A DNA stretch of 59,006 nucleotides, taken from NCBI GenBank assembly GCA_028865345.1, contig JAGWKL010000011.1:1-59006 (forward strand). The letters are read 5' to 3'. The notes under the pieces were generated by a model that saw only the letters and a program-made list of their open reading frames with translations, made no database searches and was not told the origin of the DNA. The position numbers and the translations under genes were made by a program. Shown piece by piece: positions 1-59,006 of the stretch (position 1 is the first letter of the stretch; every line of letters begins with the position of its first letter). The DNA is from Candidatus Omnitrophota bacterium (lineage in GTDB: Bacteria; Omnitrophota; Gorgyraeia; Zapsychrales; Fredricksoniimonadaceae).

Positions 1-317
1 TAGAACGTCGTGAGACAGTTCGGTCTCTATCTGGTGTGGGCGCACGATCATTGAAGCAAAGATCTCCTTAGTACGAGAGGACCGGGAGATACGAACCTCT
101 GGTGTTCCAGTTGTCCTGCCAAGGGCAATGGCTGGGTAGCCATGTTCGGGAGGGATAAGCGCTGAATGCATATAAGTGCGAAACCCGTTGCAAGATGAAT
201 GATCGATTCCCCGCAAGGGGATGAAGGCACGTTGTAGACTACGACGTTGATAGGCCGTATGTGTAAGATCCGTAAGGATTTTAGCTAAGCGGTACTAATC
301 TGCCAAACGCTTGATCA
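1..317 (+). rRNA. rrl: 23S ribosomal RNA, 3' end (partial)
   Basis: The first bases are the 3' part of domains V and VI of a bacterial 23S rRNA. The sarcin-ricin loop core AGTACGAGAGGACC lies at about 70-83, and the following sequence with the TTCGGGAGGGATAAGCGCTG block is highly conserved. The 3' end is placed near 317 because CGCTTGATC there is the usual partner of the 23S 5' end. The 5' part lies outside the window. No protein is read from this stretch. Confidence 0.95.
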
Positions 318-371
318 TTTTTTAATTAAGCGGCTTTTGAATTGCCCTTTATTCCATAATTGTCTGTATAT

Positions 372-489
372 TTCCGGTAACTTTACTGGTGGGGCTACAC
401 CCGTTCCCATTCCGAATACGGAAGTTAAGCCCATCAAGGTCGATGGTACTGTGGTCTCACGGCCATGGGAGAGTAGAACGTTACCGGTT
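372..489 (+). rRNA. rrf: 5S ribosomal RNA
   Basis: A complete 5S rRNA follows the 23S gene after about 55 bases. The terminal stem is CCGGTAAC (374-381) with GTTACCGG (480-487). Between them are the conserved CCCGTTCCCATTCCGAA loop and the GGGAGAGTAG block. Length (about 118 nt) and position fit a standard rrn operon. No tRNA is seen between 23S and 5S. Confidence 0.95.
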
Positions 490-500
490 TATTTGATAAA

Positions 501-537
501 AAGGCCCCGTAGTCTTTTGATTACGGGGCCTCTTTTT
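501..537 (+). terminator. rrn operon terminator, possibly bidirectional
   Basis: GGCCCCGTAGTC and GATTACGGGGCC form a strong GC-rich hairpin at 503-530, followed by TCTTTTT. It sits just after the 5S gene. Because the stem is flanked by A residues on the left and T residues on the right, it could also stop transcription of the convergent membrane-protein gene whose stop codon lies inside it. Confidence 0.9.
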
Positions 538-946
538 GGGCAAAAGTCATGCGCCACTGGATGAGGTAGGACGGCACGATCGGCAAGGCCCAGACGACCA
601 CACCCGTCAAACCCGCCAACTGCCCTTGTGAGAACCCGGATTTGATGATTTCCCACCCGTAGGAATGCCCCGTGCAATCGCTGAAAAGGCGCAGGCACAG
701 CAGCCAAACCGGAAGTTTAGGCAAGTCTTTCATTTTAAATGCGTAAGCCAGAATAAAAAAACCGACGAAGCCGGATATCATGGCGTTGAAAAGATTGAGG
801 GCATAAAAGACGGCGAACCGGTTGCTGAAAGCCATCGTCATGTGGTAAAAAATCCAGACGGAGGATTTTTCGTTCAACAACTGCAAGGTATCGTTGACGG
901 CCATGATAAAAAACAAGCAGGAATATGTTTTCCAAATTAATTTCAT
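521..946 (-). CDS. small integral membrane protein, unknown function
   Basis: A 141-residue protein convergent to the rRNA operon. It has three or four hydrophobic stretches (about residues 6-22, 40-70, 78-90 and 108-128) with Tyr, Trp and Phe at their ends, as in small polytopic membrane proteins. No family is recognised and no catalytic motif is visible. The minus-strand start at 946 lacks a strong Shine-Dalgarno. The opposite-strand reading at 665-940 is low-complexity and basic, so this strand is preferred. The gene stands alone and ends within the rrn terminator. Confidence 0.6.
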   Translation of the reverse strand: MKLIWKTYSCLFFIMAVNDTLQLLNEKSSVWIFYHMTMAFSNRFAVFYALNLFNAMISGFVGFFILAYAFKMKDLPKLPVWLLCLRLFSDCTGHSYGWEIIKSGFSQGQLAGLTGVVVWALPIVPSYLIQWRMTFAQKEAP

Positions 947-1049
947 AGGTCAAGTATATACCTTGAGCAGCCTAAAAAACAGGGACTTTTTACGCGAGAT
1001 GTAAAAAATTTCTGAAAAACTTTTTGAATTGCAAAGCCAGGATGTTACA

Positions 1050-1454
1050 ATGCAAACAATGGATGAAGAGTTTTACAGCATCATCAATACCATCTGCACG
1101 TACGACTCCCGTTACTACCCCGAAGCCTATGAATTTGTGATGGAGGCCCTGGCCTTCAGCCAGAAAAAGTTCAAGAAGATCAGACACATCAGGGGTGAGG
1201 AGCTTTTGGCAGGCATTAAAGCCCTGCTTCTGAAGAAATTCGGGCCGATGACATTGACCGTGCTCAGCCATTGGGGGATCAAGACCACCGATGATTTCGG
1301 CAATATCGTCTACAACCTGGTTGAGAACAAGGTCCTGGCCAAGGACGCCCAGGACCATTACGACAGTTTCAAAAACGCCTACGACTTCGACGAAGTCTTC
1401 AATAAAGGCTACCGCAAGCAGCTCGCCAAACGCCTCAAGACCATGCGCTTTTAA
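1050..1454 (+). CDS. Minf_1886-like conserved protein (TIGR04138 type)
   Basis: Small conserved soluble protein resembling the family described mainly from the Planctomycetes-Verrucomicrobia group (Minf_1886, TIGR04138). Features include YPPEAY-like YYPEAYEFVMEAL near the start, HIRGEELL, KFGPMTLTVLSHWGI and DFGNIVYNLVE. Function is unknown. ATG 1050 is chosen because AGGA lies about seven bases upstream; an in-frame TTG at 1029 would add seven residues. The protein is about 134 residues, the usual size. The next gene follows after 24 bases, so the two may be co-transcribed. Family assignment is from remembered motifs. Confidence 0.75.
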   Translation: MQTMDEEFYSIINTICTYDSRYYPEAYEFVMEALAFSQKKFKKIRHIRGEELLAGIKALLLKKFGPMTLTVLSHWGIKTTDDFGNIVYNLVENKVLAKDAQDHYDSFKNAYDFDEVFNKGYRKQLAKRLKTMRF

Positions 1455-1478
1455 TTTTGCCCCGGATGGGAGGGGTGT

Positions 1479-1895
1479 ATGCATATAGAGATATTCTCGT
1501 TATGTGATGCTGCAACCACGGATGCCGGCGGCAAATTAAATGTTTTAGGGGCTTTCGATACGATTTGGACCGCCAATTTCCCTCTTATTTATCCGCATTG
1601 CGCCATTGCCCTTAGGATCAGGTTTGAAAGCATTGAGACAGGCGAGCATAAGGTCGTCGTGAATTTTGTGGATTTGGATGGGCGGCATATCATCCCGTCT
1701 GCCACGACAACCATCAATGTTGCCGTTCCCAATAACCGCACCATCTCCGCTAATTCAGTCCTCAACCTTCAGTTGTTAAGATTTGAAAGGTACGGCGAAT
1801 ATTCCATCGACTTGGCCATCGACGGAAGGAAAGAGGCCTCCCTGCCGTTATTTCTGATGCAAATGCCCGTCGGGCAGGGAAGGAAGGCTGAATGA
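1479..1895 (+). CDS. DUF6941-like conserved protein
   Basis: A 138-residue protein beginning with IEIFSLCDAATTDAGGKLN and then NVLGAFDTIW. That pattern is typical of a family of small beta-rich proteins annotated as DUF6941, whose role is unknown. The rest alternates short beta-like strands without catalytic motifs, signal peptide or membrane segment. GGGAGGGG lies just before the ATG. It follows the Minf_1886-like gene closely and ends before a hairpin terminator at 1933-1955. Confidence 0.65.
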   Translation: MHIEIFSLCDAATTDAGGKLNVLGAFDTIWTANFPLIYPHCAIALRIRFESIETGEHKVVVNFVDLDGRHIIPSATTTINVAVPNNRTISANSVLNLQLLRFERYGEYSIDLAIDGRKEASLPLFLMQMPVGQGRKAE

Positions 1896-1932
1896 GACGC
1901 CGCGGCCCCCGGCTCAAATACCTCTAACACCC

Positions 1933-1960
1933 GTTACATCTTCGGGAGATGTAACATTAT
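1933..1960 (+). terminator. probable terminator hairpin
   Basis: GTTACATCT (1933-1941), loop TCGGG, AGATGTAAC (1947-1955), followed by ATTATT. The nine-base perfect stem follows the stop codon of the preceding gene by about 40 bases. The T tract is weak, so termination efficiency is uncertain. Confidence 0.55.
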
Positions 1961-2250
1961 TCGTCATCCTGAGCGAAGCGAAGGATCTTAATAAAATTGT
2001 AATGCCCGAATGCTTCTGTCGGTCATCCAGTCATGCGCCGACGGGTCCTGGCTCGGCTTGATGTTCCCGTGCTGCGCTACGCTTCTCTTGGCGAATGGCA
2101 TCCCTATCAGCGGCCAGGAAGCTGGTTTCCCTCAATTGATGACTTGAATGCTTGCCGTCCGCTCGGCAACATCATTCCCTCGCCACCCGCCGCAATTATT
2201 GAATAATTTTGACAATATGAATGCTAAGGAATAAACTTAATTTAATCCAA
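1961..2250. other. non-coding stretch with REP-like motif
   Basis: About 300 bases without a credible gene. It begins with GTCATCCTGAGCGAAGCGAA followed by GGATCT (1964-1989), a hairpin-forming sequence common between genes in many environmental bacterial genomes. ATCCT pairs with AGGAT. The remainder (about 2010-2180) has local inverted fragments but no reading frame longer than a few dozen codons. I see no further signal in it. Confidence 0.5.
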
Positions 2251-2254
2251 TTAA

Positions 2255-2327
2255 CGCCCCAGGCGGGATTCGAACCCGCATCATTTTTTTGTGAGAGAAA
2301 AGCTTTATCCAATTAAGCTGCCGGGGC
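2255..2327 (-). tRNA. degenerate tRNA, cloverleaf anticodon CAC (Val) or decayed tRNA-Arg
   Basis: Minus-strand cloverleaf of 73 nt. The acceptor GCCCCGG/CTGGGGC has one G-U pair, the D arm is GCTT...AAGC, and the T arm GCGGG-TTCGAAT-CCCGC is perfect. The anticodon stem is poor: TTTCT against AAAAA, with one C-A mismatch and only A-T pairs otherwise. The loop CTCACAA reads as anticodon CAC. The acceptor, D and T arms look more like tRNA-Arg, so this may be a pseudo-tRNA or the relic of an integration site. CCA is not encoded. The flanks extend the acceptor into a ten-base inverted repeat (TTAACGCCCC/GGGGCGTTAA). Confidence 0.6.
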
Positions 2328-2363
2328 GTTAAATTAATCAATATTTATTTAAGGACTACCCTA

Positions 2364-2816
2364 ATGAGCCGTCAAAAAGGCGCCAATCGCAATGAGGATG
2401 AGGAAGAGCTCAAGGCCCGTAAAGGCCTGGTTCCCTGGTCAACGAAGGAATTTTATGAAGTGTTTGCCAAGTATGCCGCCATCAAACGAAAATCCAGAAA
2501 TGCCGGCGTACAGAACACGTTTCTAGTTGCTGAAGTCCTGCAAAAGCAATACCCTAATAGGCTTGAGTTTATGGCGCACATGTATAGATTTCGTGTCATG
2601 AGAGACTTTCTGTTTAAATATGGTAGACAATTGGTCAAAGAGGGGCTCGCTCAAAAAGAGGGAGAGACCGATTTTAGGCCGGAACTCATGGATAGTCTCT
2701 GTGCTCTGCCATATTCTGCCCAAGAGATAGACCAAAACGGTGATAAGGTGTATACCTTTTCATATTCAGAAGTCAAAGCCTTAACTTTAAAAAAGATGAA
2801 CGCCCATTTGAATTAA
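2364..2816 (+). CDS. hypothetical protein, unknown function
   Basis: A 150-residue, charged, soluble-looking protein that I do not recognise. It is helical throughout, with a Lys/Arg-rich middle (about residues 35-50) and a basic C terminus, and has no signal peptide, membrane segment or known motif. The codons look normal. The next gene (HNH-like) begins 17 bases after its stop, suggesting a two- or three-gene cassette beside the degenerate tRNA. A role in nucleic-acid metabolism of a mobile cassette is only a guess from context. Confidence 0.5.
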   Translation: MSRQKGANRNEDEEELKARKGLVPWSTKEFYEVFAKYAAIKRKSRNAGVQNTFLVAEVLQKQYPNRLEFMAHMYRFRVMRDFLFKYGRQLVKEGLAQKEGETDFRPELMDSLCALPYSAQEIDQNGDKVYTFSYSEVKALTLKKMNAHLN

Positions 2817-2832
2817 AAGAAGCGCAGGAGCC

Positions 2833-3294
2833 ATGCCCAAACCCTCAAAAATCCCGCTCGCAAAAGACAAAACCTGCGAAGGCTGCCACCGCCGCCCGCG
2901 ATGGAGCATAAAATCAAAATACTGCCAAAAGTGTTCCAAGTCCTACCAACGCATGCGCAATAAAGGTTATCCGCCCGAGGCTGTCCAAGGATTTTGGGAC
3001 TATATTGACAAGTACGATTATGTTTGCGCTTATACACAAATGGCTTTGGATCTGGATGACCCCAAAAGCTCGCGTTATATGGTCTTTGACCACGTAGTTC
3101 CCGGTGATCCCCGTAAAATCGTTCCATGCACGGCATTGGCCAATACAATGAAGACCGACATGCTGGTAGATGAATTCAAAGATGCTGTTTGCCAAATAGC
3201 CGACCATTTCAGGCTTGGCAAGCCGGTCAATATCAAAGACCCGGTACATTGGTACCGTCTTTTTCCAAAAAAAACCGGGTCTTCAGACGATTGA
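2833..3294 (+). CDS. HNH-endonuclease-like zinc protein
   Basis: A 153-residue basic protein. An N-terminal Cys cluster (CEGC near residue 16, CQKCSK near 34) is followed by a phage-type HNH-like region: VCAYTQ, then LDDPKSS, then VFDHVVPGD (about residues 79-87) and a conserved ALANTMKTDM segment. The DH pair matches the core of HNH nucleases, but the canonical second Asn and last His are not obvious. It may be a divergent nuclease or a related fold. Similar proteins occur in phage and metagenomic contigs. It is likely co-transcribed with the flanking small genes. Confidence 0.55.
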   Translation: MPKPSKIPLAKDKTCEGCHRRPRWSIKSKYCQKCSKSYQRMRNKGYPPEAVQGFWDYIDKYDYVCAYTQMALDLDDPKSSRYMVFDHVVPGDPRKIVPCTALANTMKTDMLVDEFKDAVCQIADHFRLGKPVNIKDPVHWYRLFPKKTGSSDD

Positions 3295-3304
3295 GAAAGA
3301 AAAC

Positions 3305-3535
3305 ATGGCTGAATACAACATCGGCGACAAGGTGGTTTTAAAAGACGACGGGCAGGTTTATACGGTTGCCGGCGTTCGCACCGAGAACCGGGTGGTACTT
3401 TTTGATTTGGAGAAAGGCAATGGCCAAAAATCCGCCCGATTAACGGTCCTACGCAGCCAGATTGAAGTGCAAAAGGCCTATACGCCAAAATATCCCCAAA
3501 CGGTTGTTTATAAAGGCAAATATGCTCCAAGCTGA
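3305..3535 (+). CDS. small beta-barrel-like protein, unknown
   Basis: A 76-residue protein with an SH3-like or KOW-like pattern: YNIGDKVVLKDDGQVYTV followed by a second VVLFDLEKG strand pair. Such small barrels are common in uncharacterised proteins and in DNA- or RNA-binding accessory proteins. ATG 3305 is chosen over the upstream in-frame start because GAGAAAGAAAAC precedes it and the extra residues overlap the HNH-like gene. It starts 10 bases after that gene's stop. A degraded-looking similar motif (VVLEDDG) can be read at about 4045-4070. Confidence 0.5.
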   Translation: MAEYNIGDKVVLKDDGQVYTVAGVRTENRVVLFDLEKGNGQKSARLTVLRSQIEVQKAYTPKYPQTVVYKGKYAPS

Positions 3536-3570
3536 TAAAATGGCCGCTGTCAACCGAAGCATGGCAAGGT

Positions 3571-4014
3571 ATGCTTAAGATCATCCCGCCGATATATTTC
3601 TGCATATCCCTGTTTTTATCGATTGTCCTTAATTATGCGGCGCCGGTGGTTCCAATCATCGTTTTCCCTTATACATGCTGGGGGTTTGTCGTGATGTGGC
3701 TTGGATTTGTCTTATTGGGCTTGGCCAGGAGATTGTTTAAGATAAACAATATACCTTTAAGGCCGGGTGAAGAAGTGGCCGTTTTATTGGTTGGCGGGCC
3801 TTATAAATTTACCCGAAATCCCATCTATTTAGGATTCACCATAATTTTGATAGGAGCAAGCATCTCTTTGGGAACATTGACCTCCTGGGCAGGCCCCATC
3901 GCTTTTTGGCTCGTCATCAATTCAATTTTTATACCCTTCGAAGAGAAAAAGCTTGAAAGCGCTTTTGGCAAAAGATACATTGAGTATAAACAAAAAGTCA
4001 GGCGTTGGCTGTGA
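3571..4014 (+). CDS. isoprenylcysteine/phospholipid methyltransferase-like membrane protein
   Basis: A 147-residue polytopic protein with four hydrophobic segments (about residues 5-25, 30-50, 85-105 and 108-125). It carries the family signature GPYKFTRNPIYLGFTIILIG (about 74-93) and a following E-E-K...Y-x-x-Y-x-x-x-V-R-R tail, as in ICMT/PEMT-type methyltransferases (PF04191). These use S-adenosylmethionine bound by the RHPxY-like region, here TRNPIY. The substrate cannot be told from sequence. Length fits the short bacterial members. Confidence 0.75.
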   Translation: MLKIIPPIYFCISLFLSIVLNYAAPVVPIIVFPYTCWGFVVMWLGFVLLGLARRLFKINNIPLRPGEEVAVLLVGGPYKFTRNPIYLGFTIILIGASISLGTLTSWAGPIAFWLVINSIFIPFEEKKLESAFGKRYIEYKQKVRRWL

Positions 4015-4113
4015 CCGGATGATGGTTTTATGGGGCGAAGGCGAACGGGTCGTTTTAGAGGATGATGGGGCAAGTAACGGGAAAATAAATACTGAAAATA
4101 ATGGGGGGCACTT

Positions 4114-4869
4114 ATGGCTATACCGGTACAAGTGGTTTCTAAAGTCAGGGACGAGAAATTCGCGGGCGTTACTTATCATATCGAAGGCGAGCTGGTCCCG
4201 GTCTTGCAAATTGAATTGAATCAGACCCCTGTTTATTTTGAGCATCATGTGCTGCTTTGGAAGGATTTGACAGTGAATGTATCTGTAAAACCGCTAAGCG
4301 GTGCTTTCAAACGCATGATAGCAGGGATCAGTATATTTGTGACCCAAGCCCAGGGGGCAGGACGCATTTCCTTCAGCAGGGATGGTGCAGGGCAGGTATT
4401 TGCGATCCATTTAAAACAAAATGAAACCATTGATGTTCGTGAACATCAATTTCTTGCTGCGACTGACAGTGTTGATTATACATTTAAACGCGTCCAGGGT
4501 TTTGCCAATATGTTTTTAGGGGCAACCGGATTTTTTATAGACACGTTTAAGTGCGCCAATATGGAAGGAATTGTGTGGTTGCATGGCTATGGTAATGTAT
4601 TTGAAATCGTCTTGAATGCCGGAGAGCAAATCGATATAGAGCCAAGCGCCTGGATTTACAAAGACACTACAGTCACCATGGAAACCATTTTCCAGAATCT
4701 TTCAACAGGCTTTCTTGCCAGCCCCGGCCAATTGGTTTTTAACCGGTTTAAAGGTCCGGGGAGATTAGGCATCCAATCCATGTCCTTAAATGCTGTAGCA
4801 AGCGCTACTACTAACGCGGCCGTGGGAGGGCTTGCCACGGGCACAATTCTTGATTCATTTTTGAAATGA
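4114..4869 (+). CDS. AIM24 family protein
   Basis: A 251-residue protein of the AIM24/TIGR00266 type: repeated beta strands with a Gly-rich pattern, GAGRISFSRDGAGQ near residue 90, LKQNETIDVREHQFLA and GYGNVFEIVLNAGEQI. The fold is a double-stranded beta-helix-like barrel; the bacterial role is unknown, while yeast Aim24 is mitochondrial. A Gly/Ala-rich C terminus may contact a membrane. GGGGGGCACTT precedes the ATG. It stands between the methyltransferase-like gene and the large Omnitrophota protein. Confidence 0.8.
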   Translation: MAIPVQVVSKVRDEKFAGVTYHIEGELVPVLQIELNQTPVYFEHHVLLWKDLTVNVSVKPLSGAFKRMIAGISIFVTQAQGAGRISFSRDGAGQVFAIHLKQNETIDVREHQFLAATDSVDYTFKRVQGFANMFLGATGFFIDTFKCANMEGIVWLHGYGNVFEIVLNAGEQIDIEPSAWIYKDTTVTMETIFQNLSTGFLASPGQLVFNRFKGPGRLGIQSMSLNAVASATTNAAVGGLATGTILDSFLK

Positions 4870-4939
4870 TCAATTGGGCATGAAATTGATTTGCCCCCGC
4901 CTTGTTTTTAATCTAGAAATAATATATTCTTTAGATAGT

Positions 4940-7900
4940 ATGACCAATAATAACCCCATATCCCGGACTATGCCGTTAAAAGACCTGTTTTTCAGGCCGG
5001 GGTCTTTTTTTGTCCTTTTATCCTTTATGTTGGTCAATGTTTTGGGACCGCTGCCTGCGGCCGGGGCCGAAAATTTTTATTTGCCTGCGCCGGGTGTGAT
5101 GGTGCATTTAAGCCCGCCGTTCAATCCGCCCATACTCGAGGGCATCAAGGTGCATCCGGACAATCCTTTTCTCTTTGATTTTATCCTTAATAAAGGAGAC
5201 GGCAACTTAAGCCGAAATGAGCTTAAAGACGAAAGCGGCCGTTTGGTCAAATATTTTCTTGCCGGCATCACCATTCCCCAAAAAGATCTGTGGGTCAACT
5301 TAAGTCCGTATGAGGGAAATCATATCATCCCGCAGCGTTTTGGATTGACGGAGATGGGCAGGGACTTGTTGGCGGAGGATTACATGCTCAAGCAGATAAC
5401 GGCCTCTCTCATCTATCCGGGAGGGACGATAGGCAGGGAATTTTGGAAGAAGGTGTATGCGCAGGCGGAGAAACGTTACGGGACGACGGATGTAGCGGTC
5501 AATACGTTTAACAAGGTGTGGATAGTGCCCCAAAAGGCGGTTGTCTACGAAAATGCAAAAGCCAAGACGGCATATGTGGAGGAAGCGAAACTCAAGGTGA
5601 TGCTCGAGCGGGACTATTTATCGCTTGAAAAGCATGAGGGTATCCAGAACCCTTCTGCCCGGGTCAAAGAGACAAATCAATTAGGCGGCCGGATCGTCCG
5701 TGAGATCGTGATCCCTGAATTAACGAGGGAAGTCAACGAAGACAAAAATTTTGCCCGTCTGCGGCAGGTCTACAATTCATTGATCCTTGCCACATGGTAC
5801 AAGAAGAAGATCAGGGACAGCATACTGGAAAAAGTTTATGCGGACAAGGGCAAGGTGGCGGGTGTCGGCTATGGAGCCGATGATGTCGAGGTCATTTACC
5901 AGCGCTACCTTCAGGCTTTCAAGAAAGGCGTTTTTAACTATATTCAGGAAGAAACCGATCCGTTGACCCAGGAGCGTACTCCGAGGAAATATTTTTCAGG
6001 CGGCGTCCAGCTTCAATTGGCGGATTTTGCCCGGGCATCTGAGGGCGAGACCAATCTTGGTAAAACGCCTTTTCAAATAACCGGCCGGGTACCGGCATCC
6101 TTGGATTCTCCTGAGAATGTCGATGTGACCGTGAATATTGATCCTGCCCAGGAGACTCAGCCCGAAGGCGGCGCGATGCAAACCATCAGGCTGAAAGATT
6201 TCATCACCCAATTTATGAAAGAAGTAAACTATCCGCCGGATTGGCTGCACAGGACCGACTTTAGATTCAGCAATTCATTAAGTCTTACCCTCAATGATCC
6301 GGATGAATATGAGGAGGTGGTGGGGAATTTAAAAACCCTGTTGAGTGAGTTTATCCCCAATGCGTTTCAGGAACAAAAGCAAGGGCGGGTGGAGATAGAG
6401 GTACAAAACTCCGTTCTTTTTATAAAAAATAAGGGCCGCATCGATTGGCAAAAGGTCCTGAAAAGATACTATGGCCTTATAGACAACAATCAATTGTATG
6501 TGGCTAAAAATGAAAACGGTTCTGTGCAAGATTTTGTCCATAAGATTTATCTCCCCCGGCATACGCTGGTGAATGCCTACCAGCCGGCTACAAAAGCGGA
6601 AGTGGATGAATTATTTAAAACCCCTAATGGACGCTTAACTTTATTTTTCGATCGCAGGGGCGGGATTTCATTCGGCGAAGGCAAGAATGAAGGCAAGCAG
6701 AGAAACGGCGGGCTCGGCCTATATTTGGCAAGGTCAGTCGGCAGGGCCTTTTTGGGGGCGGAAATCAGTTTGGCCGATGACGGGGCCAAATCAAATGAAG
6801 TGGTCTTTGAGGTCCGCTTCTCCGACAAATCGCCTTTTACCTTCGTCGACAGGGCAATGTCGACTTTAGACAACCGGCGGAATCTGCTCAATGACCGGCC
6901 GATGGGTTCCTCCGAGAAATTGTCTTCTTTTGAGCTTGGGATCAGCGAATTCTTGGACAGGGTGTTTCGTCATCACGCGAAAGCTTTATTAAGTTTCAAC
7001 ACAAGAAACCAGAAAAATGAGATCATCAATTTATTAAGAAACCATTACGAGATGCAGGAAGCCAGAGACTTTGTGGTCATCAAAACGGAAGCAGATTTGG
7101 AAAAAGTATTTTCCGGGCCGTGGCAGGACCGGTATGGTTCTCAGGTGGAGGTCTATGTTGCCAGCGGAGAAACCGAAGATAATAAAGAACAGGTCAAGTT
7201 GACCGATAAAGTCGCTCAAAAGATGGCTGAGATTTTCGGGTTGTCTTACACCGATTCGTTGGAGACCGTCAATCTCACGGCCCAAGACCAGTACAGGTTA
7301 TTTCAAAACATCGATCCTTTGACAGGCTTGCCCGGCCGCTTACAGTTTGATTCTTATTATATGAATTTCATGAAAAACAGGCAGGCCGTTAAAAAAGTGG
7401 TGGTCATGTTGGATATCGATCACTTTAAAAAAATCAATGATCAGCTGGGGCATCAAGTCGGAGATGAGGTCCTGAAGAAGTTTGCCGCCGTATTAAGAAA
7501 ATCCATCAGGCCGTCAAGCGGCGATATGGTGTTTCGTTTTGGGGGGGAAGAATTCGTTGTTCTCATGCCTTTTGGCGGTACAGTGGAAGAGTTAGACGCC
7601 AAATTCAAACAGATCCTAAAAAATATTCAGGAGGAGGTCTATAAAGGCATCCCCGCGTTAGAAAGTCAAGACTGGCGGGTCACCGCAAGCCTGGGAGCTT
7701 TGTGGATAGAAGGTTCGATGAGTGAAAAACACAGGAGCATTCCGGATAAGCGGTTGGAGCAAATGGTTCTTGGGGATTGGAAAAGGGAAGTCTATCCCAA
7801 GGTTGATGAGTTATTATATTCTTCCAAAAAGGAAGGTCGAAACAGGGTGACTCTCGGGCCTGCACTGCAATTGCGCTTGGATGAAGAGTTAAAAAAGCAG

Positions 7901-8122
7901 AATCCGGCCGATAATGCGATGGTGGCAACGCCCGGCGGTATTGATCTTACTGCCGGCAACATGCCTCTTGAAATACGGAATGCAGGATCGGGGATCAGGT
8001 TGAATCTTGATCCTGTGCAGATGGCCCGGTTGCAAAGCGCCCCGGGTTTTGTGCCGGTCATCGTCAATATTCAGCCGATGTCCGATTTGAGAGGGTTTTT
8101 GGGCATATCCGAAGCCGGGTAG
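4940..8122 (+). CDS. Omnitrophota-type modular secreted protein with GHKL-like and GGDEF domains
   Basis: About 1060 residues. A signal peptide (hydrophobic core about residues 20-40, then AAGAENF) precedes an N-terminal module with HLSPPFNPP and HPDNPFLFDF. I know this module from many Omnitrophota proteins. A GHKL ATPase-like domain follows, with an N-box-like segment near 465-475 and NGGLGLYLARSVG at 589-601. A GGDEF domain comes next, with LDIDHFKKIND and GGEEF at 868-872. The C-terminal module reads GGIDLT...FVPVIVNIQP. The inhibitory RxxD site is not at its usual spacing. GGEEF suggests diguanylate cyclase activity, yet the signal peptide points outside the cytoplasm. The start is uncertain: in-frame 4874, 4880 and 4970 are alternatives and none has a clear Shine-Dalgarno. 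Confidence 0.75.
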   Translation: MTNNNPISRTMPLKDLFFRPGSFFVLLSFMLVNVLGPLPAAGAENFYLPAPGVMVHLSPPFNPPILEGIKVHPDNPFLFDFILNKGDGNLSRNELKDESGRLVKYFLAGITIPQKDLWVNLSPYEGNHIIPQRFGLTEMGRDLLAEDYMLKQITASLIYPGGTIGREFWKKVYAQAEKRYGTTDVAVNTFNKVWIVPQKAVVYENAKAKTAYVEEAKLKVMLERDYLSLEKHEGIQNPSARVKETNQLGGRIVREIVIPELTREVNEDKNFARLRQVYNSLILATWYKKKIRDSILEKVYADKGKVAGVGYGADDVEVIYQRYLQAFKKGVFNYIQEETDPLTQERTPRKYFSGGVQLQLADFARASEGETNLGKTPFQITGRVPASLDSPENVDVTVNIDPAQETQPEGGAMQTIRLKDFITQFMKEVNYPPDWLHRTDFRFSNSLSLTLNDPDEYEEVVGNLKTLLSEFIPNAFQEQKQGRVEIEVQNSVLFIKNKGRIDWQKVLKRYYGLIDNNQLYVAKNENGSVQDFVHKIYLPRHTLVNAYQPATKAEVDELFKTPNGRLTLFFDRRGGISFGEGKNEGKQRNGGLGLYLARSVGRAFLGAEISLADDGAKSNEVVFEVRFSDKSPFTFVDRAMSTLDNRRNLLNDRPMGSSEKLSSFELGISEFLDRVFRHHAKALLSFNTRNQKNEIINLLRNHYEMQEARDFVVIKTEADLEKVFSGPWQDRYGSQVEVYVASGETEDNKEQVKLTDKVAQKMAEIFGLSYTDSLETVNLTAQDQYRLFQNIDPLTGLPGRLQFDSYYMNFMKNRQAVKKVVVMLDIDHFKKINDQLGHQVGDEVLKKFAAVLRKSIRPSSGDMVFRFGGEEFVVLMPFGGTVEELDAKFKQILKNIQEEVYKGIPALESQDWRVTASLGALWIEGSMSEKHRSIPDKRLEQMVLGDWKREVYPKVDELLYSSKKEGRNRVTLGPALQLRLDEELKKQNPADNAMVATPGGIDLTAGNMPLEIRNAGSGIRLNLDPVQMARLQSAPGFVPVIVNIQPMSDLRGFLGISEAG

Positions 8123-8246
8123 AAACACTGTCCTACCAATCTAATTATGAGATAGATGACCGTACCCCGTTAAATAAAGCCATTTGCATGTAGAGTTTCC
8201 TGGGGTTAAACTGTAATTGTAATGCCACTACTTAAGCAAGCGATTT

Positions 8247-8330
8247 TTAAGTTAGAACCGGTGTTTACTGGTCCATGTACGGTTTTTCATTGAATTGGCT
8301 CCTTTTGATTATGAGCCAATTCTAACTTAA
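8247..8330 (+). repeat. small three-way-junction inverted repeat
   Basis: Outer arms TTAAGTTAGAA (8247-8257) and TTCTAACTTAA (8320-8330) enclose a small hairpin ACCGG/CTGGT (8257-8272, one G-U) and a stronger hairpin built from GAATTGGCTC (8292-8301) and GAGCCAATTC (8313-8322). The last three bases of the second hairpin overlap the outer arm, so the two pairings compete slightly. It lies in the 270-base gap before the HEAT-repeat gene. It could be a terminator complex, a leader RNA or a DNA cruciform. Confidence 0.55.
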
Positions 8331-8396
8331 CTACCTTTTAAAGGCCACTGTCTTAACTGGTGGCAGTATACCGGCTCTTTCCTTAGTAAGGAGAAA

Positions 8397-9635
8397 ATGA
8401 TGCAAATAATTCTGGGCGTTGTCATGGGATATGTGATTTTCTTGGCGGTTTTCAAATTAATCGGTGTGGGTCTGTTATTTATAGAACAAGTTGTTATATG
8501 GTTGAAAGAGCAATCAGAATCTCAGCGTGCTAAACAACAAGGATACCGTGTGCCTGATACAAAAGCAAAACCTGAAAAACAACTTGGCCTAATAGCCGCG
8601 ATTGTTTTAGGCCCGATGGTGGGGATAATTGCCGGCGTTGTGTTCCATTATTGGGATATCGCACATGAGGTGATCATTTTCAGTTTTCTTACGTTTTCTT
8701 TTTTTTTCCTTTTATCCCTTTTTAATAAAAAATCCGGAATTCTTTTCATTATTTTATTTATTCTCAGTTGGTTTATAGTCTACAAAATGTATGATAATCA
8801 GGCACGGAATATTGTAAATAGAATTAACAACGGACAAATCAGTAACATTAATCAACTTATTGATTATTTAGGCTGGCCAAACTATGACGTACAAGTAAGC
8901 GCGAATAATGCGTTATTAAAGATCGGAAGGCCTACTGATGATGCACTGATCGCCGCTTTAAGGAACCCCAATCCGGATATCAGACAGGCAGCAATAGGTT
9001 TATTGTATCTCAATAAGGCTACTCGTGCAATAAAACCTCTTATTGCAACTTTAAATGATCCTGATTATATGGTTCGAGATTCTGCTGCTTCTGTTTTATT
9101 TTCTTTTAAACAGTCAACTGCAACGGAATATGCTTTAAAAACGTTGTTTCAATCCTTAAAGAGTTCGAATTCTAACGAACGCAGCGAAGCTGTTTGTAAT
9201 TTAAGTTTGGTTAAAGATCCTCATGTCATTGAACCTTTAATCCATTCATTAAAAGATCCTGATGCGAAAGTAAGGGATATGGCTGCGAGTACGCTGTATA
9301 GAATCAATGATCCCCGTATCGTTAAGGCCCTTATAGGAGTCGCCTTGAAGGATCCAAGTTTAAATGTTCGGTCTGCAGCGATGAGCTCTTTGGGGAATTT
9401 AGGGAATCCCATGGCGGTCCAACCGCTTATTTCAATCTTAAAAAGTCCTGATAAACTCTTAAGAAAGTCTGCTAGCGATGCATTGGGTCACATCAAAGAT
9501 CCACGTGCTGTTGGGCCCTTAATAGCTGAATTGAACGACCGGGAAGGAATTGTCCGAGATTCTGCTGCTGATGCATTGTATAATTTTGATGACCCAAGAG
9601 CAAAACAAGCCTTAAGAAATTATAAGAGACATTAA
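8397..9635 (+). CDS. membrane-anchored HEAT-repeat protein
   Basis: A 412-residue protein. It has a first hydrophobic helix (about residues 3-30), a Lys-rich linker, and three further helices (about 64-130). From about residue 155 to the end follow seven or eight HEAT/PBS-lyase-like repeats, recognisable by recurring RPTDDALIAALRNP, VRDSAASVLFSF and DPRAVGPLIAEL patterns spaced about 31 residues apart. HEAT repeats form protein-binding solenoids; the partner is unknown. AAGGAGAAA sits directly before the ATG, with an adjacent second ATG at 8400. It is AT-richer than the gene before it. Confidence 0.8.
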   Translation: MMQIILGVVMGYVIFLAVFKLIGVGLLFIEQVVIWLKEQSESQRAKQQGYRVPDTKAKPEKQLGLIAAIVLGPMVGIIAGVVFHYWDIAHEVIIFSFLTFSFFFLLSLFNKKSGILFIILFILSWFIVYKMYDNQARNIVNRINNGQISNINQLIDYLGWPNYDVQVSANNALLKIGRPTDDALIAALRNPNPDIRQAAIGLLYLNKATRAIKPLIATLNDPDYMVRDSAASVLFSFKQSTATEYALKTLFQSLKSSNSNERSEAVCNLSLVKDPHVIEPLIHSLKDPDAKVRDMAASTLYRINDPRIVKALIGVALKDPSLNVRSAAMSSLGNLGNPMAVQPLISILKSPDKLLRKSASDALGHIKDPRAVGPLIAELNDREGIVRDSAADALYNFDDPRAKQALRNYKRH

Positions 9636-9711
9636 ATTTCTCACAATTTTGCTCTAATTGATAATCTATCACGGATTTCGCATATCGTCCTTCATTTGTA
9701 TCAAGGGATCC

Positions 9712-9885
9712 ATGATACCGTCACATACGGTAAATTATGTGCTCTATATTGTGTTTCTCCTAGGGCCGTTGGGACTCATCGGCGCCATAGGCTACCATTT
9801 CGGAGGGGATTTTTTCCCGTTTCTTGCCATGAAGGACACGTTGAGAGAGTATAGGTTGAGGTTCAGATCTGGCACTTTTGTTTGA
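9712..9885 (+). CDS. possible small membrane protein (doubtful)
   Basis: A short frame of 57 residues from ATG 9712, with one hydrophobic stretch (VNYVLYIVFLLGPLGLIGAI) followed by a polar, Arg-rich tail. Upstream in-frame TTG 9658 would lengthen it. The ribosome-binding site is poor (AAGGGATCC is too close to the ATG). It could be a small membrane protein, a gene remnant or chance. It lies between the HEAT-repeat and TPR genes on the same strand. Confidence 0.3.
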   Translation: MIPSHTVNYVLYIVFLLGPLGLIGAIGYHFGGDFFPFLAMKDTLREYRLRFRSGTFV

Positions 9886-9989
9886 TGATGGGTAAATGAC
9901 TATTCCCATCGTCATAAACCGGCTTGAACTAGCGATAATTGAATAATTGAGGGGGCGTTGTCTCTGTCCCAGAGAGGTATCTACTAACT

Positions 9990-10727
9990 GTGTATATACC
10001 GTTTTACATCTCTTTGATTTTTCAGGTTGCCTGCGCTATTCATGCTCTTAAGAATGGCAAGCCCCAATGGCTCTGGATCATCATTTTGTTTCCAGTCATC
10101 GGTTGTCTCGTATATTTGGGCATGGAGGTTTTGCCATATTTAAGGCCTATGACGGACAGCGTCGCTGCCAATGCAACTAATTTGGTGCCTGCGTTTACAA
10201 TCAACAAGTTGAAGGCGGAGTTGGAGGTTTGTGATACCGTCAAGAACCGACTGACATTGGCCGCAGCTTATGCAGGGGCCAAGCAGTACGACCAAGCGCT
10301 GGAAGTTCTCGGGCCTTGCCGTAAAGGGCCGTACGGAACAGATGCCGTTGTTATGGGGCAATTTGCTGAGTGTCACTTTCAGAAGGGCGAATATCAAAGC
10401 TCGAAAGAATGCCTTTTGGCCATTAGCGGCTCTTCTAAAAAATTTGAAAACCAGAAACTGCACCTACTATATGCCAAGGTTCTGGAAAAGCTTGGTGACA
10501 AAGAGGCAGCGTTAAAGGAATATGAGGCGCTGATGCAATATTTTGTTGGAGAAGAAGCCCGCTGCCAGTACGCGCTTTTATTAAAAGAAGATGGAAGAAC
10601 CCAAGAAGCTCGCAACATCTTTGAAGCCATTGTGAAAAAGAGGCGAATATCCCCTCCATTCTACCGGAGTGAGCAAAGAACTTGGTTCAACATCGCCCAA
10701 AATGAGTTGAATGCTGGAGTTAGATAG
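9990..10727 (+). CDS. membrane-anchored tetratricopeptide-repeat protein
   Basis: A 245-residue protein. Two N-terminal transmembrane helices (about residues 3-20 and 26-48) contain the PLDc_N-like pattern W-L-W-I-I-I-L-F-P-V-I-G-C-L-V-Y. After a linker, TPR-like repeats run from about residue 75 to 240 (NRLTLAAAYAGAKQYDQALE, then ECHFQKGEYQSSKECL, then AKVLEKLGDKEAALKEYE). These proteins usually scaffold membrane complexes; the partner is unknown. The start is GTG 9990, with AGAGAGG rather far upstream. A very strong terminator follows at 10921. Confidence 0.75.
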   Translation: MYIPFYISLIFQVACAIHALKNGKPQWLWIIILFPVIGCLVYLGMEVLPYLRPMTDSVAANATNLVPAFTINKLKAELEVCDTVKNRLTLAAAYAGAKQYDQALEVLGPCRKGPYGTDAVVMGQFAECHFQKGEYQSSKECLLAISGSSKKFENQKLHLLYAKVLEKLGDKEAALKEYEALMQYFVGEEARCQYALLLKEDGRTQEARNIFEAIVKKRRISPPFYRSEQRTWFNIAQNELNAGVR

Positions 10728-10920
10728 TAATTGCAGCAAAAGCAGGTTTTTGTTTTATTGAAAGCCCTGGCTTTCCTGCCTTTTTCTGTCCGGGAAGCAA
10801 ATGGCAGGGAGTGTTAATGACGAAAGGTCTTAATGTAACTTTTGAACCTACTTTTTCTGCTAGAGGGCCAGTAGCAGAAAAACCAAGATCTGTTTAATTC
10901 AAATAAATTATTACTACTTT

Positions 10921-10969
10921 ATTACAACTTCATTACAACTGTTTGTAATGAAGTTGTAATTTTTTATTT
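10921..10969 (+). terminator. strong AT-rich hairpin terminator
   Basis: Eighteen-base perfect inverted repeat, ATTACAACTTCATTACAA (10921-10938) and its complement (10943-10960), with a CTGT loop, followed by a T-rich run (10961-10969). It matches an intrinsic terminator for the TPR gene about 190 bases upstream. The unusually long perfect stem could equally be a DNA cruciform, and it stands at the head of a series of inverted repeats. Confidence 0.75.
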
Positions 10970-10975
10970 CTGTAA

Positions 10976-11093
10976 CCCTCCCATTGGCAAGGGGTTTTCG
11001 CGATGAAGCCTGCGAAACCGCGCCAGACCACTCTCCCCCAACCATAAAGCGAGGGGGATAGTGGTCTGCCGCTACCCCTTGCCAATGGGAGGG
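10976..11093 (+). repeat. 118-base cruciform element with three-way-junction geometry
   Basis: Outer arms of twenty bases pair perfectly (10976-10995, CCCTCCCATTGGCAAGGGGT, with 11074-11093). Inside are two hairpins: GGTTTTCGC/GCGAAACC (about 10993-11019, one bulge) and a sixteen-base stem with one mismatch (11024-11039 with 11052-11067; CAGACCACT/AGTGGTCTG). It has no reading frame. Size and symmetry recall palindromic MITE/ERIC-like elements or a structured RNA, but I see no target duplication. It is read here as a structured element of unknown function upstream of ardA. Confidence 0.65.
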
Positions 11094-11099
11094 GTCGGT

Positions 11100-11345
11100 C
11101 TATAAGAGGATGATTTTTGGTCCAGTAGGGGGTTTAGGGTATAGTCAAGGTTATGGTTCTAAGGAATGAGTTGACTGTGGTTGGGTGTTATTGATTTTTG
11201 AGGGTTGGATTTGGTTGTTTGGTTTTATGGGTGATTTTAGGTTTGTGTTTTTTGGGGTGGATCTTAAGGTCTTGTTTTTTGGAGTTCTGATTATGGTTTT
11301 CTTCCTTCTTTTTCTGCCAGTCGTTTAGTTTGGTTTCGCCAGGTG
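11100..11345 (+). other. G/T-rich, C-poor non-coding stretch
   Basis: No gene is seen. The + strand is almost devoid of C: I count three C residues in 11161-11280 (120 bases), with long runs of T and G such as GGTTGGGTGTTATTG. Such strand asymmetry favours single-stranded DNA or an unstructured RNA spacer over a coding function. It lies between two palindromic elements and upstream of ardA. Confidence 0.5.
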
Positions 11346-11421
11346 GCAATCTCTGGCGCCTGTGGGTTTCTTATCTTCATTAGTCTTCTGAAAAAGAACT
11401 GCTTTCAAGCGGGACTTTCCT

Positions 11422-11567
11422 TCTTTCGGTTCTGGGTTTTTTAATTCTGACATACGTGTCAAGGGCTACGTCCCGCGATGTTCTGCGGGCCTTGCAAGTT
11501 GCCTCCGCTTCGCTCCGGCAACCCTTGACACGTATGTTTTTTTATTAAATCAAAAAGAACCGAAAGA
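11422..11567 (+). promoter_or_regulatory. nested inverted repeats overlapping the ardA ribosome-binding site
   Basis: Outermost arms are TCTTTCGGTTCT (11422-11433) and AGAACCGAAAGA (11556-11567). Inside are sixteen-base perfect arms ACATACGTGTCAAGGG (11450-11465) and CCCTTGACACGTATGT (11522-11537), followed by a T run. Two inner hairpins are CCCGC/GCGGG (11472-11476/11485-11489) and GTTGCC/GGCAAC (11498-11503/11517-11522). The right outer arm runs into AAAGAGG, the Shine-Dalgarno of ardA. The structure can therefore hide or expose that site, terminate upstream transcripts, or act as folded single-stranded DNA. Confidence 0.65.
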
Positions 11568-11576
11568 GGTGTTGAA

Positions 11577-12092
11577 ATGAAGACAACGCGAACAACAAGG
11601 GTGTATGTAGCGTGTTTGGCGGCTTATAACAACGGTATCCTGCATGGGGAATGGATTGATGCCAACCAGCCGGCAGAGGCCATCCATGAGCAAATCAAGA
11701 AAATGCTGGCCCAAAGTCCGATTGCAGGGGCCGAGGAATGGGCTATCCATGATTATGAGGGCTTCTGTGACTTGCGTTTATCAGAGTATGAGTCCATTGA
11801 AAAGGTCGCGGAAATGGCCGCCATGATTGAAGAGCATGGCGAAGCCTGGGCAAAGTTCGCGGAATATGAGGGCATTGAATACGCCACTTTAGAGCGGTTT
11901 GAAGAGGCTTTTGCCGGAGAATGGGCAAGCGAGGAGGCCTTTGCGGAGGACTTGGCTGAAGATACAATGGAAATACCGCAGCATTTAGCTTTCTATATCG
12001 ATTACGAGAAGCTGGCCCGGGATCTGTTTATTAACGATTACTTCTCTGCAGATAGCGAAAACGGAACAGTATACATTTATCGGCGGCTTTAA
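11577..12092 (+). CDS. ardA: antirestriction protein ArdA
   Basis: A 171-residue, strongly acidic protein with the ArdA N-terminal signature RVYVACLAAYNNGILHGEW and then EEWAIHDYEGF (about residues 59-69), followed by Glu-rich helices. ArdA is a DNA mimic that blocks type I restriction enzymes. It is usually carried by conjugative elements in the leading region, where it protects incoming single-stranded DNA as it becomes double-stranded. AAAGAGG lies eight bases before the ATG and inside an inverted repeat. The nearest conjugation genes in the window are 33 kb away, so this copy may mark a second or degraded mobile element, or the far end of one large element. Confidence 0.9.
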   Translation: MKTTRTTRVYVACLAAYNNGILHGEWIDANQPAEAIHEQIKKMLAQSPIAGAEEWAIHDYEGFCDLRLSEYESIEKVAEMAAMIEEHGEAWAKFAEYEGIEYATLERFEEAFAGEWASEEAFAEDLAEDTMEIPQHLAFYIDYEKLARDLFINDYFSADSENGTVYIYRRL

Positions 12093-12191
12093 CTAAAGCA
12101 ACAGAAGGCCTTGTCTTTTATAGGCCCATTTTACAAGACTTTTAACAGGAGATAGGCTATTGCGATTTAAGTATATTAAATGAAAGTTTGA

Positions 12192-12632
12192 TTAACGGTT
12201 ATTGGGCCTGCTTACCAACGGCAGCAGAGAGGATTTATTCTCAATAATATCAGCAAGGTTATGACTTTTGAGGGTGTTAAGAAACTCTTTCTGGGCCAGC
12301 TTTAAGAGTCCTTTCAAACGACAGACTGGTGAAATACGACAATTATTTTTCTTCTCAGCGAAACATTCCACCAGATTAAAATCTGGCTCTACTTGTTCGA
12401 CGACCCTTCCTAGATTGATGTCCTTGGGAATACGTCCCAGTTTAATTCCTCCGTTCTTTCCCTGAATGGATTGGATGTAGCCAAGCTTGGCTAAGTTATG
12501 GACAATCTTGACTACATGGTTTCTTGAGATCCCATAAGCTTGGGCGATCTCACCGATGGAAGACTTTTCATTTTTAATCCCGAGGTAGATCAACACGCGC
12601 AGCGAATAATCACAAAAGTTTGTTAATTTCAT
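12192..12632 (-). CDS. nsrR: NsrR-type Rrf2 family nitric-oxide-sensing repressor
   Basis: A 146-residue winged-helix regulator that follows E. coli NsrR closely: KLTNFCDYSLRVLIYL, SRNHVVKIVHNLAKLGY and QGKNGGIKLGR. It has the three Fe-S ligands C90, C98 and C104 in ECFAEKKNNCRISPVCRLK. NsrR carries an Fe-S cluster that reacts with NO and relieves repression. The ATG at 12632 has AGGAG at good spacing. It is divergent from the racemase-hemerythrin operon, and an inverted-repeat operator (12670-12700) lies in the shared intergenic region, as expected for autoregulation. Confidence 0.88.
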   Translation of the reverse strand: MKLTNFCDYSLRVLIYLGIKNEKSSIGEIAQAYGISRNHVVKIVHNLAKLGYIQSIQGKNGGIKLGRIPKDINLGRVVEQVEPDFNLVECFAEKKNNCRISPVCRLKGLLKLAQKEFLNTLKSHNLADIIENKSSLLPLVSRPNNR

Positions 12633-12669
12633 TTTTTTCTCCTTGAATTAAATTATAAAGCATGTTACA

Positions 12670-12700
12670 GTATAACATGTATTAGCGGTACATGTTATAC
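12670..12700 (+). promoter_or_regulatory. inverted-repeat operator, probable NsrR site
   Basis: GTATAACATGTA (12670-12681) and TACATGTTATAC (12689-12700) form perfect twelve-base arms separated by seven bases. A third half-site CATGTTA lies at 12661-12667. A TATACT -10-like hexamer (12696-12701) overlaps the right half and would face the racemase operon. A near-identical site with the same spacer precedes the GltD-like gene at 32194-32220. NsrR is the adjacent candidate binder; its E. coli consensus differs, so assignment is by context. Confidence 0.75.
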
Positions 12701-12722
12701 TTTTTTAACAAAAGGCCGGTGA

Positions 12723-13412
12723 ATGAAGCATATAGGAATCATCGGAGGTTTAAGCCCCGAATCCACAGTTGAATATTATCAGATTATCTGCCGCAGGTTT
12801 AATAAAAAATTCGGGGGGCTAAACTTTCCGCAAATAACGATCCGCAGCATCAATCTTGGAGAACTTATTGGCCTCTTTGAATCGAACAAATGGGAAGAAG
12901 TTGCGGGGATGATCCTTAACGCCATCCATGATCTTGAGGATGCTGGAGCTGAATTTGCAGCCATTGCCGCTAATACGCCGCATAATGCTTATGATTTGAT
13001 TCAAAGGGCTTCTCCCATCAAGGTGCTTAGTATTATGGAAGCGACAGCAGATACTATCCAAAAGGCCGGTATAAAGAAAGTTGGCCTTCTGGGCACAAAG
13101 GCCACCATGGAATATGGCTTCTTTCAGAGGACATTTAAAGATTATGGCATTGAGACTCTTATCCCTGACGCCGCAGAGAGAAGTTATATCGACAAGACTA
13201 TTTGGGAGAAGTTAAGCCACGGCAGGATCGAAAAGCAGGATAGGGTAAAACACGCGGAGATTATCACGAGGTTGGTTGAAAAGGGTGCCGAGGTGGCTGT
13301 TCTAGGATGTACAGAGCTGCCTTTGCTAATTCAAACAGAGGATGCCAAGGTGCCATTGTTTGATACTGCCCGAATCCATGCTACCGCCATTTTGGAATAT
13401 GCCATTAAGTAA
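12723..13412 (+). CDS. aspartate/glutamate racemase family protein (YgeA-like)
   Basis: A 229-residue protein starting GIIGGLSPESTVEYYQ, typical of the PLP-independent Asp/Glu racemase fold. One catalytic position is Thr (AANTPHN, T85) and the other Cys (LGCTELPLL, C196). That is the arrangement of E. coli YgeA, a broad-specificity amino-acid racemase, rather than the two-Cys aspartate racemases. First gene of the operon divergent from nsrR. A D/L-aspartate link to the downstream NadA is possible but unproven. AGGCCGG precedes the ATG. Confidence 0.8.
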   Translation: MKHIGIIGGLSPESTVEYYQIICRRFNKKFGGLNFPQITIRSINLGELIGLFESNKWEEVAGMILNAIHDLEDAGAEFAAIAANTPHNAYDLIQRASPIKVLSIMEATADTIQKAGIKKVGLLGTKATMEYGFFQRTFKDYGIETLIPDAAERSYIDKTIWEKLSHGRIEKQDRVKHAEIITRLVEKGAEVAVLGCTELPLLIQTEDAKVPLFDTARIHATAILEYAIK

Positions 13413-13436
13413 GACAAAAATCATAAGGAGGGCAAG

Positions 13437-13913
13437 ATGGAAACAAAGAAAATAACCCCTTTCTATAAACATGACCATGATGAACTGGATGGTTATTTCT
13501 TAAAATTCCAGGAGCTGAAGGATAAAGATTATCCCCAGGCCAAGGAATATTTTAAGAAGTTCAAGTTCGGTTTACAGCGTCATATTGTCTGGGAAGAAGA
13601 GATTTTGTTCCCTTTATTCGAAGCAAAGACAGGAATGAGGGATTACGGGCCAACAGCTGTCATGAGGGGCGAACATCGCCAGATCGGCGAATACCTTGAG
13701 GCTGTACATAAAAAGGTACAGCGTAATGATCCGGACAGCGGCCAACAAGAGCAGATGTTATGGTATTACCTGAAAAGTCACAACGAAAAAGAAGAGAATA
13801 TGCTTTATCCTGCCATAGACGGGCAGACTTCTGCCGAGGAACAGGAGAAGGTTTTTAACGCCATGCATAGTCTTCCTGAGGAAAGGTATAAAACGTGTTG
13901 CCATGGACATTGA
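13437..13913 (+). CDS. hemerythrin HHE-domain protein (copy 1)
   Basis: A 158-residue hemerythrin-like protein. His ligands occur in YKHDHDELD (about residues 9-17), LQRHIVWEEEILF, RGEHRQIGEYL and SHNEKEENMLYPAID, forming a di-iron four-helix bundle. Members bind O2 or NO, or help repair Fe-S clusters. It ends with an unusual Cys-Cys-His-Gly-His tail (TCCHGH), which could bind metal. AAGGAGGG lies seven bases before the ATG. A close paralogue is at 33762. Its place behind an NsrR operator points to NO stress. Confidence 0.88.
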   Translation: METKKITPFYKHDHDELDGYFLKFQELKDKDYPQAKEYFKKFKFGLQRHIVWEEEILFPLFEAKTGMRDYGPTAVMRGEHRQIGEYLEAVHKKVQRNDPDSGQQEQMLWYYLKSHNEKEENMLYPAIDGQTSAEEQEKVFNAMHSLPEERYKTCCHGH

Positions 13914-14742
13914 GGATTTCAGGTATATTTACGGCCCCGTTCAGTCCTGGCGTATGGGCAAATCGCTGGGAATTGATCCTCTTTCGGATAAGGTGAAAGT
14001 ATGCAATTTAGATTGTGTATATTGCCAATTGGGTAAAACACGCCATCTGACCAATGAACGCAAAGAGTATGTTGACGTAAGGGAAATCACGGCAGAGATT
14101 GCCAGATTTTTTGAAGTGGCAGGGAAACATACTCCATGTTTTACGGAGAAGATCGATTTTATCACCTTTTCCGGTAGAGGAGAGCCCACCCTGGCAAAGA
14201 ATTTAGGCGAAATGATATTGGCCCTGCGGGCGATAAGAGATGAGAAGATCGCTGTGATTACCAATTCAACCTTGATGCACTTATCTGACGTTCAACAGGA
14301 TTTAGCATTGGCTGACGTGGTTATGGCAAAGCTTGATGCCTTCAATACCGAGTCATTCCTAAAGATCGACAAACCTATAGAGGGTATCAGCTTTGAAAGG
14401 ATTGTAAAAGGGGTCAAAGAGTTTAAGGGGCGATATAAAGGCAGGTTGGCGCTTCAGATCATGTTTATGGGACAGAATCAAGAATATGCCCGCAAGATTG
14501 CCAGCTTGGCCAGAGAGATCATGCCTGACGAAATTCAGATCAATACGCCACTTCGCCCTTGTGGGGTAAGGCCATTGAATAAAGGCATTATAAAGCTGAT
14601 CAAATCACATTTCGACGGTTTACCTGCGGTCACTGTTTATGACCGTGATATTGAGGAAACCAGGCCTTTCAATGTCAGGGAGACCATCAAAAGACACGGT
14701 AATTTTAAAAATAGGGTAAGTCAAGGGACGGTCAATGTCTAA
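13903..14742 (+). CDS. radical SAM protein (COG0731-like)
   Basis: A 279-residue radical SAM enzyme with CNLDCVYCQLG (CxxxCxxC-type cluster ligands near residues 34-41) and the SAM-binding FSGRGEPTLAKN (about 89-100), where GEPT is typical. It starts YGPVQSWRMGKSLGIDP, a pattern seen in small uncharacterised radical SAM proteins related to the wyosine-synthesis group. There is no SPASM domain and the substrate is unknown. Its start overlaps the hemerythrin end by 11 bases, so translation is probably coupled. Confidence 0.78.
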   Translation: MDIEDFRYIYGPVQSWRMGKSLGIDPLSDKVKVCNLDCVYCQLGKTRHLTNERKEYVDVREITAEIARFFEVAGKHTPCFTEKIDFITFSGRGEPTLAKNLGEMILALRAIRDEKIAVITNSTLMHLSDVQQDLALADVVMAKLDAFNTESFLKIDKPIEGISFERIVKGVKEFKGRYKGRLALQIMFMGQNQEYARKIASLAREIMPDEIQINTPLRPCGVRPLNKGIIKLIKSHFDGLPAVTVYDRDIEETRPFNVRETIKRHGNFKNRVSQGTVNV

Positions 14743-14750
14743 AGATTCTT

Positions 14751-15029
14751 ATGAAACCAGATGTAAAAACAGCGATGGAGGATTTAATCAAGGATGCGCG
14801 GGGCAAGATACCGTTTAATCTTTCGTTCTCCGGGAACTGTGAAGGACGATGTGAGGAGTGTCCCTATAAATTACTGGAATATTTGGATATGGATTTGTGC
14901 AGTTGGGAGAACCGATTAAAGAAGGGAGAAATTCCCAGCGCGGCGAATCTGTATGCTTTGGCCAGCGATTGTAAAAGGATTTATGCCATCTTGTTAAAGC
15001 AGGGGCTTGTACAAGAATTACCTCCGTAA
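14751..15029 (+). CDS. small Cys-rich protein, unknown
   Basis: A 92-residue soluble protein with four clustered Cys (NCEGRCEECPYK, then CSW near residue 50) and one more later (SDCKRIY). The spacing suggests a metal or Fe-S site. I recognise no family. It lies eight bases after the radical SAM gene, so it could be its partner or substrate; that is inference from position only. Confidence 0.55.
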   Translation: MKPDVKTAMEDLIKDARGKIPFNLSFSGNCEGRCEECPYKLLEYLDMDLCSWENRLKKGEIPSAANLYALASDCKRIYAILLKQGLVQELPP

Positions 15030-15046
15030 ACTAAAATGGGGGATGT

Positions 15047-15433
15047 ATGCAGTTGGATGAAAAATGTAAAGAAGTAATCGATAAAACAGAGTGGCTCTCT
15101 ATTGTCACTATGGCTGATTCTGGCCCACATTTGGTTGCTGCTTGGGGATATCGCTTACGTCAGCTTGGAATTCAGGATGGTGAAATTGTCCTTCTTCCAG
15201 CAGGGAAATATTTCCAGACGGAAGAAAATTTAAAGTCCAATCCTCAAATTCAATTACTGGCTGCTTCAAGCCAGGTTCAAAGGCCAGGAGGGAAACAAGG
15301 ACAAGGCTTTAGGATTATTGGCAAAGGAGAAGTTCAAACTGAAGGTGAGATGGTCAATCGTGTTAAGGTGGAGTTTCCTTGGGCAAGAGGGGCGTTAGTT
15401 ATTAAAATTGAACGTACAGAAGCTCTTATATGA
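15047..15433 (+). CDS. pyridoxamine-phosphate-oxidase-like FMN-binding protein
   Basis: A 128-residue protein with the split-barrel pattern of PNPOx-like flavoproteins: KTEWLSIVTMADSGPHLVAAW at the start, a central GEIVLLPAGKYFQTEENLKSN and a final strand RGALVIKIERTEAL. Such proteins bind FMN or F420 as dimers and reduce varied substrates. Here the substrate is unknown. Its stop codon overlaps the ATG of nadA (ATGA), which implies coupled expression with quinolinate synthase. Confidence 0.7.
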   Translation: MQLDEKCKEVIDKTEWLSIVTMADSGPHLVAAWGYRLRQLGIQDGEIVLLPAGKYFQTEENLKSNPQIQLLAASSQVQRPGGKQGQGFRIIGKGEVQTEGEMVNRVKVEFPWARGALVIKIERTEALI

Positions 15434-16467
15434 GAGATACTGAGACTTTTTACCTTTCCCCAGAAGATCTTTATCAGCGCCTGAAACATATCAGAATAGG
15501 CGGGACAGTTTGCCATTACTCTTTGAAAAAATGTGAAGAATTGGTTGTCTTGATCAATGAGATCAACCTGTTAAAGCAGCAGAAAAATGCAGTCATTCTG
15601 GCTCATTCCTATGTCAGTCCTGAGATCAATTACGGCGTCAGTGATTTTACGGGGGATTCCCTCTTTTTAAGCTGCAAAGCCATGAGGACACAGGCCCGGA
15701 TCATTGTCTTCGCGGCTGTCCGTTTTATGGGTGAGACGGCCAAAATTTTAAATCCTTCCAAGACTGTTCTTATCCCAGCCAAGTCAGCCGGCTGCAGCCT
15801 GGCGGACTCCATCACAGAGACCCAAGTGCGCACCTTGCGTAAAGAATTCCCCGATCATACCTTTGTTTGTTATGTCAATACCTCACTTGCCGTCAAAGCT
15901 GAGTGTGATGTATGTGTCACTTCCGCCAATGTTTATGAGGTGGTGGCCAATATTCCCAATGATAAGATTTATTTCCTGCCGGATCGATACATGGGGGAAA
16001 ACCTGCGTGAAGAAATGCATAAACGAGGATTCGATAAGGATATACAGTTTTTCAATGGCAGATGCCATGTCCACGAAAATTTTAGCCCAGAAATGGTCTT
16101 TAAAGTTAGGACAGAATACCCCCATGCCAAGGTCTTAAGCCATCCGGAATGTACTCCCCGTGTCTGCCGATCCTCGGATTTTGTCGGCAGCACTTCCCAG
16201 ATGCTTGCCTACATGCAGGAATCAAAGTCAGAAGAATTCTTGATGCTCACCGAGTGCGGCCTTGCGGCACGTCTTGAAGCCGAATACCCAGGCAAAAGGG
16301 TGGTTGGTTCCTGCGCCCTGTGCGAATACATGAAATCAAATACGCTAGAAGATATCTTAAGGGTCCTTAAAGAACCACGCATAACAGATGAGGTGGTTAT
16401 CAACGAAGATTTACGCCTCAGGGCATTAAGATGTATAGAGAAGATGTTTGAATATTCCGGGAATTAA
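15430..16467 (+). CDS. nadA: quinolinate synthase NadA
   Basis: A 345-residue NadA. It condenses iminoaspartate with dihydroxyacetone phosphate to quinolinate in NAD synthesis, using a 4Fe-4S cluster with three Cys ligands. Diagnostic segments: ILAHSYVSPEINYGVSDFTG near residue 57, SAGCSLADS, HPECTPRVC, TECGLAARLEAEYPGKR, and the C-terminal SCALCEYMKSNTLEDI. No nadB or nadC is nearby, so iminoaspartate must come from elsewhere or an unrecognised enzyme. It lies in the NsrR-controlled operon, which fits an NO-sensitive cluster enzyme. Confidence 0.93.
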   Translation: MRDTETFYLSPEDLYQRLKHIRIGGTVCHYSLKKCEELVVLINEINLLKQQKNAVILAHSYVSPEINYGVSDFTGDSLFLSCKAMRTQARIIVFAAVRFMGETAKILNPSKTVLIPAKSAGCSLADSITETQVRTLRKEFPDHTFVCYVNTSLAVKAECDVCVTSANVYEVVANIPNDKIYFLPDRYMGENLREEMHKRGFDKDIQFFNGRCHVHENFSPEMVFKVRTEYPHAKVLSHPECTPRVCRSSDFVGSTSQMLAYMQESKSEEFLMLTECGLAARLEAEYPGKRVVGSCALCEYMKSNTLEDILRVLKEPRITDEVVINEDLRLRALRCIEKMFEYSGN

Positions 16468-16506
16468 AGTAATTTTTTATAAACCTTCAACATGGGGAGG
16501 GGGCAA

Positions 16507-18639
16507 ATGGAACTGACAAAGACTTTTACCAGAATCGCCAAAAGAAACGGAAAGGAAGAGGATTTTAATCCCGCTAAAATAACCTTGGCTATTCAGAAAG
16601 CCGGTGAGGCTACGGGTGAATTTGGTGAGGAGATGGCCAAAAAGTTGACGGTGAGAGTCTTAAATATCACACACCAGATGATCATTGGCCGTCTTCCAAC
16701 CGTGGAAGAGATCCAGGATATCGTAGAGCAGGTACTGCTGAATTCCCCTTATTTGAAGACCGCAAAGGCCTATATCATTTATAGAGAGCAACACAAGCAA
16801 ATCAGGGAGATCACCTCTAAGTTTAACTCAAATCTGGTCGACCAATATCTCAATAAAGAGGACTGGCGCGTAAACGAGAACAGCAACATGGCGTATTCGC
16901 TGCAGGGGCTGAATCATTATATTTCCTCGGAGATCAGCAAGACTTATTGGTTGAATCAAATTTATTCCCCAACGATCAGAGAGGCCCATGTCGAGGGGCA
17001 ACTGCATATCCACGATTTAGGGTTGCTTAGTGTTTATTGTGTTGGATGGGACCTGCAGGATTTGCTGATGGAAGGCTTTAAAGGTGCAAGCGGTAAAATG
17101 GAATCAGGCCCGGCCAAACACTTGCGTAGCGCCCTGGGACAGATCGTTAACTTTTTCTATACCTTGCAAGGCGAGGCTTCCGGCGCCCAGGCGTTTTCCA
17201 ATTTCGATACCCTTTTAGCACCTTTTATCCATTACGACAATCTTTCCTATGTGGACGTCAAACAGGCCCTGCAGGAGTTTGTATTCAACGTCAATGTGCC
17301 GACCAGGGTTGGTTTTCAGACGCCGTTTACAAATATTACGATGGATTTGACGCCGCCGTCATATTATGCCGACCATGGCGTCATTATCGGTGGAAAGGTT
17401 CAGGAAAGGACCTACAAAGAGTTTCAAAAAGAACAGGACATGTTCAATAAAGCATTTATGGAGGTGATGCTGGAAGGCGATTTTAAGGGAAGGGTCTTTA
17501 CCTTTCCCATACCGACATACAATGTGACGAAAGATTTCGATTGGGAGAACTCCAACCTGGAAGGGCTTTGGAAAATGACGGCCAAGTACGGGATTCCCTA
17601 TTTTGCCAACTTCGTCAACTCCGACATGAACCCCGAAGATGCCCGGAGCATGTGCTGTCGCCTGCGGCTGGACAACCGGGAGTTAAGGAAAAGAGGGGGC
17701 GGGTTATTTGGCGCATCTCCCTTGACGGGTTCCATAGGCGTCGTGACCATCAACCTGCCGCGCCTTGGGTATCTATCCACGAATGAGGAAGAATTTTTCC
17801 GTTGTCTAGACGGGCTTATGCTGTTGGCGAAAGACAGCCTGGAAATGAAGCGCAAGGTGCTGGAAAAGTTTACAGAACAAGATCTCTATCCGTATATCAA
17901 GTTTTACCTGCGCAAGGTCAAACAGCGATTTGATCAATATTGGAAGAATCATTTTTCAACGATCGGACTTATCGGCATGAATGAAGCCGCCATTAACCTT
18001 ATCGGTGAACCAATCAACAGTCCGCGGGGGCATGAGTTTGCCGTCAAGGTCCTCAATTACATGAGGGAACGGCTCATCGAATTCCAAAAAGAGACAGGGA
18101 ATAATTACAACCTGGAGGCGACACCTGCGGAAGGCGTCACCTACCGCTTGGCCAAGATGGACAAAAATAAGTTTGGACACATTGTCTGTGCCAATGAACA
18201 AGAGGTGAAGGAAGGCCGGGAGCCGTTCTATACCAATTCAACCCATCTTCCTGTCGACTATTCAGATGATATCTTTGAAGTGCTTGAACTCCAGGATGAG
18301 CTGCAAACACGCTACACTGGCGGCACGGTGCTGCACGGGTTTATCGGTGAAAAGATCCATGACGCCGCAGGCCTTAAGTCATTGATACGTACGATCTGCA
18401 ATCGGTTTAAGCTTCCTTATTTTACCATCACACCGACCTTCAGCATCTGTCCTAACTGCGGGTACACAGCCGGGGAGCACCCGCAGTGTCCCAAGTGCAA
18501 GGAAACTTGTGAAGTCTATTCCAGGGTCGTCGGCTACTTAAGGCCTGTGGCGCAGTGGAATAAAGGCAAGAAAGAAGAATTTAAGGAAAGGAAGACCTAT
18601 AAGTTATGCGCATCGGAGGTTTCCAGAAGTTCTCATTGA
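16507..18639 (+). CDS. nrdD: anaerobic ribonucleoside-triphosphate reductase NrdD
   Basis: About 710 residues. N-terminal ATP cone (about 5-100), class III catalytic barrel, then a Cys4 zinc finger (CPNCGYTAGEHPQCPKC, about 648-664) and the glycyl-radical loop RVVGYLRP with Gly676. It reduces ribonucleotides under anoxia and needs NrdG to make the radical. ATG 16507 is preferred to 16492 because GGGGAGGGGGCAA lies immediately before it. The last 34 bases overlap nrdG. The glycyl radical and Fe-S activase are oxygen- and NO-sensitive, matching their place in the NsrR operon. Confidence 0.95.
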   Translation: MELTKTFTRIAKRNGKEEDFNPAKITLAIQKAGEATGEFGEEMAKKLTVRVLNITHQMIIGRLPTVEEIQDIVEQVLLNSPYLKTAKAYIIYREQHKQIREITSKFNSNLVDQYLNKEDWRVNENSNMAYSLQGLNHYISSEISKTYWLNQIYSPTIREAHVEGQLHIHDLGLLSVYCVGWDLQDLLMEGFKGASGKMESGPAKHLRSALGQIVNFFYTLQGEASGAQAFSNFDTLLAPFIHYDNLSYVDVKQALQEFVFNVNVPTRVGFQTPFTNITMDLTPPSYYADHGVIIGGKVQERTYKEFQKEQDMFNKAFMEVMLEGDFKGRVFTFPIPTYNVTKDFDWENSNLEGLWKMTAKYGIPYFANFVNSDMNPEDARSMCCRLRLDNRELRKRGGGLFGASPLTGSIGVVTINLPRLGYLSTNEEEFFRCLDGLMLLAKDSLEMKRKVLEKFTEQDLYPYIKFYLRKVKQRFDQYWKNHFSTIGLIGMNEAAINLIGEPINSPRGHEFAVKVLNYMRERLIEFQKETGNNYNLEATPAEGVTYRLAKMDKNKFGHIVCANEQEVKEGREPFYTNSTHLPVDYSDDIFEVLELQDELQTRYTGGTVLHGFIGEKIHDAAGLKSLIRTICNRFKLPYFTITPTFSICPNCGYTAGEHPQCPKCKETCEVYSRVVGYLRPVAQWNKGKKEEFKERKTYKLCASEVSRSSH

Positions 18640-19271
18640 TCGATTATCCGGGCAAGATGGCGGCGATCGTTTTCACCCAAGGCTGCAACTTCCGCTGCCC
18701 GTATTGCCATAACCGCGAGCTTGTCCTGCCTGAAGAATTCAAGGAGCCCATCCCGCAGGAGGAGGTGATGGGCTTCTTGAAAAGACGTCGCTGTCAGTTG
18801 GAGGGAGTGGTGATCACCGGCGGTGAGCCGACTGAGCAGGCGGACCTGGTCCCGTTTATCGGCTCTGTTAAAGAACTGGGATATCAGGTCAAATTGGATA
18901 CCAACGGCAGCCGGCCACAGGTAATTCGAGAAACCATCCAACGGCGGCTGGTGGATTATATCGCCATGGATGTCAAAACTTCATTGGAGAAGTATCAGAA
19001 GGCCATAGGGGTCAGATTTCCTGCTGAAATCATCAAGGAGAGCATTGATCTCATCAAAGGTTCTGGAATTCAACACGAGTTCAGGACCACGGTCGTCCAG
19101 CCTTTTTGTGACCAGGAGGATGTTTCTAAAGTTTCTATCTTGGTCAATGGTGCCCAAACTTACCGCCTTCAGACTTTTCGGGCCGGTCCTAAAATAATCA
19201 ATCTTAATCTTCGGGATATTCCCCAGATCACGGAACAACAAATAGAAGCATGGGGAAAGTGTCTCCACTAA
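18606..19271 (+). CDS. nrdG: anaerobic ribonucleotide reductase activating protein NrdG
   Basis: A 221-residue radical SAM activase with GCNFRCPYCHN (CxxxCxxC near residues 27-34), the TGGEPTEQADLVPF segment, and an N terminus MRIGGFQKFSLIDYPGK typical of this group. It generates the glycyl radical on NrdD using SAM and a 4Fe-4S cluster. It is translationally coupled to nrdD and is the last gene of the operon. An AT-rich inverted repeat with a T run follows at 19293-19315 and may end the transcript. Confidence 0.93.
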   Translation: MRIGGFQKFSLIDYPGKMAAIVFTQGCNFRCPYCHNRELVLPEEFKEPIPQEEVMGFLKRRRCQLEGVVITGGEPTEQADLVPFIGSVKELGYQVKLDTNGSRPQVIRETIQRRLVDYIAMDVKTSLEKYQKAIGVRFPAEIIKESIDLIKGSGIQHEFRTTVVQPFCDQEDVSKVSILVNGAQTYRLQTFRAGPKIINLNLRDIPQITEQQIEAWGKCLH

Positions 19272-19292
19272 AAGATTTACCGCTGGTGGATA

Positions 19293-19327
19293 ATAAGTAT
19301 TACTACTTATTTTTTGAGTAGTACTAC
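19293..19327 (+). promoter_or_regulatory. inverted repeats between nrdG and the second Rrf2 gene (terminator and/or operator)
   Basis: AATAAGTA (19293-19300) pairs with TACTTATT (about 19304-19311), followed by T residues, resembling a terminator for nrdG. The same bases form an operator-like pair GTATTACTACT (19297-19307) and AGTAGTACTAC (19317-19327), one mismatch, nine-base spacer. It lies 52 bases before an Rrf2-type gene, so autoregulation by that protein is plausible. A lone ATAACATGTG half-site occurs at 19358-19367. Confidence 0.55.
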
Positions 19328-19378
19328 GAATTTCAAAATGACAATAAATATTGGATAATAACATGTGGATATCTGATT

Positions 19379-19777
19379 ATGATCTCAAAGACTAGCATAC
19401 AATCTATTAATGCTTTACTGGAACTCTCACATCTGTCTCAAGGGGAGACCGAAGATGTTATGCGGATTTCTAAAAAGATAGATGCCCACCATAATTATTT
19501 AGGGAAAGTACTGCAGAAATTAACCCGTGAAGGCCTGGTTGTTTCCCAAAAGGGCCTTAACGGAGGTTTCCGTCTGGCCAAGCCATCCTCACAGATACGT
19601 TTGTATGAAGTCGTTGGGGCAATAGAAGATGTCCAGCGCTGGCAGGGGTGTTTTATGGGACGTACCCAATGTTCATCCGTCAATTCATGTTCTGCTCATT
19701 GTCATTGGAAAAAAATCAGGAGGGCGTATGTTAATTTTTTACAAAATACAACCATTGCTGATTTGGGGAAGTGGTAG
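19379..19777 (+). CDS. Rrf2 family transcriptional regulator (second)
   Basis: A 132-residue winged-helix regulator: HHNYLGKVLQKLTREGLV is the recognition region and KGLNGGFRLAKP the wing. C91, C98, C104 and C108 in the loop region (GCFMGRTQCSSVNSCSAHC) could bind an Fe-S cluster, though the pattern differs from NsrR and IscR. It probably senses redox, NO or iron and may control the downstream moaA-nar genes; that rests on position. The Shine-Dalgarno is weak. Confidence 0.8.
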   Translation: MISKTSIQSINALLELSHLSQGETEDVMRISKKIDAHHNYLGKVLQKLTREGLVVSQKGLNGGFRLAKPSSQIRLYEVVGAIEDVQRWQGCFMGRTQCSSVNSCSAHCHWKKIRRAYVNFLQNTTIADLGKW

Positions 19778-19881
19778 GCTAAAAAATTTTTGGTTATTAA
19801 TAAGATATACGGATGCGATTTCCCAATTTAAGGTAATTGCAGGAAAGGTTAATATGTCAATAAACTGGGGAGTTTAGTCCT

Positions 19882-20931
19882 ATGAGCGGTCAGATATCAC
19901 CAACTGTTGAGAAGACCATTGTCTTAGATAAAGCCAACCGTTTATTACAGGACCTTCGTGTTTCGGTGATAGACCGGTGTAATCTGCGCTGTCCCTATTG
20001 CATGCCAAGGGAAAGCTTTGGTCATGCATATAAATTCCTGAATCCCAATGAATGGCTGACTTTTGAAGAGATTGAGACTTTGGTGCGCACTTGTGTGGAT
20101 TTGGGTGTGCGCAAGGTTCGTCTTACCGGTGGGGAGCCTCTTTTAAGGCCTAACCTTCCTGACTTGATCTATAGTTTAAAGAAAATTGAAGGGATTGAAG
20201 ATTTGGCTTTAACGACCAATGGAATCCTTTTGGCTGGCCTTGCGGGACGACTTAGGGAATCCGGCTTGGATCGTTTGACAATAAGTCTTGATAGCTTTGA
20301 TGAAGATGTTTTTAAGAAGATGAGCGGTGGCAGAGGCGATCTTAGGGATGTTTTAAGAGCAATAGATTGCGCCCAAAAGGCGGGGTTCTTTCCACTTAAG
20401 ATCAACTGCGTTGTCCAAAGAGGCAAGAATGACCATACCATATTGGATATGGTTAAACATTTCCGCAATACGGGGCATATCTTACGGTTTATCGAGTACA
20501 TGGATGTCGGCAATCAAAACCAGTGGAATTTCAGGTACGTGGTTGGTTCCGATGAGATTATAAGCAGAATTCACAAGCAATATCCCTTACGATTGCTGGA
20601 GCGCAATTATTCTTCGGAGACCTCAGAGCGTTATGGGTTTGTGGATGGATCAGGAGAGATAGGTTTTGTCTCTTCGGTCACAAAAGCTTTTTGCGGCTTC
20701 TGTACAAGGTTGCGCCTTTCTGCGGATGGAAAGTTTTATACGTGTCTCTTTGCTAACCAGGGCCTGGACATGCGTCCTATTTTGCGAAATAGGATTTCAA
20801 GCAGGTCTGTCAAAGAAACCATCCATAAGATGTGGATGGTCCGTAATGATCATTATTCCGAAACCCGTTTACGGGACAGTGTAGGGCAGATTAAGACCAA
20901 GAAGGTGGAAATGTTTCAAATTGGAGGATAA
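19882..20931 (+). CDS. moaA: GTP 3',8-cyclase MoaA
   Basis: A 349-residue radical SAM enzyme for the first step of molybdenum cofactor synthesis. The N-terminal cluster is CNLRCPYCMP (about 33-42) and VRLTGGEPLLRP binds SAM. The second 4Fe-4S cluster has CGFC with one further Cys (FYTCLF). The C terminus ends in the diagnostic Gly-Gly (FQIGG). GGGGAG precedes the ATG. It sits 76 bases before narG, which needs bis-MGD, so a linked operon supplying Moco is likely. Confidence 0.93.
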   Translation: MSGQISPTVEKTIVLDKANRLLQDLRVSVIDRCNLRCPYCMPRESFGHAYKFLNPNEWLTFEEIETLVRTCVDLGVRKVRLTGGEPLLRPNLPDLIYSLKKIEGIEDLALTTNGILLAGLAGRLRESGLDRLTISLDSFDEDVFKKMSGGRGDLRDVLRAIDCAQKAGFFPLKINCVVQRGKNDHTILDMVKHFRNTGHILRFIEYMDVGNQNQWNFRYVVGSDEIISRIHKQYPLRLLERNYSSETSERYGFVDGSGEIGFVSSVTKAFCGFCTRLRLSADGKFYTCLFANQGLDMRPILRNRISSRSVKETIHKMWMVRNDHYSETRLRDSVGQIKTKKVEMFQIGG

Positions 20932-21006
20932 CGTTTTAAATACAAAGAAGTCCCATCCGATGCCCAAAAGGCAGAAGATGAAAACGATCGAAGGAAAGAT
21001 AACTCA

Positions 21007-24000
21007 TTGCTTAAGGACACGCTGAAATATTTTACGAAACGCGAAACCTATTCCGGGGGCTGGAGTGCGGTATCGCCTGCTAGCCGGGATTGGGAAAACG
21101 GCTATCGCAGCCGCTGGCAACATGACAAGGTGATCCGCTCCACTCATGGGGTAAACTGCACTGGTTCGTGCAGTTGGAAGATTTTTGTCAAAAACGGCAT
21201 TGTGACCTGGGAAAACCAGCACACTGATTATCCGACCACCGGACCGGACATGCCGGAGTTTGAACCTCGCGGCTGTCCGAGGGGGGCAAGTTTTTCGTGG
21301 TATTTGTATAGCCCTTTGCGTGTCAAATATCCTTACATTCGCGGAGCACTGCTTACGATGTATCGCGAGGCCTTCAAGGAGCTGGGTGATCCGGTTAAGG
21401 CTTGGGCCTCTATCGTTGAGAATCCTGCAAAATCCTGTCGATATAAGTCCCTGCGAGGAAAAGGCGGTTTGGTGCGGGTCTCCTGGGAAGAGGTGACCCA
21501 AATTATTGCCGCATCTAACATCTATACGATTCAGCAGTATGGGCCGGACAGGATCTTCGGCTTTTCGCCGATTCCGGCTATGTCTATGATCAGCTATGCC
21601 TCCGGGGCCCGTTTCCTGTCACTCATCGGTGCGTCCCTGCTTAGTTTTTACGATTGGTATGCGGACCTGCCGCCCTCGTCACCGCAAATGTGGGGTGACC
21701 AGACCGATGTGCCGGAAAGCAGCGACTGGTTCAATTCTGGATATCTTCTTGTTTGGGGATCGAATCTGCCGATGACCCGCACACCCGATGCCCATTTCAT
21801 GACCGAGGTTCGCTATAAGGGGACAAAGGTGGTCTCGATCAGCCCCGACTATGCGGAATTCGTCAAATTCGCCGACCACTGGATGCAGGTCAAGCCGGGT
21901 ACGGACGGCGCGCTGGCGATGGCCATGGGGCACGTCATCCTCAAGGAGTTTTACATCGAGCGGCAGACGGACTATTTTTATCGATACACGCGTGAAAACA
22001 CCGACTTTCCCTTTCTTGTTACGCTCAAAACCAGGGAAGATGGATTTATCGCGGACCGGTTTTTGTCGGCGGAAGATCTGGGAAAAGCGTTCAACCATCC
22101 CGAATGGAAGACGGTGGTGTTCGATGACAATTCTGGACGGCCGGTCATCCCCAATGGAACTATCGGCTCACGCTGGGAAAAGGAAGGAAAATGGAATTTG
22201 CGGCTAGAGGATGTTGAGACCGGCCAGCCGGTGCAGCCGCGTATGACCTTGCTGGGCGTACATGACGAGATTGTACAGTTGCATGTGCCATATTTTGATG
22301 ACAGCGGCAAGCGCGTGACGAGCCAGCCGATTCCTGTGAAGAAGATTGAGATAAACGGGCAAACTCATTGGGTAACGACGGTTTTCGATTTGAATCTGGC
22401 TAATTACGGCGTCAGCCGTGGACTCGATGGGAAAGCGGCAGCTGACTATGATGCGCTTGCGCCCTATACTCCGGCTTGGGCGGAATCGGTGACAGGGATC
22501 GATCGGCACCTTATTACGCGCATTGCCCGGGAGTTCGCACAAAATGCGGTTGAATCCAAAGGCCGCTCCATGATTATCGTGGGTGCCGGGATCAACCATT
22601 GGTACAACTCAGACACTATTTACCGCGCCATCGTGAACTTGGTGTTGATGGTCGGCGCCCAAGGGGTCAACGGCGGCGGTTGGGCGCACTATGTGGGGCA
22701 GGAAAAGCTTCGGCCTGCGGAAGGTTGGAGCAACCTCGCTTTTGCCCGCGACTGGTCGGCGCCGCCCCGTCAGCAAAACGGTACCTCCTTTTTCTACTTT
22801 GCTACGGACCAATGGCGGTACGAGGAAACTCCTGTTGATGATTTGGTCTCGCCGCTGGTTGGAAAGTCGCGGTACCATCACTACGCCGACTACAATGTGC
22901 TGGCGGCGCGCCTCGGTTGGTTGCCTTCCTATCCGCAATTCAACCAGAACCCGCTTAGCCTGGCTGCGGAGGCAAAGCGGCAGGGCGCTGATTCGCCGCA
23001 GGCTGTCGTTGAGTACGTGGTGGATCGGTTGAAGAATAACAAGCTTCAGTTCGCAATTGAGGATCCTGATAATCCGCAGAATTTCCCTAAGATACTGTAC
23101 GTCTGGCGGGCAAATTTAATTTCAAGCTCTGGCAAGGGTCATGAATACTTTCTTAAGCATCTCTTGGGTACCTCCAACGGCCTGATGAATGTCGAGGACG
23201 TCAACCTAAAAACTGAGGAGGTGAAGTGGCGGGAAAAAGCCCCTGAGGGCAAGCTGGATTTGATGGTCACGCTCGACTTTCGTATGTCTGGCAGCTCGCT
23301 CTATTCCGATATCGTGTTGCCTGCAGCCACCTGGTATGAAAAATCCGATCTGAGCAGCACGGATATGCACCCGTTTGTGCATCCGTTCAATCCGGCGGTC
23401 GGGGCGCAATGGGAATCACGCTCTGACTGGGACGCCTTCAAGGAGATCGCACACACATTCTCGGAGATGGCTAAAACCCATTTCAAAGGTCCGCAGCGGG
23501 ACATTGTGACAACACCCTTGCTGCACGACACTCCCGATGAGTTGGCCCAAAAGCATGGCCGGATCAAGGACTGGAAAAAGGGCGAGACCGAGCCGGTTCC
23601 TGGTAAAACGATGCCCCGCATTCATGTGGTGGAGCGGGATTACGCCGCGGTCTATGAAAAGATGATTTCGCTGGGACCGGGAATCGCCCAAAATCCGCAT
23701 GGGGGCAAGGGGATCAATTGGTCTGCTGCCGAGGAATACGAACAATTGAAACGGGTGCTCGGTACTGTGCGTAGGGAAGGCGTGGCCCAGGGATGCCCTG
23801 ACATTGCGAGTGACCGGCAGGCAGCGGAAGCGATTCTAACGCTATCCTCCACGACAAACGGGAAGATGGCGCTCAAAGCGTGGGAGGCCCTAGAGCATAA
23901 GACCTCACTGTCGCTCAAGGATTTGGCGGAGGAGCGGGGTGAAGAATTGATGACCTTCGATTCCATTACCTCGCAGCCGAAATCCGTCATTACTTCCCCG

Positions 24001-24675
24001 GCATTCAGTGGTTCTGAAAAGGGCGGTCGCAGGTATTCTCCCTTTACCACCAATGTTGAAAAGCGGATTCCATGGCATACCCTGACCGGAAGGCAGCATT
24101 TTTACGTGGATCACGAAATGATGATTGAGTTCGGTGAGCAGATGGCGGTGTTTAAACCCATTCTCAAGCACACACCGTTTAGCCGATCAAATCACCCGGG
24201 CGTGCAAGGCAAGGAAATCACGCTTAACTATCTTACGCCGCACAACAAGTGGTCCATCCATAGCATGTATTACGATTCGTTACCGATGCTGACCCTGTTT
24301 CGCGGCGGTCCGACGATTTGGCTGAATAAGGACGACGCGATCGATGCTGATATTGTTGATAACGATTGGATCGAATGTTTTAATCGCAATGGTGTTGTCG
24401 TGGCCCGCGCTGTAGTGACGCACCGCATTCCGCGCGGCATGGCGTTTATGTATCATGCCCAGGACCGCACCATTAATGTTCCTGGAACCAAGTTGACAGG
24501 CACGCGGGGCGGCACGCACAACAGCCCCACGCGCATCCACGTCAAGCCGACCCACATGATCGGAGGCTACGCCCAACTAAGCTACGGCTTTAATTATTAC
24601 GGCCCCACGGGCAACCAACGGGACCTGAACGTCATCATTCGAAAAATAGAAAGGGTGGACTGGCTTGAAGATTAA
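21007..24675 (+). CDS. narG: membrane-bound respiratory nitrate reductase alpha subunit NarG
   Basis: A 1222-residue molybdenum catalytic subunit. The FS0 cluster ligands are H47, C51 and C55 in HGVNCTGSC and C90 in RGCPRG. The Mo-coordinating Asp is D216 in SFYDWYADLPPSSP, matching Asp222 of E. coli. WGDQTDVPES and TRTPDAHF follow the classic NarG sequence. There is no Tat signal, so NarG faces the cytoplasm. The start is TTG 21007: the frame is open upstream to the moaA stop, but no other start codon exists, and GAAGGAAAG lies 8-10 bases before it. Confidence 0.95.
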   Translation: MLKDTLKYFTKRETYSGGWSAVSPASRDWENGYRSRWQHDKVIRSTHGVNCTGSCSWKIFVKNGIVTWENQHTDYPTTGPDMPEFEPRGCPRGASFSWYLYSPLRVKYPYIRGALLTMYREAFKELGDPVKAWASIVENPAKSCRYKSLRGKGGLVRVSWEEVTQIIAASNIYTIQQYGPDRIFGFSPIPAMSMISYASGARFLSLIGASLLSFYDWYADLPPSSPQMWGDQTDVPESSDWFNSGYLLVWGSNLPMTRTPDAHFMTEVRYKGTKVVSISPDYAEFVKFADHWMQVKPGTDGALAMAMGHVILKEFYIERQTDYFYRYTRENTDFPFLVTLKTREDGFIADRFLSAEDLGKAFNHPEWKTVVFDDNSGRPVIPNGTIGSRWEKEGKWNLRLEDVETGQPVQPRMTLLGVHDEIVQLHVPYFDDSGKRVTSQPIPVKKIEINGQTHWVTTVFDLNLANYGVSRGLDGKAAADYDALAPYTPAWAESVTGIDRHLITRIAREFAQNAVESKGRSMIIVGAGINHWYNSDTIYRAIVNLVLMVGAQGVNGGGWAHYVGQEKLRPAEGWSNLAFARDWSAPPRQQNGTSFFYFATDQWRYEETPVDDLVSPLVGKSRYHHYADYNVLAARLGWLPSYPQFNQNPLSLAAEAKRQGADSPQAVVEYVVDRLKNNKLQFAIEDPDNPQNFPKILYVWRANLISSSGKGHEYFLKHLLGTSNGLMNVEDVNLKTEEVKWREKAPEGKLDLMVTLDFRMSGSSLYSDIVLPAATWYEKSDLSSTDMHPFVHPFNPAVGAQWESRSDWDAFKEIAHTFSEMAKTHFKGPQRDIVTTPLLHDTPDELAQKHGRIKDWKKGETEPVPGKTMPRIHVVERDYAAVYEKMISLGPGIAQNPHGGKGINWSAAEEYEQLKRVLGTVRREGVAQGCPDIASDRQAAEAILTLSSTTNGKMALKAWEALEHKTSLSLKDLAEERGEELMTFDSITSQPKSVITSPAFSGSEKGGRRYSPFTTNVEKRIPWHTLTGRQHFYVDHEMMIEFGEQMAVFKPILKHTPFSRSNHPGVQGKEITLNYLTPHNKWSIHSMYYDSLPMLTLFRGGPTIWLNKDDAIDADIVDNDWIECFNRNGVVVARAVVTHRIPRGMAFMYHAQDRTINVPGTKLTGTRGGTHNSPTRIHVKPTHMIGGYAQLSYGFNYYGPTGNQRDLNVIIRKIERVDWLED

Positions 24676-26134
24676 AGCGCAAATCAGCATGGTTATGAAC
24701 CTCGACAAATGTATTGGCTGCCACACATGCAGTGTGACCTGCAAGAATACATGGACCAACCGCAAGGGAGCCGAATACATGTATTGGAATAATGTCGAGA
24801 CCAAGCCTGGCATTGGGTACCCGAAGGAATGGGAAAACCAGAAAAAATACCGCGGTGGATGGACTCTTAAAAACGGTAAGCTGGAGTTGAACAGTGGAGA
24901 CCGTCTCAGCAAGTTGCTCAACATCTTCCATAACCCGGATCAACCGACGCTGGACGACTATTTTGAGCCGTGGGACTACGACTATGAAACTCTGATCAAC
25001 AGTCCCCAGAAAAAGCACCAACCGGTGGCTCGTCCTAAGTCGCAGATTACCGGTGAAAAGATGGACCTCGAGTGGGGCCCCAACTGGGAAGACGACCTGG
25101 CCGGCGCCCACCGCACCGGATCGCAGGATCCGAACATGAAGGGAATTGAGGAGTCGGTCCGGATGGAATTCGAGCAAGTGTTCATGATGTATCTGCCACG
25201 CATCTGCGAGCATTGTCTTAACGCACCGTGTGTGTCGGCATGTCCTTCCGGCGCCATGTACAAACGGGATGAAGACGGCATTGTGCTGGTTGATCAGAAC
25301 CGCTGCCGCGCCTGGCGGTTTTGCGTCAGCAGTTGTCCCTATAAAAAAGTGTATTTTAACTGGAAGGCCCACAAAGCGGAAAAATGTACGCTCTGTTTTC
25401 CCCGTATTGAAGCGGGTCTGCCGACCATCTGCTCCGAAACCTGTGTTGGACGTATCCGCTATCTCGGCCTGATGCTCTATGACGTCGACAGGGTTCGCGA
25501 AGCAGCCTCTGTGCCGAATGAAAAAGATTTGTATGCGGCACAACTGGGTATTTTTCTCGATCCACATGACCCGAAGGTTATCGCGGCGGCCCGCAAGGAA
25601 GGCATTGCGGAAGACTGGCTTCAAGCCGCCGGGCAATCCCCAATCTACAAGCTGGCGGTGGACTGGAAGGTCGCGCTGCCCCTGCATCCTGAATATCGAA
25701 CGATGCCGATGGTGTGGTATGTGCCTCCGTTGAGTCCGATCATGAATCTGTTCGAGGGGAAAGGCAGCCAGGCGCAGGCCGACGATATCTTTGGAGCCAT
25801 TGATAACATGCGGATACCGGTTCAGTACCTGGCCAATCTTTTGTCGGCCGGGGACACGAGCGTCATCCGTAATGCGTTGAAGAAAATGGCAGCCATGCGC
25901 AGTTACATGCGCGAGTTGACTTTGAATAAGGAGCCGAACCAGCAGCAATGGATGGATACAGGGTTGAGCGGCCAAGACATGCAGGACATGTATCGCTTGC
26001 TTGCGATCGCGAAATACAACGATCGCTTCGTCATTCCTGCGGCACACAAAGAAACGGCGAAAGAGTTACTGATGGAACAGGGGGCCTGTGGATTGAATTT
26101 CGAGGGCGGCCCAGGGGCGTGCGGCGTTTTTTAA
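24665..26134 (+). CDS. narH: nitrate reductase beta subunit NarH
   Basis: A 489-residue electron-transfer subunit with four Fe-S clusters. Cys motifs: CIGCHTCSVTC near residue 17, CEHCLNAPCVSACPSGA (about 181-197), CRAWRFCVSSCPYKK (about 217-231) and CTLCFPRIEAG. The Trp in CRAW replaces a Cys, as in the 3Fe-4S cluster of E. coli NarH. The TTG start overlaps the end of narG. A long antisense reading frame over this gene (24635-26047) is a compositional shadow. Confidence 0.95.
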   Translation: MKIKAQISMVMNLDKCIGCHTCSVTCKNTWTNRKGAEYMYWNNVETKPGIGYPKEWENQKKYRGGWTLKNGKLELNSGDRLSKLLNIFHNPDQPTLDDYFEPWDYDYETLINSPQKKHQPVARPKSQITGEKMDLEWGPNWEDDLAGAHRTGSQDPNMKGIEESVRMEFEQVFMMYLPRICEHCLNAPCVSACPSGAMYKRDEDGIVLVDQNRCRAWRFCVSSCPYKKVYFNWKAHKAEKCTLCFPRIEAGLPTICSETCVGRIRYLGLMLYDVDRVREAASVPNEKDLYAAQLGIFLDPHDPKVIAAARKEGIAEDWLQAAGQSPIYKLAVDWKVALPLHPEYRTMPMVWYVPPLSPIMNLFEGKGSQAQADDIFGAIDNMRIPVQYLANLLSAGDTSVIRNALKKMAAMRSYMRELTLNKEPNQQQWMDTGLSGQDMQDMYRLLAIAKYNDRFVIPAAHKETAKELLMEQGACGLNFEGGPGACGVF

Positions 26135-26146
26135 GGACGGGGAGCC

Positions 26147-26710
26147 ATGAATAGGCAAACGGACGAATGGACAATGCAAACTAGCTTTCAATGGATTTCC
26201 TACCTGCTGGTTTATCCAGATGGGGATTGGACCCAAACCGTCCGCGAGGTTAAAGATGTTCTGTCGATTTCGCATCCTATGGCCAATGGGATTCAAAGTT
26301 TTCTCGAAGAGATGGATGCCTATACCCCAGAGCAGCGGTGGGATCATTATGTGCATACATTTGATTTTGGGAAAAAGACGAATTTGTATCTGACCTTTGC
26401 CGACTATGGTGAAGAGCGTGAACGTGGGCCAGCGCTGCTCGAATTGAAAGAGCAATATGCCATGGCAGGCTTTGAGCTCAAAGCAGGGGAGATGCCGGAT
26501 TACCTGCCGGTCGTGCTGGAATTCTGCGCTCACACCAATGCCGAAACCGCTGGACGGATTTTATTCCGTCATGCCGCCCGCATTGCGCAGCTACAGGAGT
26601 CCCTGAGTCAGATTGAGAGTCCGTATGCGCATCTTTTGCGGGCGGTCAGGCAGGGCATTGGAATGATGCAACCAAAATCCAATTTATGCGATGAGGAGGC
26701 GGGTACATGA
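26147..26710 (+). CDS. narJ: nitrate reductase assembly chaperone NarJ
   Basis: A 187-residue helical protein of the NarJ/TorD family: WISYLLVYPDGDW near the start, then HYVHTFDFGKKTNLYLTFAD (about 66-85) and MPDYLPVVLEF (about 119-129). It binds apo-NarG and helps insert the molybdenum cofactor. It lies between narH and narI in the standard order, 12 bases after narH, and overlaps narI by ATGA. Confidence 0.92.
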   Translation: MNRQTDEWTMQTSFQWISYLLVYPDGDWTQTVREVKDVLSISHPMANGIQSFLEEMDAYTPEQRWDHYVHTFDFGKKTNLYLTFADYGEERERGPALLELKEQYAMAGFELKAGEMPDYLPVVLEFCAHTNAETAGRILFRHAARIAQLQESLSQIESPYAHLLRAVRQGIGMMQPKSNLCDEEAGT

Positions 26711-27408
26711 ATGTTTCCACGTTGTTACTGTGGCTTGTACTGCCATACATCGTCCTTACTTTCTTCATCGTAGCGACGTTGTTTCGGTTTAAAACAGATC
26801 CTTATGGGTGGACATCCAAATCCAGCGAGATACTTGAGAAGCGATTGCTGAAATGGGGGAATCCTCTTTTTCATTGGGGTCTCATGTTTGTATTTTTCGG
26901 CCATGTGGCCGGACTGTTGGTACCCATCGGATTCTACCATGCGCTTGGAGTGAATGATGAGTTCTATCACTTCAATGCGGTCGTGGTGGGTGGCGCTGCC
27001 GGTCTGGCTACGCTCGTGGGATTGATGATTTTGTGCTATCGCCGGTTTAAATTGCCGCGCGTACGTAAAACTAGCAGCATCGGCGACTTTATAGCTCTTG
27101 TCTTTTTGGTAGTGATGGTCATAAGCGGGATTTTCGCCACCGCAAGCAATGCCGCCGCGCACGCCGGTTTCGATTACCGTATGTCCATAAATCCATGGAT
27201 TCGCGGCATTTTATTGTTGCATCCGGATCCCGAGTTAATGGTATCGGTCCCCTGGTATTTCAAAGTGCACATTCTCGCAGCCTATGGTCTATTTGTTGCT
27301 TTTCCATTCACCCGGCTGGTTCATGTGTTTAGCTTGCCGATTACATATTTGTGGAGAAGTTATGTGTTGTATCGCAAGTACAGCGTAAATGTGCCTGGTA
27401 ATACTTAA
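26707..27408 (+). CDS. narI: nitrate reductase gamma subunit NarI (cytochrome b)
   Basis: A 233-residue protein with five transmembrane helices that carries two hemes b and passes electrons from quinol to NarH. Ligand His candidates are in FHWGLMFVFFGHVAG (about residues 57-71) and in HILAAYGLFVAFPFTRLVHVF (about 189-209). The order narGHJI is complete. No NarK-type transporter follows; an anion channel gene does. Confidence 0.93.
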   Translation: MNVSTLLLWLVLPYIVLTFFIVATLFRFKTDPYGWTSKSSEILEKRLLKWGNPLFHWGLMFVFFGHVAGLLVPIGFYHALGVNDEFYHFNAVVVGGAAGLATLVGLMILCYRRFKLPRVRKTSSIGDFIALVFLVVMVISGIFATASNAAAHAGFDYRMSINPWIRGILLLHPDPELMVSVPWYFKVHILAAYGLFVAFPFTRLVHVFSLPITYLWRSYVLYRKYSVNVPGNT

Positions 27409-27425
27409 TCTGTTGAGGGTAAGCG

Positions 27426-28559
27426 ATGCCATCCGTCCCACCTGATAGAAAAGTGATTGCGGCCCCGATGAGCCGTGAAGCGCTTAATTGCGGGCAAACG
27501 GTTTTAGCCGGCGAGGAAAACGAGACCAGCCGACATCCGCAACCAGCGTATTTCTCTTTGGTGATGGCCACGGGAATCGTTTCCATAGCCAGTCAACTGT
27601 TGAATATGCCTAGAATTGCGGTGGCTCTGTTTGTGTTGAACGGGCTGTTTTATCTGGTGCTCTGGGTGCTAATGATCCGTCGAATGGTGCGTTACCCGTA
27701 CGCATTCATTGCTGACTTGGGCGATCATGCCCGCGGCGTGGGCTTTTTTACATGGGTGGCGGGCACATGCGTGCTGGCAACGCAGTGCATAGTTGTTCAT
27801 TCCCTGCCGCGCTTGGCGATCGCGTTATGGGGGCTTGGCATCACCTTATGGGTGATCTTTACCTATGTCGTCTTCGCTAGGCTGACAATTAAACAGGAGA
27901 AACCGCCGCTCACCAAAGGCCTGAATGGCGGTTGGCTTGTGGCCGTCGTGGCCACGCAGTCGGTCTCGATCGTCTCGACGCAACTGGCCGGGCATCCGGG
28001 GTTCAATACCGATGGTATGCTTTTTTTCGCCTTAGTAATGTGGTTAGGCGGCGGTATGCTCTATATCTGGCTCATTTCGTTGATTTTTTATCGTTATACG
28101 TTTTTAGTGATGCATCCAGGAGATCTTAGTCCTCCTTACTGGATCAACATGGGGGCCGTCGCTATCTCCACGCTTGCCGGCGACCTGCTTATTCAGGGGG
28201 CTGTGAAAGCCTCTTTTCTGTATGGTTTGCTGCCGTTTCTCGAGGGATTTACCTTATTTTTCTGGGCCACCGCGACGTGGTGGATACCGATGCTGTTGAT
28301 TCTCGGAGTGTGGCGGCATGTCTATAAGCGCTTCCCTCTGACTTATGATCCGCTGTACTGGGGCGCAGTTTTCCCCCTGGGGATGTATACTGTTTGCACG
28401 CTCAAGTTGGCAGAAGTCATACACTTGCCATTTCTTTTTGCCATCCCACGTTTCTTTGTTTACGTCGCCTTGGCCGCGTGGGGGCTGACGTTCTTTGGCT
28501 TAATTTATCGTATTTATGGAGAAAATAGAAAGGGGATTTTGCCATGCGTCAGGCGATAG
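27426..28559 (+). CDS. TehA/SLAC1-type (TDT family) anion channel
   Basis: A 377-residue protein with about ten transmembrane helices. Its opening [20 protein letters not shown] is the family signature of tellurite-resistance/dicarboxylate transporters, whose plant relatives (SLAC1) conduct nitrate and chloride. It follows narI by 17 bases. A role in nitrate entry or nitrite exit is therefore attractive, but no sequence feature proves the substrate. The gating Phe could be one of several in the central helices. It overlaps the MOSC gene by 16 bases. Confidence 0.82.
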
Positions 28560-29005
28560 TCATATCTATTAATCTTTCTGCCGGAGGGATTCCCAAATTA
28601 CCAGTCAAGGACGTATTTATTAGCTATTTTGGATTACAAGGGGATGGGCATAACCATGAAAAGCATAACACACCTTTACAGGCTGTTTGTATTCAGGATA
28701 TAGAGAAACTCAAGGAGCTTAGTACCGCCGAATACGATCTCCCCCCTGGAAAAGCGGGAGAAAATTTGACGGTAGAAAATCTTCACGTCAACAGTTTGCC
28801 GTTGGGAGCCATCCTCAAGTTTTCAGGAGGAGTGATTTTGGAAATTTCTAAAATACGGAAGCCTTGTTATGTCATGGATGCTATCCATCCACAACTTAAA
28901 GAAGACGCGGTTGGCCGGCATGGTATGTATGCAAAGGTTATTCAAGAGGGGATTCTTAGCACAGGAGAGACGATCCATGTGGGATTGCCGATACAGAAGG
29001 GCTGA
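28544..29005 (+). CDS. MOSC domain protein
   Basis: A 153-residue protein of the MOSC (molybdenum cofactor sulfurase C-terminal) type: [20 protein letters not shown], then [12 protein letters not shown], and a late [12 protein letters not shown] with the conserved Cys. Such proteins bind or transfer sulfurated Moco. At the end of the moaA-narGHJI cluster it could modify or carry molybdopterin. Its start lies within the end of the channel gene. Confidence 0.85.
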
Positions 29006-29228
29006 TGATTATTGTGGCCGCCGAAAGGCTATATGCTTTCCAGGAGGAATTGGGTGCGTTTTAAAAGATAAGTTTATTTTTCCACTTAGAGAGAGTGAAG
29101 ACCCTCTTATTAAAATTAGGAGGTCTAAGCGTAAGAAGGAAACCGACAAATCTACTTGATGTTTATGATCCGGCCATTTTCTATCTGTCATTATGAAGCC
29201 TTGATTTTTATTCTTCTGGTTTTTTTGA
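29006..29228. other. intergenic stretch before the clc promoter
   Basis: About 220 bases between the MOSC gene and the ClC promoter. Short frames occur but none has a plausible start and codon pattern. No strong hairpin terminator is evident. I see nothing else in it. Confidence 0.4.
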
Positions 29229-29257
29229 TTGACAATACTTTACTAGTAAAGTATATT
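29229..29257 (+). promoter_or_regulatory. sigma-70 promoter with a palindromic operator in its spacer
   Basis: TTGACA (29229-29234), a 17-base spacer, and TATATT (29252-29257) make a near-consensus promoter. The spacer is occupied by a perfect twenty-base palindrome ATACTTTACTAGTAAAGTAT (29235-29254). A MarR-type gene lies in the same operon, and MarR dimers bind palindromes of this size, so autogenous repression is likely. Confidence 0.8.
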
Positions 29258-29301
29258 TCAACGGTCATGAATAAATTATGAAATATTGAAAGGCTTGCAA
29301 G

Positions 29302-31086
29302 ATGAGGATGGCTGATAAATATAATCAATTAACAGATCTGCACGGGCCGGATCGTTTGTCTGATTTTAACCGTGATCCTGCAATATTGAAGCTTTCGGCT
29401 TTGGCTTTGATTATCGGTATTATGAGCGCTTTCATCGCCGATGCGCTAATTTGGCTTATACGTGTTATTACAAACCTTTCCTTTTATCAAACATTTTCGT
29501 CCGCATTTAACTCTCCATCCGGGAATCATTTGGGCCTGGCAGTCATTGCAGTACCGGTCATTGGAGGGTTGATCATTGGCCTTATGGCACGGTATGGAAC
29601 TGATAAAATTCGTGGCCATGGCATACCTGAGGCGTTGGAGGCTATCCTAATTGGCCAAAGTCGTATGTCGCCCAAGGTGGCTTTACTTAAACCCGTCTCG
29701 TCTGCTATTTCTATCGGTACCGGGGGGCCCTTCGGTGCCGAAGGTCCGATCATCATGACAGGTGGAGCCTTTGGTTCTTTATTCGCTCAATTCTTTCATT
29801 TAACGGCAGCTGAACGCAAAACACTACTGGTCGCTGGCGCTGCGGGAGGTATGGCGGCTATCTTTGCCGCTCCCATTGCTGCTGTGCTGCTTGCGGTAGA
29901 ATTGCTTTTATTTGAATGGAAACCTCGTAGTTTTATTCCTGTTGCCATTTCATCGATTACAGCAGAGATGCTTCGCGTAAAATTATTAGGACCTGCTCCC
30001 ATGTTTACCGTTATTCCTCACGCCGTTCCCAATGGGTATGAAATGTTTGTTTCGGTACTGGTGGGTTTTTTAGCTGGTTTAGGTTCTAGCCTTCTGACCG
30101 TACTAGTTTATAGCGTTGAAGATGCATTCAAGAAAATATCTATTCATTGGATGTGGTGGCCGGCGCTTGGAGGTCTGGGCGTGGGATTGGGGGGCTTGAT
30201 CAATCCGAAGGTGATGGGGGTTGGCTATGACGTCATCCAAGATTTATTGCGTGGGAATTTTGTGACAACTGCTTTGGTCAGTCTTTTGGTCGTGAAAACC
30301 TTTGTTTGGGTCTTGGCTTTGGGTTCAGGCACATCGGGGGGTGTTTTGGCGCCTCTTTTGATTATTGGCGGGGCCTTGGGCGCGTTGGAGGCTCATTGGA
30401 TCCCTGTGGGCGACAGCGGTCTATGGACGATGTTAAGCATGGCTGCTGTAATGGGCGGAACCATGAGAGCCCCCTTGACGTCGACAGTTTTTGCTTTGGA
30501 GCTGACTCATGATTTTAATGTCATTGGTGCTTTGTTCGTCAGTTGTGTGGTGGCGTATGCCGTGACCGTGTTCTTAATGCGTCGCTCTATTCTGACAGAG
30601 AAAGTAGCACGCAGAGGTTTTCATATTTCTCGAGAATACAGTGTTGATCCATTGGAGTTGTTGCGCGTGAGTGAGGTGATGGACAAAGAGGTCCAAAGGA
30701 TTCCATCGAGCATGCTTGTGGTTGAATTTATGGATTTAGTTATTAATGGTCACCATGGCATTATGAGGCATCGAGGGGTGCCTATTGTTGATGAACAAAA
30801 CCATTTGATCGGGATGGTTATTCGTGAAGATGTAATGGAAGCCTTCAGGACAAACCCTCGGGCAACCATGCTAGAGGTAAGTAACAAGGACTTGGTGGTG
30901 GCTTATCCTGACGAACTTGTGAAGGAGGCTTTACATAAAATGTTGCATCACGGTGTTGGTCGTCTTCCAGTTGTCAGCAGGAAAGATGATCGTCAAATAA
31001 TAGGATATTTGGGTCGCCCCGGCGTTTTTATGGCATGGATGCGCCGATTAGAAGAAGAGGGAAAGAGGGATCGTCTTTGGAGGTAA
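29302..31086 (+). CDS. ClC-type chloride/anion channel or antiporter with CBS domains
   Basis: A 594-residue protein. The ClC membrane domain (about residues 30-430) shows GTGGPFGAEGPI (the GxEGP selectivity motif with the gating Glu), GSGTSGGVLAPLL and GGTMRAPLTS. Two CBS domains follow (about 455-590; VPIVDEQNHLIGMVIREDV and GRLPVVSRKDDRQIIGYL). Nitrate as a permeant ion is possible in this family. It leads an operon with marR and a DUF309 gene. ATG 29302 is followed closely by a second ATG at 29308. Confidence 0.9.
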   Translation: MRMADKYNQLTDLHGPDRLSDFNRDPAILKLSALALIIGIMSAFIADALIWLIRVITNLSFYQTFSSAFNSPSGNHLGLAVIAVPVIGGLIIGLMARYGTDKIRGHGIPEALEAILIGQSRMSPKVALLKPVSSAISIGTGGPFGAEGPIIMTGGAFGSLFAQFFHLTAAERKTLLVAGAAGGMAAIFAAPIAAVLLAVELLLFEWKPRSFIPVAISSITAEMLRVKLLGPAPMFTVIPHAVPNGYEMFVSVLVGFLAGLGSSLLTVLVYSVEDAFKKISIHWMWWPALGGLGVGLGGLINPKVMGVGYDVIQDLLRGNFVTTALVSLLVVKTFVWVLALGSGTSGGVLAPLLIIGGALGALEAHWIPVGDSGLWTMLSMAAVMGGTMRAPLTSTVFALELTHDFNVIGALFVSCVVAYAVTVFLMRRSILTEKVARRGFHISREYSVDPLELLRVSEVMDKEVQRIPSSMLVVEFMDLVINGHHGIMRHRGVPIVDEQNHLIGMVIREDVMEAFRTNPRATMLEVSNKDLVVAYPDELVKEALHKMLHHGVGRLPVVSRKDDRQIIGYLGRPGVFMAWMRRLEEEGKRDRLWR

Positions 31087-31091
31087 TTCTC

Positions 31092-31595
31092 ATGTTACAA
31101 CACAAAGGGAAAGAAAAATTAAAGGTAAGTCTGCCGGAAGACCATTTAGGTTATTGGCTTCGTTATGTATCAAACAACGTTGCTTATGCGTTAAGCCAGA
31201 AGTTGGAAGACAGCGGAGTTACGGTGGCGGAGTGGATCGTCTTAAGACAAATGTATCTGAAAAATTGGGTATCGCCCATGAGTCTTGCCATCCAGACAGG
31301 CTTAACACAAGGGGCTATTTCAAAGTTGATCGACCGTTTATTGAAGAAGAAGTTTGTGACAAAGAAAGTGTCTAAGCACGATCATAGGTATAAGGAAATC
31401 AAGTTGACATCGGTAGGGCGAAAAATAGTTCCGCGTTTGGCGTCTATTGCCGATGAAAACGATGATTATTTCTTTGGGAAATTATCATCAGCTAAGAAAA
31501 AACAATTGATGAGTTTCTTCATTGGGGTGGTAAAGATCAACCGGTTCAGGAAATCACTGAATATGAGAGTTAACGCCGATGACAAGATTTTTTGA
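31092..31595 (+). CDS. MarR family transcriptional regulator
   Basis: A 167-residue winged-helix protein: VAEWIVLRQMYL, IQTGLTQGAISKLIDRLLKK (recognition helix, about residues 77-96), then a wing around KVSKHDHRYKEIKLT. ATG 31092 is chosen because GGAGG lies eight bases before it, within the end of the ClC gene. It probably binds the palindrome in the clc promoter. The ligand is unknown. It overlaps the DUF309 gene by 17 bases. Confidence 0.85.
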   Translation: MLQHKGKEKLKVSLPEDHLGYWLRYVSNNVAYALSQKLEDSGVTVAEWIVLRQMYLKNWVSPMSLAIQTGLTQGAISKLIDRLLKKKFVTKKVSKHDHRYKEIKLTSVGRKIVPRLASIADENDDYFFGKLSSAKKKQLMSFFIGVVKINRFRKSLNMRVNADDKIF

Positions 31596-32127
31596 TATAA
31601 GAGAAAGCTGTGTGCCGTTACATCGATATACGTCCAAAGCGTTTCCTGCTTACCGCTTCATCCCAGGTGAGAATCCTCACCCTACCGAGAATCCCGCCGG
31701 CCATTCCTATAGTAAAACGGCTGAAAGAAAAATGATTTTTGATCCAGAGCTTTGGAGTGAGGATCAAGGATATCTATATGGTGTTGATTTGTATAACAAC
31801 GGATATTGGTGGGAAGCTCACGAAGCTTTTGAAGAAAGATGGAGGGTTGTCGATAAAGGAAACATTGGAAGGGACTATTTGCAGGGTCTGATTAAGATTT
31901 CCGGAGCCTTTATTAAATGGCATTTACGTAAACTGGAAGGTTCAAATATTCTTTACAAGGAGGGAATAGCTCATTTGTTAAAAGTAATGGAGAAACAGGA
32001 ATGTTACATGGGGCTTCATTTATCGAAATATATTGTAAAGTTAGAGGATTATTTTACTGTTATCACACGAAATTCGGTGACTGCGCTCCTATGCGTTTAT
32101 CCCTATATTTTACTCAATGAAGATTGA
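31579..32127 (+). CDS. DUF309 family protein
   Basis: A 182-residue protein. The N-terminal segment RFIPGENPHPTENPAGHSY (about residues 28-46) is a known extension in this family. The DUF309 core follows with YNNGYWWEAHEAFEERWRV (about 72-90) and DYLQGLIKISGAFIKWHL. The WEAHE motif is conserved, and the fold is all-helical. Function is unknown. The conserved N-terminal motif supports the early start rather than ATG 31732. Confidence 0.8.
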   Translation: MTRFFDIRESCVPLHRYTSKAFPAYRFIPGENPHPTENPAGHSYSKTAERKMIFDPELWSEDQGYLYGVDLYNNGYWWEAHEAFEERWRVVDKGNIGRDYLQGLIKISGAFIKWHLRKLEGSNILYKEGIAHLLKVMEKQECYMGLHLSKYIVKLEDYFTVITRNSVTALLCVYPYILLNED

Positions 32128-32193
32128 TAAATGTATCTGCGTTAATCATAGAAATTCGCTAATTTTTTCAACTTGAATTAATCGAAGAGACAT

Positions 32194-32223
32194 GATAACA
32201 TATATTTATAATACATGTTATAC
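32194..32223 (+). promoter_or_regulatory. second copy of the NsrR-like operator
   Basis: ATAACATATA (32194-32203) and TACATGTTAT (32211-32220), seven-base spacer, nine of ten positions symmetric. It matches the site at 12672-12698 in half-site sequence, spacing and the TATACT that overlaps the right half (32218-32223). It lies 33 bases before the GltD-like gene. The simplest reading is that one regulator controls both loci. Confidence 0.7.
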
Positions 32224-32255
32224 TTAATCAGGAAGAACAAAGAAGAAGGGTTTCA

Positions 32256-33752
32256 ATGGGCGATATCAGGGGTTACATAAAATACGACCGGCAGGATTGC
32301 AAGAAGGATGAAATTTACCGCCGGATCAAGAATTTCAAGGAATTTACCCATCTTCCCTCAGATAAAGAGCTAAGAAAACAGGGGGCGCGCTGCATGGATT
32401 GTGGCGTTCCATTCTGCCAGTCTGGGTGCCCAGTTGGCAACATCATCCCGGACTGGAATGACCTGGTTTATCGTGACTGCTGGCAGGAGGCCGTTGAGCG
32501 GCTACACAAGACCAACAACTTTCCGGAGTTTACTGGCCGCATTTGCCCCGCCCCTTGCGAGAATGCCTGTGTGCTTGGGATAAATGCTCCACCGGTGACG
32601 ATTAAGAATATCGAGTTGGCAATCATTGAACATGCTTATGCTAATGGGTGGATCAGTCCCCATAAACCCAAACATCGCACAGGCAAAAGTGTTGCCGTGA
32701 TCGGTTCTGGCCCTGCAGGCTTGGCTTGTGCGGATGAACTCAATAAGACGGGGCATAAGGTCACGGTTTTTGAAAAAAATGAGGTTTTAGGCGGACTTCT
32801 GTCCATGGGGATTCCGGATTTCAAGCTAGAAAAATGGGTGGTGAAACGGCGATTGGATCGTATGCGCCAGGAAGGTGTGGTTTTTAAGACCAATGCATAT
32901 ATCGGAGTCGATATCAAGACTCAGGATTTGCGCAATCAACATGACGCTATTGTTTTATGCGGCGGCGCTGAAGTCGGCCGCGAACTACCTGTATCCGGGA
33001 GGGAATTAAAAGGCGTTTATCAGGCCATGTATTACCTGCCCCAACAGAATTTAATCGATATTCAATATGCGACGGGTGCTTTTAAGGAACGATGTGTTCG
33101 ACATATCCTGCAGGTCAAGCCTCCTTCAATGGAGGACATTAGTGCCAAGGGTAAGCGCGTGATTGTTCTAGGCGGAGGAGATACGGGATCAGATTGTGTA
33201 GGTACGGCCATACGCCAGGGCGCTTTAAGCGTTCACCAACTGGAATTGCTGCCGCAGCCTCCTTTGAGTCGCACCATCGACAATCCCTGGCCTAATTGGG
33301 CCTTTATATTTCGCACTTCTTCTTCTCAAGAAGAAGGATGCGTGCGGGATTACAATATTCTGACTAAGAGTCTAAGCGGGGAAGGCGACCAACTAAAAAA
33401 ACTGCATGCCGTGCGTTTACAGTGGAGTGGGGATGCGGCCACTGGGCAGATGAAGATGAATGAGATGGTTGGCTCGGCATTTGACATGGAGTGTGATTTA
33501 TTACTACTGGCCTTAGGGTTTACAGGTCCGGTCAAGGCAGGGATGATCGAGGATTTGGGCGTTGCCTTGGATGCAAGAGGCAATGTGGCTGCCGATAGTA
33601 ACAAGATGACGTCGGTGCCAGGCGTATTCACGGCTGGGGATATGACCCGCGGGCAGTCGCTTGTAGTGTGGGCGATTAATGAAGGACGTGCAGCGGCCAA
33701 AGGAGTGCATCATTATTTAATGGCAAGGGCGGGTATTGACAATAAGACGTAG
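32256..33752 (+). CDS. gltD: glutamate synthase small-subunit (GltD)-like oxidoreductase
   Basis: A 498-residue FAD/NAD(P)H protein. The N-terminal Fe-S region has CMDCGVPFCQSGCPVGN (about residues 47-63) and CPAPCENACVLG. Two Rossmann motifs follow: VAVIGSGPAGLACAD (about 147-161) and VIVLGGGDTGSDC. GltD passes NADPH electrons to GltB, but no gltB is in the window. An orphan of this family often feeds another acceptor. Here a hemerythrin gene follows after nine bases, under an NO-type operator, so NO or Fe-S repair chemistry is a reasonable guess. Confidence 0.85.
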   Translation: MGDIRGYIKYDRQDCKKDEIYRRIKNFKEFTHLPSDKELRKQGARCMDCGVPFCQSGCPVGNIIPDWNDLVYRDCWQEAVERLHKTNNFPEFTGRICPAPCENACVLGINAPPVTIKNIELAIIEHAYANGWISPHKPKHRTGKSVAVIGSGPAGLACADELNKTGHKVTVFEKNEVLGGLLSMGIPDFKLEKWVVKRRLDRMRQEGVVFKTNAYIGVDIKTQDLRNQHDAIVLCGGAEVGRELPVSGRELKGVYQAMYYLPQQNLIDIQYATGAFKERCVRHILQVKPPSMEDISAKGKRVIVLGGGDTGSDCVGTAIRQGALSVHQLELLPQPPLSRTIDNPWPNWAFIFRTSSSQEEGCVRDYNILTKSLSGEGDQLKKLHAVRLQWSGDAATGQMKMNEMVGSAFDMECDLLLLALGFTGPVKAGMIEDLGVALDARGNVAADSNKMTSVPGVFTAGDMTRGQSLVVWAINEGRAAAKGVHHYLMARAGIDNKT

Positions 33753-33761
33753 GGGGGAGGC

Positions 33762-34217
33762 ATGATGAGAGAAAAGAAAATAACCCCTTTTTATAAACAC
33801 GATCATGATGAATTAGAGGTTTACTTTTTGAAGTTCAAGGGGCTTAAAACCAAAGACTATTCTCAGGCCAAAGAATACTTCAAGAAATTCAGCTTTGGTC
33901 TACAGCGTCATATTGTCTGGGAAGAAGAGATCCTTTTTCCCTTATTTGAAAAAAAGACAGGAATGGATGATTGCGGGCCAACGATGGAAATGAAGTCAGA
34001 ACACCGCCAGATTGGCGAGTGCCTGCAAGCGCTGCATAAGAAAGTCCAGCGCAATGATCCTGACAGCGGATATGAGGAACAAATATTGTGGTACTTTTTA
34101 AAACAACACAATTATAAGGAAGAGCATAACCTTTATCCAGCCATTGATGAAAGGATTTCCAGTAGGGAGCAAGAAAAAGTTTTTAGTTTGATGCAAAGCC
34201 TCCCACAGGGAGATTAA
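33762..34217 (+). CDS. hemerythrin HHE-domain protein (copy 2), tail cut by a stop codon
   Basis: A 151-residue close paralogue of the protein at 13437. It shares ITPFYKHDHDEL, LQRHIVWEEEILFPLFE, SEHRQIGE and KVQRNDPDSG, with all His and Glu ligands kept. It ends at TAA (34215-34217) where copy 1 has a Lys codon. Directly after the stop the same frame still encodes TCCHGH (34218-34235), the metal-like tail of copy 1, and stays open to TGA about 34267. The tail is therefore a silent remnant or a readthrough product. GGGGGAGG precedes the ATG. Confidence 0.87.
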   Translation: MMREKKITPFYKHDHDELEVYFLKFKGLKTKDYSQAKEYFKKFSFGLQRHIVWEEEILFPLFEKKTGMDDCGPTMEMKSEHRQIGECLQALHKKVQRNDPDSGYEEQILWYFLKQHNYKEEHNLYPAIDERISSREQEKVFSLMQSLPQGD

Positions 34218-34427
34218 ACATGTTGTCATGGGCACAGACAATGGGTTGACGGTCTAGGGGATTCTTGAGAAGCAATGGGATTGCTCTTTAAGAGTTTTAA
34301 AAGAGTTTCTGATGCGGATGGAATAGAAGAAATTCAGAGAAGTGGCCTGTTCAACGTATAGGTTTAAAGAGGAAGGGGAGGTAGGGTTCTCCGAAAAACC
34401 GACACTGACCTAAAATGGAGGAAAGAC
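34218..34427. other. intergenic region, possible promoter for the cupin-ptsI operon
   Basis: It begins with the conserved hemerythrin tail codons. AGCAATGGGATTGCT (about 34272-34286) is a short perfect hairpin. No clear -35/-10 pair stands out. GGAGG lies eight bases before the cupin ATG. Nothing else is seen. Confidence 0.4.
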
Positions 34428-34811
34428 ATGAGCCCAAGGATACCATCTACCGCAAAACAACACTCTCTTGATGCCCCATTACTTACGTTTAATCTGCCGG
34501 AATTGCTTAGCAAGATTAAGGGTGAGGATACATGGTTGAGCGGGCAACATAATGCCATGACATTATTGGAAGGAAGGGGGTTGAGGATTGTTCTCGTTGC
34601 CATAAAAAAGGGTTTTTCGATTTCGGCACATCAGGCTGATTGCCCGATCAGCGTTCAAGTTTTAGAAGGTTGCATTAATTTCAATGTCGATGAGGAGCCG
34701 GTGGAATTAAAAAAGGGTGACCTATTGACTCTTCATGCCAGTCTTAAGCATGGTTGTAAGGCAATGGAAGATTCGGCATTCCTATTAACCTTGGCTTTTG
34801 ACCCTAAGTAG
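34428..34811 (+). CDS. cupin-fold protein
   Basis: A 127-residue single cupin domain: RIVLVAIKKGFSISAHQA (first motif region), VQVLEGCINFNVDEEPVELK and KGDLLTLHASLKHGCKAME. The usual metal ligand His-x-His of motif 1 is reduced to one His (SAHQ), and motif 2 has a single His (LKHGC). Metal binding is therefore uncertain. It may be a sensor or an accessory protein. First gene of a run of metabolic genes on the same strand. Confidence 0.7.
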   Translation: MSPRIPSTAKQHSLDAPLLTFNLPELLSKIKGEDTWLSGQHNAMTLLEGRGLRIVLVAIKKGFSISAHQADCPISVQVLEGCINFNVDEEPVELKKGDLLTLHASLKHGCKAMEDSAFLLTLAFDPK

Positions 34812-34834
34812 GATAAAGGGCCAATAAATGTCTT

Positions 34835-36598
34835 ATGAGTGAAAGAATTACAGGATCAATTATGATATTGGGTGAGGTTGCTTCCTCAGGGGCGGCTAAA
34901 GGTGTGGCTGTGTTGTGCACCTGCTCCCAGGCGCCGATTATTTTACGGAAGGATGTTGCCGAGAGTGATATAGAGCAGGAAATCAGGAAACTAGATACAG
35001 CAATTTCCGAAGCAGAGAAGGATTTGATAGATTTGCAGAGGACTGTCCAGCTAAATGTAGGGAGTTCCGAAGCCAAGATTTTAGAAGCGCACATCCTTCT
35101 CTTACGGGACTTCTCTTTACGGAATGAAATCGTAACCCGCTGCTTAATGGAAAAGATTAATGTGGAGGCGGCCTTGGATGATTCCATTAAGAAGCTGGGG
35201 TCGAGGTGGGCTGGATTAAAAGATTCTCTACTTCGTGAAAGAAGCGCGGATTTGTTTGATGTAGGGCAAAGGTTGCTCCAAATCCTGACTGGGTCTAAAG
35301 AACAGCGGCTTGGCGTAATGCCTATAGAAAGCATACTCGTCACGCGGGAGCTTTTGCCGTCCATTGCCGCCCAATTGGACCATAGCATGATCAAAGGATT
35401 GGTTGTAGAGCAAGGGGCTCAGACGGCGCACGCTATCATCCTTGCTCGCTCCAAAGGAATCCCGTCAATGATACATGTCCCCGATGCCACGAACAGGATT
35501 AAAACAGGGGACACTTTAATTCTGGATGCTCTGGCGGGACGCCTGTTTGTTAATCCGTCTTCTGCGGTTCTCAATGAGTATGAGAGACTGGAAAAGGCAT
35601 TGAATATTCATAAGAATTCCTTGAAAGGTTTGATAGATCTTCCGGTACAGACAAAGGATGATGTCAAGATTAATTTGTGCGCTAATATCGGTAAGGTAGC
35701 CGACGCCGCCACAGTAACTGATTTGAATGCAGATGGGATTGGGCTGTATAGGACTGAGTTTGTATTCCATACCCAGGATCATTTTCCTTCTGAGCAAGAG
35801 CAGTATCAGCTCTACCATACAACGATGGAATACATGAAACAACGTCCGGCTGTTATCCGGATCTTAGACCTTGGCAGCGACAAACTGCTCCCTTATTTTT
35901 CTCTTCCCCATGAAGATAATCCGTCCTTGGGGCGAAGAGGAATGCGTTTATTGTTAATACACCCTGAGGTCCTTCGAACTCAGTTGCGCGCGATCCTTCG
36001 TTTAAGCGCCGCTTACCCTGTCTCCATACTTTTCCCAATGATCGGAAGCGTAGAAGAGTACCGTCATGCTAAAGGAATTGTCGAAAGCGTCAAACAAGAG
36101 TTGGCATGTGAACGCCAATCGTTTAATCAATCTATCCCTGTCGGAGCGATGATTGAGACCCCCTCAGCGGCAATCATGGCCAGGAAGCTGGCGCAGGAGG
36201 CGGATTTTTTAAGTATAGGTACTAACGACCTGGTTCAATATCTTTTGACCGTTGATAGGACGAGTGCCGATGTGGCTTCCTACTATGAGCCGCTGCATCC
36301 AGCGGTACTACAAATGCTTAAGCTGATAGCCGATGCGGCAAAGGCTGAGAACAAGAATTTTTCTATTTGTGGGGAAATGGCGGGCAATCCCGCACACATT
36401 GAAATTTTACTGGGACTTGGGTTTCGTGGCTTTAGTGTTGCTCCTGGTGAAATATTAGAAATTAAGAATGTGATTCGTTCAACAAGCATTGGCCGTTGTG
36501 AAACGCTCGCTAAAAGAATTCTTGAAATGGATACCGTTCAAGAAATAAAGGCATTTCTTCGTACTTCCAAGAACAAGGGACATGAAAAGAACCCTTGA
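34835..36598 (+). CDS. ptsI: phosphoenolpyruvate-protein phosphotransferase (PTS enzyme I)
   Basis: A 587-residue enzyme I. The phosphorylated His is H199 in QTAHAIILARSKGIP. The PEP-binding C-terminal barrel shows DLNADGIGLYRTEF, LDLGSDK, SIGTNDLVQYLLTVDR and the active-site CGEMAGNP. It takes phosphate from PEP and passes it to HPr. No HPr or sugar permease is nearby, so it may serve a regulatory (nitrogen-type) PTS or an HPr encoded elsewhere; no GAF domain is present. ATG 34862 is an alternative start. Confidence 0.9.
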   Translation: MSERITGSIMILGEVASSGAAKGVAVLCTCSQAPIILRKDVAESDIEQEIRKLDTAISEAEKDLIDLQRTVQLNVGSSEAKILEAHILLLRDFSLRNEIVTRCLMEKINVEAALDDSIKKLGSRWAGLKDSLLRERSADLFDVGQRLLQILTGSKEQRLGVMPIESILVTRELLPSIAAQLDHSMIKGLVVEQGAQTAHAIILARSKGIPSMIHVPDATNRIKTGDTLILDALAGRLFVNPSSAVLNEYERLEKALNIHKNSLKGLIDLPVQTKDDVKINLCANIGKVADAATVTDLNADGIGLYRTEFVFHTQDHFPSEQEQYQLYHTTMEYMKQRPAVIRILDLGSDKLLPYFSLPHEDNPSLGRRGMRLLLIHPEVLRTQLRAILRLSAAYPVSILFPMIGSVEEYRHAKGIVESVKQELACERQSFNQSIPVGAMIETPSAAIMARKLAQEADFLSIGTNDLVQYLLTVDRTSADVASYYEPLHPAVLQMLKLIADAAKAENKNFSICGEMAGNPAHIEILLGLGFRGFSVAPGEILEIKNVIRSTSIGRCETLAKRILEMDTVQEIKAFLRTSKNKGHEKNP

Positions 36599-36615
36599 AA
36601 TAAGAGGAGGTAGGC

Positions 36616-37089
36616 ATGAAACCACGCATCCTTTATAAAGAGATTGCTCCAGATGGTTACAAAGCTATGCTGGGGATAGAACGCTATGTCCATCATTGCG
36701 GCCTTGAGAAGCCGCTGCTTGAACTGGTGAGGATACGCGCTTCCCAGATTAATGGCTGTGCTTATTGTCTTGATATGCATACAAAGGATGCTCGAGCAGG
36801 GGGAGAGTCGGAGCAGCGGCTCTATGCGATTGCCGTCTGGAAGGAAACTCCGTTCTTCTCCCAACGAGAAAGGGCTGCCCTTTTATGGACTGAGACTGTG
36901 ACTAGAATAAGCGATGAAGGCGTACCTGATGAGGTTTATGAAGCAGTAAACCAGTATTTCAGTGAGAGGGAGTTGGTCGATTTGACACTGGCAATTGTTG
37001 CCATCAACAGCTGGAACCGTTTGGGCGTCGCCTTCCGAGCTATCCCTGGGGAGTATCAACCGGCGAAAGTCCAAGAGGACAAGAAGTAA
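36616..37089 (+). CDS. carboxymuconolactone decarboxylase/AhpD-like protein
   Basis: A 157-residue all-helical protein with the AhpD-type active site CAYCLDMHTKDAR (about residues 47-59), a CxxC followed by His. This is the peroxidase/thiol-reductase-like signature. It could reduce peroxides or alkylhydroperoxides. GAGGAGG precedes the ATG at good spacing. It sits 17 bases after ptsI in the same run. Confidence 0.85.
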   Translation: MKPRILYKEIAPDGYKAMLGIERYVHHCGLEKPLLELVRIRASQINGCAYCLDMHTKDARAGGESEQRLYAIAVWKETPFFSQRERAALLWTETVTRISDEGVPDEVYEAVNQYFSERELVDLTLAIVAINSWNRLGVAFRAIPGEYQPAKVQEDKK

Positions 37090-37136
37090 ATTTTGGAGAT
37101 AGTTTTGTCGATTCATGGAGTGAGAGGAGGGGAAAG

Positions 37137-38861
37137 ATGTCCAGTCAAACGGCAGCAAAATTTCTTCTGCAGGCGCTTGGTCAAGCAGGAATTAAAAGGA
37201 TCTATGGCATAGCCGGAGATTCTTTGAATGCTCTAACCGAAGCTGTCCGCGAAGATAAGAATTTTGAATGGATTCATGTGCGTCACGAAGAGGTGGCTGC
37301 TTTTGCAGCAGGCGCCGAGGCGCATTTGACCGGTACGTTGGCTGTTTGCGCTGGCTCCTGCGGGCCCGGGAACCTCCATTTGATCAATGGACTTTATGAT
37401 TGCCACAAAAGCCGTGTACCGGTATTGGCCATAGCCGCACAAATTCCTTCCGCCGAGATCGGTACTAATTATTTTCAGGAGACCAATCCGGAAAAGATTT
37501 TTGAGGGATGCAGTCATTATTGCGGGATTGTGTCTGATCCTTCACAGTTGCCCAGAATATTGAAGATCGCTATAGAGACCTCTTTATCATGCAAGGGTGT
37601 CTCCGTCATAGTCCTTTCAGGAGACATCGCCCTCAGGGAATTGAATGTGCCTGTTCAGGGATTTTCTGCCCCTGCCAGAGGTTCATATATGCGGCCCGAT
37701 GATGGGCAGATCAGGCAATTATCCCAGGCTTTGAATGAGGCCAAGAAGGTCACAATCCTTGCGGGTGCCGGTTGTGCGGGCGCTCATGATGAGCTGATTA
37801 AGATAGCGGAGAAGTTGAAAGCTCCCGTTGTACATACGCTTCGCAGTAAAGAGTATGTTGAATACAACAATGCCTACGATGTAGGCTTGACAGGCCTTAT
37901 TGGATTTTCATCCGGGTATTTTGCCATGGAAAGCTGTGATTTGTTGTTGATGTTGGGTACGGATTTTCCTTATACACAGTTTTATCCAAAGACCAAAATT
38001 ATTCAAATCGATGCCAGGGGGGAAAATATTGGCCGAAGAACCAGGGTTGATTTAGGCGTTGTCGGTGATGTCAAGAAAACGCTTGAGCTTTTGCTGGGAA
38101 GCCTGCGACAAAAAGAAGATCAGGATCATTTAATTCAAGCCAGGAAGCATTATGCCAAGGCCCGTGCAGGTCTCGATGAACTGGCGGTTCCTGGTTCTAT
38201 CAGGAGTTTAGTCCATCCTCAATATGTCGTAAAGCTCCTTGACGAACTTTCGACGGATGATGCAGTTTTTAGCTGCGATGTCGGAACCCCCACTGTTTGG
38301 GCGGCCCGTTATCTGAAAATGAATGGTAAGCGAAGGCTTCTAGGCTCGTTTAACCATGGTTCGATGGCAAACGCCCTTCCCCAGGCCATTGGTGCTCAGG
38401 TCGCATTTCCCCAAAGGCAGGTCATCTCGTTGTCCGGTGACGGCGGGTTTACCATGTTGATGGGTGATTTTCTGACCCTGACCCAGCATAACCTTCCCGT
38501 GAAGACGATTATATTTAATAATTCCTCTCTGGGTTTTGTTGAGTTGGAAATGAAGGCGGCAGGATTCCTGGAGACGGCCACGTCGCTTAAAAATCCTAAT
38601 TTTGCGAAACTGGCGCAAGCTGTTGGTGTGCAGGGCTTCCGTGTAGAGAGGCCAATCGATCTGGAGCCCGCTTTAAGAAAAGCCCTTGGCTCGGATGGAC
38701 CTGCGCTTGTTGACGTTGTTGTCAGCCGCAATGAACTGACCGTGCCTCCGCATATTACTGCCGAACAGGTCCATGGATTTGGACTTTTTGCACTTAAGGT
38801 CATTTTGAGCGGCAAAGGAAGCGAACTCATTGATTTGGCAAAAGTCAACCTATGGAGATGA
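37137..38861 (+). CDS. poxB: pyruvate:quinone oxidoreductase-like TPP enzyme (PoxB type)
   Basis: A 574-residue ThDP-dependent flavoenzyme: IKRIYGIAGDSLNALTEAVR, the activating Glu in HVRHEEVAAFAAG, GSCGPGNLHLINGLYD and the ThDP motif GDGGFTMLMGDFLTL...NNSSLGFVE. It follows E. coli PoxB throughout, including the C-terminal membrane-binding region (HGFGLFALKVILSG). It would decarboxylate pyruvate to acetate and reduce quinone, which could feed NarGHI. It overlaps the next TPP-enzyme gene by ten bases. Confidence 0.85.
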   Translation: MSSQTAAKFLLQALGQAGIKRIYGIAGDSLNALTEAVREDKNFEWIHVRHEEVAAFAAGAEAHLTGTLAVCAGSCGPGNLHLINGLYDCHKSRVPVLAIAAQIPSAEIGTNYFQETNPEKIFEGCSHYCGIVSDPSQLPRILKIAIETSLSCKGVSVIVLSGDIALRELNVPVQGFSAPARGSYMRPDDGQIRQLSQALNEAKKVTILAGAGCAGAHDELIKIAEKLKAPVVHTLRSKEYVEYNNAYDVGLTGLIGFSSGYFAMESCDLLLMLGTDFPYTQFYPKTKIIQIDARGENIGRRTRVDLGVVGDVKKTLELLLGSLRQKEDQDHLIQARKHYAKARAGLDELAVPGSIRSLVHPQYVVKLLDELSTDDAVFSCDVGTPTVWAARYLKMNGKRRLLGSFNHGSMANALPQAIGAQVAFPQRQVISLSGDGGFTMLMGDFLTLTQHNLPVKTIIFNNSSLGFVELEMKAAGFLETATSLKNPNFAKLAQAVGVQGFRVERPIDLEPALRKALGSDGPALVDVVVSRNELTVPPHITAEQVHGFGLFALKVILSGKGSELIDLAKVNLWR

Positions 38862-40501
38862 ACATGACAGGTTCAGATCTTTTTGTTAAATGTTTGGAAA
38901 ATGAGAGCGTCAGGTATATTTTTGGCCTGCCGGGCGAGGAAACGGAAGATATATTATTTTCCTTGGAAAAGTCATCTATTAAATTTATTCCTACCAGGCA
39001 CGAACAGGGTGCTGCTTTTATGGCGGATATGTGGGGTCGTTTAAGTGGGCAGGCGGGTGTATGTTTGTCCACCTTGGGGCCTGGTGCCACTAATTTGGTG
39101 ACACCGATTGCAGATGCCAATCTGGACAAGAGCCCTATGGTGGCTATATCCGCACAGGCAGGTATCCAAAGGCTTCATAAAGAAAGTCATCAATACATCA
39201 ACCTGGTTGATTTATTGCGTCCTGTGACCAAGTGGAATGGTACCATTGCCGTTACTGAGGCCATCCCTGAGATCGTTCGCAAGGCATTTAAGATGGCCGA
39301 AAGTGAGAAACCAGGGGCTACTCATATCGAATTTCCTGAAGATGTTGCAGGTGAATCCTGCAAGGGGGAGCCTATTTTATCTAAGCGGGTGCGCAGGCCT
39401 GATCCCGATGAGTCCGCCCTTAATGAAGCTATTGGTTTGTTAAAACAAGCACGGTTGCCTTTAATAATTGCAGGCAATGGCGCTGTACGCAAATTGGCTT
39501 CGCAACAGCTTACGGAATTGGTCAAGAAGTACAATATTCCGGTGGCTCATACCTTTATGGGACAGGGTGCCGTGCTGGATAGCGAAATCCAGTCTCTTTT
39601 CAGCATCGGTTTTAGCTTTCGAGACATTATTATGGATGCGGTCAATCAGGCCGATCTGGTGATAGCGGTTGGCTATGATATTGCCGAATACTCACCTGAT
39701 GCATGGAATCCCAGGAGAGACAAGAAGATCATTCATATCGATTTTACGCCCGCAGAGGTGTATACGCATTATCAGCCATGTGTTGAGATAGTGGCTGATA
39801 TCCCCGCCACTTTAAAGGCGCTTAATCAGAAAATGGATGACAGTCATTTGATTTTTGCTAATTGGTATCAAGATGTTCGTCGTCGTATCATTGAAGATCG
39901 GGCAAGCTACGCACTCAAAGAAGGGCAACGGTTTACCGTCCCGGGTGTTTTGAGTATTTTGCAGTCGATGATGGGTAAGGATGATCTTCTTATCAGTGAC
40001 GTGGGCAGCCATAAAATATGGGTTGCAAGGAATTTCTCAGCCTGCTGTCCTAACGGATGCATTATGTCCAATGGCTTGGCCAGCATGGGTATTGCCTTAC
40101 CGGGGGCCATTGCAGCTGCCTTACACTCTCCTGGCCGCCGGATAATTACGGTCATGGGGGACGGGGGTTTCTTGATGAATTCCCAGGAACTTGAGACAGC
40201 CAAACGCCTGAATCTGGCCTTTACGACTATTATCTTTAACGATAATGATTATGGACTGATCAGCTGGAAGCAACAGATGAGCCGGGGAAGGAGTGTTGGC
40301 ACAAGAATAACTAATCCTGACTTTAAGGCCTACACGGAAAGTTTCGGTATTAAAAGCTACCGTCCTAACAGCGTAGTCGATCTTACCCAACAGTTAAAGC
40401 ATTCCCTTGATTTGAGAGAATTGAGTGTCTTTGAAATATCCATCGATGTCAGCGTCAATCAGGATCTCATCAAAAGACTGAATATACAACGAAAAGGATG
40501 A
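38852..40501 (+). CDS. acetolactate synthase-like TPP enzyme (AlsS type)
   Basis: A 549-residue ThDP enzyme: VRYIFGLPGEETEDILFSLE, the Glu in TRHEQGAAFMAD, LSTLGPGATNLVTPIADANL and GDGGFLMNSQELETAKR. It is closest to catabolic acetolactate synthases, which need no regulatory subunit; none is encoded nearby. Pyruvate or another 2-oxoacid is the likely substrate. The start is one of three close ATG codons (38852, 38858, 38864). Its stop overlaps the aldehyde dehydrogenase start by ATGA. Confidence 0.82.
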   Translation: MEMNMTGSDLFVKCLENESVRYIFGLPGEETEDILFSLEKSSIKFIPTRHEQGAAFMADMWGRLSGQAGVCLSTLGPGATNLVTPIADANLDKSPMVAISAQAGIQRLHKESHQYINLVDLLRPVTKWNGTIAVTEAIPEIVRKAFKMAESEKPGATHIEFPEDVAGESCKGEPILSKRVRRPDPDESALNEAIGLLKQARLPLIIAGNGAVRKLASQQLTELVKKYNIPVAHTFMGQGAVLDSEIQSLFSIGFSFRDIIMDAVNQADLVIAVGYDIAEYSPDAWNPRRDKKIIHIDFTPAEVYTHYQPCVEIVADIPATLKALNQKMDDSHLIFANWYQDVRRRIIEDRASYALKEGQRFTVPGVLSILQSMMGKDDLLISDVGSHKIWVARNFSACCPNGCIMSNGLASMGIALPGAIAAALHSPGRRIITVMGDGGFLMNSQELETAKRLNLAFTTIIFNDNDYGLISWKQQMSRGRSVGTRITNPDFKAYTESFGIKSYRPNSVVDLTQQLKHSLDLRELSVFEISIDVSVNQDLIKRLNIQRKG

Positions 40502-41862
40502 ATATGCAGACCATTGATCCAACGACAGGAAGGAAAATAAAATCATATGCTGACTTGCCTTTTTCTAAAATAGATGGCATCCTTGAGCGCGCCATGAAAT
40601 CTTCCTCTTTATGGCGCGGTCTGTCATTCCAAGAACGCATACCGATGATGAGAAAAGCGGCTGTTCTTTTAAGGACCGATAAAGATGATTTTGCCCGTCT
40701 CATGGCTCTGGAGATGGGCAAACCGTTTTCTCAAGGCCAGGGAGAAATTGAAAAATGCGCTCTTGTTTGTGAATTTTATGCCCAACATGCTGAAACCTTC
40801 CTGGCCAAAGAACATATCAAAACAGAAGCAACCAAAAGTTTTGTCACTTATGATCCATTGGGGATCATTTTAGCCATTATGCCATGGAATTTTCCTTTCT
40901 GGCAGGTCTTTCGATGTGCGGCCCCCGCTCTTATGGCCGGTAATGCGGTTATTCTAAAACATGCTTCTAATGTGTGCGGCTGTGCCCTGGCAATTGAAAA
41001 TATTTTTCACAGGGCTGGTTTCCCTCCTTCACTTTTTTCTAATGTATTCATTCCAGGTAAGGAGGTTAAAGGTTTGATCGAACACCCTCTGATTTCGGCC
41101 GTAAGCCTGACCGGCAGCACGCAAGCAGGTAAGAGCGTTGCATGCGTAGCCGGATCGGTCCTCAAGAAAATCGTTTTGGAATTGGGAGGCAGTGATCCTT
41201 ACATTATTTTAAAGGATGCTGATTTGGATAAGGCGGTGGAAATATGTATCAATTCTCGCCTCATTAATTGCGGACAAAGCTGCATATCAGCAAAACGATT
41301 TATCATAGAGGGTCCTGTTTTTAAAGAATTTGAAGCAAAGTTTACCGTCAAAATGCAGTCTCAGCGCATGGGACCGCCTTTGGATGAGGGCATCAATTTA
41401 GGCCCTATGGCACGCCATGACCTGCGCGACCAATTACACAGCCAGGTCATGAGGAGTGTCGAACAGGGGGCCAGACGGCTTTGTGGCGGACGAATTCCCG
41501 ATGAATTAGGAGCGTTTTATCCTCCCACGGTGCTGACAAATGTGCGTCCCGGGATGGCAGCTTATCAGGAGGAGTTATTCGGTCCTGTGGCGTCACTTAT
41601 TAAGGCTGTCGATGAGACAGATGCCGTTCGTATAGCCAATGACACAGTTTTTGGTCTGGGTTCAGCTGTTTTTACGAGGGACATTAATAAGGCAGAATAT
41701 ATTGCTCAACAGTTACAGGCGGGATCCTGCTTCGTAAACGAGGCAGTAAGGTCCGATCCCCGTTTGCCTTTTGGGGGGATCAAAGAATCCGGGTATGGTC
41801 GTGAATTGGCAAAAGCCGGTATCCAGGAATTTGTTAATGTTAAGACGATTTATATAAAATGA
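40498..41862 (+). CDS. NAD(P)-dependent aldehyde dehydrogenase, succinate-semialdehyde type
   Basis: A 454-residue enzyme with catalytic Cys262 (CGQSCISAKRF), Glu228 (LELGGSDP), GSTQAG and the cofactor region MPWNFPFWQVFR (about residues 128-139). It is nearest to short succinate-semialdehyde dehydrogenases (Sad/GabD group). The real aldehyde is not set by sequence. Tight coupling to the TPP enzyme suggests it oxidises an aldehyde made nearby and supplies NADH for the NDH-2 gene downstream. Confidence 0.88.
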   Translation: MNMQTIDPTTGRKIKSYADLPFSKIDGILERAMKSSSLWRGLSFQERIPMMRKAAVLLRTDKDDFARLMALEMGKPFSQGQGEIEKCALVCEFYAQHAETFLAKEHIKTEATKSFVTYDPLGIILAIMPWNFPFWQVFRCAAPALMAGNAVILKHASNVCGCALAIENIFHRAGFPPSLFSNVFIPGKEVKGLIEHPLISAVSLTGSTQAGKSVACVAGSVLKKIVLELGGSDPYIILKDADLDKAVEICINSRLINCGQSCISAKRFIIEGPVFKEFEAKFTVKMQSQRMGPPLDEGINLGPMARHDLRDQLHSQVMRSVEQGARRLCGGRIPDELGAFYPPTVLTNVRPGMAAYQEELFGPVASLIKAVDETDAVRIANDTVFGLGSAVFTRDINKAEYIAQQLQAGSCFVNEAVRSDPRLPFGGIKESGYGRELAKAGIQEFVNVKTIYIK

Positions 41863-41911
41863 ACGTAAAGGCGCCTTCTCGGAATATTTTTGAAGTATTG
41901 GGGGCATTGCC

Positions 41912-42061
41912 ATGAAGTCGCAAAGAGTGTTGGAAGGTGAAATAAAGGATGACGGAGTCTCCGAGCAAGAATTGGAGCAGGATAGGAGAGACTTAGCCAG
42001 AGCTGACGATGATGGTTTTGCCTTGGCAAGGGAAGAAGAAAGCAATTCATATCATGAATAG
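41912..42061 (+). CDS. tiny acidic protein overlapping the NDH-2 start
   Basis: A 49-residue frame from ATG 41912 to TAG 42061, rich in Glu, Asp and Arg (EQELEQDRRDLARADDDG). GGGGGCATTGCC precedes the ATG. Its last codons contain the ATG of the NDH-2 gene (42054), so translation could be coupled. No family is recognised. It could be a real small protein or a leader ORF. Confidence 0.45.
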   Translation: MKSQRVLEGEIKDDGVSEQELEQDRRDLARADDDGFALAREEESNSYHE

Positions 42062-43370
42062 CGTCCAAACAGTTAAGAATAAAGCTTTGGTCAACCTTCC
42101 AGCGACCACCAGGCCCCAGATTGTAATTGTGGGGGGAGGTTTTGCGGGAATCGAACTGGCTCGTGGTTTAAGGAATTTGGATGTGCAAGTAATATTAATT
42201 GATCAAAACAATTACCATACATTTCAGCCGTTGTTATATCAGGTTGCAACTGCCGGGTTGGAGCCGGATTCGATAGTCTATCCTTTTAGGGAAATTTTTC
42301 GTAGCCAAGGCAATCTTATTTTTCGCATGGCTAAGGTCTTAGAAATTAGGCCGGAGAGTAATAAAATCAGGACATCCATCGGGGATGTGGAATATGATTA
42401 TCTAGTTTTGGCTAATGGTTCCCGCACGAATTATTATGGCATGAAAGACTTCATGAAATTCTCACTTCCCATGAAATCCATCCCCGATGCCATGGCCATC
42501 CGTAATATGCTTCTTGAAAATATGGAAAAGGCATTGCTGGCCAAAGACGTTGGGGAACGCGAATCTCTGATGAACATTGTCGTCATTGGAGGCGGACCTA
42601 CCGGAGTGGAGATGGCCGGCGCCTTGGGAGAGTTAAAAAAACACGTATTAACGAGAGATTATACGGAATTAGATGTCAAACGTATGCAAATTCATGTGGT
42701 TGACATGGAGTCCCGATTGCTGGCTGCAATGTCATTGGATGCTTCCAGGCGGGCAGCGGAATTTTTGAAACGCTTCGATGTTTGCATGTGCTTGGGGACA
42801 AAGGTCATATCCTATGATGGGAGGATTCTGTGCCTTTCCAGTGGTGAGAAAATTCCGACTAATACCGTTATTTGGTCTGCGGGTGTCTCGGGGGCGGCCA
42901 TTGCGGGATTGGAAGCAGGATCTGTTGTCCAAGGACGACTCAAAGTCAATCCGTTTAACCAAGTCCATGGATATTCGAATATTTATGCTATTGGGGACAT
43001 TGCTGTGATGGTCGTTGATAAGTTGCCTAAGGGGCACCCTATGTTGGCTCCGGTGGCCATCCAACAAGCAAATCATTTGGCTAAAAATTTTAAGAAAATT
43101 TTATATCATCAATCGTTAAAGCCTTTTGTGTATAAAAACACAGGGGTGATGGCAACCGTTGGCCGCAACAATGCTGTTGCCGATATCAAGGGACTAAAAA
43201 TACACGGATTTGGGGGTTGGATGATATGGTTATTTGTACATTTGATGGCTTTGGTTGGTTTTCGTAATAAAATCATTGTTTTTATAAATTGGATGTGGAG
43301 CTACTTCAGCTTTGACCGTAGTTTACGCTTGATTATTAAACCCCCATCAGGAGTGACAGAAAGAGGTTGA
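42054..43370 (+). CDS. ndh: type II NADH:quinone dehydrogenase (NDH-2)
   Basis: About 438 residues. FAD motif IVIVGGGFAGIELARGL (about 23-39), then the family block NNYHTFQPLLYQVATAGLEP, the NADH motif IVVIGGGPTGVEMAGAL, and AIGDIAV near the second FAD contact. A hydrophobic C terminus (WMIWLFVHLMALVGFRNK) is typical of membrane attachment. It passes NADH electrons to quinone without pumping. ATG 42054 is preferred because the upstream extension (42009) overlaps the tiny ORF and lacks conservation. Quinol could feed NarI. Confidence 0.9.
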   Translation: MNSVQTVKNKALVNLPATTRPQIVIVGGGFAGIELARGLRNLDVQVILIDQNNYHTFQPLLYQVATAGLEPDSIVYPFREIFRSQGNLIFRMAKVLEIRPESNKIRTSIGDVEYDYLVLANGSRTNYYGMKDFMKFSLPMKSIPDAMAIRNMLLENMEKALLAKDVGERESLMNIVVIGGGPTGVEMAGALGELKKHVLTRDYTELDVKRMQIHVVDMESRLLAAMSLDASRRAAEFLKRFDVCMCLGTKVISYDGRILCLSSGEKIPTNTVIWSAGVSGAAIAGLEAGSVVQGRLKVNPFNQVHGYSNIYAIGDIAVMVVDKLPKGHPMLAPVAIQQANHLAKNFKKILYHQSLKPFVYKNTGVMATVGRNNAVADIKGLKIHGFGGWMIWLFVHLMALVGFRNKIIVFINWMWSYFSFDRSLRLIIKPPSGVTERG

Positions 43371-43372
43371 TC

Positions 43373-44554
43373 ATGGATAAGCCGCAACACGATACTCCGG
43401 TTCTTTTACAGACAGGGTTCAGGATATTTTTTCTTGGAGCAGCCGGATATACGGTGATCGCCATGCTGGCTTGGCTGGCGATCTATGCAATGGGCGTACC
43501 TGTGAACTTGGCCATGCCTCCGGCGGTCTGGCACGGGCATGAGATGATATTTGGGTTTACCATGGCTGTTGTGGCGGGGTTTCTTCTGACGGCTGTGATC
43601 AACTGGACAGGTTTGCCCACCTTAAGCGGCAGGCCGTTATTAGTCCTATTTTTATTATGGCTGTCAGGGCGTATGTTGGCATTTGTCCCGTGGCATTTCC
43701 CGCTGTGGCCCATGACACTCTGCGATACAGCATTTCTGTTGTTCTTATCGGTGGCTGTTATCCGCCCAATCACCGCTGTCAAGCAATGGAAACAATCCTC
43801 GGTATACTCAAAACTGATCCTGGTTCTTTTGGCAGGGATTGTATTCTATCTGGCGCTCTCTAAGTTTTATACGGATGTGGAGCAGAAGACCCTCCTTTTT
43901 GCCGTTTATATCATCATCAGCCTTATTATGACCATCGGCCGGCGGGTGATGCCGTTTTTTATTGAACGTGGCGTTGGGTATCCGGTGACCTTGACCAATA
44001 ACGCGGTCCTTGACCGGGCCAGTTTGATTTTGTTGACCGCTTTTACTATCATTGACGTCTTTTTAAAATGGCCGATAGTTGTCTCTGTCATCAGCGGCCT
44101 GTTGGTCATCGTCCACATCCTGCGTCTGTCAGGCTGGTATACGCCCGGGATATGGAAAAAGCCTCTGTTATGGGTCCTTTTTGTCGGGTACATCTTTATC
44201 ATCTGCGGCTTTTTCTTAAAGATTTTTGAACCCTGGAATTCTCAGTGCGGGGATTCCGCGTTGCATGCTTTTGCAGCCGGAGGCATCGGTATTTTTACTC
44301 TGGGCATGATGGCCCGCGTGTCCTGGGGGCATACGGGGCGCAATATTGCAGAACCGCCCCGAATTTTGCCGCTGATGTTTGGTTTTATTATTTCAAGTGC
44401 GTTCATCCGGGTCTTTATGCCGCTTTTAGACGGATCGCTGTATGTGGTCTGGATCGGTTTAAGCCAGGCGCTCTGGGTATCAGCCTTTACGTTGTTCGTG
44501 GTTACATATTATAAGGTTTTGACATCCCCCAGGCCGGATGGGAAAAGGGGGTAG
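43373..44554 (+). CDS. nnrS: NnrS family membrane protein
   Basis: A 393-residue protein with about twelve transmembrane helices and conserved His and Trp/Met pairs: VWHGHEMIFGFTMAVVAGFL, LTAVINWTGLPTL, RRVMPFFIERG and MARVSWGHTGR. NnrS is a heme- and copper-containing protein linked to NO stress and denitrification. It starts three bases after the ndh stop with AGAGG upstream. Its presence supports an NO-exposed, nitrate-respiring life style. Confidence 0.92.
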   Translation: MDKPQHDTPVLLQTGFRIFFLGAAGYTVIAMLAWLAIYAMGVPVNLAMPPAVWHGHEMIFGFTMAVVAGFLLTAVINWTGLPTLSGRPLLVLFLLWLSGRMLAFVPWHFPLWPMTLCDTAFLLFLSVAVIRPITAVKQWKQSSVYSKLILVLLAGIVFYLALSKFYTDVEQKTLLFAVYIIISLIMTIGRRVMPFFIERGVGYPVTLTNNAVLDRASLILLTAFTIIDVFLKWPIVVSVISGLLVIVHILRLSGWYTPGIWKKPLLWVLFVGYIFIICGFFLKIFEPWNSQCGDSALHAFAAGGIGIFTLGMMARVSWGHTGRNIAEPPRILPLMFGFIISSAFIRVFMPLLDGSLYVVWIGLSQALWVSAFTLFVVTYYKVLTSPRPDGKRG

Positions 44555-44558
44555 GTTG

Positions 44559-44906
44559 ATGAAGCTAAAGATAAAAAGAATTTACGAACCTCCAGAGAAA
44601 TCTGATGGCTTTCGCATTCTTGTCGATCGGTTATGGCCACGGGGAATCTCTAAGAAGCGAGCAGCTGTGGATGTATGGTTGAAAGATATAGCACCGACAT
44701 CTGGACTAAGGGAGTGGTTTGGACACGATCCTGATAGATGGGATGAATTCAGGCATAAATATACACGTGAATTAAAGAAAAATAAGACGACAGTTGGCCA
44801 GATAAAAAAATTTATTGATGAGAACGATATTGTTACCTTAGTGTTCTCTGCAAAAGATGTAATGCGTAATCAAGCCTCGGTTTTAAAGCGATTCCTTAAT
44901 AAATGA
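44559..44906 (+). CDS. DUF488 family protein
   Basis: A 115-residue protein with the DUF488 hallmarks IKRIYEPPEKSDGFRILVDR, LWPRGISK, WLKDIAPTSGLREWFGHDP and VTLVFSAKD. Function is unknown; the fold is probably alpha/beta. ATG 44559 is preceded by GGGGGTAGG. It is the last gene before the ICE block. Confidence 0.88.
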   Translation: MKLKIKRIYEPPEKSDGFRILVDRLWPRGISKKRAAVDVWLKDIAPTSGLREWFGHDPDRWDEFRHKYTRELKKNKTTVGQIKKFIDENDIVTLVFSAKDVMRNQASVLKRFLNK

Positions 44907-44964
44907 GCTGCTTAGGGATGAATGTTAAATTATCAACTAATATTGAGATTAGATAAATATTCAC

Positions 44965-44992
44965 TTGACAAAAGTTTTTATTCTGGTAATAT
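44965..44992 (+). promoter_or_regulatory. promoter of the conjugation operon
   Basis: TTGACA (44965-44970), sixteen bases, TAATAT (44987-44992). Transcription would begin near 45000 and run into the Replic_Relax gene at 45147, leaving a leader of about 150 bases. Confidence 0.7.
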
Positions 44993-45005
44993 ATGTTTCG
45001 CTGAT

Positions 45006-45105
45006 TCCCCCAATCAGTGAAAAAAGAAATATAAATCCCCCAAGCAGTTTGTAGTTTTTACATATTGTTCTAACGCCAGCTCAATTTCTTTTCCCAAATA
45101 AGGAA
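45006..45105 (+). repeat. direct repeats and hairpin in the conjugation-operon leader
   Basis: TCCCCCAATCAGT (45006-45018) and TCCCCCAAGCAGT (45036-45048) are direct repeats, one mismatch, thirty bases apart (about three helical turns). Further down, CAATTTC and GAAATTG pair around 45083-45105. Two in-phase repeats beside a promoter look like an operator for a repressor or a short iteron set. The gap 44907-45146 holds no other gene. Confidence 0.45.
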
Positions 45106-45146
45106 ATTGGACTTGCAAGATGCATTTTTTGTAAAGGATACGCCCG

Positions 45147-45911
45147 ATGCGCGTTATTCCACAAAAAATACATATCTTGAGGTTCATTGGGGAACAGGGA
45201 ATTGTCAGCGTCTTTGATGTAGCCCGCCACTTATTCCAATCCGAAAAATCAGATGTTGTTCGTATCACCATGCACCAGCTTGGAGTTGCCCATAGGCGAT
45301 ATCCAGGCATACGGTTTGGTGTCTGGTATATCGACAAGCCTCAGCTATATGATACTTTAAGGGACTATTTTCCCGATCTGCCCAGATTTTCTGTCCGTCC
45401 TGTTTTTCACGATCAAATCCCGCATTACTTGGAGCTTAATCACATTCGCACCACTTTTGAACAATCATCTAAGTTCATTATCGAACAGTGGTGGTCGGAA
45501 CAATACATCCGTTCACTTGAACCTGAGGAACGATTTTCTTTTGCCAATACAAAAATTCCTGATGCCATTTTCTGGCGCAAGCGCCATGACGGCAGTCTTC
45601 AGAAATACTTTCTTGAATATGAGCGTTCCTCCAAAGACAGGGAGCGCTACGAAGCCATTTTGTGCTCTTACTCCAAGCGCCAGGATGCGAGAAGCCGAAA
45701 TGTCATCTATATCTGCCAAACCCCTTATATTAGAGAAAGGCTCGCTACCATTGAATCCAAATTGGCACGTGGCGGCAAACTGGAAAGGGCGGGGATTTGT
45801 TTTCAGTTCATCACCCTGGAAGGTTTCTATAACAGTTATGGTCTTAATCAATTAAAGGAGGGAGAACGCAATGAAAATGCTCGAACAATGGTTGAAACTG
45901 CCGCAGTTTAG
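45147..45911 (+). CDS. replication-relaxation (Replic_Relax) family protein
   Basis: A 254-residue protein. Its N-terminal winged-helix-like region reads LRFIGEQGIVSVFDVARHLF. A restriction-enzyme-like core follows with PDAIFWRKRHDGS (D in the PDxxF position) and FLEYERSSKDRERYEAIL (about residues 155-172). This matches Replic_Relax proteins (PF13814) found on conjugative elements, often near relaxase genes. No relaxase is visible nearby. AAGGA precedes the ATG. It is the first gene of the transfer operon. Confidence 0.7.
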   Translation: MRVIPQKIHILRFIGEQGIVSVFDVARHLFQSEKSDVVRITMHQLGVAHRRYPGIRFGVWYIDKPQLYDTLRDYFPDLPRFSVRPVFHDQIPHYLELNHIRTTFEQSSKFIIEQWWSEQYIRSLEPEERFSFANTKIPDAIFWRKRHDGSLQKYFLEYERSSKDRERYEAILCSYSKRQDARSRNVIYICQTPYIRERLATIESKLARGGKLERAGICFQFITLEGFYNSYGLNQLKEGERNENARTMVETAAV

Positions 45912-46167
45912 ATGCTTTCTGGTTTTGACGCTCTTTCTTGTATTATCCGATCGGCCTGCCTTCGCGGATTTGGTCAGTGACATGAGCCAGCTGCAAAGTA
46001 ATGTGACGATGATAAGCCAGCCTTTGGCCATAATTTTTCTTATCGTGGCTGGTTGGCAGAAGGCCATGGGCAACGCCCAACTGTTTGTCCTGGCGTTGGT
46101 GGGAACGGTTGTCATGTTTGCGGCGCCGCAGTTGGTCAATTTTATCAGTTCCGCGTTTGGGAATTAA
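45871..46167 (+). CDS. virB2: VirB2/TrbC-type pilin
   Basis: A 98-residue prepilin. A long signal peptide (about residues 1-32, ending AFA) is followed by two hydrophobic helices (about 47-65 and 68-92; IIFLIVAGWQKAMGNAQLFV), the standard VirB2/TrbC layout. It builds the conjugative pilus. GGAGGGAG lies eight bases before the ATG. It overlaps the Replic_Relax gene by 41 bases. Confidence 0.82.
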   Translation: MKMLEQWLKLPQFRCFLVLTLFLVLSDRPAFADLVSDMSQLQSNVTMISQPLAIIFLIVAGWQKAMGNAQLFVLALVGTVVMFAAPQLVNFISSAFGN

Positions 46168-46169
46168 TT

Positions 46170-48950
46170 ATGAGGACCTATTCGGAAAAATGTTTAAGGA
46201 ATTTGCAAGACAGGATGATTGTCTTCGGTTTTGAGGGATGGGACATCTTCATGGTCTTAGGAGCCGCCTTAAGTCTGCAAATTTTAAAGGTCAATGACCT
46301 TGTTATTTGGGGGATTTGCGGGCTTTTGAGCGGTTTCCTTATTTTGATTAAGAGGGGCAAACCAGCCAATGCCACTGAACATTATATGGATTGGTTTTTC
46401 AAGGACAAAAGATTCACCGCCTTTGAACAGACCTTCGCCCACACGATTAAAGGCCGTGAGCTTGATATCAGGCTCAACGGCCTGCAATCACTATTGCCGT
46501 ATAGTCATTTTGAGGACGGGCTCCTTGTATTTAAGGACGATTCCATGTCCGTTGCATATGAAATAACCTGCCCAAGCTTGGACAATCTTTCCAGCGATGA
46601 ACTGATCGCCTATTCACAAAAGATCGAAACCTTCCTTAATGGCTTATCCGAACGTGCCACGTATCAACTTTTCTTTACCCTCGACAGCGACTATTCCAAA
46701 GAAATCGCCGAACATAAAATCATCAAGGCCACTCATCCTTTAATCAAAGCCATGCATGCTGAACGTATCGGACGCTTTGAAGCTTTGGGTAAGGAGAAGC
46801 TTTTCAGGCGCAGGCGATGTTATTTGCTGGTCAATTTCTTATCTGTTCCCCTTGGCCAGAAGCAGTTTAATTTCTTCAAGAACGTCAGGAAATTAACCCA
46901 AGCCCAGGTGGATGAGGCCAAGAAGGACTTTCGTCTGGTGCTTAACAATATAGAGGAAGGAATTCATGGGGCGGGTTATGGGACAAGGAGACTTGATGAA
47001 TATAGGCTTATGTGTCTTATGTACAAATATCTTAATCCCGACCGCCTGAAGCAGGGCATTGACTGTCCCAAGCCCCGTGAAAACGAACTTTTCGTAAAAC
47101 AAATATGTTGTTCGGATCTTTATTTTGATGAGGCAAGAGGCGAATATGCCCATTTCGGGGGATTTTATCATAAGTACATATCCCTTAAAGTCCTGCCGGA
47201 GGCGAGTTTTCCGGCAATGTTGGCCAGACTTGACTGGCTGTCTTTTCCCGAATTCGATGTGATCGCCAATTTCGAGGCTCCAGAGAAGGAATGGGGCAGG
47301 AAAAAAATCGAAAGCATGAGAAAGCGCGAATACGGTAATATGCAGGGCTTGTTTGGGATCATCAATAAGGATGCCCAGACCAAGGTGGGGCAATATGAAT
47401 ACCTCTTAGAAGAAATCCAGCAAAGCAATCAGAAGCTTTTCCGCGCCCAACTGACCATCCATGTCTACGCCGAGGAGTTTGAAGAGATAAAAAAGAAAAC
47501 GGCGGAGGTGATCCGTTTGTTTGCCTCGCTAAACGGCACAGAAATGCACGATGAACGTTGGGGTTCGGTTAAGCCCATTTTTGTCAGTTGTCTTCCCGGC
47601 TGGACCAAGGAATCATCGCGTTTTGTCCTTTTAAAATCCGCGCACCTGGCGGACCTTATGCCTTTGTTCTCTGAATTCAAGGGCAGCGGCCGGGCCGAAT
47701 GTTTGTTTTACAACACAACCCACGGCCTGGCTTCCTATGATCCCTTTTGTGAGGAGCTTTCGGCGTATAACACGGTTGTGGTGGGTGCGACAGGAAGCGG
47801 CAAGAGCTTTACCATAAATCAAATCATCAACCAGTACAGCAAAAACGACCCTATTGAAATCTTCATTGATATTGGAGGTTCCTATAAACGCCAGGTCCTC
47901 TTAAAAGGCGGTGAGTACATCGACCTAGGGCTAAAGGAGAAGTTTACCATCAATCTCTTTGAGCTTTCGCAGGGGAAAAGGCTGTGTGAATTCAGCGAAG
48001 AAGAACAAAATGAAATACTTATCATTAAGACCAAAACTATCGAGCAGATGATAGGGGGAGTGGCGCGCTTCAACGGTTCTGATCAGATTGTCGAGGATTA
48101 TATCTTTCGTTCCATCCAAAAGCTTTATCGCATGAAGGATTATCCGGTTCTAAGCGATCTTAAAGAGGCCCTTAAAGCCATTGCTGAAATGCAGAAAATC
48201 ACCCAGCCGTTTTATGAGCCTGTCGTTGGCCTTTTGGGCAATTGGCTTCAGGGCGGGCAATACGGCAATTATACCGATGGCAAATCAACCATCTCGCTTG
48301 ATAAAAGTGTCATTTGTTTTGATCTAAAGGGTTTGGAGAAGTTTGAGCGTCTGCAGGCATGCATGTTAACGATTGTGACCAACTTCGTCTGGGGCAAGAT
48401 CATGAGCCAGCCGGGACGTCGTAAGTTTGTCATCTTTGATGAATGCTGGAAACTTCTTTCAACACCCGAGGCTGCCAAATTCATAGCGGAATGTTACCGG
48501 ACCTTCCGTAAATACGGGGCCGGGGCGATTTCCATCACGCAATCCTTGAATGATTTTCTCTCCGGCGGTCTGGAACATGCCATCCTGGGCAATTCCAACA
48601 CCCGTTTTATCCTTCGCCAGAACTCTACACCGGCCATCAAGTCCATTGTGGATTATTTCGATTACAACGAGCAGGAGAAGCGCCTTATCGAATCCTTGAA
48701 AATCCAAAAGGGTGAATATTCGGAAGTGTTTTTCTCACAGTCGAAACAGTTGGAACATATCAGCTCCAAGATGGTCATCTGTCCCACAGCCATCGAATAT
48801 TGGGTGGCAACGACAGATGCCATGGATCTTAACTATTACGAGAAAATCAAGAAGGAAAATCCGCAGATGGATATGTATACGATCCTGCAGCTCTGCGTAA
48901 AAGATTTTCCACGCGGGGTTGGCTATAAGGACAGCAAGAATACAAATTAA
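46170..48950 (+). CDS. virB4: VirB3-VirB4 fusion, conjugation ATPase
   Basis: 926 residues from ATG 46170. The N-terminal 65 residues hold two hydrophobic helices resembling VirB3/TraL; the rest is a VirB4/TraC ATPase. Walker A GATGSGKS is at 539-546, Walker B is near KFVIFDECWKL, and SITQSLNDF and NSNTRFILRQNS follow. VirB4 powers pilus assembly and substrate transfer at the inner membrane. The extended frame back to 46053 overlaps the pilin gene and is not used. Confidence 0.9.
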   Translation: MRTYSEKCLRNLQDRMIVFGFEGWDIFMVLGAALSLQILKVNDLVIWGICGLLSGFLILIKRGKPANATEHYMDWFFKDKRFTAFEQTFAHTIKGRELDIRLNGLQSLLPYSHFEDGLLVFKDDSMSVAYEITCPSLDNLSSDELIAYSQKIETFLNGLSERATYQLFFTLDSDYSKEIAEHKIIKATHPLIKAMHAERIGRFEALGKEKLFRRRRCYLLVNFLSVPLGQKQFNFFKNVRKLTQAQVDEAKKDFRLVLNNIEEGIHGAGYGTRRLDEYRLMCLMYKYLNPDRLKQGIDCPKPRENELFVKQICCSDLYFDEARGEYAHFGGFYHKYISLKVLPEASFPAMLARLDWLSFPEFDVIANFEAPEKEWGRKKIESMRKREYGNMQGLFGIINKDAQTKVGQYEYLLEEIQQSNQKLFRAQLTIHVYAEEFEEIKKKTAEVIRLFASLNGTEMHDERWGSVKPIFVSCLPGWTKESSRFVLLKSAHLADLMPLFSEFKGSGRAECLFYNTTHGLASYDPFCEELSAYNTVVVGATGSGKSFTINQIINQYSKNDPIEIFIDIGGSYKRQVLLKGGEYIDLGLKEKFTINLFELSQGKRLCEFSEEEQNEILIIKTKTIEQMIGGVARFNGSDQIVEDYIFRSIQKLYRMKDYPVLSDLKEALKAIAEMQKITQPFYEPVVGLLGNWLQGGQYGNYTDGKSTISLDKSVICFDLKGLEKFERLQACMLTIVTNFVWGKIMSQPGRRKFVIFDECWKLLSTPEAAKFIAECYRTFRKYGAGAISITQSLNDFLSGGLEHAILGNSNTRFILRQNSTPAIKSIVDYFDYNEQEKRLIESLKIQKGEYSEVFFSQSKQLEHISSKMVICPTAIEYWVATTDAMDLNYYEKIKKENPQMDMYTILQLCVKDFPRGVGYKDSKNTN

Positions 48951-48978
48951 CCGGTTTTTAAAAGGAAGGGACAAAGTT

Positions 48979-49395
48979 ATGAGCCTCAATTCCGTTAATG
49001 TGATGGGTAATTTAACACGGGACCCGGAAATCAAGCAAATCTCCTCAGGCAGGTCAGTATGCAATTTGTCGATTGCAAATAACCGCACATACCTCAAAGA
49101 GGGCGAGAAGGTAAACGAGGTTTCCTATTTCGATGTTGAGGTCTGGGGCAAGGCTGGCGAGAACTGCGCGAAGTATTTGACCAAGGGAAGCGGTGTCATC
49201 GTGGAAGGCAGGCTCAAACAGGAACGCTGGGAAAAGGACGGCAAGTCCTTAAGTCACATCAGGGTCACGGCCAATATGGTCCATTTCCTGCCCAAGAGGC
49301 GCAAAAACGCAGCGGAACCAGTAGTCGCTGCTGAAAACCCGTCCGAGCAGGAGACTGTTCTTATCGATGGTGAAGATGGGGCATGGCAGCAATAG
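48979..49395 (+). CDS. ssb: single-stranded DNA-binding protein
   Basis: About 138 residues from ATG 48979, an OB fold: NSVNVMGNLTRDPEI, SVCNLSIANNRTY, SYFDVEVWGKAGENCAKYL, GSGVIVEGRLKQERWEKDGK. The C terminus is acidic (LIDGEDGAWQQ), less tidy than the DDDIPF tip of chromosomal SSB. Plasmid-type SSBs like this protect incoming ssDNA. GGAAGGGAC precedes the ATG. Confidence 0.92.
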   Translation: MSLNSVNVMGNLTRDPEIKQISSGRSVCNLSIANNRTYLKEGEKVNEVSYFDVEVWGKAGENCAKYLTKGSGVIVEGRLKQERWEKDGKSLSHIRVTANMVHFLPKRRKNAAEPVVAAENPSEQETVLIDGEDGAWQQ

Positions 49396-49419
49396 AAAGA
49401 TTTTCTTGAAAGGATACCT

Positions 49420-49827
49420 ATGGCGAACAAATACATTCTTTTCATTGGGCTGCTTTCTGTGCTGTCTTCAGGTTGTACCTTGCGTGATGCAGGATATACC
49501 CTTGGCGGTGCGGCCGCCGGCGGCGGCATAGGCTATGCCATTCATCATGACGCCAAGGATGCCGTTATAGGCGGCCTGGGAGGTGCGTTGGTTGGGAATC
49601 TTGCGGCCCAATGGCAGGATAAGATCGACAAGAACAAGAAGGACAAGAGCTATAAGGACGGCTATAACCAGGCCAGGCTCGACATCGCCAAGCAGAATTG
49701 GAATGACAATACCGGCAAGGATGCGGACGGGCCCCAGCCCCTAGAAAGAACGGTATTGGTCCCCAAAGATAAAGAAAATGGTGTCATCTACGATCAAAGG
49801 GCTGTTGCCGTTGAGGAGGATGAATGA
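49420..49827 (+). CDS. lipoprotein with glycine zipper, T4SS cluster
   Basis: A 135-residue protein with lipobox LSSGC (Cys at about 19), then Gly-rich GGAAAGGGIGYAI and GGLGGALVGNLAA segments of the glycine-zipper type, and a charged C-terminal half. It is probably an outer-membrane-associated lipoprotein of the transfer machinery, possibly entry-exclusion or TraV-like. Position between ssb and the VirB5-like gene is the main evidence. Confidence 0.7.
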   Translation: MANKYILFIGLLSVLSSGCTLRDAGYTLGGAAAGGGIGYAIHHDAKDAVIGGLGGALVGNLAAQWQDKIDKNKKDKSYKDGYNQARLDIAKQNWNDNTGKDADGPQPLERTVLVPKDKENGVIYDQRAVAVEEDE

Positions 49828-49828
49828 T

Positions 49829-50575
49829 ATGAAAAAAATACTACTTTTGACTATTTTTGGGTTTCTTGGGCTGAGCCTTCCCGCCTACGCCTACGTCTTT
49901 ACCGATCCCGTCGTACTCGCCGCCATCCTGCAGCAAACCGCCACCCAAACAAGCGAGCACTTAAGCCGGTTGGCCCAAGAAATCCAAGCCGTTGAAACCC
50001 TTCAGCAGGAACTGACAACCTCCAATGGCCTATTGCAGTTGGCCCAAGCCAACGCACAGGGAGCCGATAATTTACAGGTGATGGCCAATTTCCAGAACAC
50101 CATTCTGTCGGCCAACAGTGTCCTTCAAGCCATCCAGTCGGACCTTAACGCCAATCAGGATCTGTCGGGTCAGTGGCAGACGGTGTTCGGCTCTCTTACT
50201 CCCTTTATCCAAAACACCAACACGGCTTTTACCAATATCGACGCCTCAGACAAACTCAATGCGGCAAGTTACCTGGTGGGAGACAGCTACCAGAACCTTT
50301 ACCAGCAGAATGCCGCAACCGTTGCCCAGTTTGTCGCAAGCGCCAACCAGGTCAGCGAAAAAGGCGCCCTTAGACAGATCGCCCAGGAGATGGCGGAACT
50401 GATTCAAATGGAAAACAATGTCATTTATCTTCTCTCCCAAGAGTTAAAAGGCCAGAGTGTCGAGTCAGCCAATGACAATCTAAAACGCAAGGAGCAGATC
50501 GTTCAAGTCCAGGATGAGGGTCAGGGGGTAAGCGACTTTATGGGTATTGTAGATAACAACACCTTCAAGATATAG
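49829..50575 (+). CDS. virB5: VirB5/TrbJ-like periplasmic protein
   Basis: About 248 residues from ATG 49829. A signal peptide (KKILLLTIFGFLGLSLPAYA) is followed by long Gln/Ala-rich helices (coiled-coil-like, about 40-230), the usual TrbJ/VirB5 shape. VirB5 caps the pilus or touches recipient cells. GAGGAGG is nine bases before this ATG, so it is preferred over 49820. Sequence identity to VirB5 is low; the call rests on fold features and gene order. Confidence 0.65.
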   Translation: MKKILLLTIFGFLGLSLPAYAYVFTDPVVLAAILQQTATQTSEHLSRLAQEIQAVETLQQELTTSNGLLQLAQANAQGADNLQVMANFQNTILSANSVLQAIQSDLNANQDLSGQWQTVFGSLTPFIQNTNTAFTNIDASDKLNAASYLVGDSYQNLYQQNAATVAQFVASANQVSEKGALRQIAQEMAELIQMENNVIYLLSQELKGQSVESANDNLKRKEQIVQVQDEGQGVSDFMGIVDNNTFKI

Positions 50576-50578
50576 CCT

Positions 50579-51481
50579 ATGGATACAATCATTCAAGCGG
50601 TCCAAATCGATTTGCCCAATAGCCTCAATGCCGGGCATATTATGCTGGTCTCGCTTTTTGTTGTGGCGGTATTTGTCCGGTATACGGGGCTGTTAAGCCA
50701 TCAAGTCAATTGGGCGGACGTGGTTGTAAGGCTTGTCATCGGCTTTGTGCTTTTGCAAAACTACACGGCCATCATGGACGCAACCCGTACCATCATCGCT
50801 GATGTTGATACAACCATCAACCCCACCCAGGATTATGTCGCCCAATATGCCGCCATGAGCCAGAACATCCAGCAGCGCCAGCAGAGCATGACCCGGCAAA
50901 GCATCCTGACTCAGATAGGCAACGGGTTCTTCGGGCCTTTTTCCTTACATAATCTCATCATCAACCTGTCTTTTATCTTTTATGCGATTGTGTCCAAAAT
51001 CATGGAGGCTGTGCGTTATTCCATGACCGCGATTTTATACAAGATAGGTCCGGTCTTAATTCCGTTGATCCTGTTTGAGTCAACAGGGCATATCGTCAAG
51101 GGCTGGTTTGTAAGCTATGTCTCGGTTCTTTGCTGGCCCATTCTTTGGCACATTGTTTTGGCCATTGCGGTCAATTTAAGCAACCAGCAGGTGGCCTCCG
51201 GCAACATCGTTGAGCAGTTTGCCGCCATCAATTTTGCGGTGTGTTTTGTTCTGGTTTTTTCGCCGTTTATCATCAACAGCCTGGTTTCCGGTATAGGTGC
51301 CGGTTCCTCGGCGGGGTTAGCCGCGCTCACGTCTACTACTGCAACAACCAACTGGATGGGGACAGTCGGCCAGGCGGGGTTTAGATCAACCACAGGTTTT
51401 ATGAACGATAAGTTGTCACAGCTTACCCAGAATTCCACCACCTCATCGGGTAAATTTAAAGACACCATGTTGGGCACTTAA
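50579..51481 (+). CDS. virB6: VirB6/TrbL-like inner-membrane protein
   Basis: A 300-residue protein with about six membrane helices (for example residues 20-35, 43-60, 120-140, 155-175, 185-205 and 220-245) and a Gly/Ser/Thr-rich tail (SGIGAGSSAGLAALTSTTA). This is typical of TrbL/VirB6. It forms the inner-membrane channel. It begins three bases after the preceding stop. Confidence 0.82.
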   Translation: MDTIIQAVQIDLPNSLNAGHIMLVSLFVVAVFVRYTGLLSHQVNWADVVVRLVIGFVLLQNYTAIMDATRTIIADVDTTINPTQDYVAQYAAMSQNIQQRQQSMTRQSILTQIGNGFFGPFSLHNLIINLSFIFYAIVSKIMEAVRYSMTAILYKIGPVLIPLILFESTGHIVKGWFVSYVSVLCWPILWHIVLAIAVNLSNQQVASGNIVEQFAAINFAVCFVLVFSPFIINSLVSGIGAGSSAGLAALTSTTATTNWMGTVGQAGFRSTTGFMNDKLSQLTQNSTTSSGKFKDTMLGT

Positions 51482-51497
51482 ATCGGAGAGAAAAATT

Positions 51498-52094
51498 ATG
51501 AGCGAGCTTGTTTTCAATCGGGTCATATTGGAGCGTAACAACCGCACCTTGATGATTATCTCTTTCGTCTCGTTGGCGCTTAATTTTATTTTGGTTTTGA
51601 GCATGCTGCGGGTCTTCCATAGGCCGCCGTTGGTGGTATTCGCCACGGACGGGAAACTCACCGTCCTTAAAACCAAGGATTTGGGCATCAATGAGACCCT
51701 GCTTAAGGACTTTGTCAGGCTTGTCGTCGGCCAATACCTTTCCTTTAGTGTCAACTCGCTGCCTCACCAGATTGATTCCATAAAGGCCTATTTGGGCCCC
51801 AAGCCGATTCAGAATATTCTGCAGTCCTATAAGGACAATCAAACTCTTATTCAAAGTGAGAACATCTCCCAGCAATTCATTGTTGATACGATTACTGTAA
51901 CAAAGAAGTCAAGCCCGTATTGGGTCAAGGTCACTGGCCTAAGCAATATTCATACGACCGACAGCGATAAGAACCTTCCCATGACCTATGTTTTTGAAGT
52001 CACCAGGGTCAAGTCAACACAGACGAACCCTTACGGATTTTTGATGACTGATGTGGTCGAAAAAGACAAATCTGAAAGCAAAGGACCAAGGTAA
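51498..52094 (+). CDS. virB8: VirB8/TraE-like protein
   Basis: A 198-residue bitopic protein. A single membrane helix (LMIISFVSLALNFILVLSML, about residues 18-37) is followed by a periplasmic domain of the VirB8/TraE type (LVVGQYLSFSVNSLP, then VTGLSNIHTTDSDKNLPMTY). It links the inner-membrane complex to the core. GGAGAG precedes the ATG. Its stop and the next ATG share one base. Confidence 0.8.
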   Translation: MSELVFNRVILERNNRTLMIISFVSLALNFILVLSMLRVFHRPPLVVFATDGKLTVLKTKDLGINETLLKDFVRLVVGQYLSFSVNSLPHQIDSIKAYLGPKPIQNILQSYKDNQTLIQSENISQQFIVDTITVTKKSSPYWVKVTGLSNIHTTDSDKNLPMTYVFEVTRVKSTQTNPYGFLMTDVVEKDKSESKGPR

Positions 52095-52918
52095 TGAAAA
52101 TCATCCTATTGATCGTATTCTTGCTTTTTTCATGTCCCTTGTGGGCCGAAGAGGGTAGGTATTTACATGCCGATAAGGTCTTCTATGAAACCCCTTTGGC
52201 GCAAGATGTGATGAATGTCCACTTGGCTTTGGGCTATTGCACAGTCTTGCAGTTTCCAGAAAAACCCATCCTGGTGACTGTAGGCGATAATTCCTTGGTC
52301 CAGGTTGAGATCCCCAAAAACTCTAAAAGTGTGGTTATAAAGCCTCTTCAGGATGCAGGAGAAACAAACCTTTTTGTTTTCACCCCCAATCACAGGTTTA
52401 ATTACAACGTGATCATTGCAGATGCCGCGAAGGTCGATTATGTCCTGGATACCAAGTCCTTTAATCCAATGGGACAAAAGGCCAGGGGCCACCTTTCCGT
52501 TGAAAGATTTATCAAATTGAGCAGGCAGTACGCATTCCTTGAAACCCACAATGCCATCAATGACCGCGAGTTTAGGCGAAAAAAGATATCCTGCGAGTGT
52601 TCATATCCTGATTTTGACGTCAATTTAATTGAAGCCTTCAGCCGTAATGATCCTAATTATTTGGTTATGCACATTTCGGTGACCAATACTACGAATGATG
52701 AAGTTCTCGATTTGACCGAACAGAAAACAGTTATTTTGGTCAACAATCATAAGTTCATTCCCCAATACGTTTTATTCGACAATGACCAACTTTTCCCTGA
52801 TAAAAGTACCGACGGATGGCTGGTTTTGGAGAACAGCTATATTTCTTTGGACAATGAATTTTCTTTAAGCCTTGGCGTAGGGGAGAAAGAGTATGTCTGT
52901 AAACAATCTATTTCTTAG
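52094..52918 (+). CDS. virB9: VirB9/TrbG/TraK-like protein
   Basis: A 274-residue periplasmic protein. A signal peptide (KIILLIVFLLFSCPLWA) precedes a VirB9-like first domain (VTVGDNSLVQVEIPKNSKSV, NLFVFTPNHRFNYNVII) and a second beta-rich domain. It pairs with VirB10 and VirB7 in the outer-membrane core. It overlaps the VirB10 gene by 26 bases. Confidence 0.82.
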   Translation: MKIILLIVFLLFSCPLWAEEGRYLHADKVFYETPLAQDVMNVHLALGYCTVLQFPEKPILVTVGDNSLVQVEIPKNSKSVVIKPLQDAGETNLFVFTPNHRFNYNVIIADAAKVDYVLDTKSFNPMGQKARGHLSVERFIKLSRQYAFLETHNAINDREFRRKKISCECSYPDFDVNLIEAFSRNDPNYLVMHISVTNTTNDEVLDLTEQKTVILVNNHKFIPQYVLFDNDQLFPDKSTDGWLVLENSYISLDNEFSLSLGVGEKEYVCKQSIS

Positions 52919-53855
52919 AACGGATAATGCGGGCAGGCGCAGGCCGACGGTTTTGACCTTCTGTTTAATAGTAGCTTTGGTCTTTTTTTCGTTCTTTATT
53001 TCTAAGAACAAAAAGCCGGTGGGGAAAACAAAGACGAATCAGGCCATTATCAAAGCCAGGAACCTGACCGCGGCTGCTCCAACCAATACCGTACATCTTC
53101 CGGCTAATCCTTTAAGCCGGGAAGGTAAGGCATTCAAATTGGATTATAAGCAGGTATTACAAGCGCCGTCGCCAACCCCACGGCCTACATTTTTCCAGGG
53201 AGGCTTCCCCGGACCTACACCGCAACGTTCCGTCCCCCTAAACACTAAAATGATCGTCTTTGATAATACCAGTAATTATCAGAGCAATTGGGTTGTGCCG
53301 CTGGGAAGCATGGTCAAATGTATTTTGATCCATAACATTGTCACCAATAATTTTCAGGCGCCGGTCATTGCTCAGGTGTGGCAGGACTTTTATTTTGACG
53401 GCAAGCTGCTTTTACCCTTTGGAACACGCATTTATGGTACAGCCTCGGCCGGCAGGGAAAGGGACAGGGTTACGGTTTCATTCCATGACATTGTTTTTCA
53501 GGATGGCAAGGATATCAAGATGAACGCCATTGGCTTAAGTCAGGACGGCTCCGGCGGTCTGACAGGAACGGTTATTAATGACGCCACAAGGAAGACGATT
53601 TGGGCTATGGCCATGAATTTATTAAGCGGGATGGCCTTGGGATTTCAGCAAACGCAGACAAATTTGGTAACGGGAGTGGACCAGGTTGAGTCCAATGCCA
53701 GAAACGCTTTGCTTAATGGCGTGGCCAATACCTTCCAGAAACAGGCCCAGACAACACAACAGGACATAGAGAATTCCAAAGGTTACGCAATCGTTTTAGC
53801 CGGAAGTGAGCTGATCGTATATTTCAATCAGAAGGCAGATGTCCAGGGAGGATAA
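52893..53855 (+). CDS. virB10: VirB10/TrbI-like protein
   Basis: A 320-residue protein. A short cytoplasmic N terminus and a membrane helix (TFCLIVALVFFSFFISK, about residues 23-39) come first. A Pro/Thr-rich linker (PSPTPRPTFFQGGFPGPTP) follows. The C-terminal domain shows the TrbI pattern PFGTRIYGTASAGRERDRV and MNAIGLSQDGSGGLTG. VirB10 spans both membranes. GGGGAG precedes the ATG. Confidence 0.88.
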   Translation: MSVNNLFLRTDNAGRRRPTVLTFCLIVALVFFSFFISKNKKPVGKTKTNQAIIKARNLTAAAPTNTVHLPANPLSREGKAFKLDYKQVLQAPSPTPRPTFFQGGFPGPTPQRSVPLNTKMIVFDNTSNYQSNWVVPLGSMVKCILIHNIVTNNFQAPVIAQVWQDFYFDGKLLLPFGTRIYGTASAGRERDRVTVSFHDIVFQDGKDIKMNAIGLSQDGSGGLTGTVINDATRKTIWAMAMNLLSGMALGFQQTQTNLVTGVDQVESNARNALLNGVANTFQKQAQTTQQDIENSKGYAIVLAGSELIVYFNQKADVQGG

Positions 53856-53858
53856 CTT

Positions 53859-54167
53859 ATGCCATTCAAATTTTTAACGTTGGTTATTTCGGTCTTGCTT
53901 CTTGGCGGCTGCACATGGTTATATGAGCCTGATCCCGACTTCGATAAACCTTTGATAAGCATTCCTGGCCAGAGTGACGTATGCACCGAACCCAGGGAAA
54001 CCAAGCCAACCCCAAAAGAGGTCTGGATTGAGGCCAAAACCAGCCGGATATGGGTCAGCCCCCACGTTGACCAAAATGGTGATTACATTGATGGTTATTA
54101 CAAGTACATCATTATCAAGCCGGGACATTGGGCTATCAATGGAAACCAGACACCAATCTCAAAGTAA
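53859..54167 (+). CDS. small lipoprotein, VirB7/TraV position
   Basis: A 102-residue protein with lipobox LLGGC (Cys at about 21). Its C-terminal half is of the kind seen in short T4SS lipoproteins (WIEAKTSRIWVSPHVDQNGD, then YYKYIIIKPGHWAI). In gene order it fills the VirB7/TraV slot, but sequence alone does not prove that. GGGAGG precedes the ATG. It overlaps the coupling-protein gene by 29 bases. Confidence 0.65.
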   Translation: MPFKFLTLVISVLLLGGCTWLYEPDPDFDKPLISIPGQSDVCTEPRETKPTPKEVWIEAKTSRIWVSPHVDQNGDYIDGYYKYIIIKPGHWAINGNQTPISK

Positions 54168-55896
54168 CGCCTGGGCTCAGGAAGGCTTTAGCATTGCCGT
54201 TATCATTGCAGCCCTGACCTATAAGTATTGGGGCCTAATTGATCAAAAATTGCATGACCCTGTTTTTAATTTAATTTTGGCATTAGGCATCGTCTTTGGG
54301 GGAGTGGTTTTTTATGTCTTCGCTCATTATATAGAAAAATTTGCAAATCAAATCAATATGCGAAGACTTGGCATAATACCGGATGATAAGGTACAGGGAA
54401 CGCAGTTAGAACCTTTTTCCTTTGACCTGCAAGGACAACTGAAGAGTTTTTATCAAAATAAAGACAATAGAGACCAGACCTTTTTAGGCCTTTACAGGAA
54501 AAATAAGAGAGAGAAAGGCATTGCCAGCATACCGGATATTCAACGAAGCCAGCATACCCAGGTCTTGGGAATGACTGGGACCGGCAAGACATCGGGAATA
54601 TTCTTACCCTTGATTTACCAAGACGCTTTGAAAAAGCATCCGGTCATCATTCTTGATGCCAAGGGTGAATTGTCATCCATCAACCAACTTAATGCCTTGC
54701 TTAAGAGTATTGGCCGGACTGATGATTTTTTGCTTTTTTCTCTGGTGCATAAAAATCAGTCCTGCACCTATAATCCGCTTTATGTGGGGGAGTGCGATCC
54801 GCAGATTGTTATCGACGCTTTTTTCAGCAATTTTAAGGACGAAAATTCTTTTTACCGGGAAACGGCCAAGACAATTTTTACGAATGCCTTTTATGTCCTG
54901 CATTCATTGGGCAAGCCCTTTACGGTTATGGATATTTACACCTATTTGACCAACGACACCTGCCATAATGCCATTAATGATCTGGTTGAGAAGTCAGATA
55001 GCAAGGGGGATCTTTACTTAAGGTTGCTTAATACGATGATTTCATGCCTTTGCCAGCAGTACAAGGGTTGGCAGCATGTCATTACAGGATTTAACAATTA
55101 CCTTTTGGCCCATAAGGAAATAATTCTCAATGATCCAGACAGCGACATTGTTCTTACCGATGTGATACGGCAGAGAAAGATTGTGTATTTTCAGCTTCCG
55201 ACCAATGCCTATCCTATACAGGCAGTCAGCATTGCCCGGATGGTTCAGGCAAATTTACGCTATATATCCTCGCTGATTCAAATAGGCCAGCTGCCCAAGG
55301 ATATACTGGTCAGTGTCATTATTGACGAATATGCTTCCTTTGCTGAGGAATCTTTTATCGAGGTATTAAATAAGGCCAGAAGCAGCGGCATGATGGTGAC
55401 CATTGCCCATCAGAGTTTAAGCGATTTAAGGGCTATATCCGAGGCCTTTATGAAGCGCATTGATGAAAATACGCTTAATAAGATTTATCTTAAGCAAACG
55501 GACCCGGAGCTTTGTGAGCTCATTGCCAAAAGTATGGGGACCTTTATTAAGGAAGAGAAGACTTATCGGATGACCGGCGGCCGATTTGGAAACCAAATTT
55601 ACACAGGGGAGTCATCTAATAAGGTGGTTAATGAGTTTTATTTTCCGCCGGACAGGATTAAGAATCTCCACAAGCGCGGCCAGGGCTATTTTATCTATAG
55701 AGGCACAAACAGCCAGCAATGCGTGAATTTGGGATATTTCTTTGACCTGAAAGAAGAGCCTTATAAAAGGAAGATTAAGCTGAATAAAAGGGAAGGTATA
55801 GGGCTGTTTGAAAAATATTACATTGAAAGGCAGGAAAAGCCATCAATACAAGTCATCCCGTTAAAAATCAACTCAAAAGAATCTCTTGATGATTAG
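54139..55896 (+). CDS. virD4: VirD4/TraD-type coupling protein
   Basis: About 585 residues from ATG 54139. Two membrane helices (about 15-35 and 40-60), then an ATPase with Walker A GMTGTGKT (144-151), a Walker-B-like stretch near SVIIDEYASFAEESF and the VirD4-type block MVTIAHQSLSDLRAISEAF. It brings the relaxase-DNA complex to the T4SS. The upstream extension to 53974 overlaps the lipoprotein and is out of character. It ends eight bases before the excisionase gene. Confidence 0.9.
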   Translation: METRHQSQSNAWAQEGFSIAVIIAALTYKYWGLIDQKLHDPVFNLILALGIVFGGVVFYVFAHYIEKFANQINMRRLGIIPDDKVQGTQLEPFSFDLQGQLKSFYQNKDNRDQTFLGLYRKNKREKGIASIPDIQRSQHTQVLGMTGTGKTSGIFLPLIYQDALKKHPVIILDAKGELSSINQLNALLKSIGRTDDFLLFSLVHKNQSCTYNPLYVGECDPQIVIDAFFSNFKDENSFYRETAKTIFTNAFYVLHSLGKPFTVMDIYTYLTNDTCHNAINDLVEKSDSKGDLYLRLLNTMISCLCQQYKGWQHVITGFNNYLLAHKEIILNDPDSDIVLTDVIRQRKIVYFQLPTNAYPIQAVSIARMVQANLRYISSLIQIGQLPKDILVSVIIDEYASFAEESFIEVLNKARSSGMMVTIAHQSLSDLRAISEAFMKRIDENTLNKIYLKQTDPELCELIAKSMGTFIKEEKTYRMTGGRFGNQIYTGESSNKVVNEFYFPPDRIKNLHKRGQGYFIYRGTNSQQCVNLGYFFDLKEEPYKRKIKLNKREGIGLFEKYYIERQEKPSIQVIPLKINSKESLDD

Positions 55897-55904
55897 TTGA
55901 GCCT

Positions 55905-56099
55905 ATGGAGAAACGATTTTATAATGCAAAAGAAATTTCAGTTTATCTTGGCGTGTCGGAAGAGGCCGTTAGAAAATGGAGCCTTAGGGGGCAAATACCT
56001 TTTGTGAAACTTGGAAAATCCCTCAGGTTTGATATGATAAAAATTGACTCATGGGTCAAAACCAAGGAGGATCCGTATGCCCGTAAGCAATTTAATTAA
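55905..56099 (+). CDS. xis: excisionase/HTH_17 family DNA-binding protein
   Basis: A 64-residue winged-helix protein with YNAKEISVYLGVSEEAVRKW and GQIPFVKLGKSLRFD, the classic MerR-like excisionase fold (HTH_17). It likely aids excision of the element together with the integrase downstream, or acts as a regulator. Confidence 0.82.
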   Translation: MEKRFYNAKEISVYLGVSEEAVRKWSLRGQIPFVKLGKSLRFDMIKIDSWVKTKEDPYARKQFN

Positions 56100-56124
56100 T
56101 AATTCGTCTACGGGTTGTTGGCAT

Positions 56125-56160
56125 GTCCGGATTTGCTGACATATGTTCAGAAATCTGGAC
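56125..56160 (+). terminator. hairpin downstream of the excisionase gene
   Basis: GTCCGGATTT (56125-56134) and AAATCTGGAC (56151-56160) pair along ten bases with one G-U. The inner bases CTGA/TCAG extend the stem around CATATGT. No strong T run follows, so it could be a terminator or a protein-binding site. Confidence 0.45.
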
Positions 56161-56201
56161 AACAATTTTCAAGTGATGCATATTATTTTGTTTTATTACT
56201 C

Positions 56202-56226
56202 GTAAATAAACTGTAAGTTTATTTAC
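56202..56226 (+). promoter_or_regulatory. inverted-repeat operator before abiEi
   Basis: GTAAATAAAC (56202-56211) and GTTTATTTAC (56217-56226) form a perfect ten-base inverted repeat with a five-base spacer. It lies about 75 bases before abiEi. Known AbiEi antitoxins repress their own operon by binding inverted repeats, so autoregulation is likely. Confidence 0.75.
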
Positions 56227-56301
56227 TTGCATTTATGTGAAATCATGGTATCTTCTTATTAAGAAGCAAATAGATAAACTCAAGGTTTATTGAGAATATA
56301 T

Positions 56302-57027
56302 ATGTTAAAACAGCTGCTTCAATTTTCGGACCAGATTCCGTTGTTTTATCCCTATCTCAAAGATAAGGGATATTCGCCTCAGTTGCTTTATCGCTATGTT
56401 CAAAGCGGATGGCTTGAGAAATTAGCCAAAGGTGTTTATAAAAGAAAAGGGAGAGGCCTTGATCCCTTTTTAATAGTCAAAGCGATGCAGGAACAATTGA
56501 AATGGCCGGTATTTATAGGAGCCCAATCCGTCATGGCCCTTCAGAACAAGGCCCATTACGTCAAATTTAAGAACACCTATCAATTATTTTTATCTTCTCC
56601 AATTCGGCTTAATGATTGGTTTAAATCGTTGTCGGAATTTCACTTTATAAAAGAGAAAATATTTAAACATCCCTTAAATGGTTTAACAACGTGGGGGGAT
56701 GGCGTAAAGGTTTCCACTTTGGAAAGGGCCTTTATAGAGATGGCTTTCCTTGTGCCTTCAAAGGCCTCCTATGAAGAGCTAATCAATAATTTGGAATTGA
56801 CACCGAATTTAAGGGCAGGCCTTCTGCAATCTTTGTTAGAGGATTGTTCGTCTTTTAAGGCCAAACGGTTGTTTTTACACGCGGCCCAAAAAGCAGGACA
56901 TAAATGGTTTAACCATTTGAATGTGGCGCGTATATCTTTAGGGAAAGGAGCAAGGCAGATTACCAAGGGCGGCATTTACGATAAAAAATATAAGGTATCT
57001 GTTCCCAAGATAAAAACAGATGTTTGA
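56302..57027 (+). CDS. abiEi: AbiEi-type antitoxin/transcriptional regulator
   Basis: About 241 residues. An N-terminal winged-helix region (SPQLLYRYVQSGWLEKLAKGVY) precedes the AbiEi core with VFIGAQSVMALQNK and KVSTLERAFIEMAFLV. It is the antitoxin of a type IV toxin-antitoxin system with abiEii. ATG 56302 is preferred to the in-frame TTG 56290; the ribosome site is weak for both. It overlaps abiEii by eight bases. Confidence 0.85.
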   Translation: MLKQLLQFSDQIPLFYPYLKDKGYSPQLLYRYVQSGWLEKLAKGVYKRKGRGLDPFLIVKAMQEQLKWPVFIGAQSVMALQNKAHYVKFKNTYQLFLSSPIRLNDWFKSLSEFHFIKEKIFKHPLNGLTTWGDGVKVSTLERAFIEMAFLVPSKASYEELINNLELTPNLRAGLLQSLLEDCSSFKAKRLFLHAAQKAGHKWFNHLNVARISLGKGARQITKGGIYDKKYKVSVPKIKTDV

Positions 57028-57922
57028 TCAAAAATTTCATCAACAGGTTGATTTGGTTTTGACCATTTTAGGGTACATGGACTGGGATGAATGTTATGCC
57101 ATGAAGGGAGGGACTGCCCTTAATTTTTTCTATGAACAGATGCCTCGTTTGTCGATAGACATCGATCTGGTTTATCTGCCGGTTAATTCGAGAGAAGAAG
57201 CAATTAAAGAAATGAATGTGTCTTTTCAGAAATATATTTCTATGTTTAAGAAGCGCGGGTTTGCTGCCCAGATCATAGGGGTAAAATCTAATAATCCATT
57301 GGGTCGCCTCTATGTATCTAATGGGGTGGCGTCAATTAAGATAGAACCCAATCTTGTTATCAGGGGTGCTTTATTGCCTCCTAAATTGAAATCTTTGTCA
57401 TCCGCCGTCAAAAAGACTTTTTCACAAGATTTAAAGGTCCGTTGTTTGGATTATAATGAAATTATGGCGGGTAAGCTGGCAGCCATGCTGGACCGCCAGC
57501 ACCCTAGGGACATTTTTGACTTGTTGCATTATTATAAGCACCACAGGTCACTAAAAGATTTTATGGACTGTTTCGTTGTCTATTTACTGCAATCCAGCCG
57601 GCCGTTTTCGGAATTGCTTAAACCCAGGCTATTGGATATTAAAGAAATTTTTAAAACCAATTTTGAAGGCATGGCTAACTATCCCGTTGATTTAAAAGAT
57701 CTCCTCTCCTGTAGGGATAAAGTGATTAAAAACGTCCAGGATTCTCTGGGAGAGAGGCGATTGGAATTTTTAATTTCAGTTATGGAAGAAAAGCCCAAAT
57801 GGGATTTGATCCCATTTGATAATTTAGACAAGCTCCCCGGTATAAAATGGAAATTACAAAATATTCATTCCATGGCCAAATCTAAAAGAGAAGCTGAAAT
57901 TAAAAAGCTTCGGAAAGGTTGA
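57020..57922 (+). CDS. abiEii: AbiEii-type nucleotidyltransferase toxin
   Basis: A 300-residue nucleotidyltransferase-fold toxin with the conserved MKGGTALNFFYEQ (about residues 28-40), SIDIDLVYLP (two Asp metal ligands, about 45-54) and CLDYNEIMAGKLAAMLDRQHPRD-type helices, read in parts. AbiEii toxins transfer nucleotides and cause growth arrest or phage abortive infection. On an ICE it may also stabilise the element. It ends one base before the integrase ATG. Confidence 0.88.
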   Translation: MFDQKFHQQVDLVLTILGYMDWDECYAMKGGTALNFFYEQMPRLSIDIDLVYLPVNSREEAIKEMNVSFQKYISMFKKRGFAAQIIGVKSNNPLGRLYVSNGVASIKIEPNLVIRGALLPPKLKSLSSAVKKTFSQDLKVRCLDYNEIMAGKLAAMLDRQHPRDIFDLLHYYKHHRSLKDFMDCFVVYLLQSSRPFSELLKPRLLDIKEIFKTNFEGMANYPVDLKDLLSCRDKVIKNVQDSLGERRLEFLISVMEEKPKWDLIPFDNLDKLPGIKWKLQNIHSMAKSKREAEIKKLRKG

Positions 57923-57923
57923 A

Positions 57924-59006
57924 ATGGCTGTCTTTAATCGTGTCTACTGTCCTTCCTGTCGGGGGAATAACAATGTTTATGGCGATGAGCGCAGTATTAA
58001 TTGTCATTCTTGCAATGCTCCCATTAAGATTCAAGAGAAGGATTATTATATTGAGTACCGCGATAGGGGAAAGAAGTACAGGGAGCATATCGGGCCAAGC
58101 AAAAGCCTGGCCATGACCGTGCTTGCCAAGCGCAAGGTGGAAATCGCCGAAGGCCGGTTTCTTGAGAAGAAGGAAGAAGTGCGGATCAGGTTTGAGGACT
58201 TTGCCGACGAGTATTATGAGTTGCATTGCAAGGTGAATAATAAGAAATCCTGCGAAACGGCTGATAAACACAATATTAAAACCCTTAAAGCTTTCTTCGC
58301 CGGTTATTATCTCGATGAAATTTCAGTACACATGATTCAAACTTTTAAATCCGAGAAAATGAAAGAATTTAAACTGTTAAAGAGCGGCGAGAAAAGGTAT
58401 TTGTCTCCTACAACGATAAATCGAAAACTTACCTGCCTTAAAAGTATTTTTAATAAGGCTAAGACATGGGGCAAGTTTTCTGGCAACAATCCTGTAAATG
58501 GTATAAAATTCTCTAAAGAAAATAATGGCCGCCTTAGGTTTCTCGAGAAAGAAGAAGCAGATAAGCTCTTGAAGAATTGCCTTCCGGTCATCAAGCCTAT
58601 CGTGACGGTTGCCCTTAATACCGGCATGCGAAAAGGCGAGATCATGAAGCTTAAATGGAGGGACATAGATTTCAAGAGGGCCATCGTCCATTTAACGAAT
58701 ACCAAGAACCATGAGAAGCGTGAAATACCATTGAATGAAACGACAATTAATGCTTTTGTAAGCGTGCCCCAACATCCTGAGAGTGAGTTGATCTTTGTCA
58801 AGGACAACGGCCAATCATACGGCGATTTTAAGAAATCCTTCTTTACAGCCTGCCGCAATTCTGGTATAAAAAACTTCCGCTTTCACGATTTGCGGCACAC
58901 TTTTGCTTCACATTTAGTGATGAATGGTGTAGATTTAAATACCGTTAGAGAGCTGATGGGGCATAAATCGATGGCTATGACTTTGAGGTATGCCCACTTA
59001 TCGCCT
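57924..59006 (+). CDS. int: tyrosine recombinase (integrase) with N-terminal zinc ribbon, partial at window end
   Basis: The frame is open from ATG 57924 to the last base; the stop lies outside. C9, C12, C27 and C30 (CPSC, CHSC) form a zinc ribbon. An SAM-like N domain (TADKHNIKTLKAFF, TTINRKLTCLKSIFNKA) follows. The catalytic set is complete: R236 (TGMRKGE), K in TNTKNHEK, H321 and R324 (HDLRH), H347 (LMGHKS) and Y356 (LRYAHL). It recombines the element at its attachment site. The start is one base after abiEii, so the two are probably co-expressed. Confidence 0.92.
   Translation, partial: MAVFNRVYCPSCRGNNNVYGDERSINCHSCNAPIKIQEKDYYIEYRDRGKKYREHIGPSKSLAMTVLAKRKVEIAEGRFLEKKEEVRIRFEDFADEYYELHCKVNNKKSCETADKHNIKTLKAFFAGYYLDEISVHMIQTFKSEKMKEFKLLKSGEKRYLSPTTINRKLTCLKSIFNKAKTWGKFSGNNPVNGIKFSKENNGRLRFLEKEEADKLLKNCLPVIKPIVTVALNTGMRKGEIMKLKWRDIDFKRAIVHLTNTKNHEKREIPLNETTINAFVSVPQHPESELIFVKDNGQSYGDFKKSFFTACRNSGIKNFRFHDLRHTFASHLVMNGVDLNTVRELMGHKSMAMTLRYAHLSP

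Follow-up and report, generated by a model that had tools for sequence, protein, structure and literature searches.

A predicted MOBC-type origin of transfer and a candidate single-strand promoter of ardA in an element of an uncultured Omnitrophota bacterium

Genes and Features of the Locus

The window, the whole stretch of 59,006 nucleotides analysed here, is a contig of a 2.1 Mb genome of Candidatus Omnitrophota. It contains a gene for the anti-restriction protein ArdA (11577–12092, plus strand; PF07275, E = 9.5e-44) and, farther along the same strand, a set of conjugation genes. The latter comprises a MobC-like (MOBC) relaxase (45147–45911) with a winged helix-turn-helix (HTH) domain and a PD-x(17)-ExE motif; a pilin-like protein encoded at the head of the transfer operon (45871–46167), assigned from its position and from a layout resembling that of locus L139; and a conjugation ATPase of the VirB4/TraC type (46171–48950; P-loop_TraG 2.5e-32 and TraC_F_IV 7.8e-12 in a scan beginning with the TTG at 46053). 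These are followed by the type IV secretion system (T4SS) components TrbL, TraE-like, VirB9 (CagX), and VirB10 (TrbI) (50579–53855), with the TrbL, TraE, and CagX matches scoring under the curated cut-offs, and by a TraG/TraD-type coupling protein (53974–55896; TraG-D_C 9.5e-12). Genes for AbiEi and AbiEii come after the coupling protein, beyond 55896. The presence of relaxase and T4SS genes at 45147–55896 indicates that the window is part of an integrative and conjugative element (ICE) or contains one.

Genes for nitrate respiration and anaerobic metabolism (nrdD, moaA, narGH, and nnrS) are located at 12192–44906. Their position between the oriT described below and the relaxase gene suggests that the encoded NrdD, MoaA, NarG/NarH, and NnrS may be ICE cargo. 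The spacing between oriT and relaxase is 34 kb in the window and, likewise, 10–53 kb in the genomes G010, G027, and G236 (C10).

The 650 bases leading into ardA consist of two separate modules, an oriT (module A) and the leader of ardA (module B). The earlier note on this DNA had treated the whole stretch as a candidate single-stranded promoter, origin or structured leader. For its hairpin, cruciform, and C-poor strand the term origin holds, in the sense of oriT, while promoter does not apply to these parts.

Structure and Conservation of Module A

Module A lies on the plus strand at 10910–11093, with a C-poor strand continuing to about position 11330. It opens with the iterons (10910–10960), the predicted binding sites of the relaxase, in which direct repeats of about 11 bp start at 10910, 10921, and 10932 and inverted copies follow. 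The perfect 18-base hairpin described in the earlier note is present, with arms at 10921–10938/10943–10960, and is furthermore the end of this 11-bp direct-repeat series (ATTACTACTTT ATTACAACTTC ATTACAACTGT and so on). The best autocorrelation lag in the window is 11 (0.73; 0 of 200 shuffles, p < 0.005), and a lag of 11 or 12 is the best in 20 of 24 loci, the repeats being weak in some copies from Elusimicrobia and Bdellovibrionales. The iterons are located upstream of the Y-shaped inverted repeat and close in an inverted copy. Their letters vary between elements (ATTACAA, GAACAAA, GGCACAAA, GGTACAGA, and others), with ATTACAA being common to the window and to loci L037 and L038. A transcription terminator was rejected as a reading of the 18-bp hairpin, given that the T-run is missing in several copies and that the iteron layout is general. 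At locus L039 (4979–6060) three tandem oriTs, carrying three distinct iteron sets, are found upstream of a large serine recombinase gene adjoining miaB, which suggests accretion of elements at one site.

The Y itself (10976–11093) is 118 nt long and is predicted to bear the nic site. Its outer stem has perfect 20-bp arms (10976–10995/11074–11093) enclosing two hairpins, hairpin 1 (10996–11017) and hairpin 2 (11020–11072). Folded as DNA, the segment 10970–11096 reached z = −12.8, with none of 200 shuffles equally good, confirming the three-way structure noticed earlier. The C-depleted strand that had also been pointed out (11094–11330) is real as well: 150-nt windows with at most 8% of C or G start only at 11081–11181 in the whole 59-kb contig, and the strand is devoid of structure (z = +0.9). 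C-free runs occur at the matching position in other copies, extending over 142–150 nt in L038, L088, and L090 and about 65 nt in the Enterococcus plasmid pAM373 and in L167.

Relatives of module A are present in the same genome and in congeneric genomes. The consensus Y built from seven copies has 43 pairs, 22 of which show compensated double changes, and a covariance model of the Y (R1) matched 10 of the 32 genomes of the family. A pattern search with hairpin 2 found matches in genomes of Elusimicrobia and of Bdellovibrionales/Oligoflexia; a model of this hairpin (R2) matched 25 of 384 genomes from Omnitrophota and, in the phylum to which L086 (an Elusimicrobia record) belongs, 8 of 199. Part of the sequence invariance of hairpin 2 among copies from different phyla comes from the search pattern, in which the outer stem and the iterons played no part. 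Across 19 copies of hairpin 2, 95.3% of cells are paired, with 74 double-sided and no one-sided changes, a result equalled by none of 500 shuffles. Pairing in diverged relatives, on which the earlier note had staked its proposal, is thus strongly conserved for this module.

Among the 304 paired cells of these 19 copies no G-U pair was found. RNA helices usually pass through G-U intermediates, and the absence of such pairs indicates that the constraint on hairpin 2 acts on DNA pairing and not on RNA. Consistently, the Rfam 15 covariance models gave no match in the region at gathering score, with only sub-threshold miRNA matches, in L039. A search of IMG/VR with the hairpin pattern found no match. 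The 5′ arm of hairpin 2 (A5 columns 11–28) carries a C at every second base (GACCnCnCnCnCnC) up to a WACCATA loop, and a mismatch at a fixed place; the alternating invariant C is partly enforced by the search pattern.

Association with MOBC Relaxases and Mobile Elements

Fifteen proteins of the relaxase family retain a PD...ExE...K motif, and 14 of the 15 members match NF041423, the window protein being under the cut-off (31.7 of 200 bits). PF13814 (Replic_Relax) alone missed most of these relaxases, which were detected by the A6 profile together with NF041423. The AlphaFold model of the window relaxase is a confident one (pLDDT 89.5); in a Foldseek search with it, restriction endonuclease EcoO109I and MarR-type folds came on top, at a best E-value of 0.018 that is not significant. 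A tblastn search of plasmids with the relaxases gave no match.

In all 15 linked pairs, module A lies on the same strand as a MobC-like relaxase gene and upstream of it. The distance between the two ranges from 45 bp to 53 kb and does not exceed 0.4 kb in nine pairs; the 34-kb spacing in the window is a point against the proposal. The same neighborhood is seen at Elusimicrobia loci. In G039, G053, and G236 module A directly precedes a complete T4SS operon (relaxase–pilin–VirB4). The product of the first gene in this operon is a winged-HTH protein with a match to the replication-relaxation profile of the MobC family.

In three other genomes (G001, G003, and G004; 51–94% complete) module A adjoins xis, integrase or large serine recombinase genes, and no MobC-like gene was found in the genome. 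These copies look like mobilizable elements borrowing a relaxase. A role of the window ICE as a helper for the elements at L037 and L038 would fit their common ATTACAA repeats.

Some of the copies have a distinctive setting. In L037, a reverse transcriptase fragment (6673–7128) comprising the C-terminal part and a VTG motif of retron type is found just upstream of the oriT, adjoining AbiE-like toxin-antitoxin genes as cargo of a mobilizable element; a retron origin of module A was rejected, this reverse transcriptase being one cargo gene among many. A degenerate oriT copy, made up of iterons and one arm of the Y, the 5′ arm, is found directly after a tRNA-Ser gene (L002:1501–1584; G000:C41:145249) and is likely the scar of a lost element. 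Loci L038, L039, and L003 contain a further conserved hairpin (CCGGCACACTG..GGAGCAT..ATGCTCC..TGTGCCGG) about 250–300 bp past the Y, near the oriTs of several elements that have no ardA.

Identity of Module A

Model R2 was trained on copies from Omnitrophota, Elusimicrobia, and Bdellovibrionales only, with no Enterococcus sequence. Its top match in the whole of pAM373 is a repeat at 14425–14492 (E = 2.3e-6), with 12-bp iterons on one side and the MOBC relaxase gene on the other. R2 detected the same repeat (E = 1.7e-10) in NZ_CP028838, another plasmid of Enterococcus, beside a different 11-bp iteron array; in both plasmids a C-poor stretch of about 65 nt comes after the repeat. The profile of the relaxases linked to module A also detected the relaxases of two Enterococcus MOBC plasmids, pAM373 included (4.9e-8 and 1.1e-12). 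R2 gave no match in CloDF13 (best E 1.2), and BLAST found no significant similarity between the window relaxase homologue at L139 (9913–10653) and the pAM373 relaxase. Recovery of the pAM373 site by an Enterococcus-free model is the strongest test of the MOBC oriT assignment.

Three other identities were weighed for module A. Both halves of the 650 bases give strong RNA folds and their orientation matches that of ardA, as would be expected if the whole were one structured regulatory RNA upstream of this gene. The earlier note had named a large regulatory RNA as its alternative. For module A it is ruled out by linkage, pair statistics, and copies without ardA: most module A loci lack this gene and sit beside relaxase and integrase genes, the lack of G-U pairs is unlike RNA families, Rfam offers no counterpart, and the same element sits in the oriT region of pAM373 with the same layout. 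A single RNA spanning both modules is accordingly very improbable. Equally improbable is an integron-like attC site or a MITE-like dispersed repeat serving cassette recombination. Several copies per genome, their tandem arrangement in L039, and the toxin-antitoxin and defence genes between copies speak for it; but no GTTRRRY/RYYYAAC core sites were seen by inspection, the copies adjoin the tyrosine integrases, large serine recombinases, and MOBC relaxases of whole elements, and the locus-specific iterons and the pAM373 match are explained by an oriT.

A replication origin or single-strand origin (sso), with the proximity of the relaxase reflecting rolling-circle replication of the excised element, deserves somewhat more consideration and is still improbable. 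Rolling-circle origins, too, have iterons and a conserved hairpin loop, the name of PF13814 refers to replication-relaxation, and rolling-circle replication of an ICE can begin at an oriT. Against this, the layout and the top R2 match coincide with the oriT region of MOBC plasmids, and module A stands directly before T4SS operons. Module A is therefore very probably an oriT of the kind used by MOBC relaxases (pAD1 TraX, pAM373, CloDF13 MobC).

The ardA Leader

Module B is a hairpin on the minus strand at 11422–11567, a candidate single-strand promoter when the bottom strand folds. The nested 12- and 16-base arms that the earlier note had followed into the ardA ribosome-binding site are present (12 bp, 11422–11433/11556–11567; 16 bp, 11450–11465/11522–11537). 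The segment 11412–11575 folded as DNA has z = −8.6, with 0 of 200 shuffles equally good, and the leader RNA has z = −8.0. The Shine-Dalgarno sequence of ardA, AAAGAGG (11563–11569, plus strand), lies within the 3′ arm of the outer stem and is base-paired when the full window leader is folded as RNA. An extended −10 element, TGTCAGAAT, is encoded on the minus strand (11444–11452), in the arm that faces ardA once the bottom strand folds.

The module is located ahead of all seven intact-looking Omnitrophota ardA genes examined (the window, G010, G027, G039, G053, G201, and G236), these coming from 6 genomes of 384 plus G027, in which a truncated ardA fragment (L105) was excluded. It also precedes two other small genes in G010. 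At L088 (5279–6464) two small genes (159 and 132 aa), both preceded by a module B leader, are found between oriT and ardA; neither has a Pfam match, and they are candidate new anti-defence genes.

Exactly one extended −10 of the form TGnYAnAAT is found per leader, on the bottom strand in nine of nine and on the top strand in none; the chance is 1–5% per leader, and the nine, being related by descent, are not nine independent events. In the L106 leader the element is perfect (TGGTATAAT). The central stem occurs in two diverged subtypes, CATACGTGTCAAGG and CCACC..TCAAGGG, and is kept in both; double-sided changes affect only 3 of 45 pairs, among the four closest copies. Conservation of pairing in relatives thus holds in part for module B.

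No −35 element was found at the usual distance in the nine leaders: a −35-like TTGA lies 0–7 nt from the −10, vs. about 17 nt. Module B therefore rebuilds no canonical −35/−10 pair. The promoter of Frpo/ssi type envisaged in the earlier note agrees with the nested arms and with the bottom-strand −10 of all nine leaders, and departs from them in the missing −35. A blastn search of 72,556 plasmids, as a check for similarity to known Frpo/ssi, returned no match to the region, in line with the earlier remark that it has no known Frpo homology.

Transposase genes hide the Shine-Dalgarno sequence in read-through transcripts, and module B could act in the same manner, as an RNA-level leader concealing the ardA Shine-Dalgarno while a conventional promoter is located elsewhere; module A would be an oriT all the same. 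The outer stem takes in the Shine-Dalgarno in eight of nine leaders, the window leader folds strongly as RNA, and the top strand has G-U pairs at some stem positions, all of which an RNA-level leader accounts for. Such a leader does not account for the conservation, across two stem subtypes, of a −10 directed away from the gene. The leader of the second small gene in G010 (orf2) bears directly on this question: its stem differs and its Shine-Dalgarno is outside the stem, but the bottom-strand −10 is retained, pointing to promoter activity as the main function. The exclusively RNA-level role is rather unlikely, and the two functions are compatible, not mutually exclusive. As judged from these sequence features, module B is probably a single-strand promoter for ardA, possibly with a role in hiding the ribosome-binding site in addition.

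Proposed Function in Transfer

Taken together, the region is likely the transfer-start control region of an Omnitrophota ICE, combining the oriT of module A with the ardA leader of module B as a single-strand promoter. The relaxase would bind the element-specific 11-bp iterons and nick within the conserved Y, at a site predicted to lie in 10976–11093. The nicked strand, probably the bottom one, would leave through the T4SS encoded at 45.9–55.9 kb. In duplex DNA the extended −10 is directed away from the gene; once single-stranded, the bottom strand would fold, and this −10 would turn towards ardA. In this fold the −10 would be in the 3′ arm, the template would run through the 5′ arm and then the gene, and the RNA made would be sense ardA. 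RNA polymerase could thus read ardA early from the incoming strand. Transcripts begun within the 3′ arm would lack the 5′ arm, leaving the Shine-Dalgarno free, while a read-through mRNA from duplex DNA would fold over it and hide the ribosome-binding site of ardA. Module B would be silent as duplex DNA.

The promoter logic of module B requires transfer of the bottom strand. In Frpo systems the folded transferred strand is the template, with its −10 turned towards the gene (PMC9849209, PMC11541004). Module A and ardA are on the same strand in all five linked cases, and it follows that the strand with the iterons 3′ of the Y would be the ardA template, as in those systems. The direct repeats of pAD1, described as lying downstream of nic (PMC12857230), fit a bottom-strand nick, provided that "downstream" refers to the direction of the transferred strand: the bottom strand has its iterons 3′ of the Y. 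Assuming bottom-strand transfer, ardA would be on the leading side in G053 and G236 and would be the last part to arrive in the window, G010, and G027. Late entry is a real tension for the single-strand promoter. ArdA is required only once the DNA turns double-stranded, and late entry is therefore not fatal to the proposal.

Whether module B represents a new family of single-strand promoters is an evenly balanced matter. Such a family would be unrelated in sequence to Frpo/ssi, would combine an extended −10 and a hidden ribosome-binding site as a double lock, and would express anti-restriction genes only during DNA entry, alongside a MOBC oriT in uncultured phyla. If the ardA leaders are indeed single-strand promoters, early anti-restriction expression from incoming single-stranded DNA reaches well beyond enterobacterial plasmids, and such promoters can be built from different parts.

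To our knowledge, very little has been described of conjugation in uncultured phyla like Omnitrophota and Elusimicrobia, and we know of no MOBC oriT previously described in them. R2, representing one DNA hairpin, is a searchable signature that ties the oriTs of three or more Gram-negative phyla to the small number of MOBC oriTs known from Enterococcus, in which specificity and relaxase binding reside in the variable repeats. The signature further marks elements that have the same oriT and no relaxase, which may hitch-hike.

Comparison with Known Systems

The relaxase of the window resembles the MOBC relaxases CloDF13 MobC and pAD1 TraX (PF13814/NF041423) in its winged HTH, PD...ExE...K motif, and match to the MobC-like profile, and differs from them in its sub-cut-off NF041423 score. 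TraX of pAD1 is a winged-HTH protein of a restriction-endonuclease-related family and binds five direct repeats 70–120 bp downstream of nic (PMC12857230).

Overall, the layout of module A is that of the oriTs of pAM373 and, by description only, pAD1 (oriT2) of Enterococcus faecalis: element-specific direct repeats of 11–12 bp, a conserved Y-shaped inverted repeat, a C-poor stretch after the Y, and a co-oriented gene for a winged-HTH relaxase. Francia and Clewell reportedly found in 2002 that the pAD1 and pAM373 oriTs have the inverted repeat in common, with differing repeats setting specificity. The window differs from both plasmids in the primary sequence of iterons and outer stem, in its Gram-negative-type T4SS, and in the presence of ardA and 33 kb of cargo between oriT and relaxase. 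In pAM373 (L147), an AcrIIA9-family anti-CRISPR gene and an SSB gene (8756–11478) are found on the relaxase side of oriT and co-oriented with it, the same topology as that of ardA in the window.

Module B shares with Frpo/ssi of F and ColIb-P9 a large hairpin directly upstream of an anti-restriction gene and a −10 that faces the gene only when the template strand of the gene folds. Unlike these promoters, it has an extended −10 with no normally spaced −35, it has no sequence match to them, and its ardA gene is not always on the predicted leading side.
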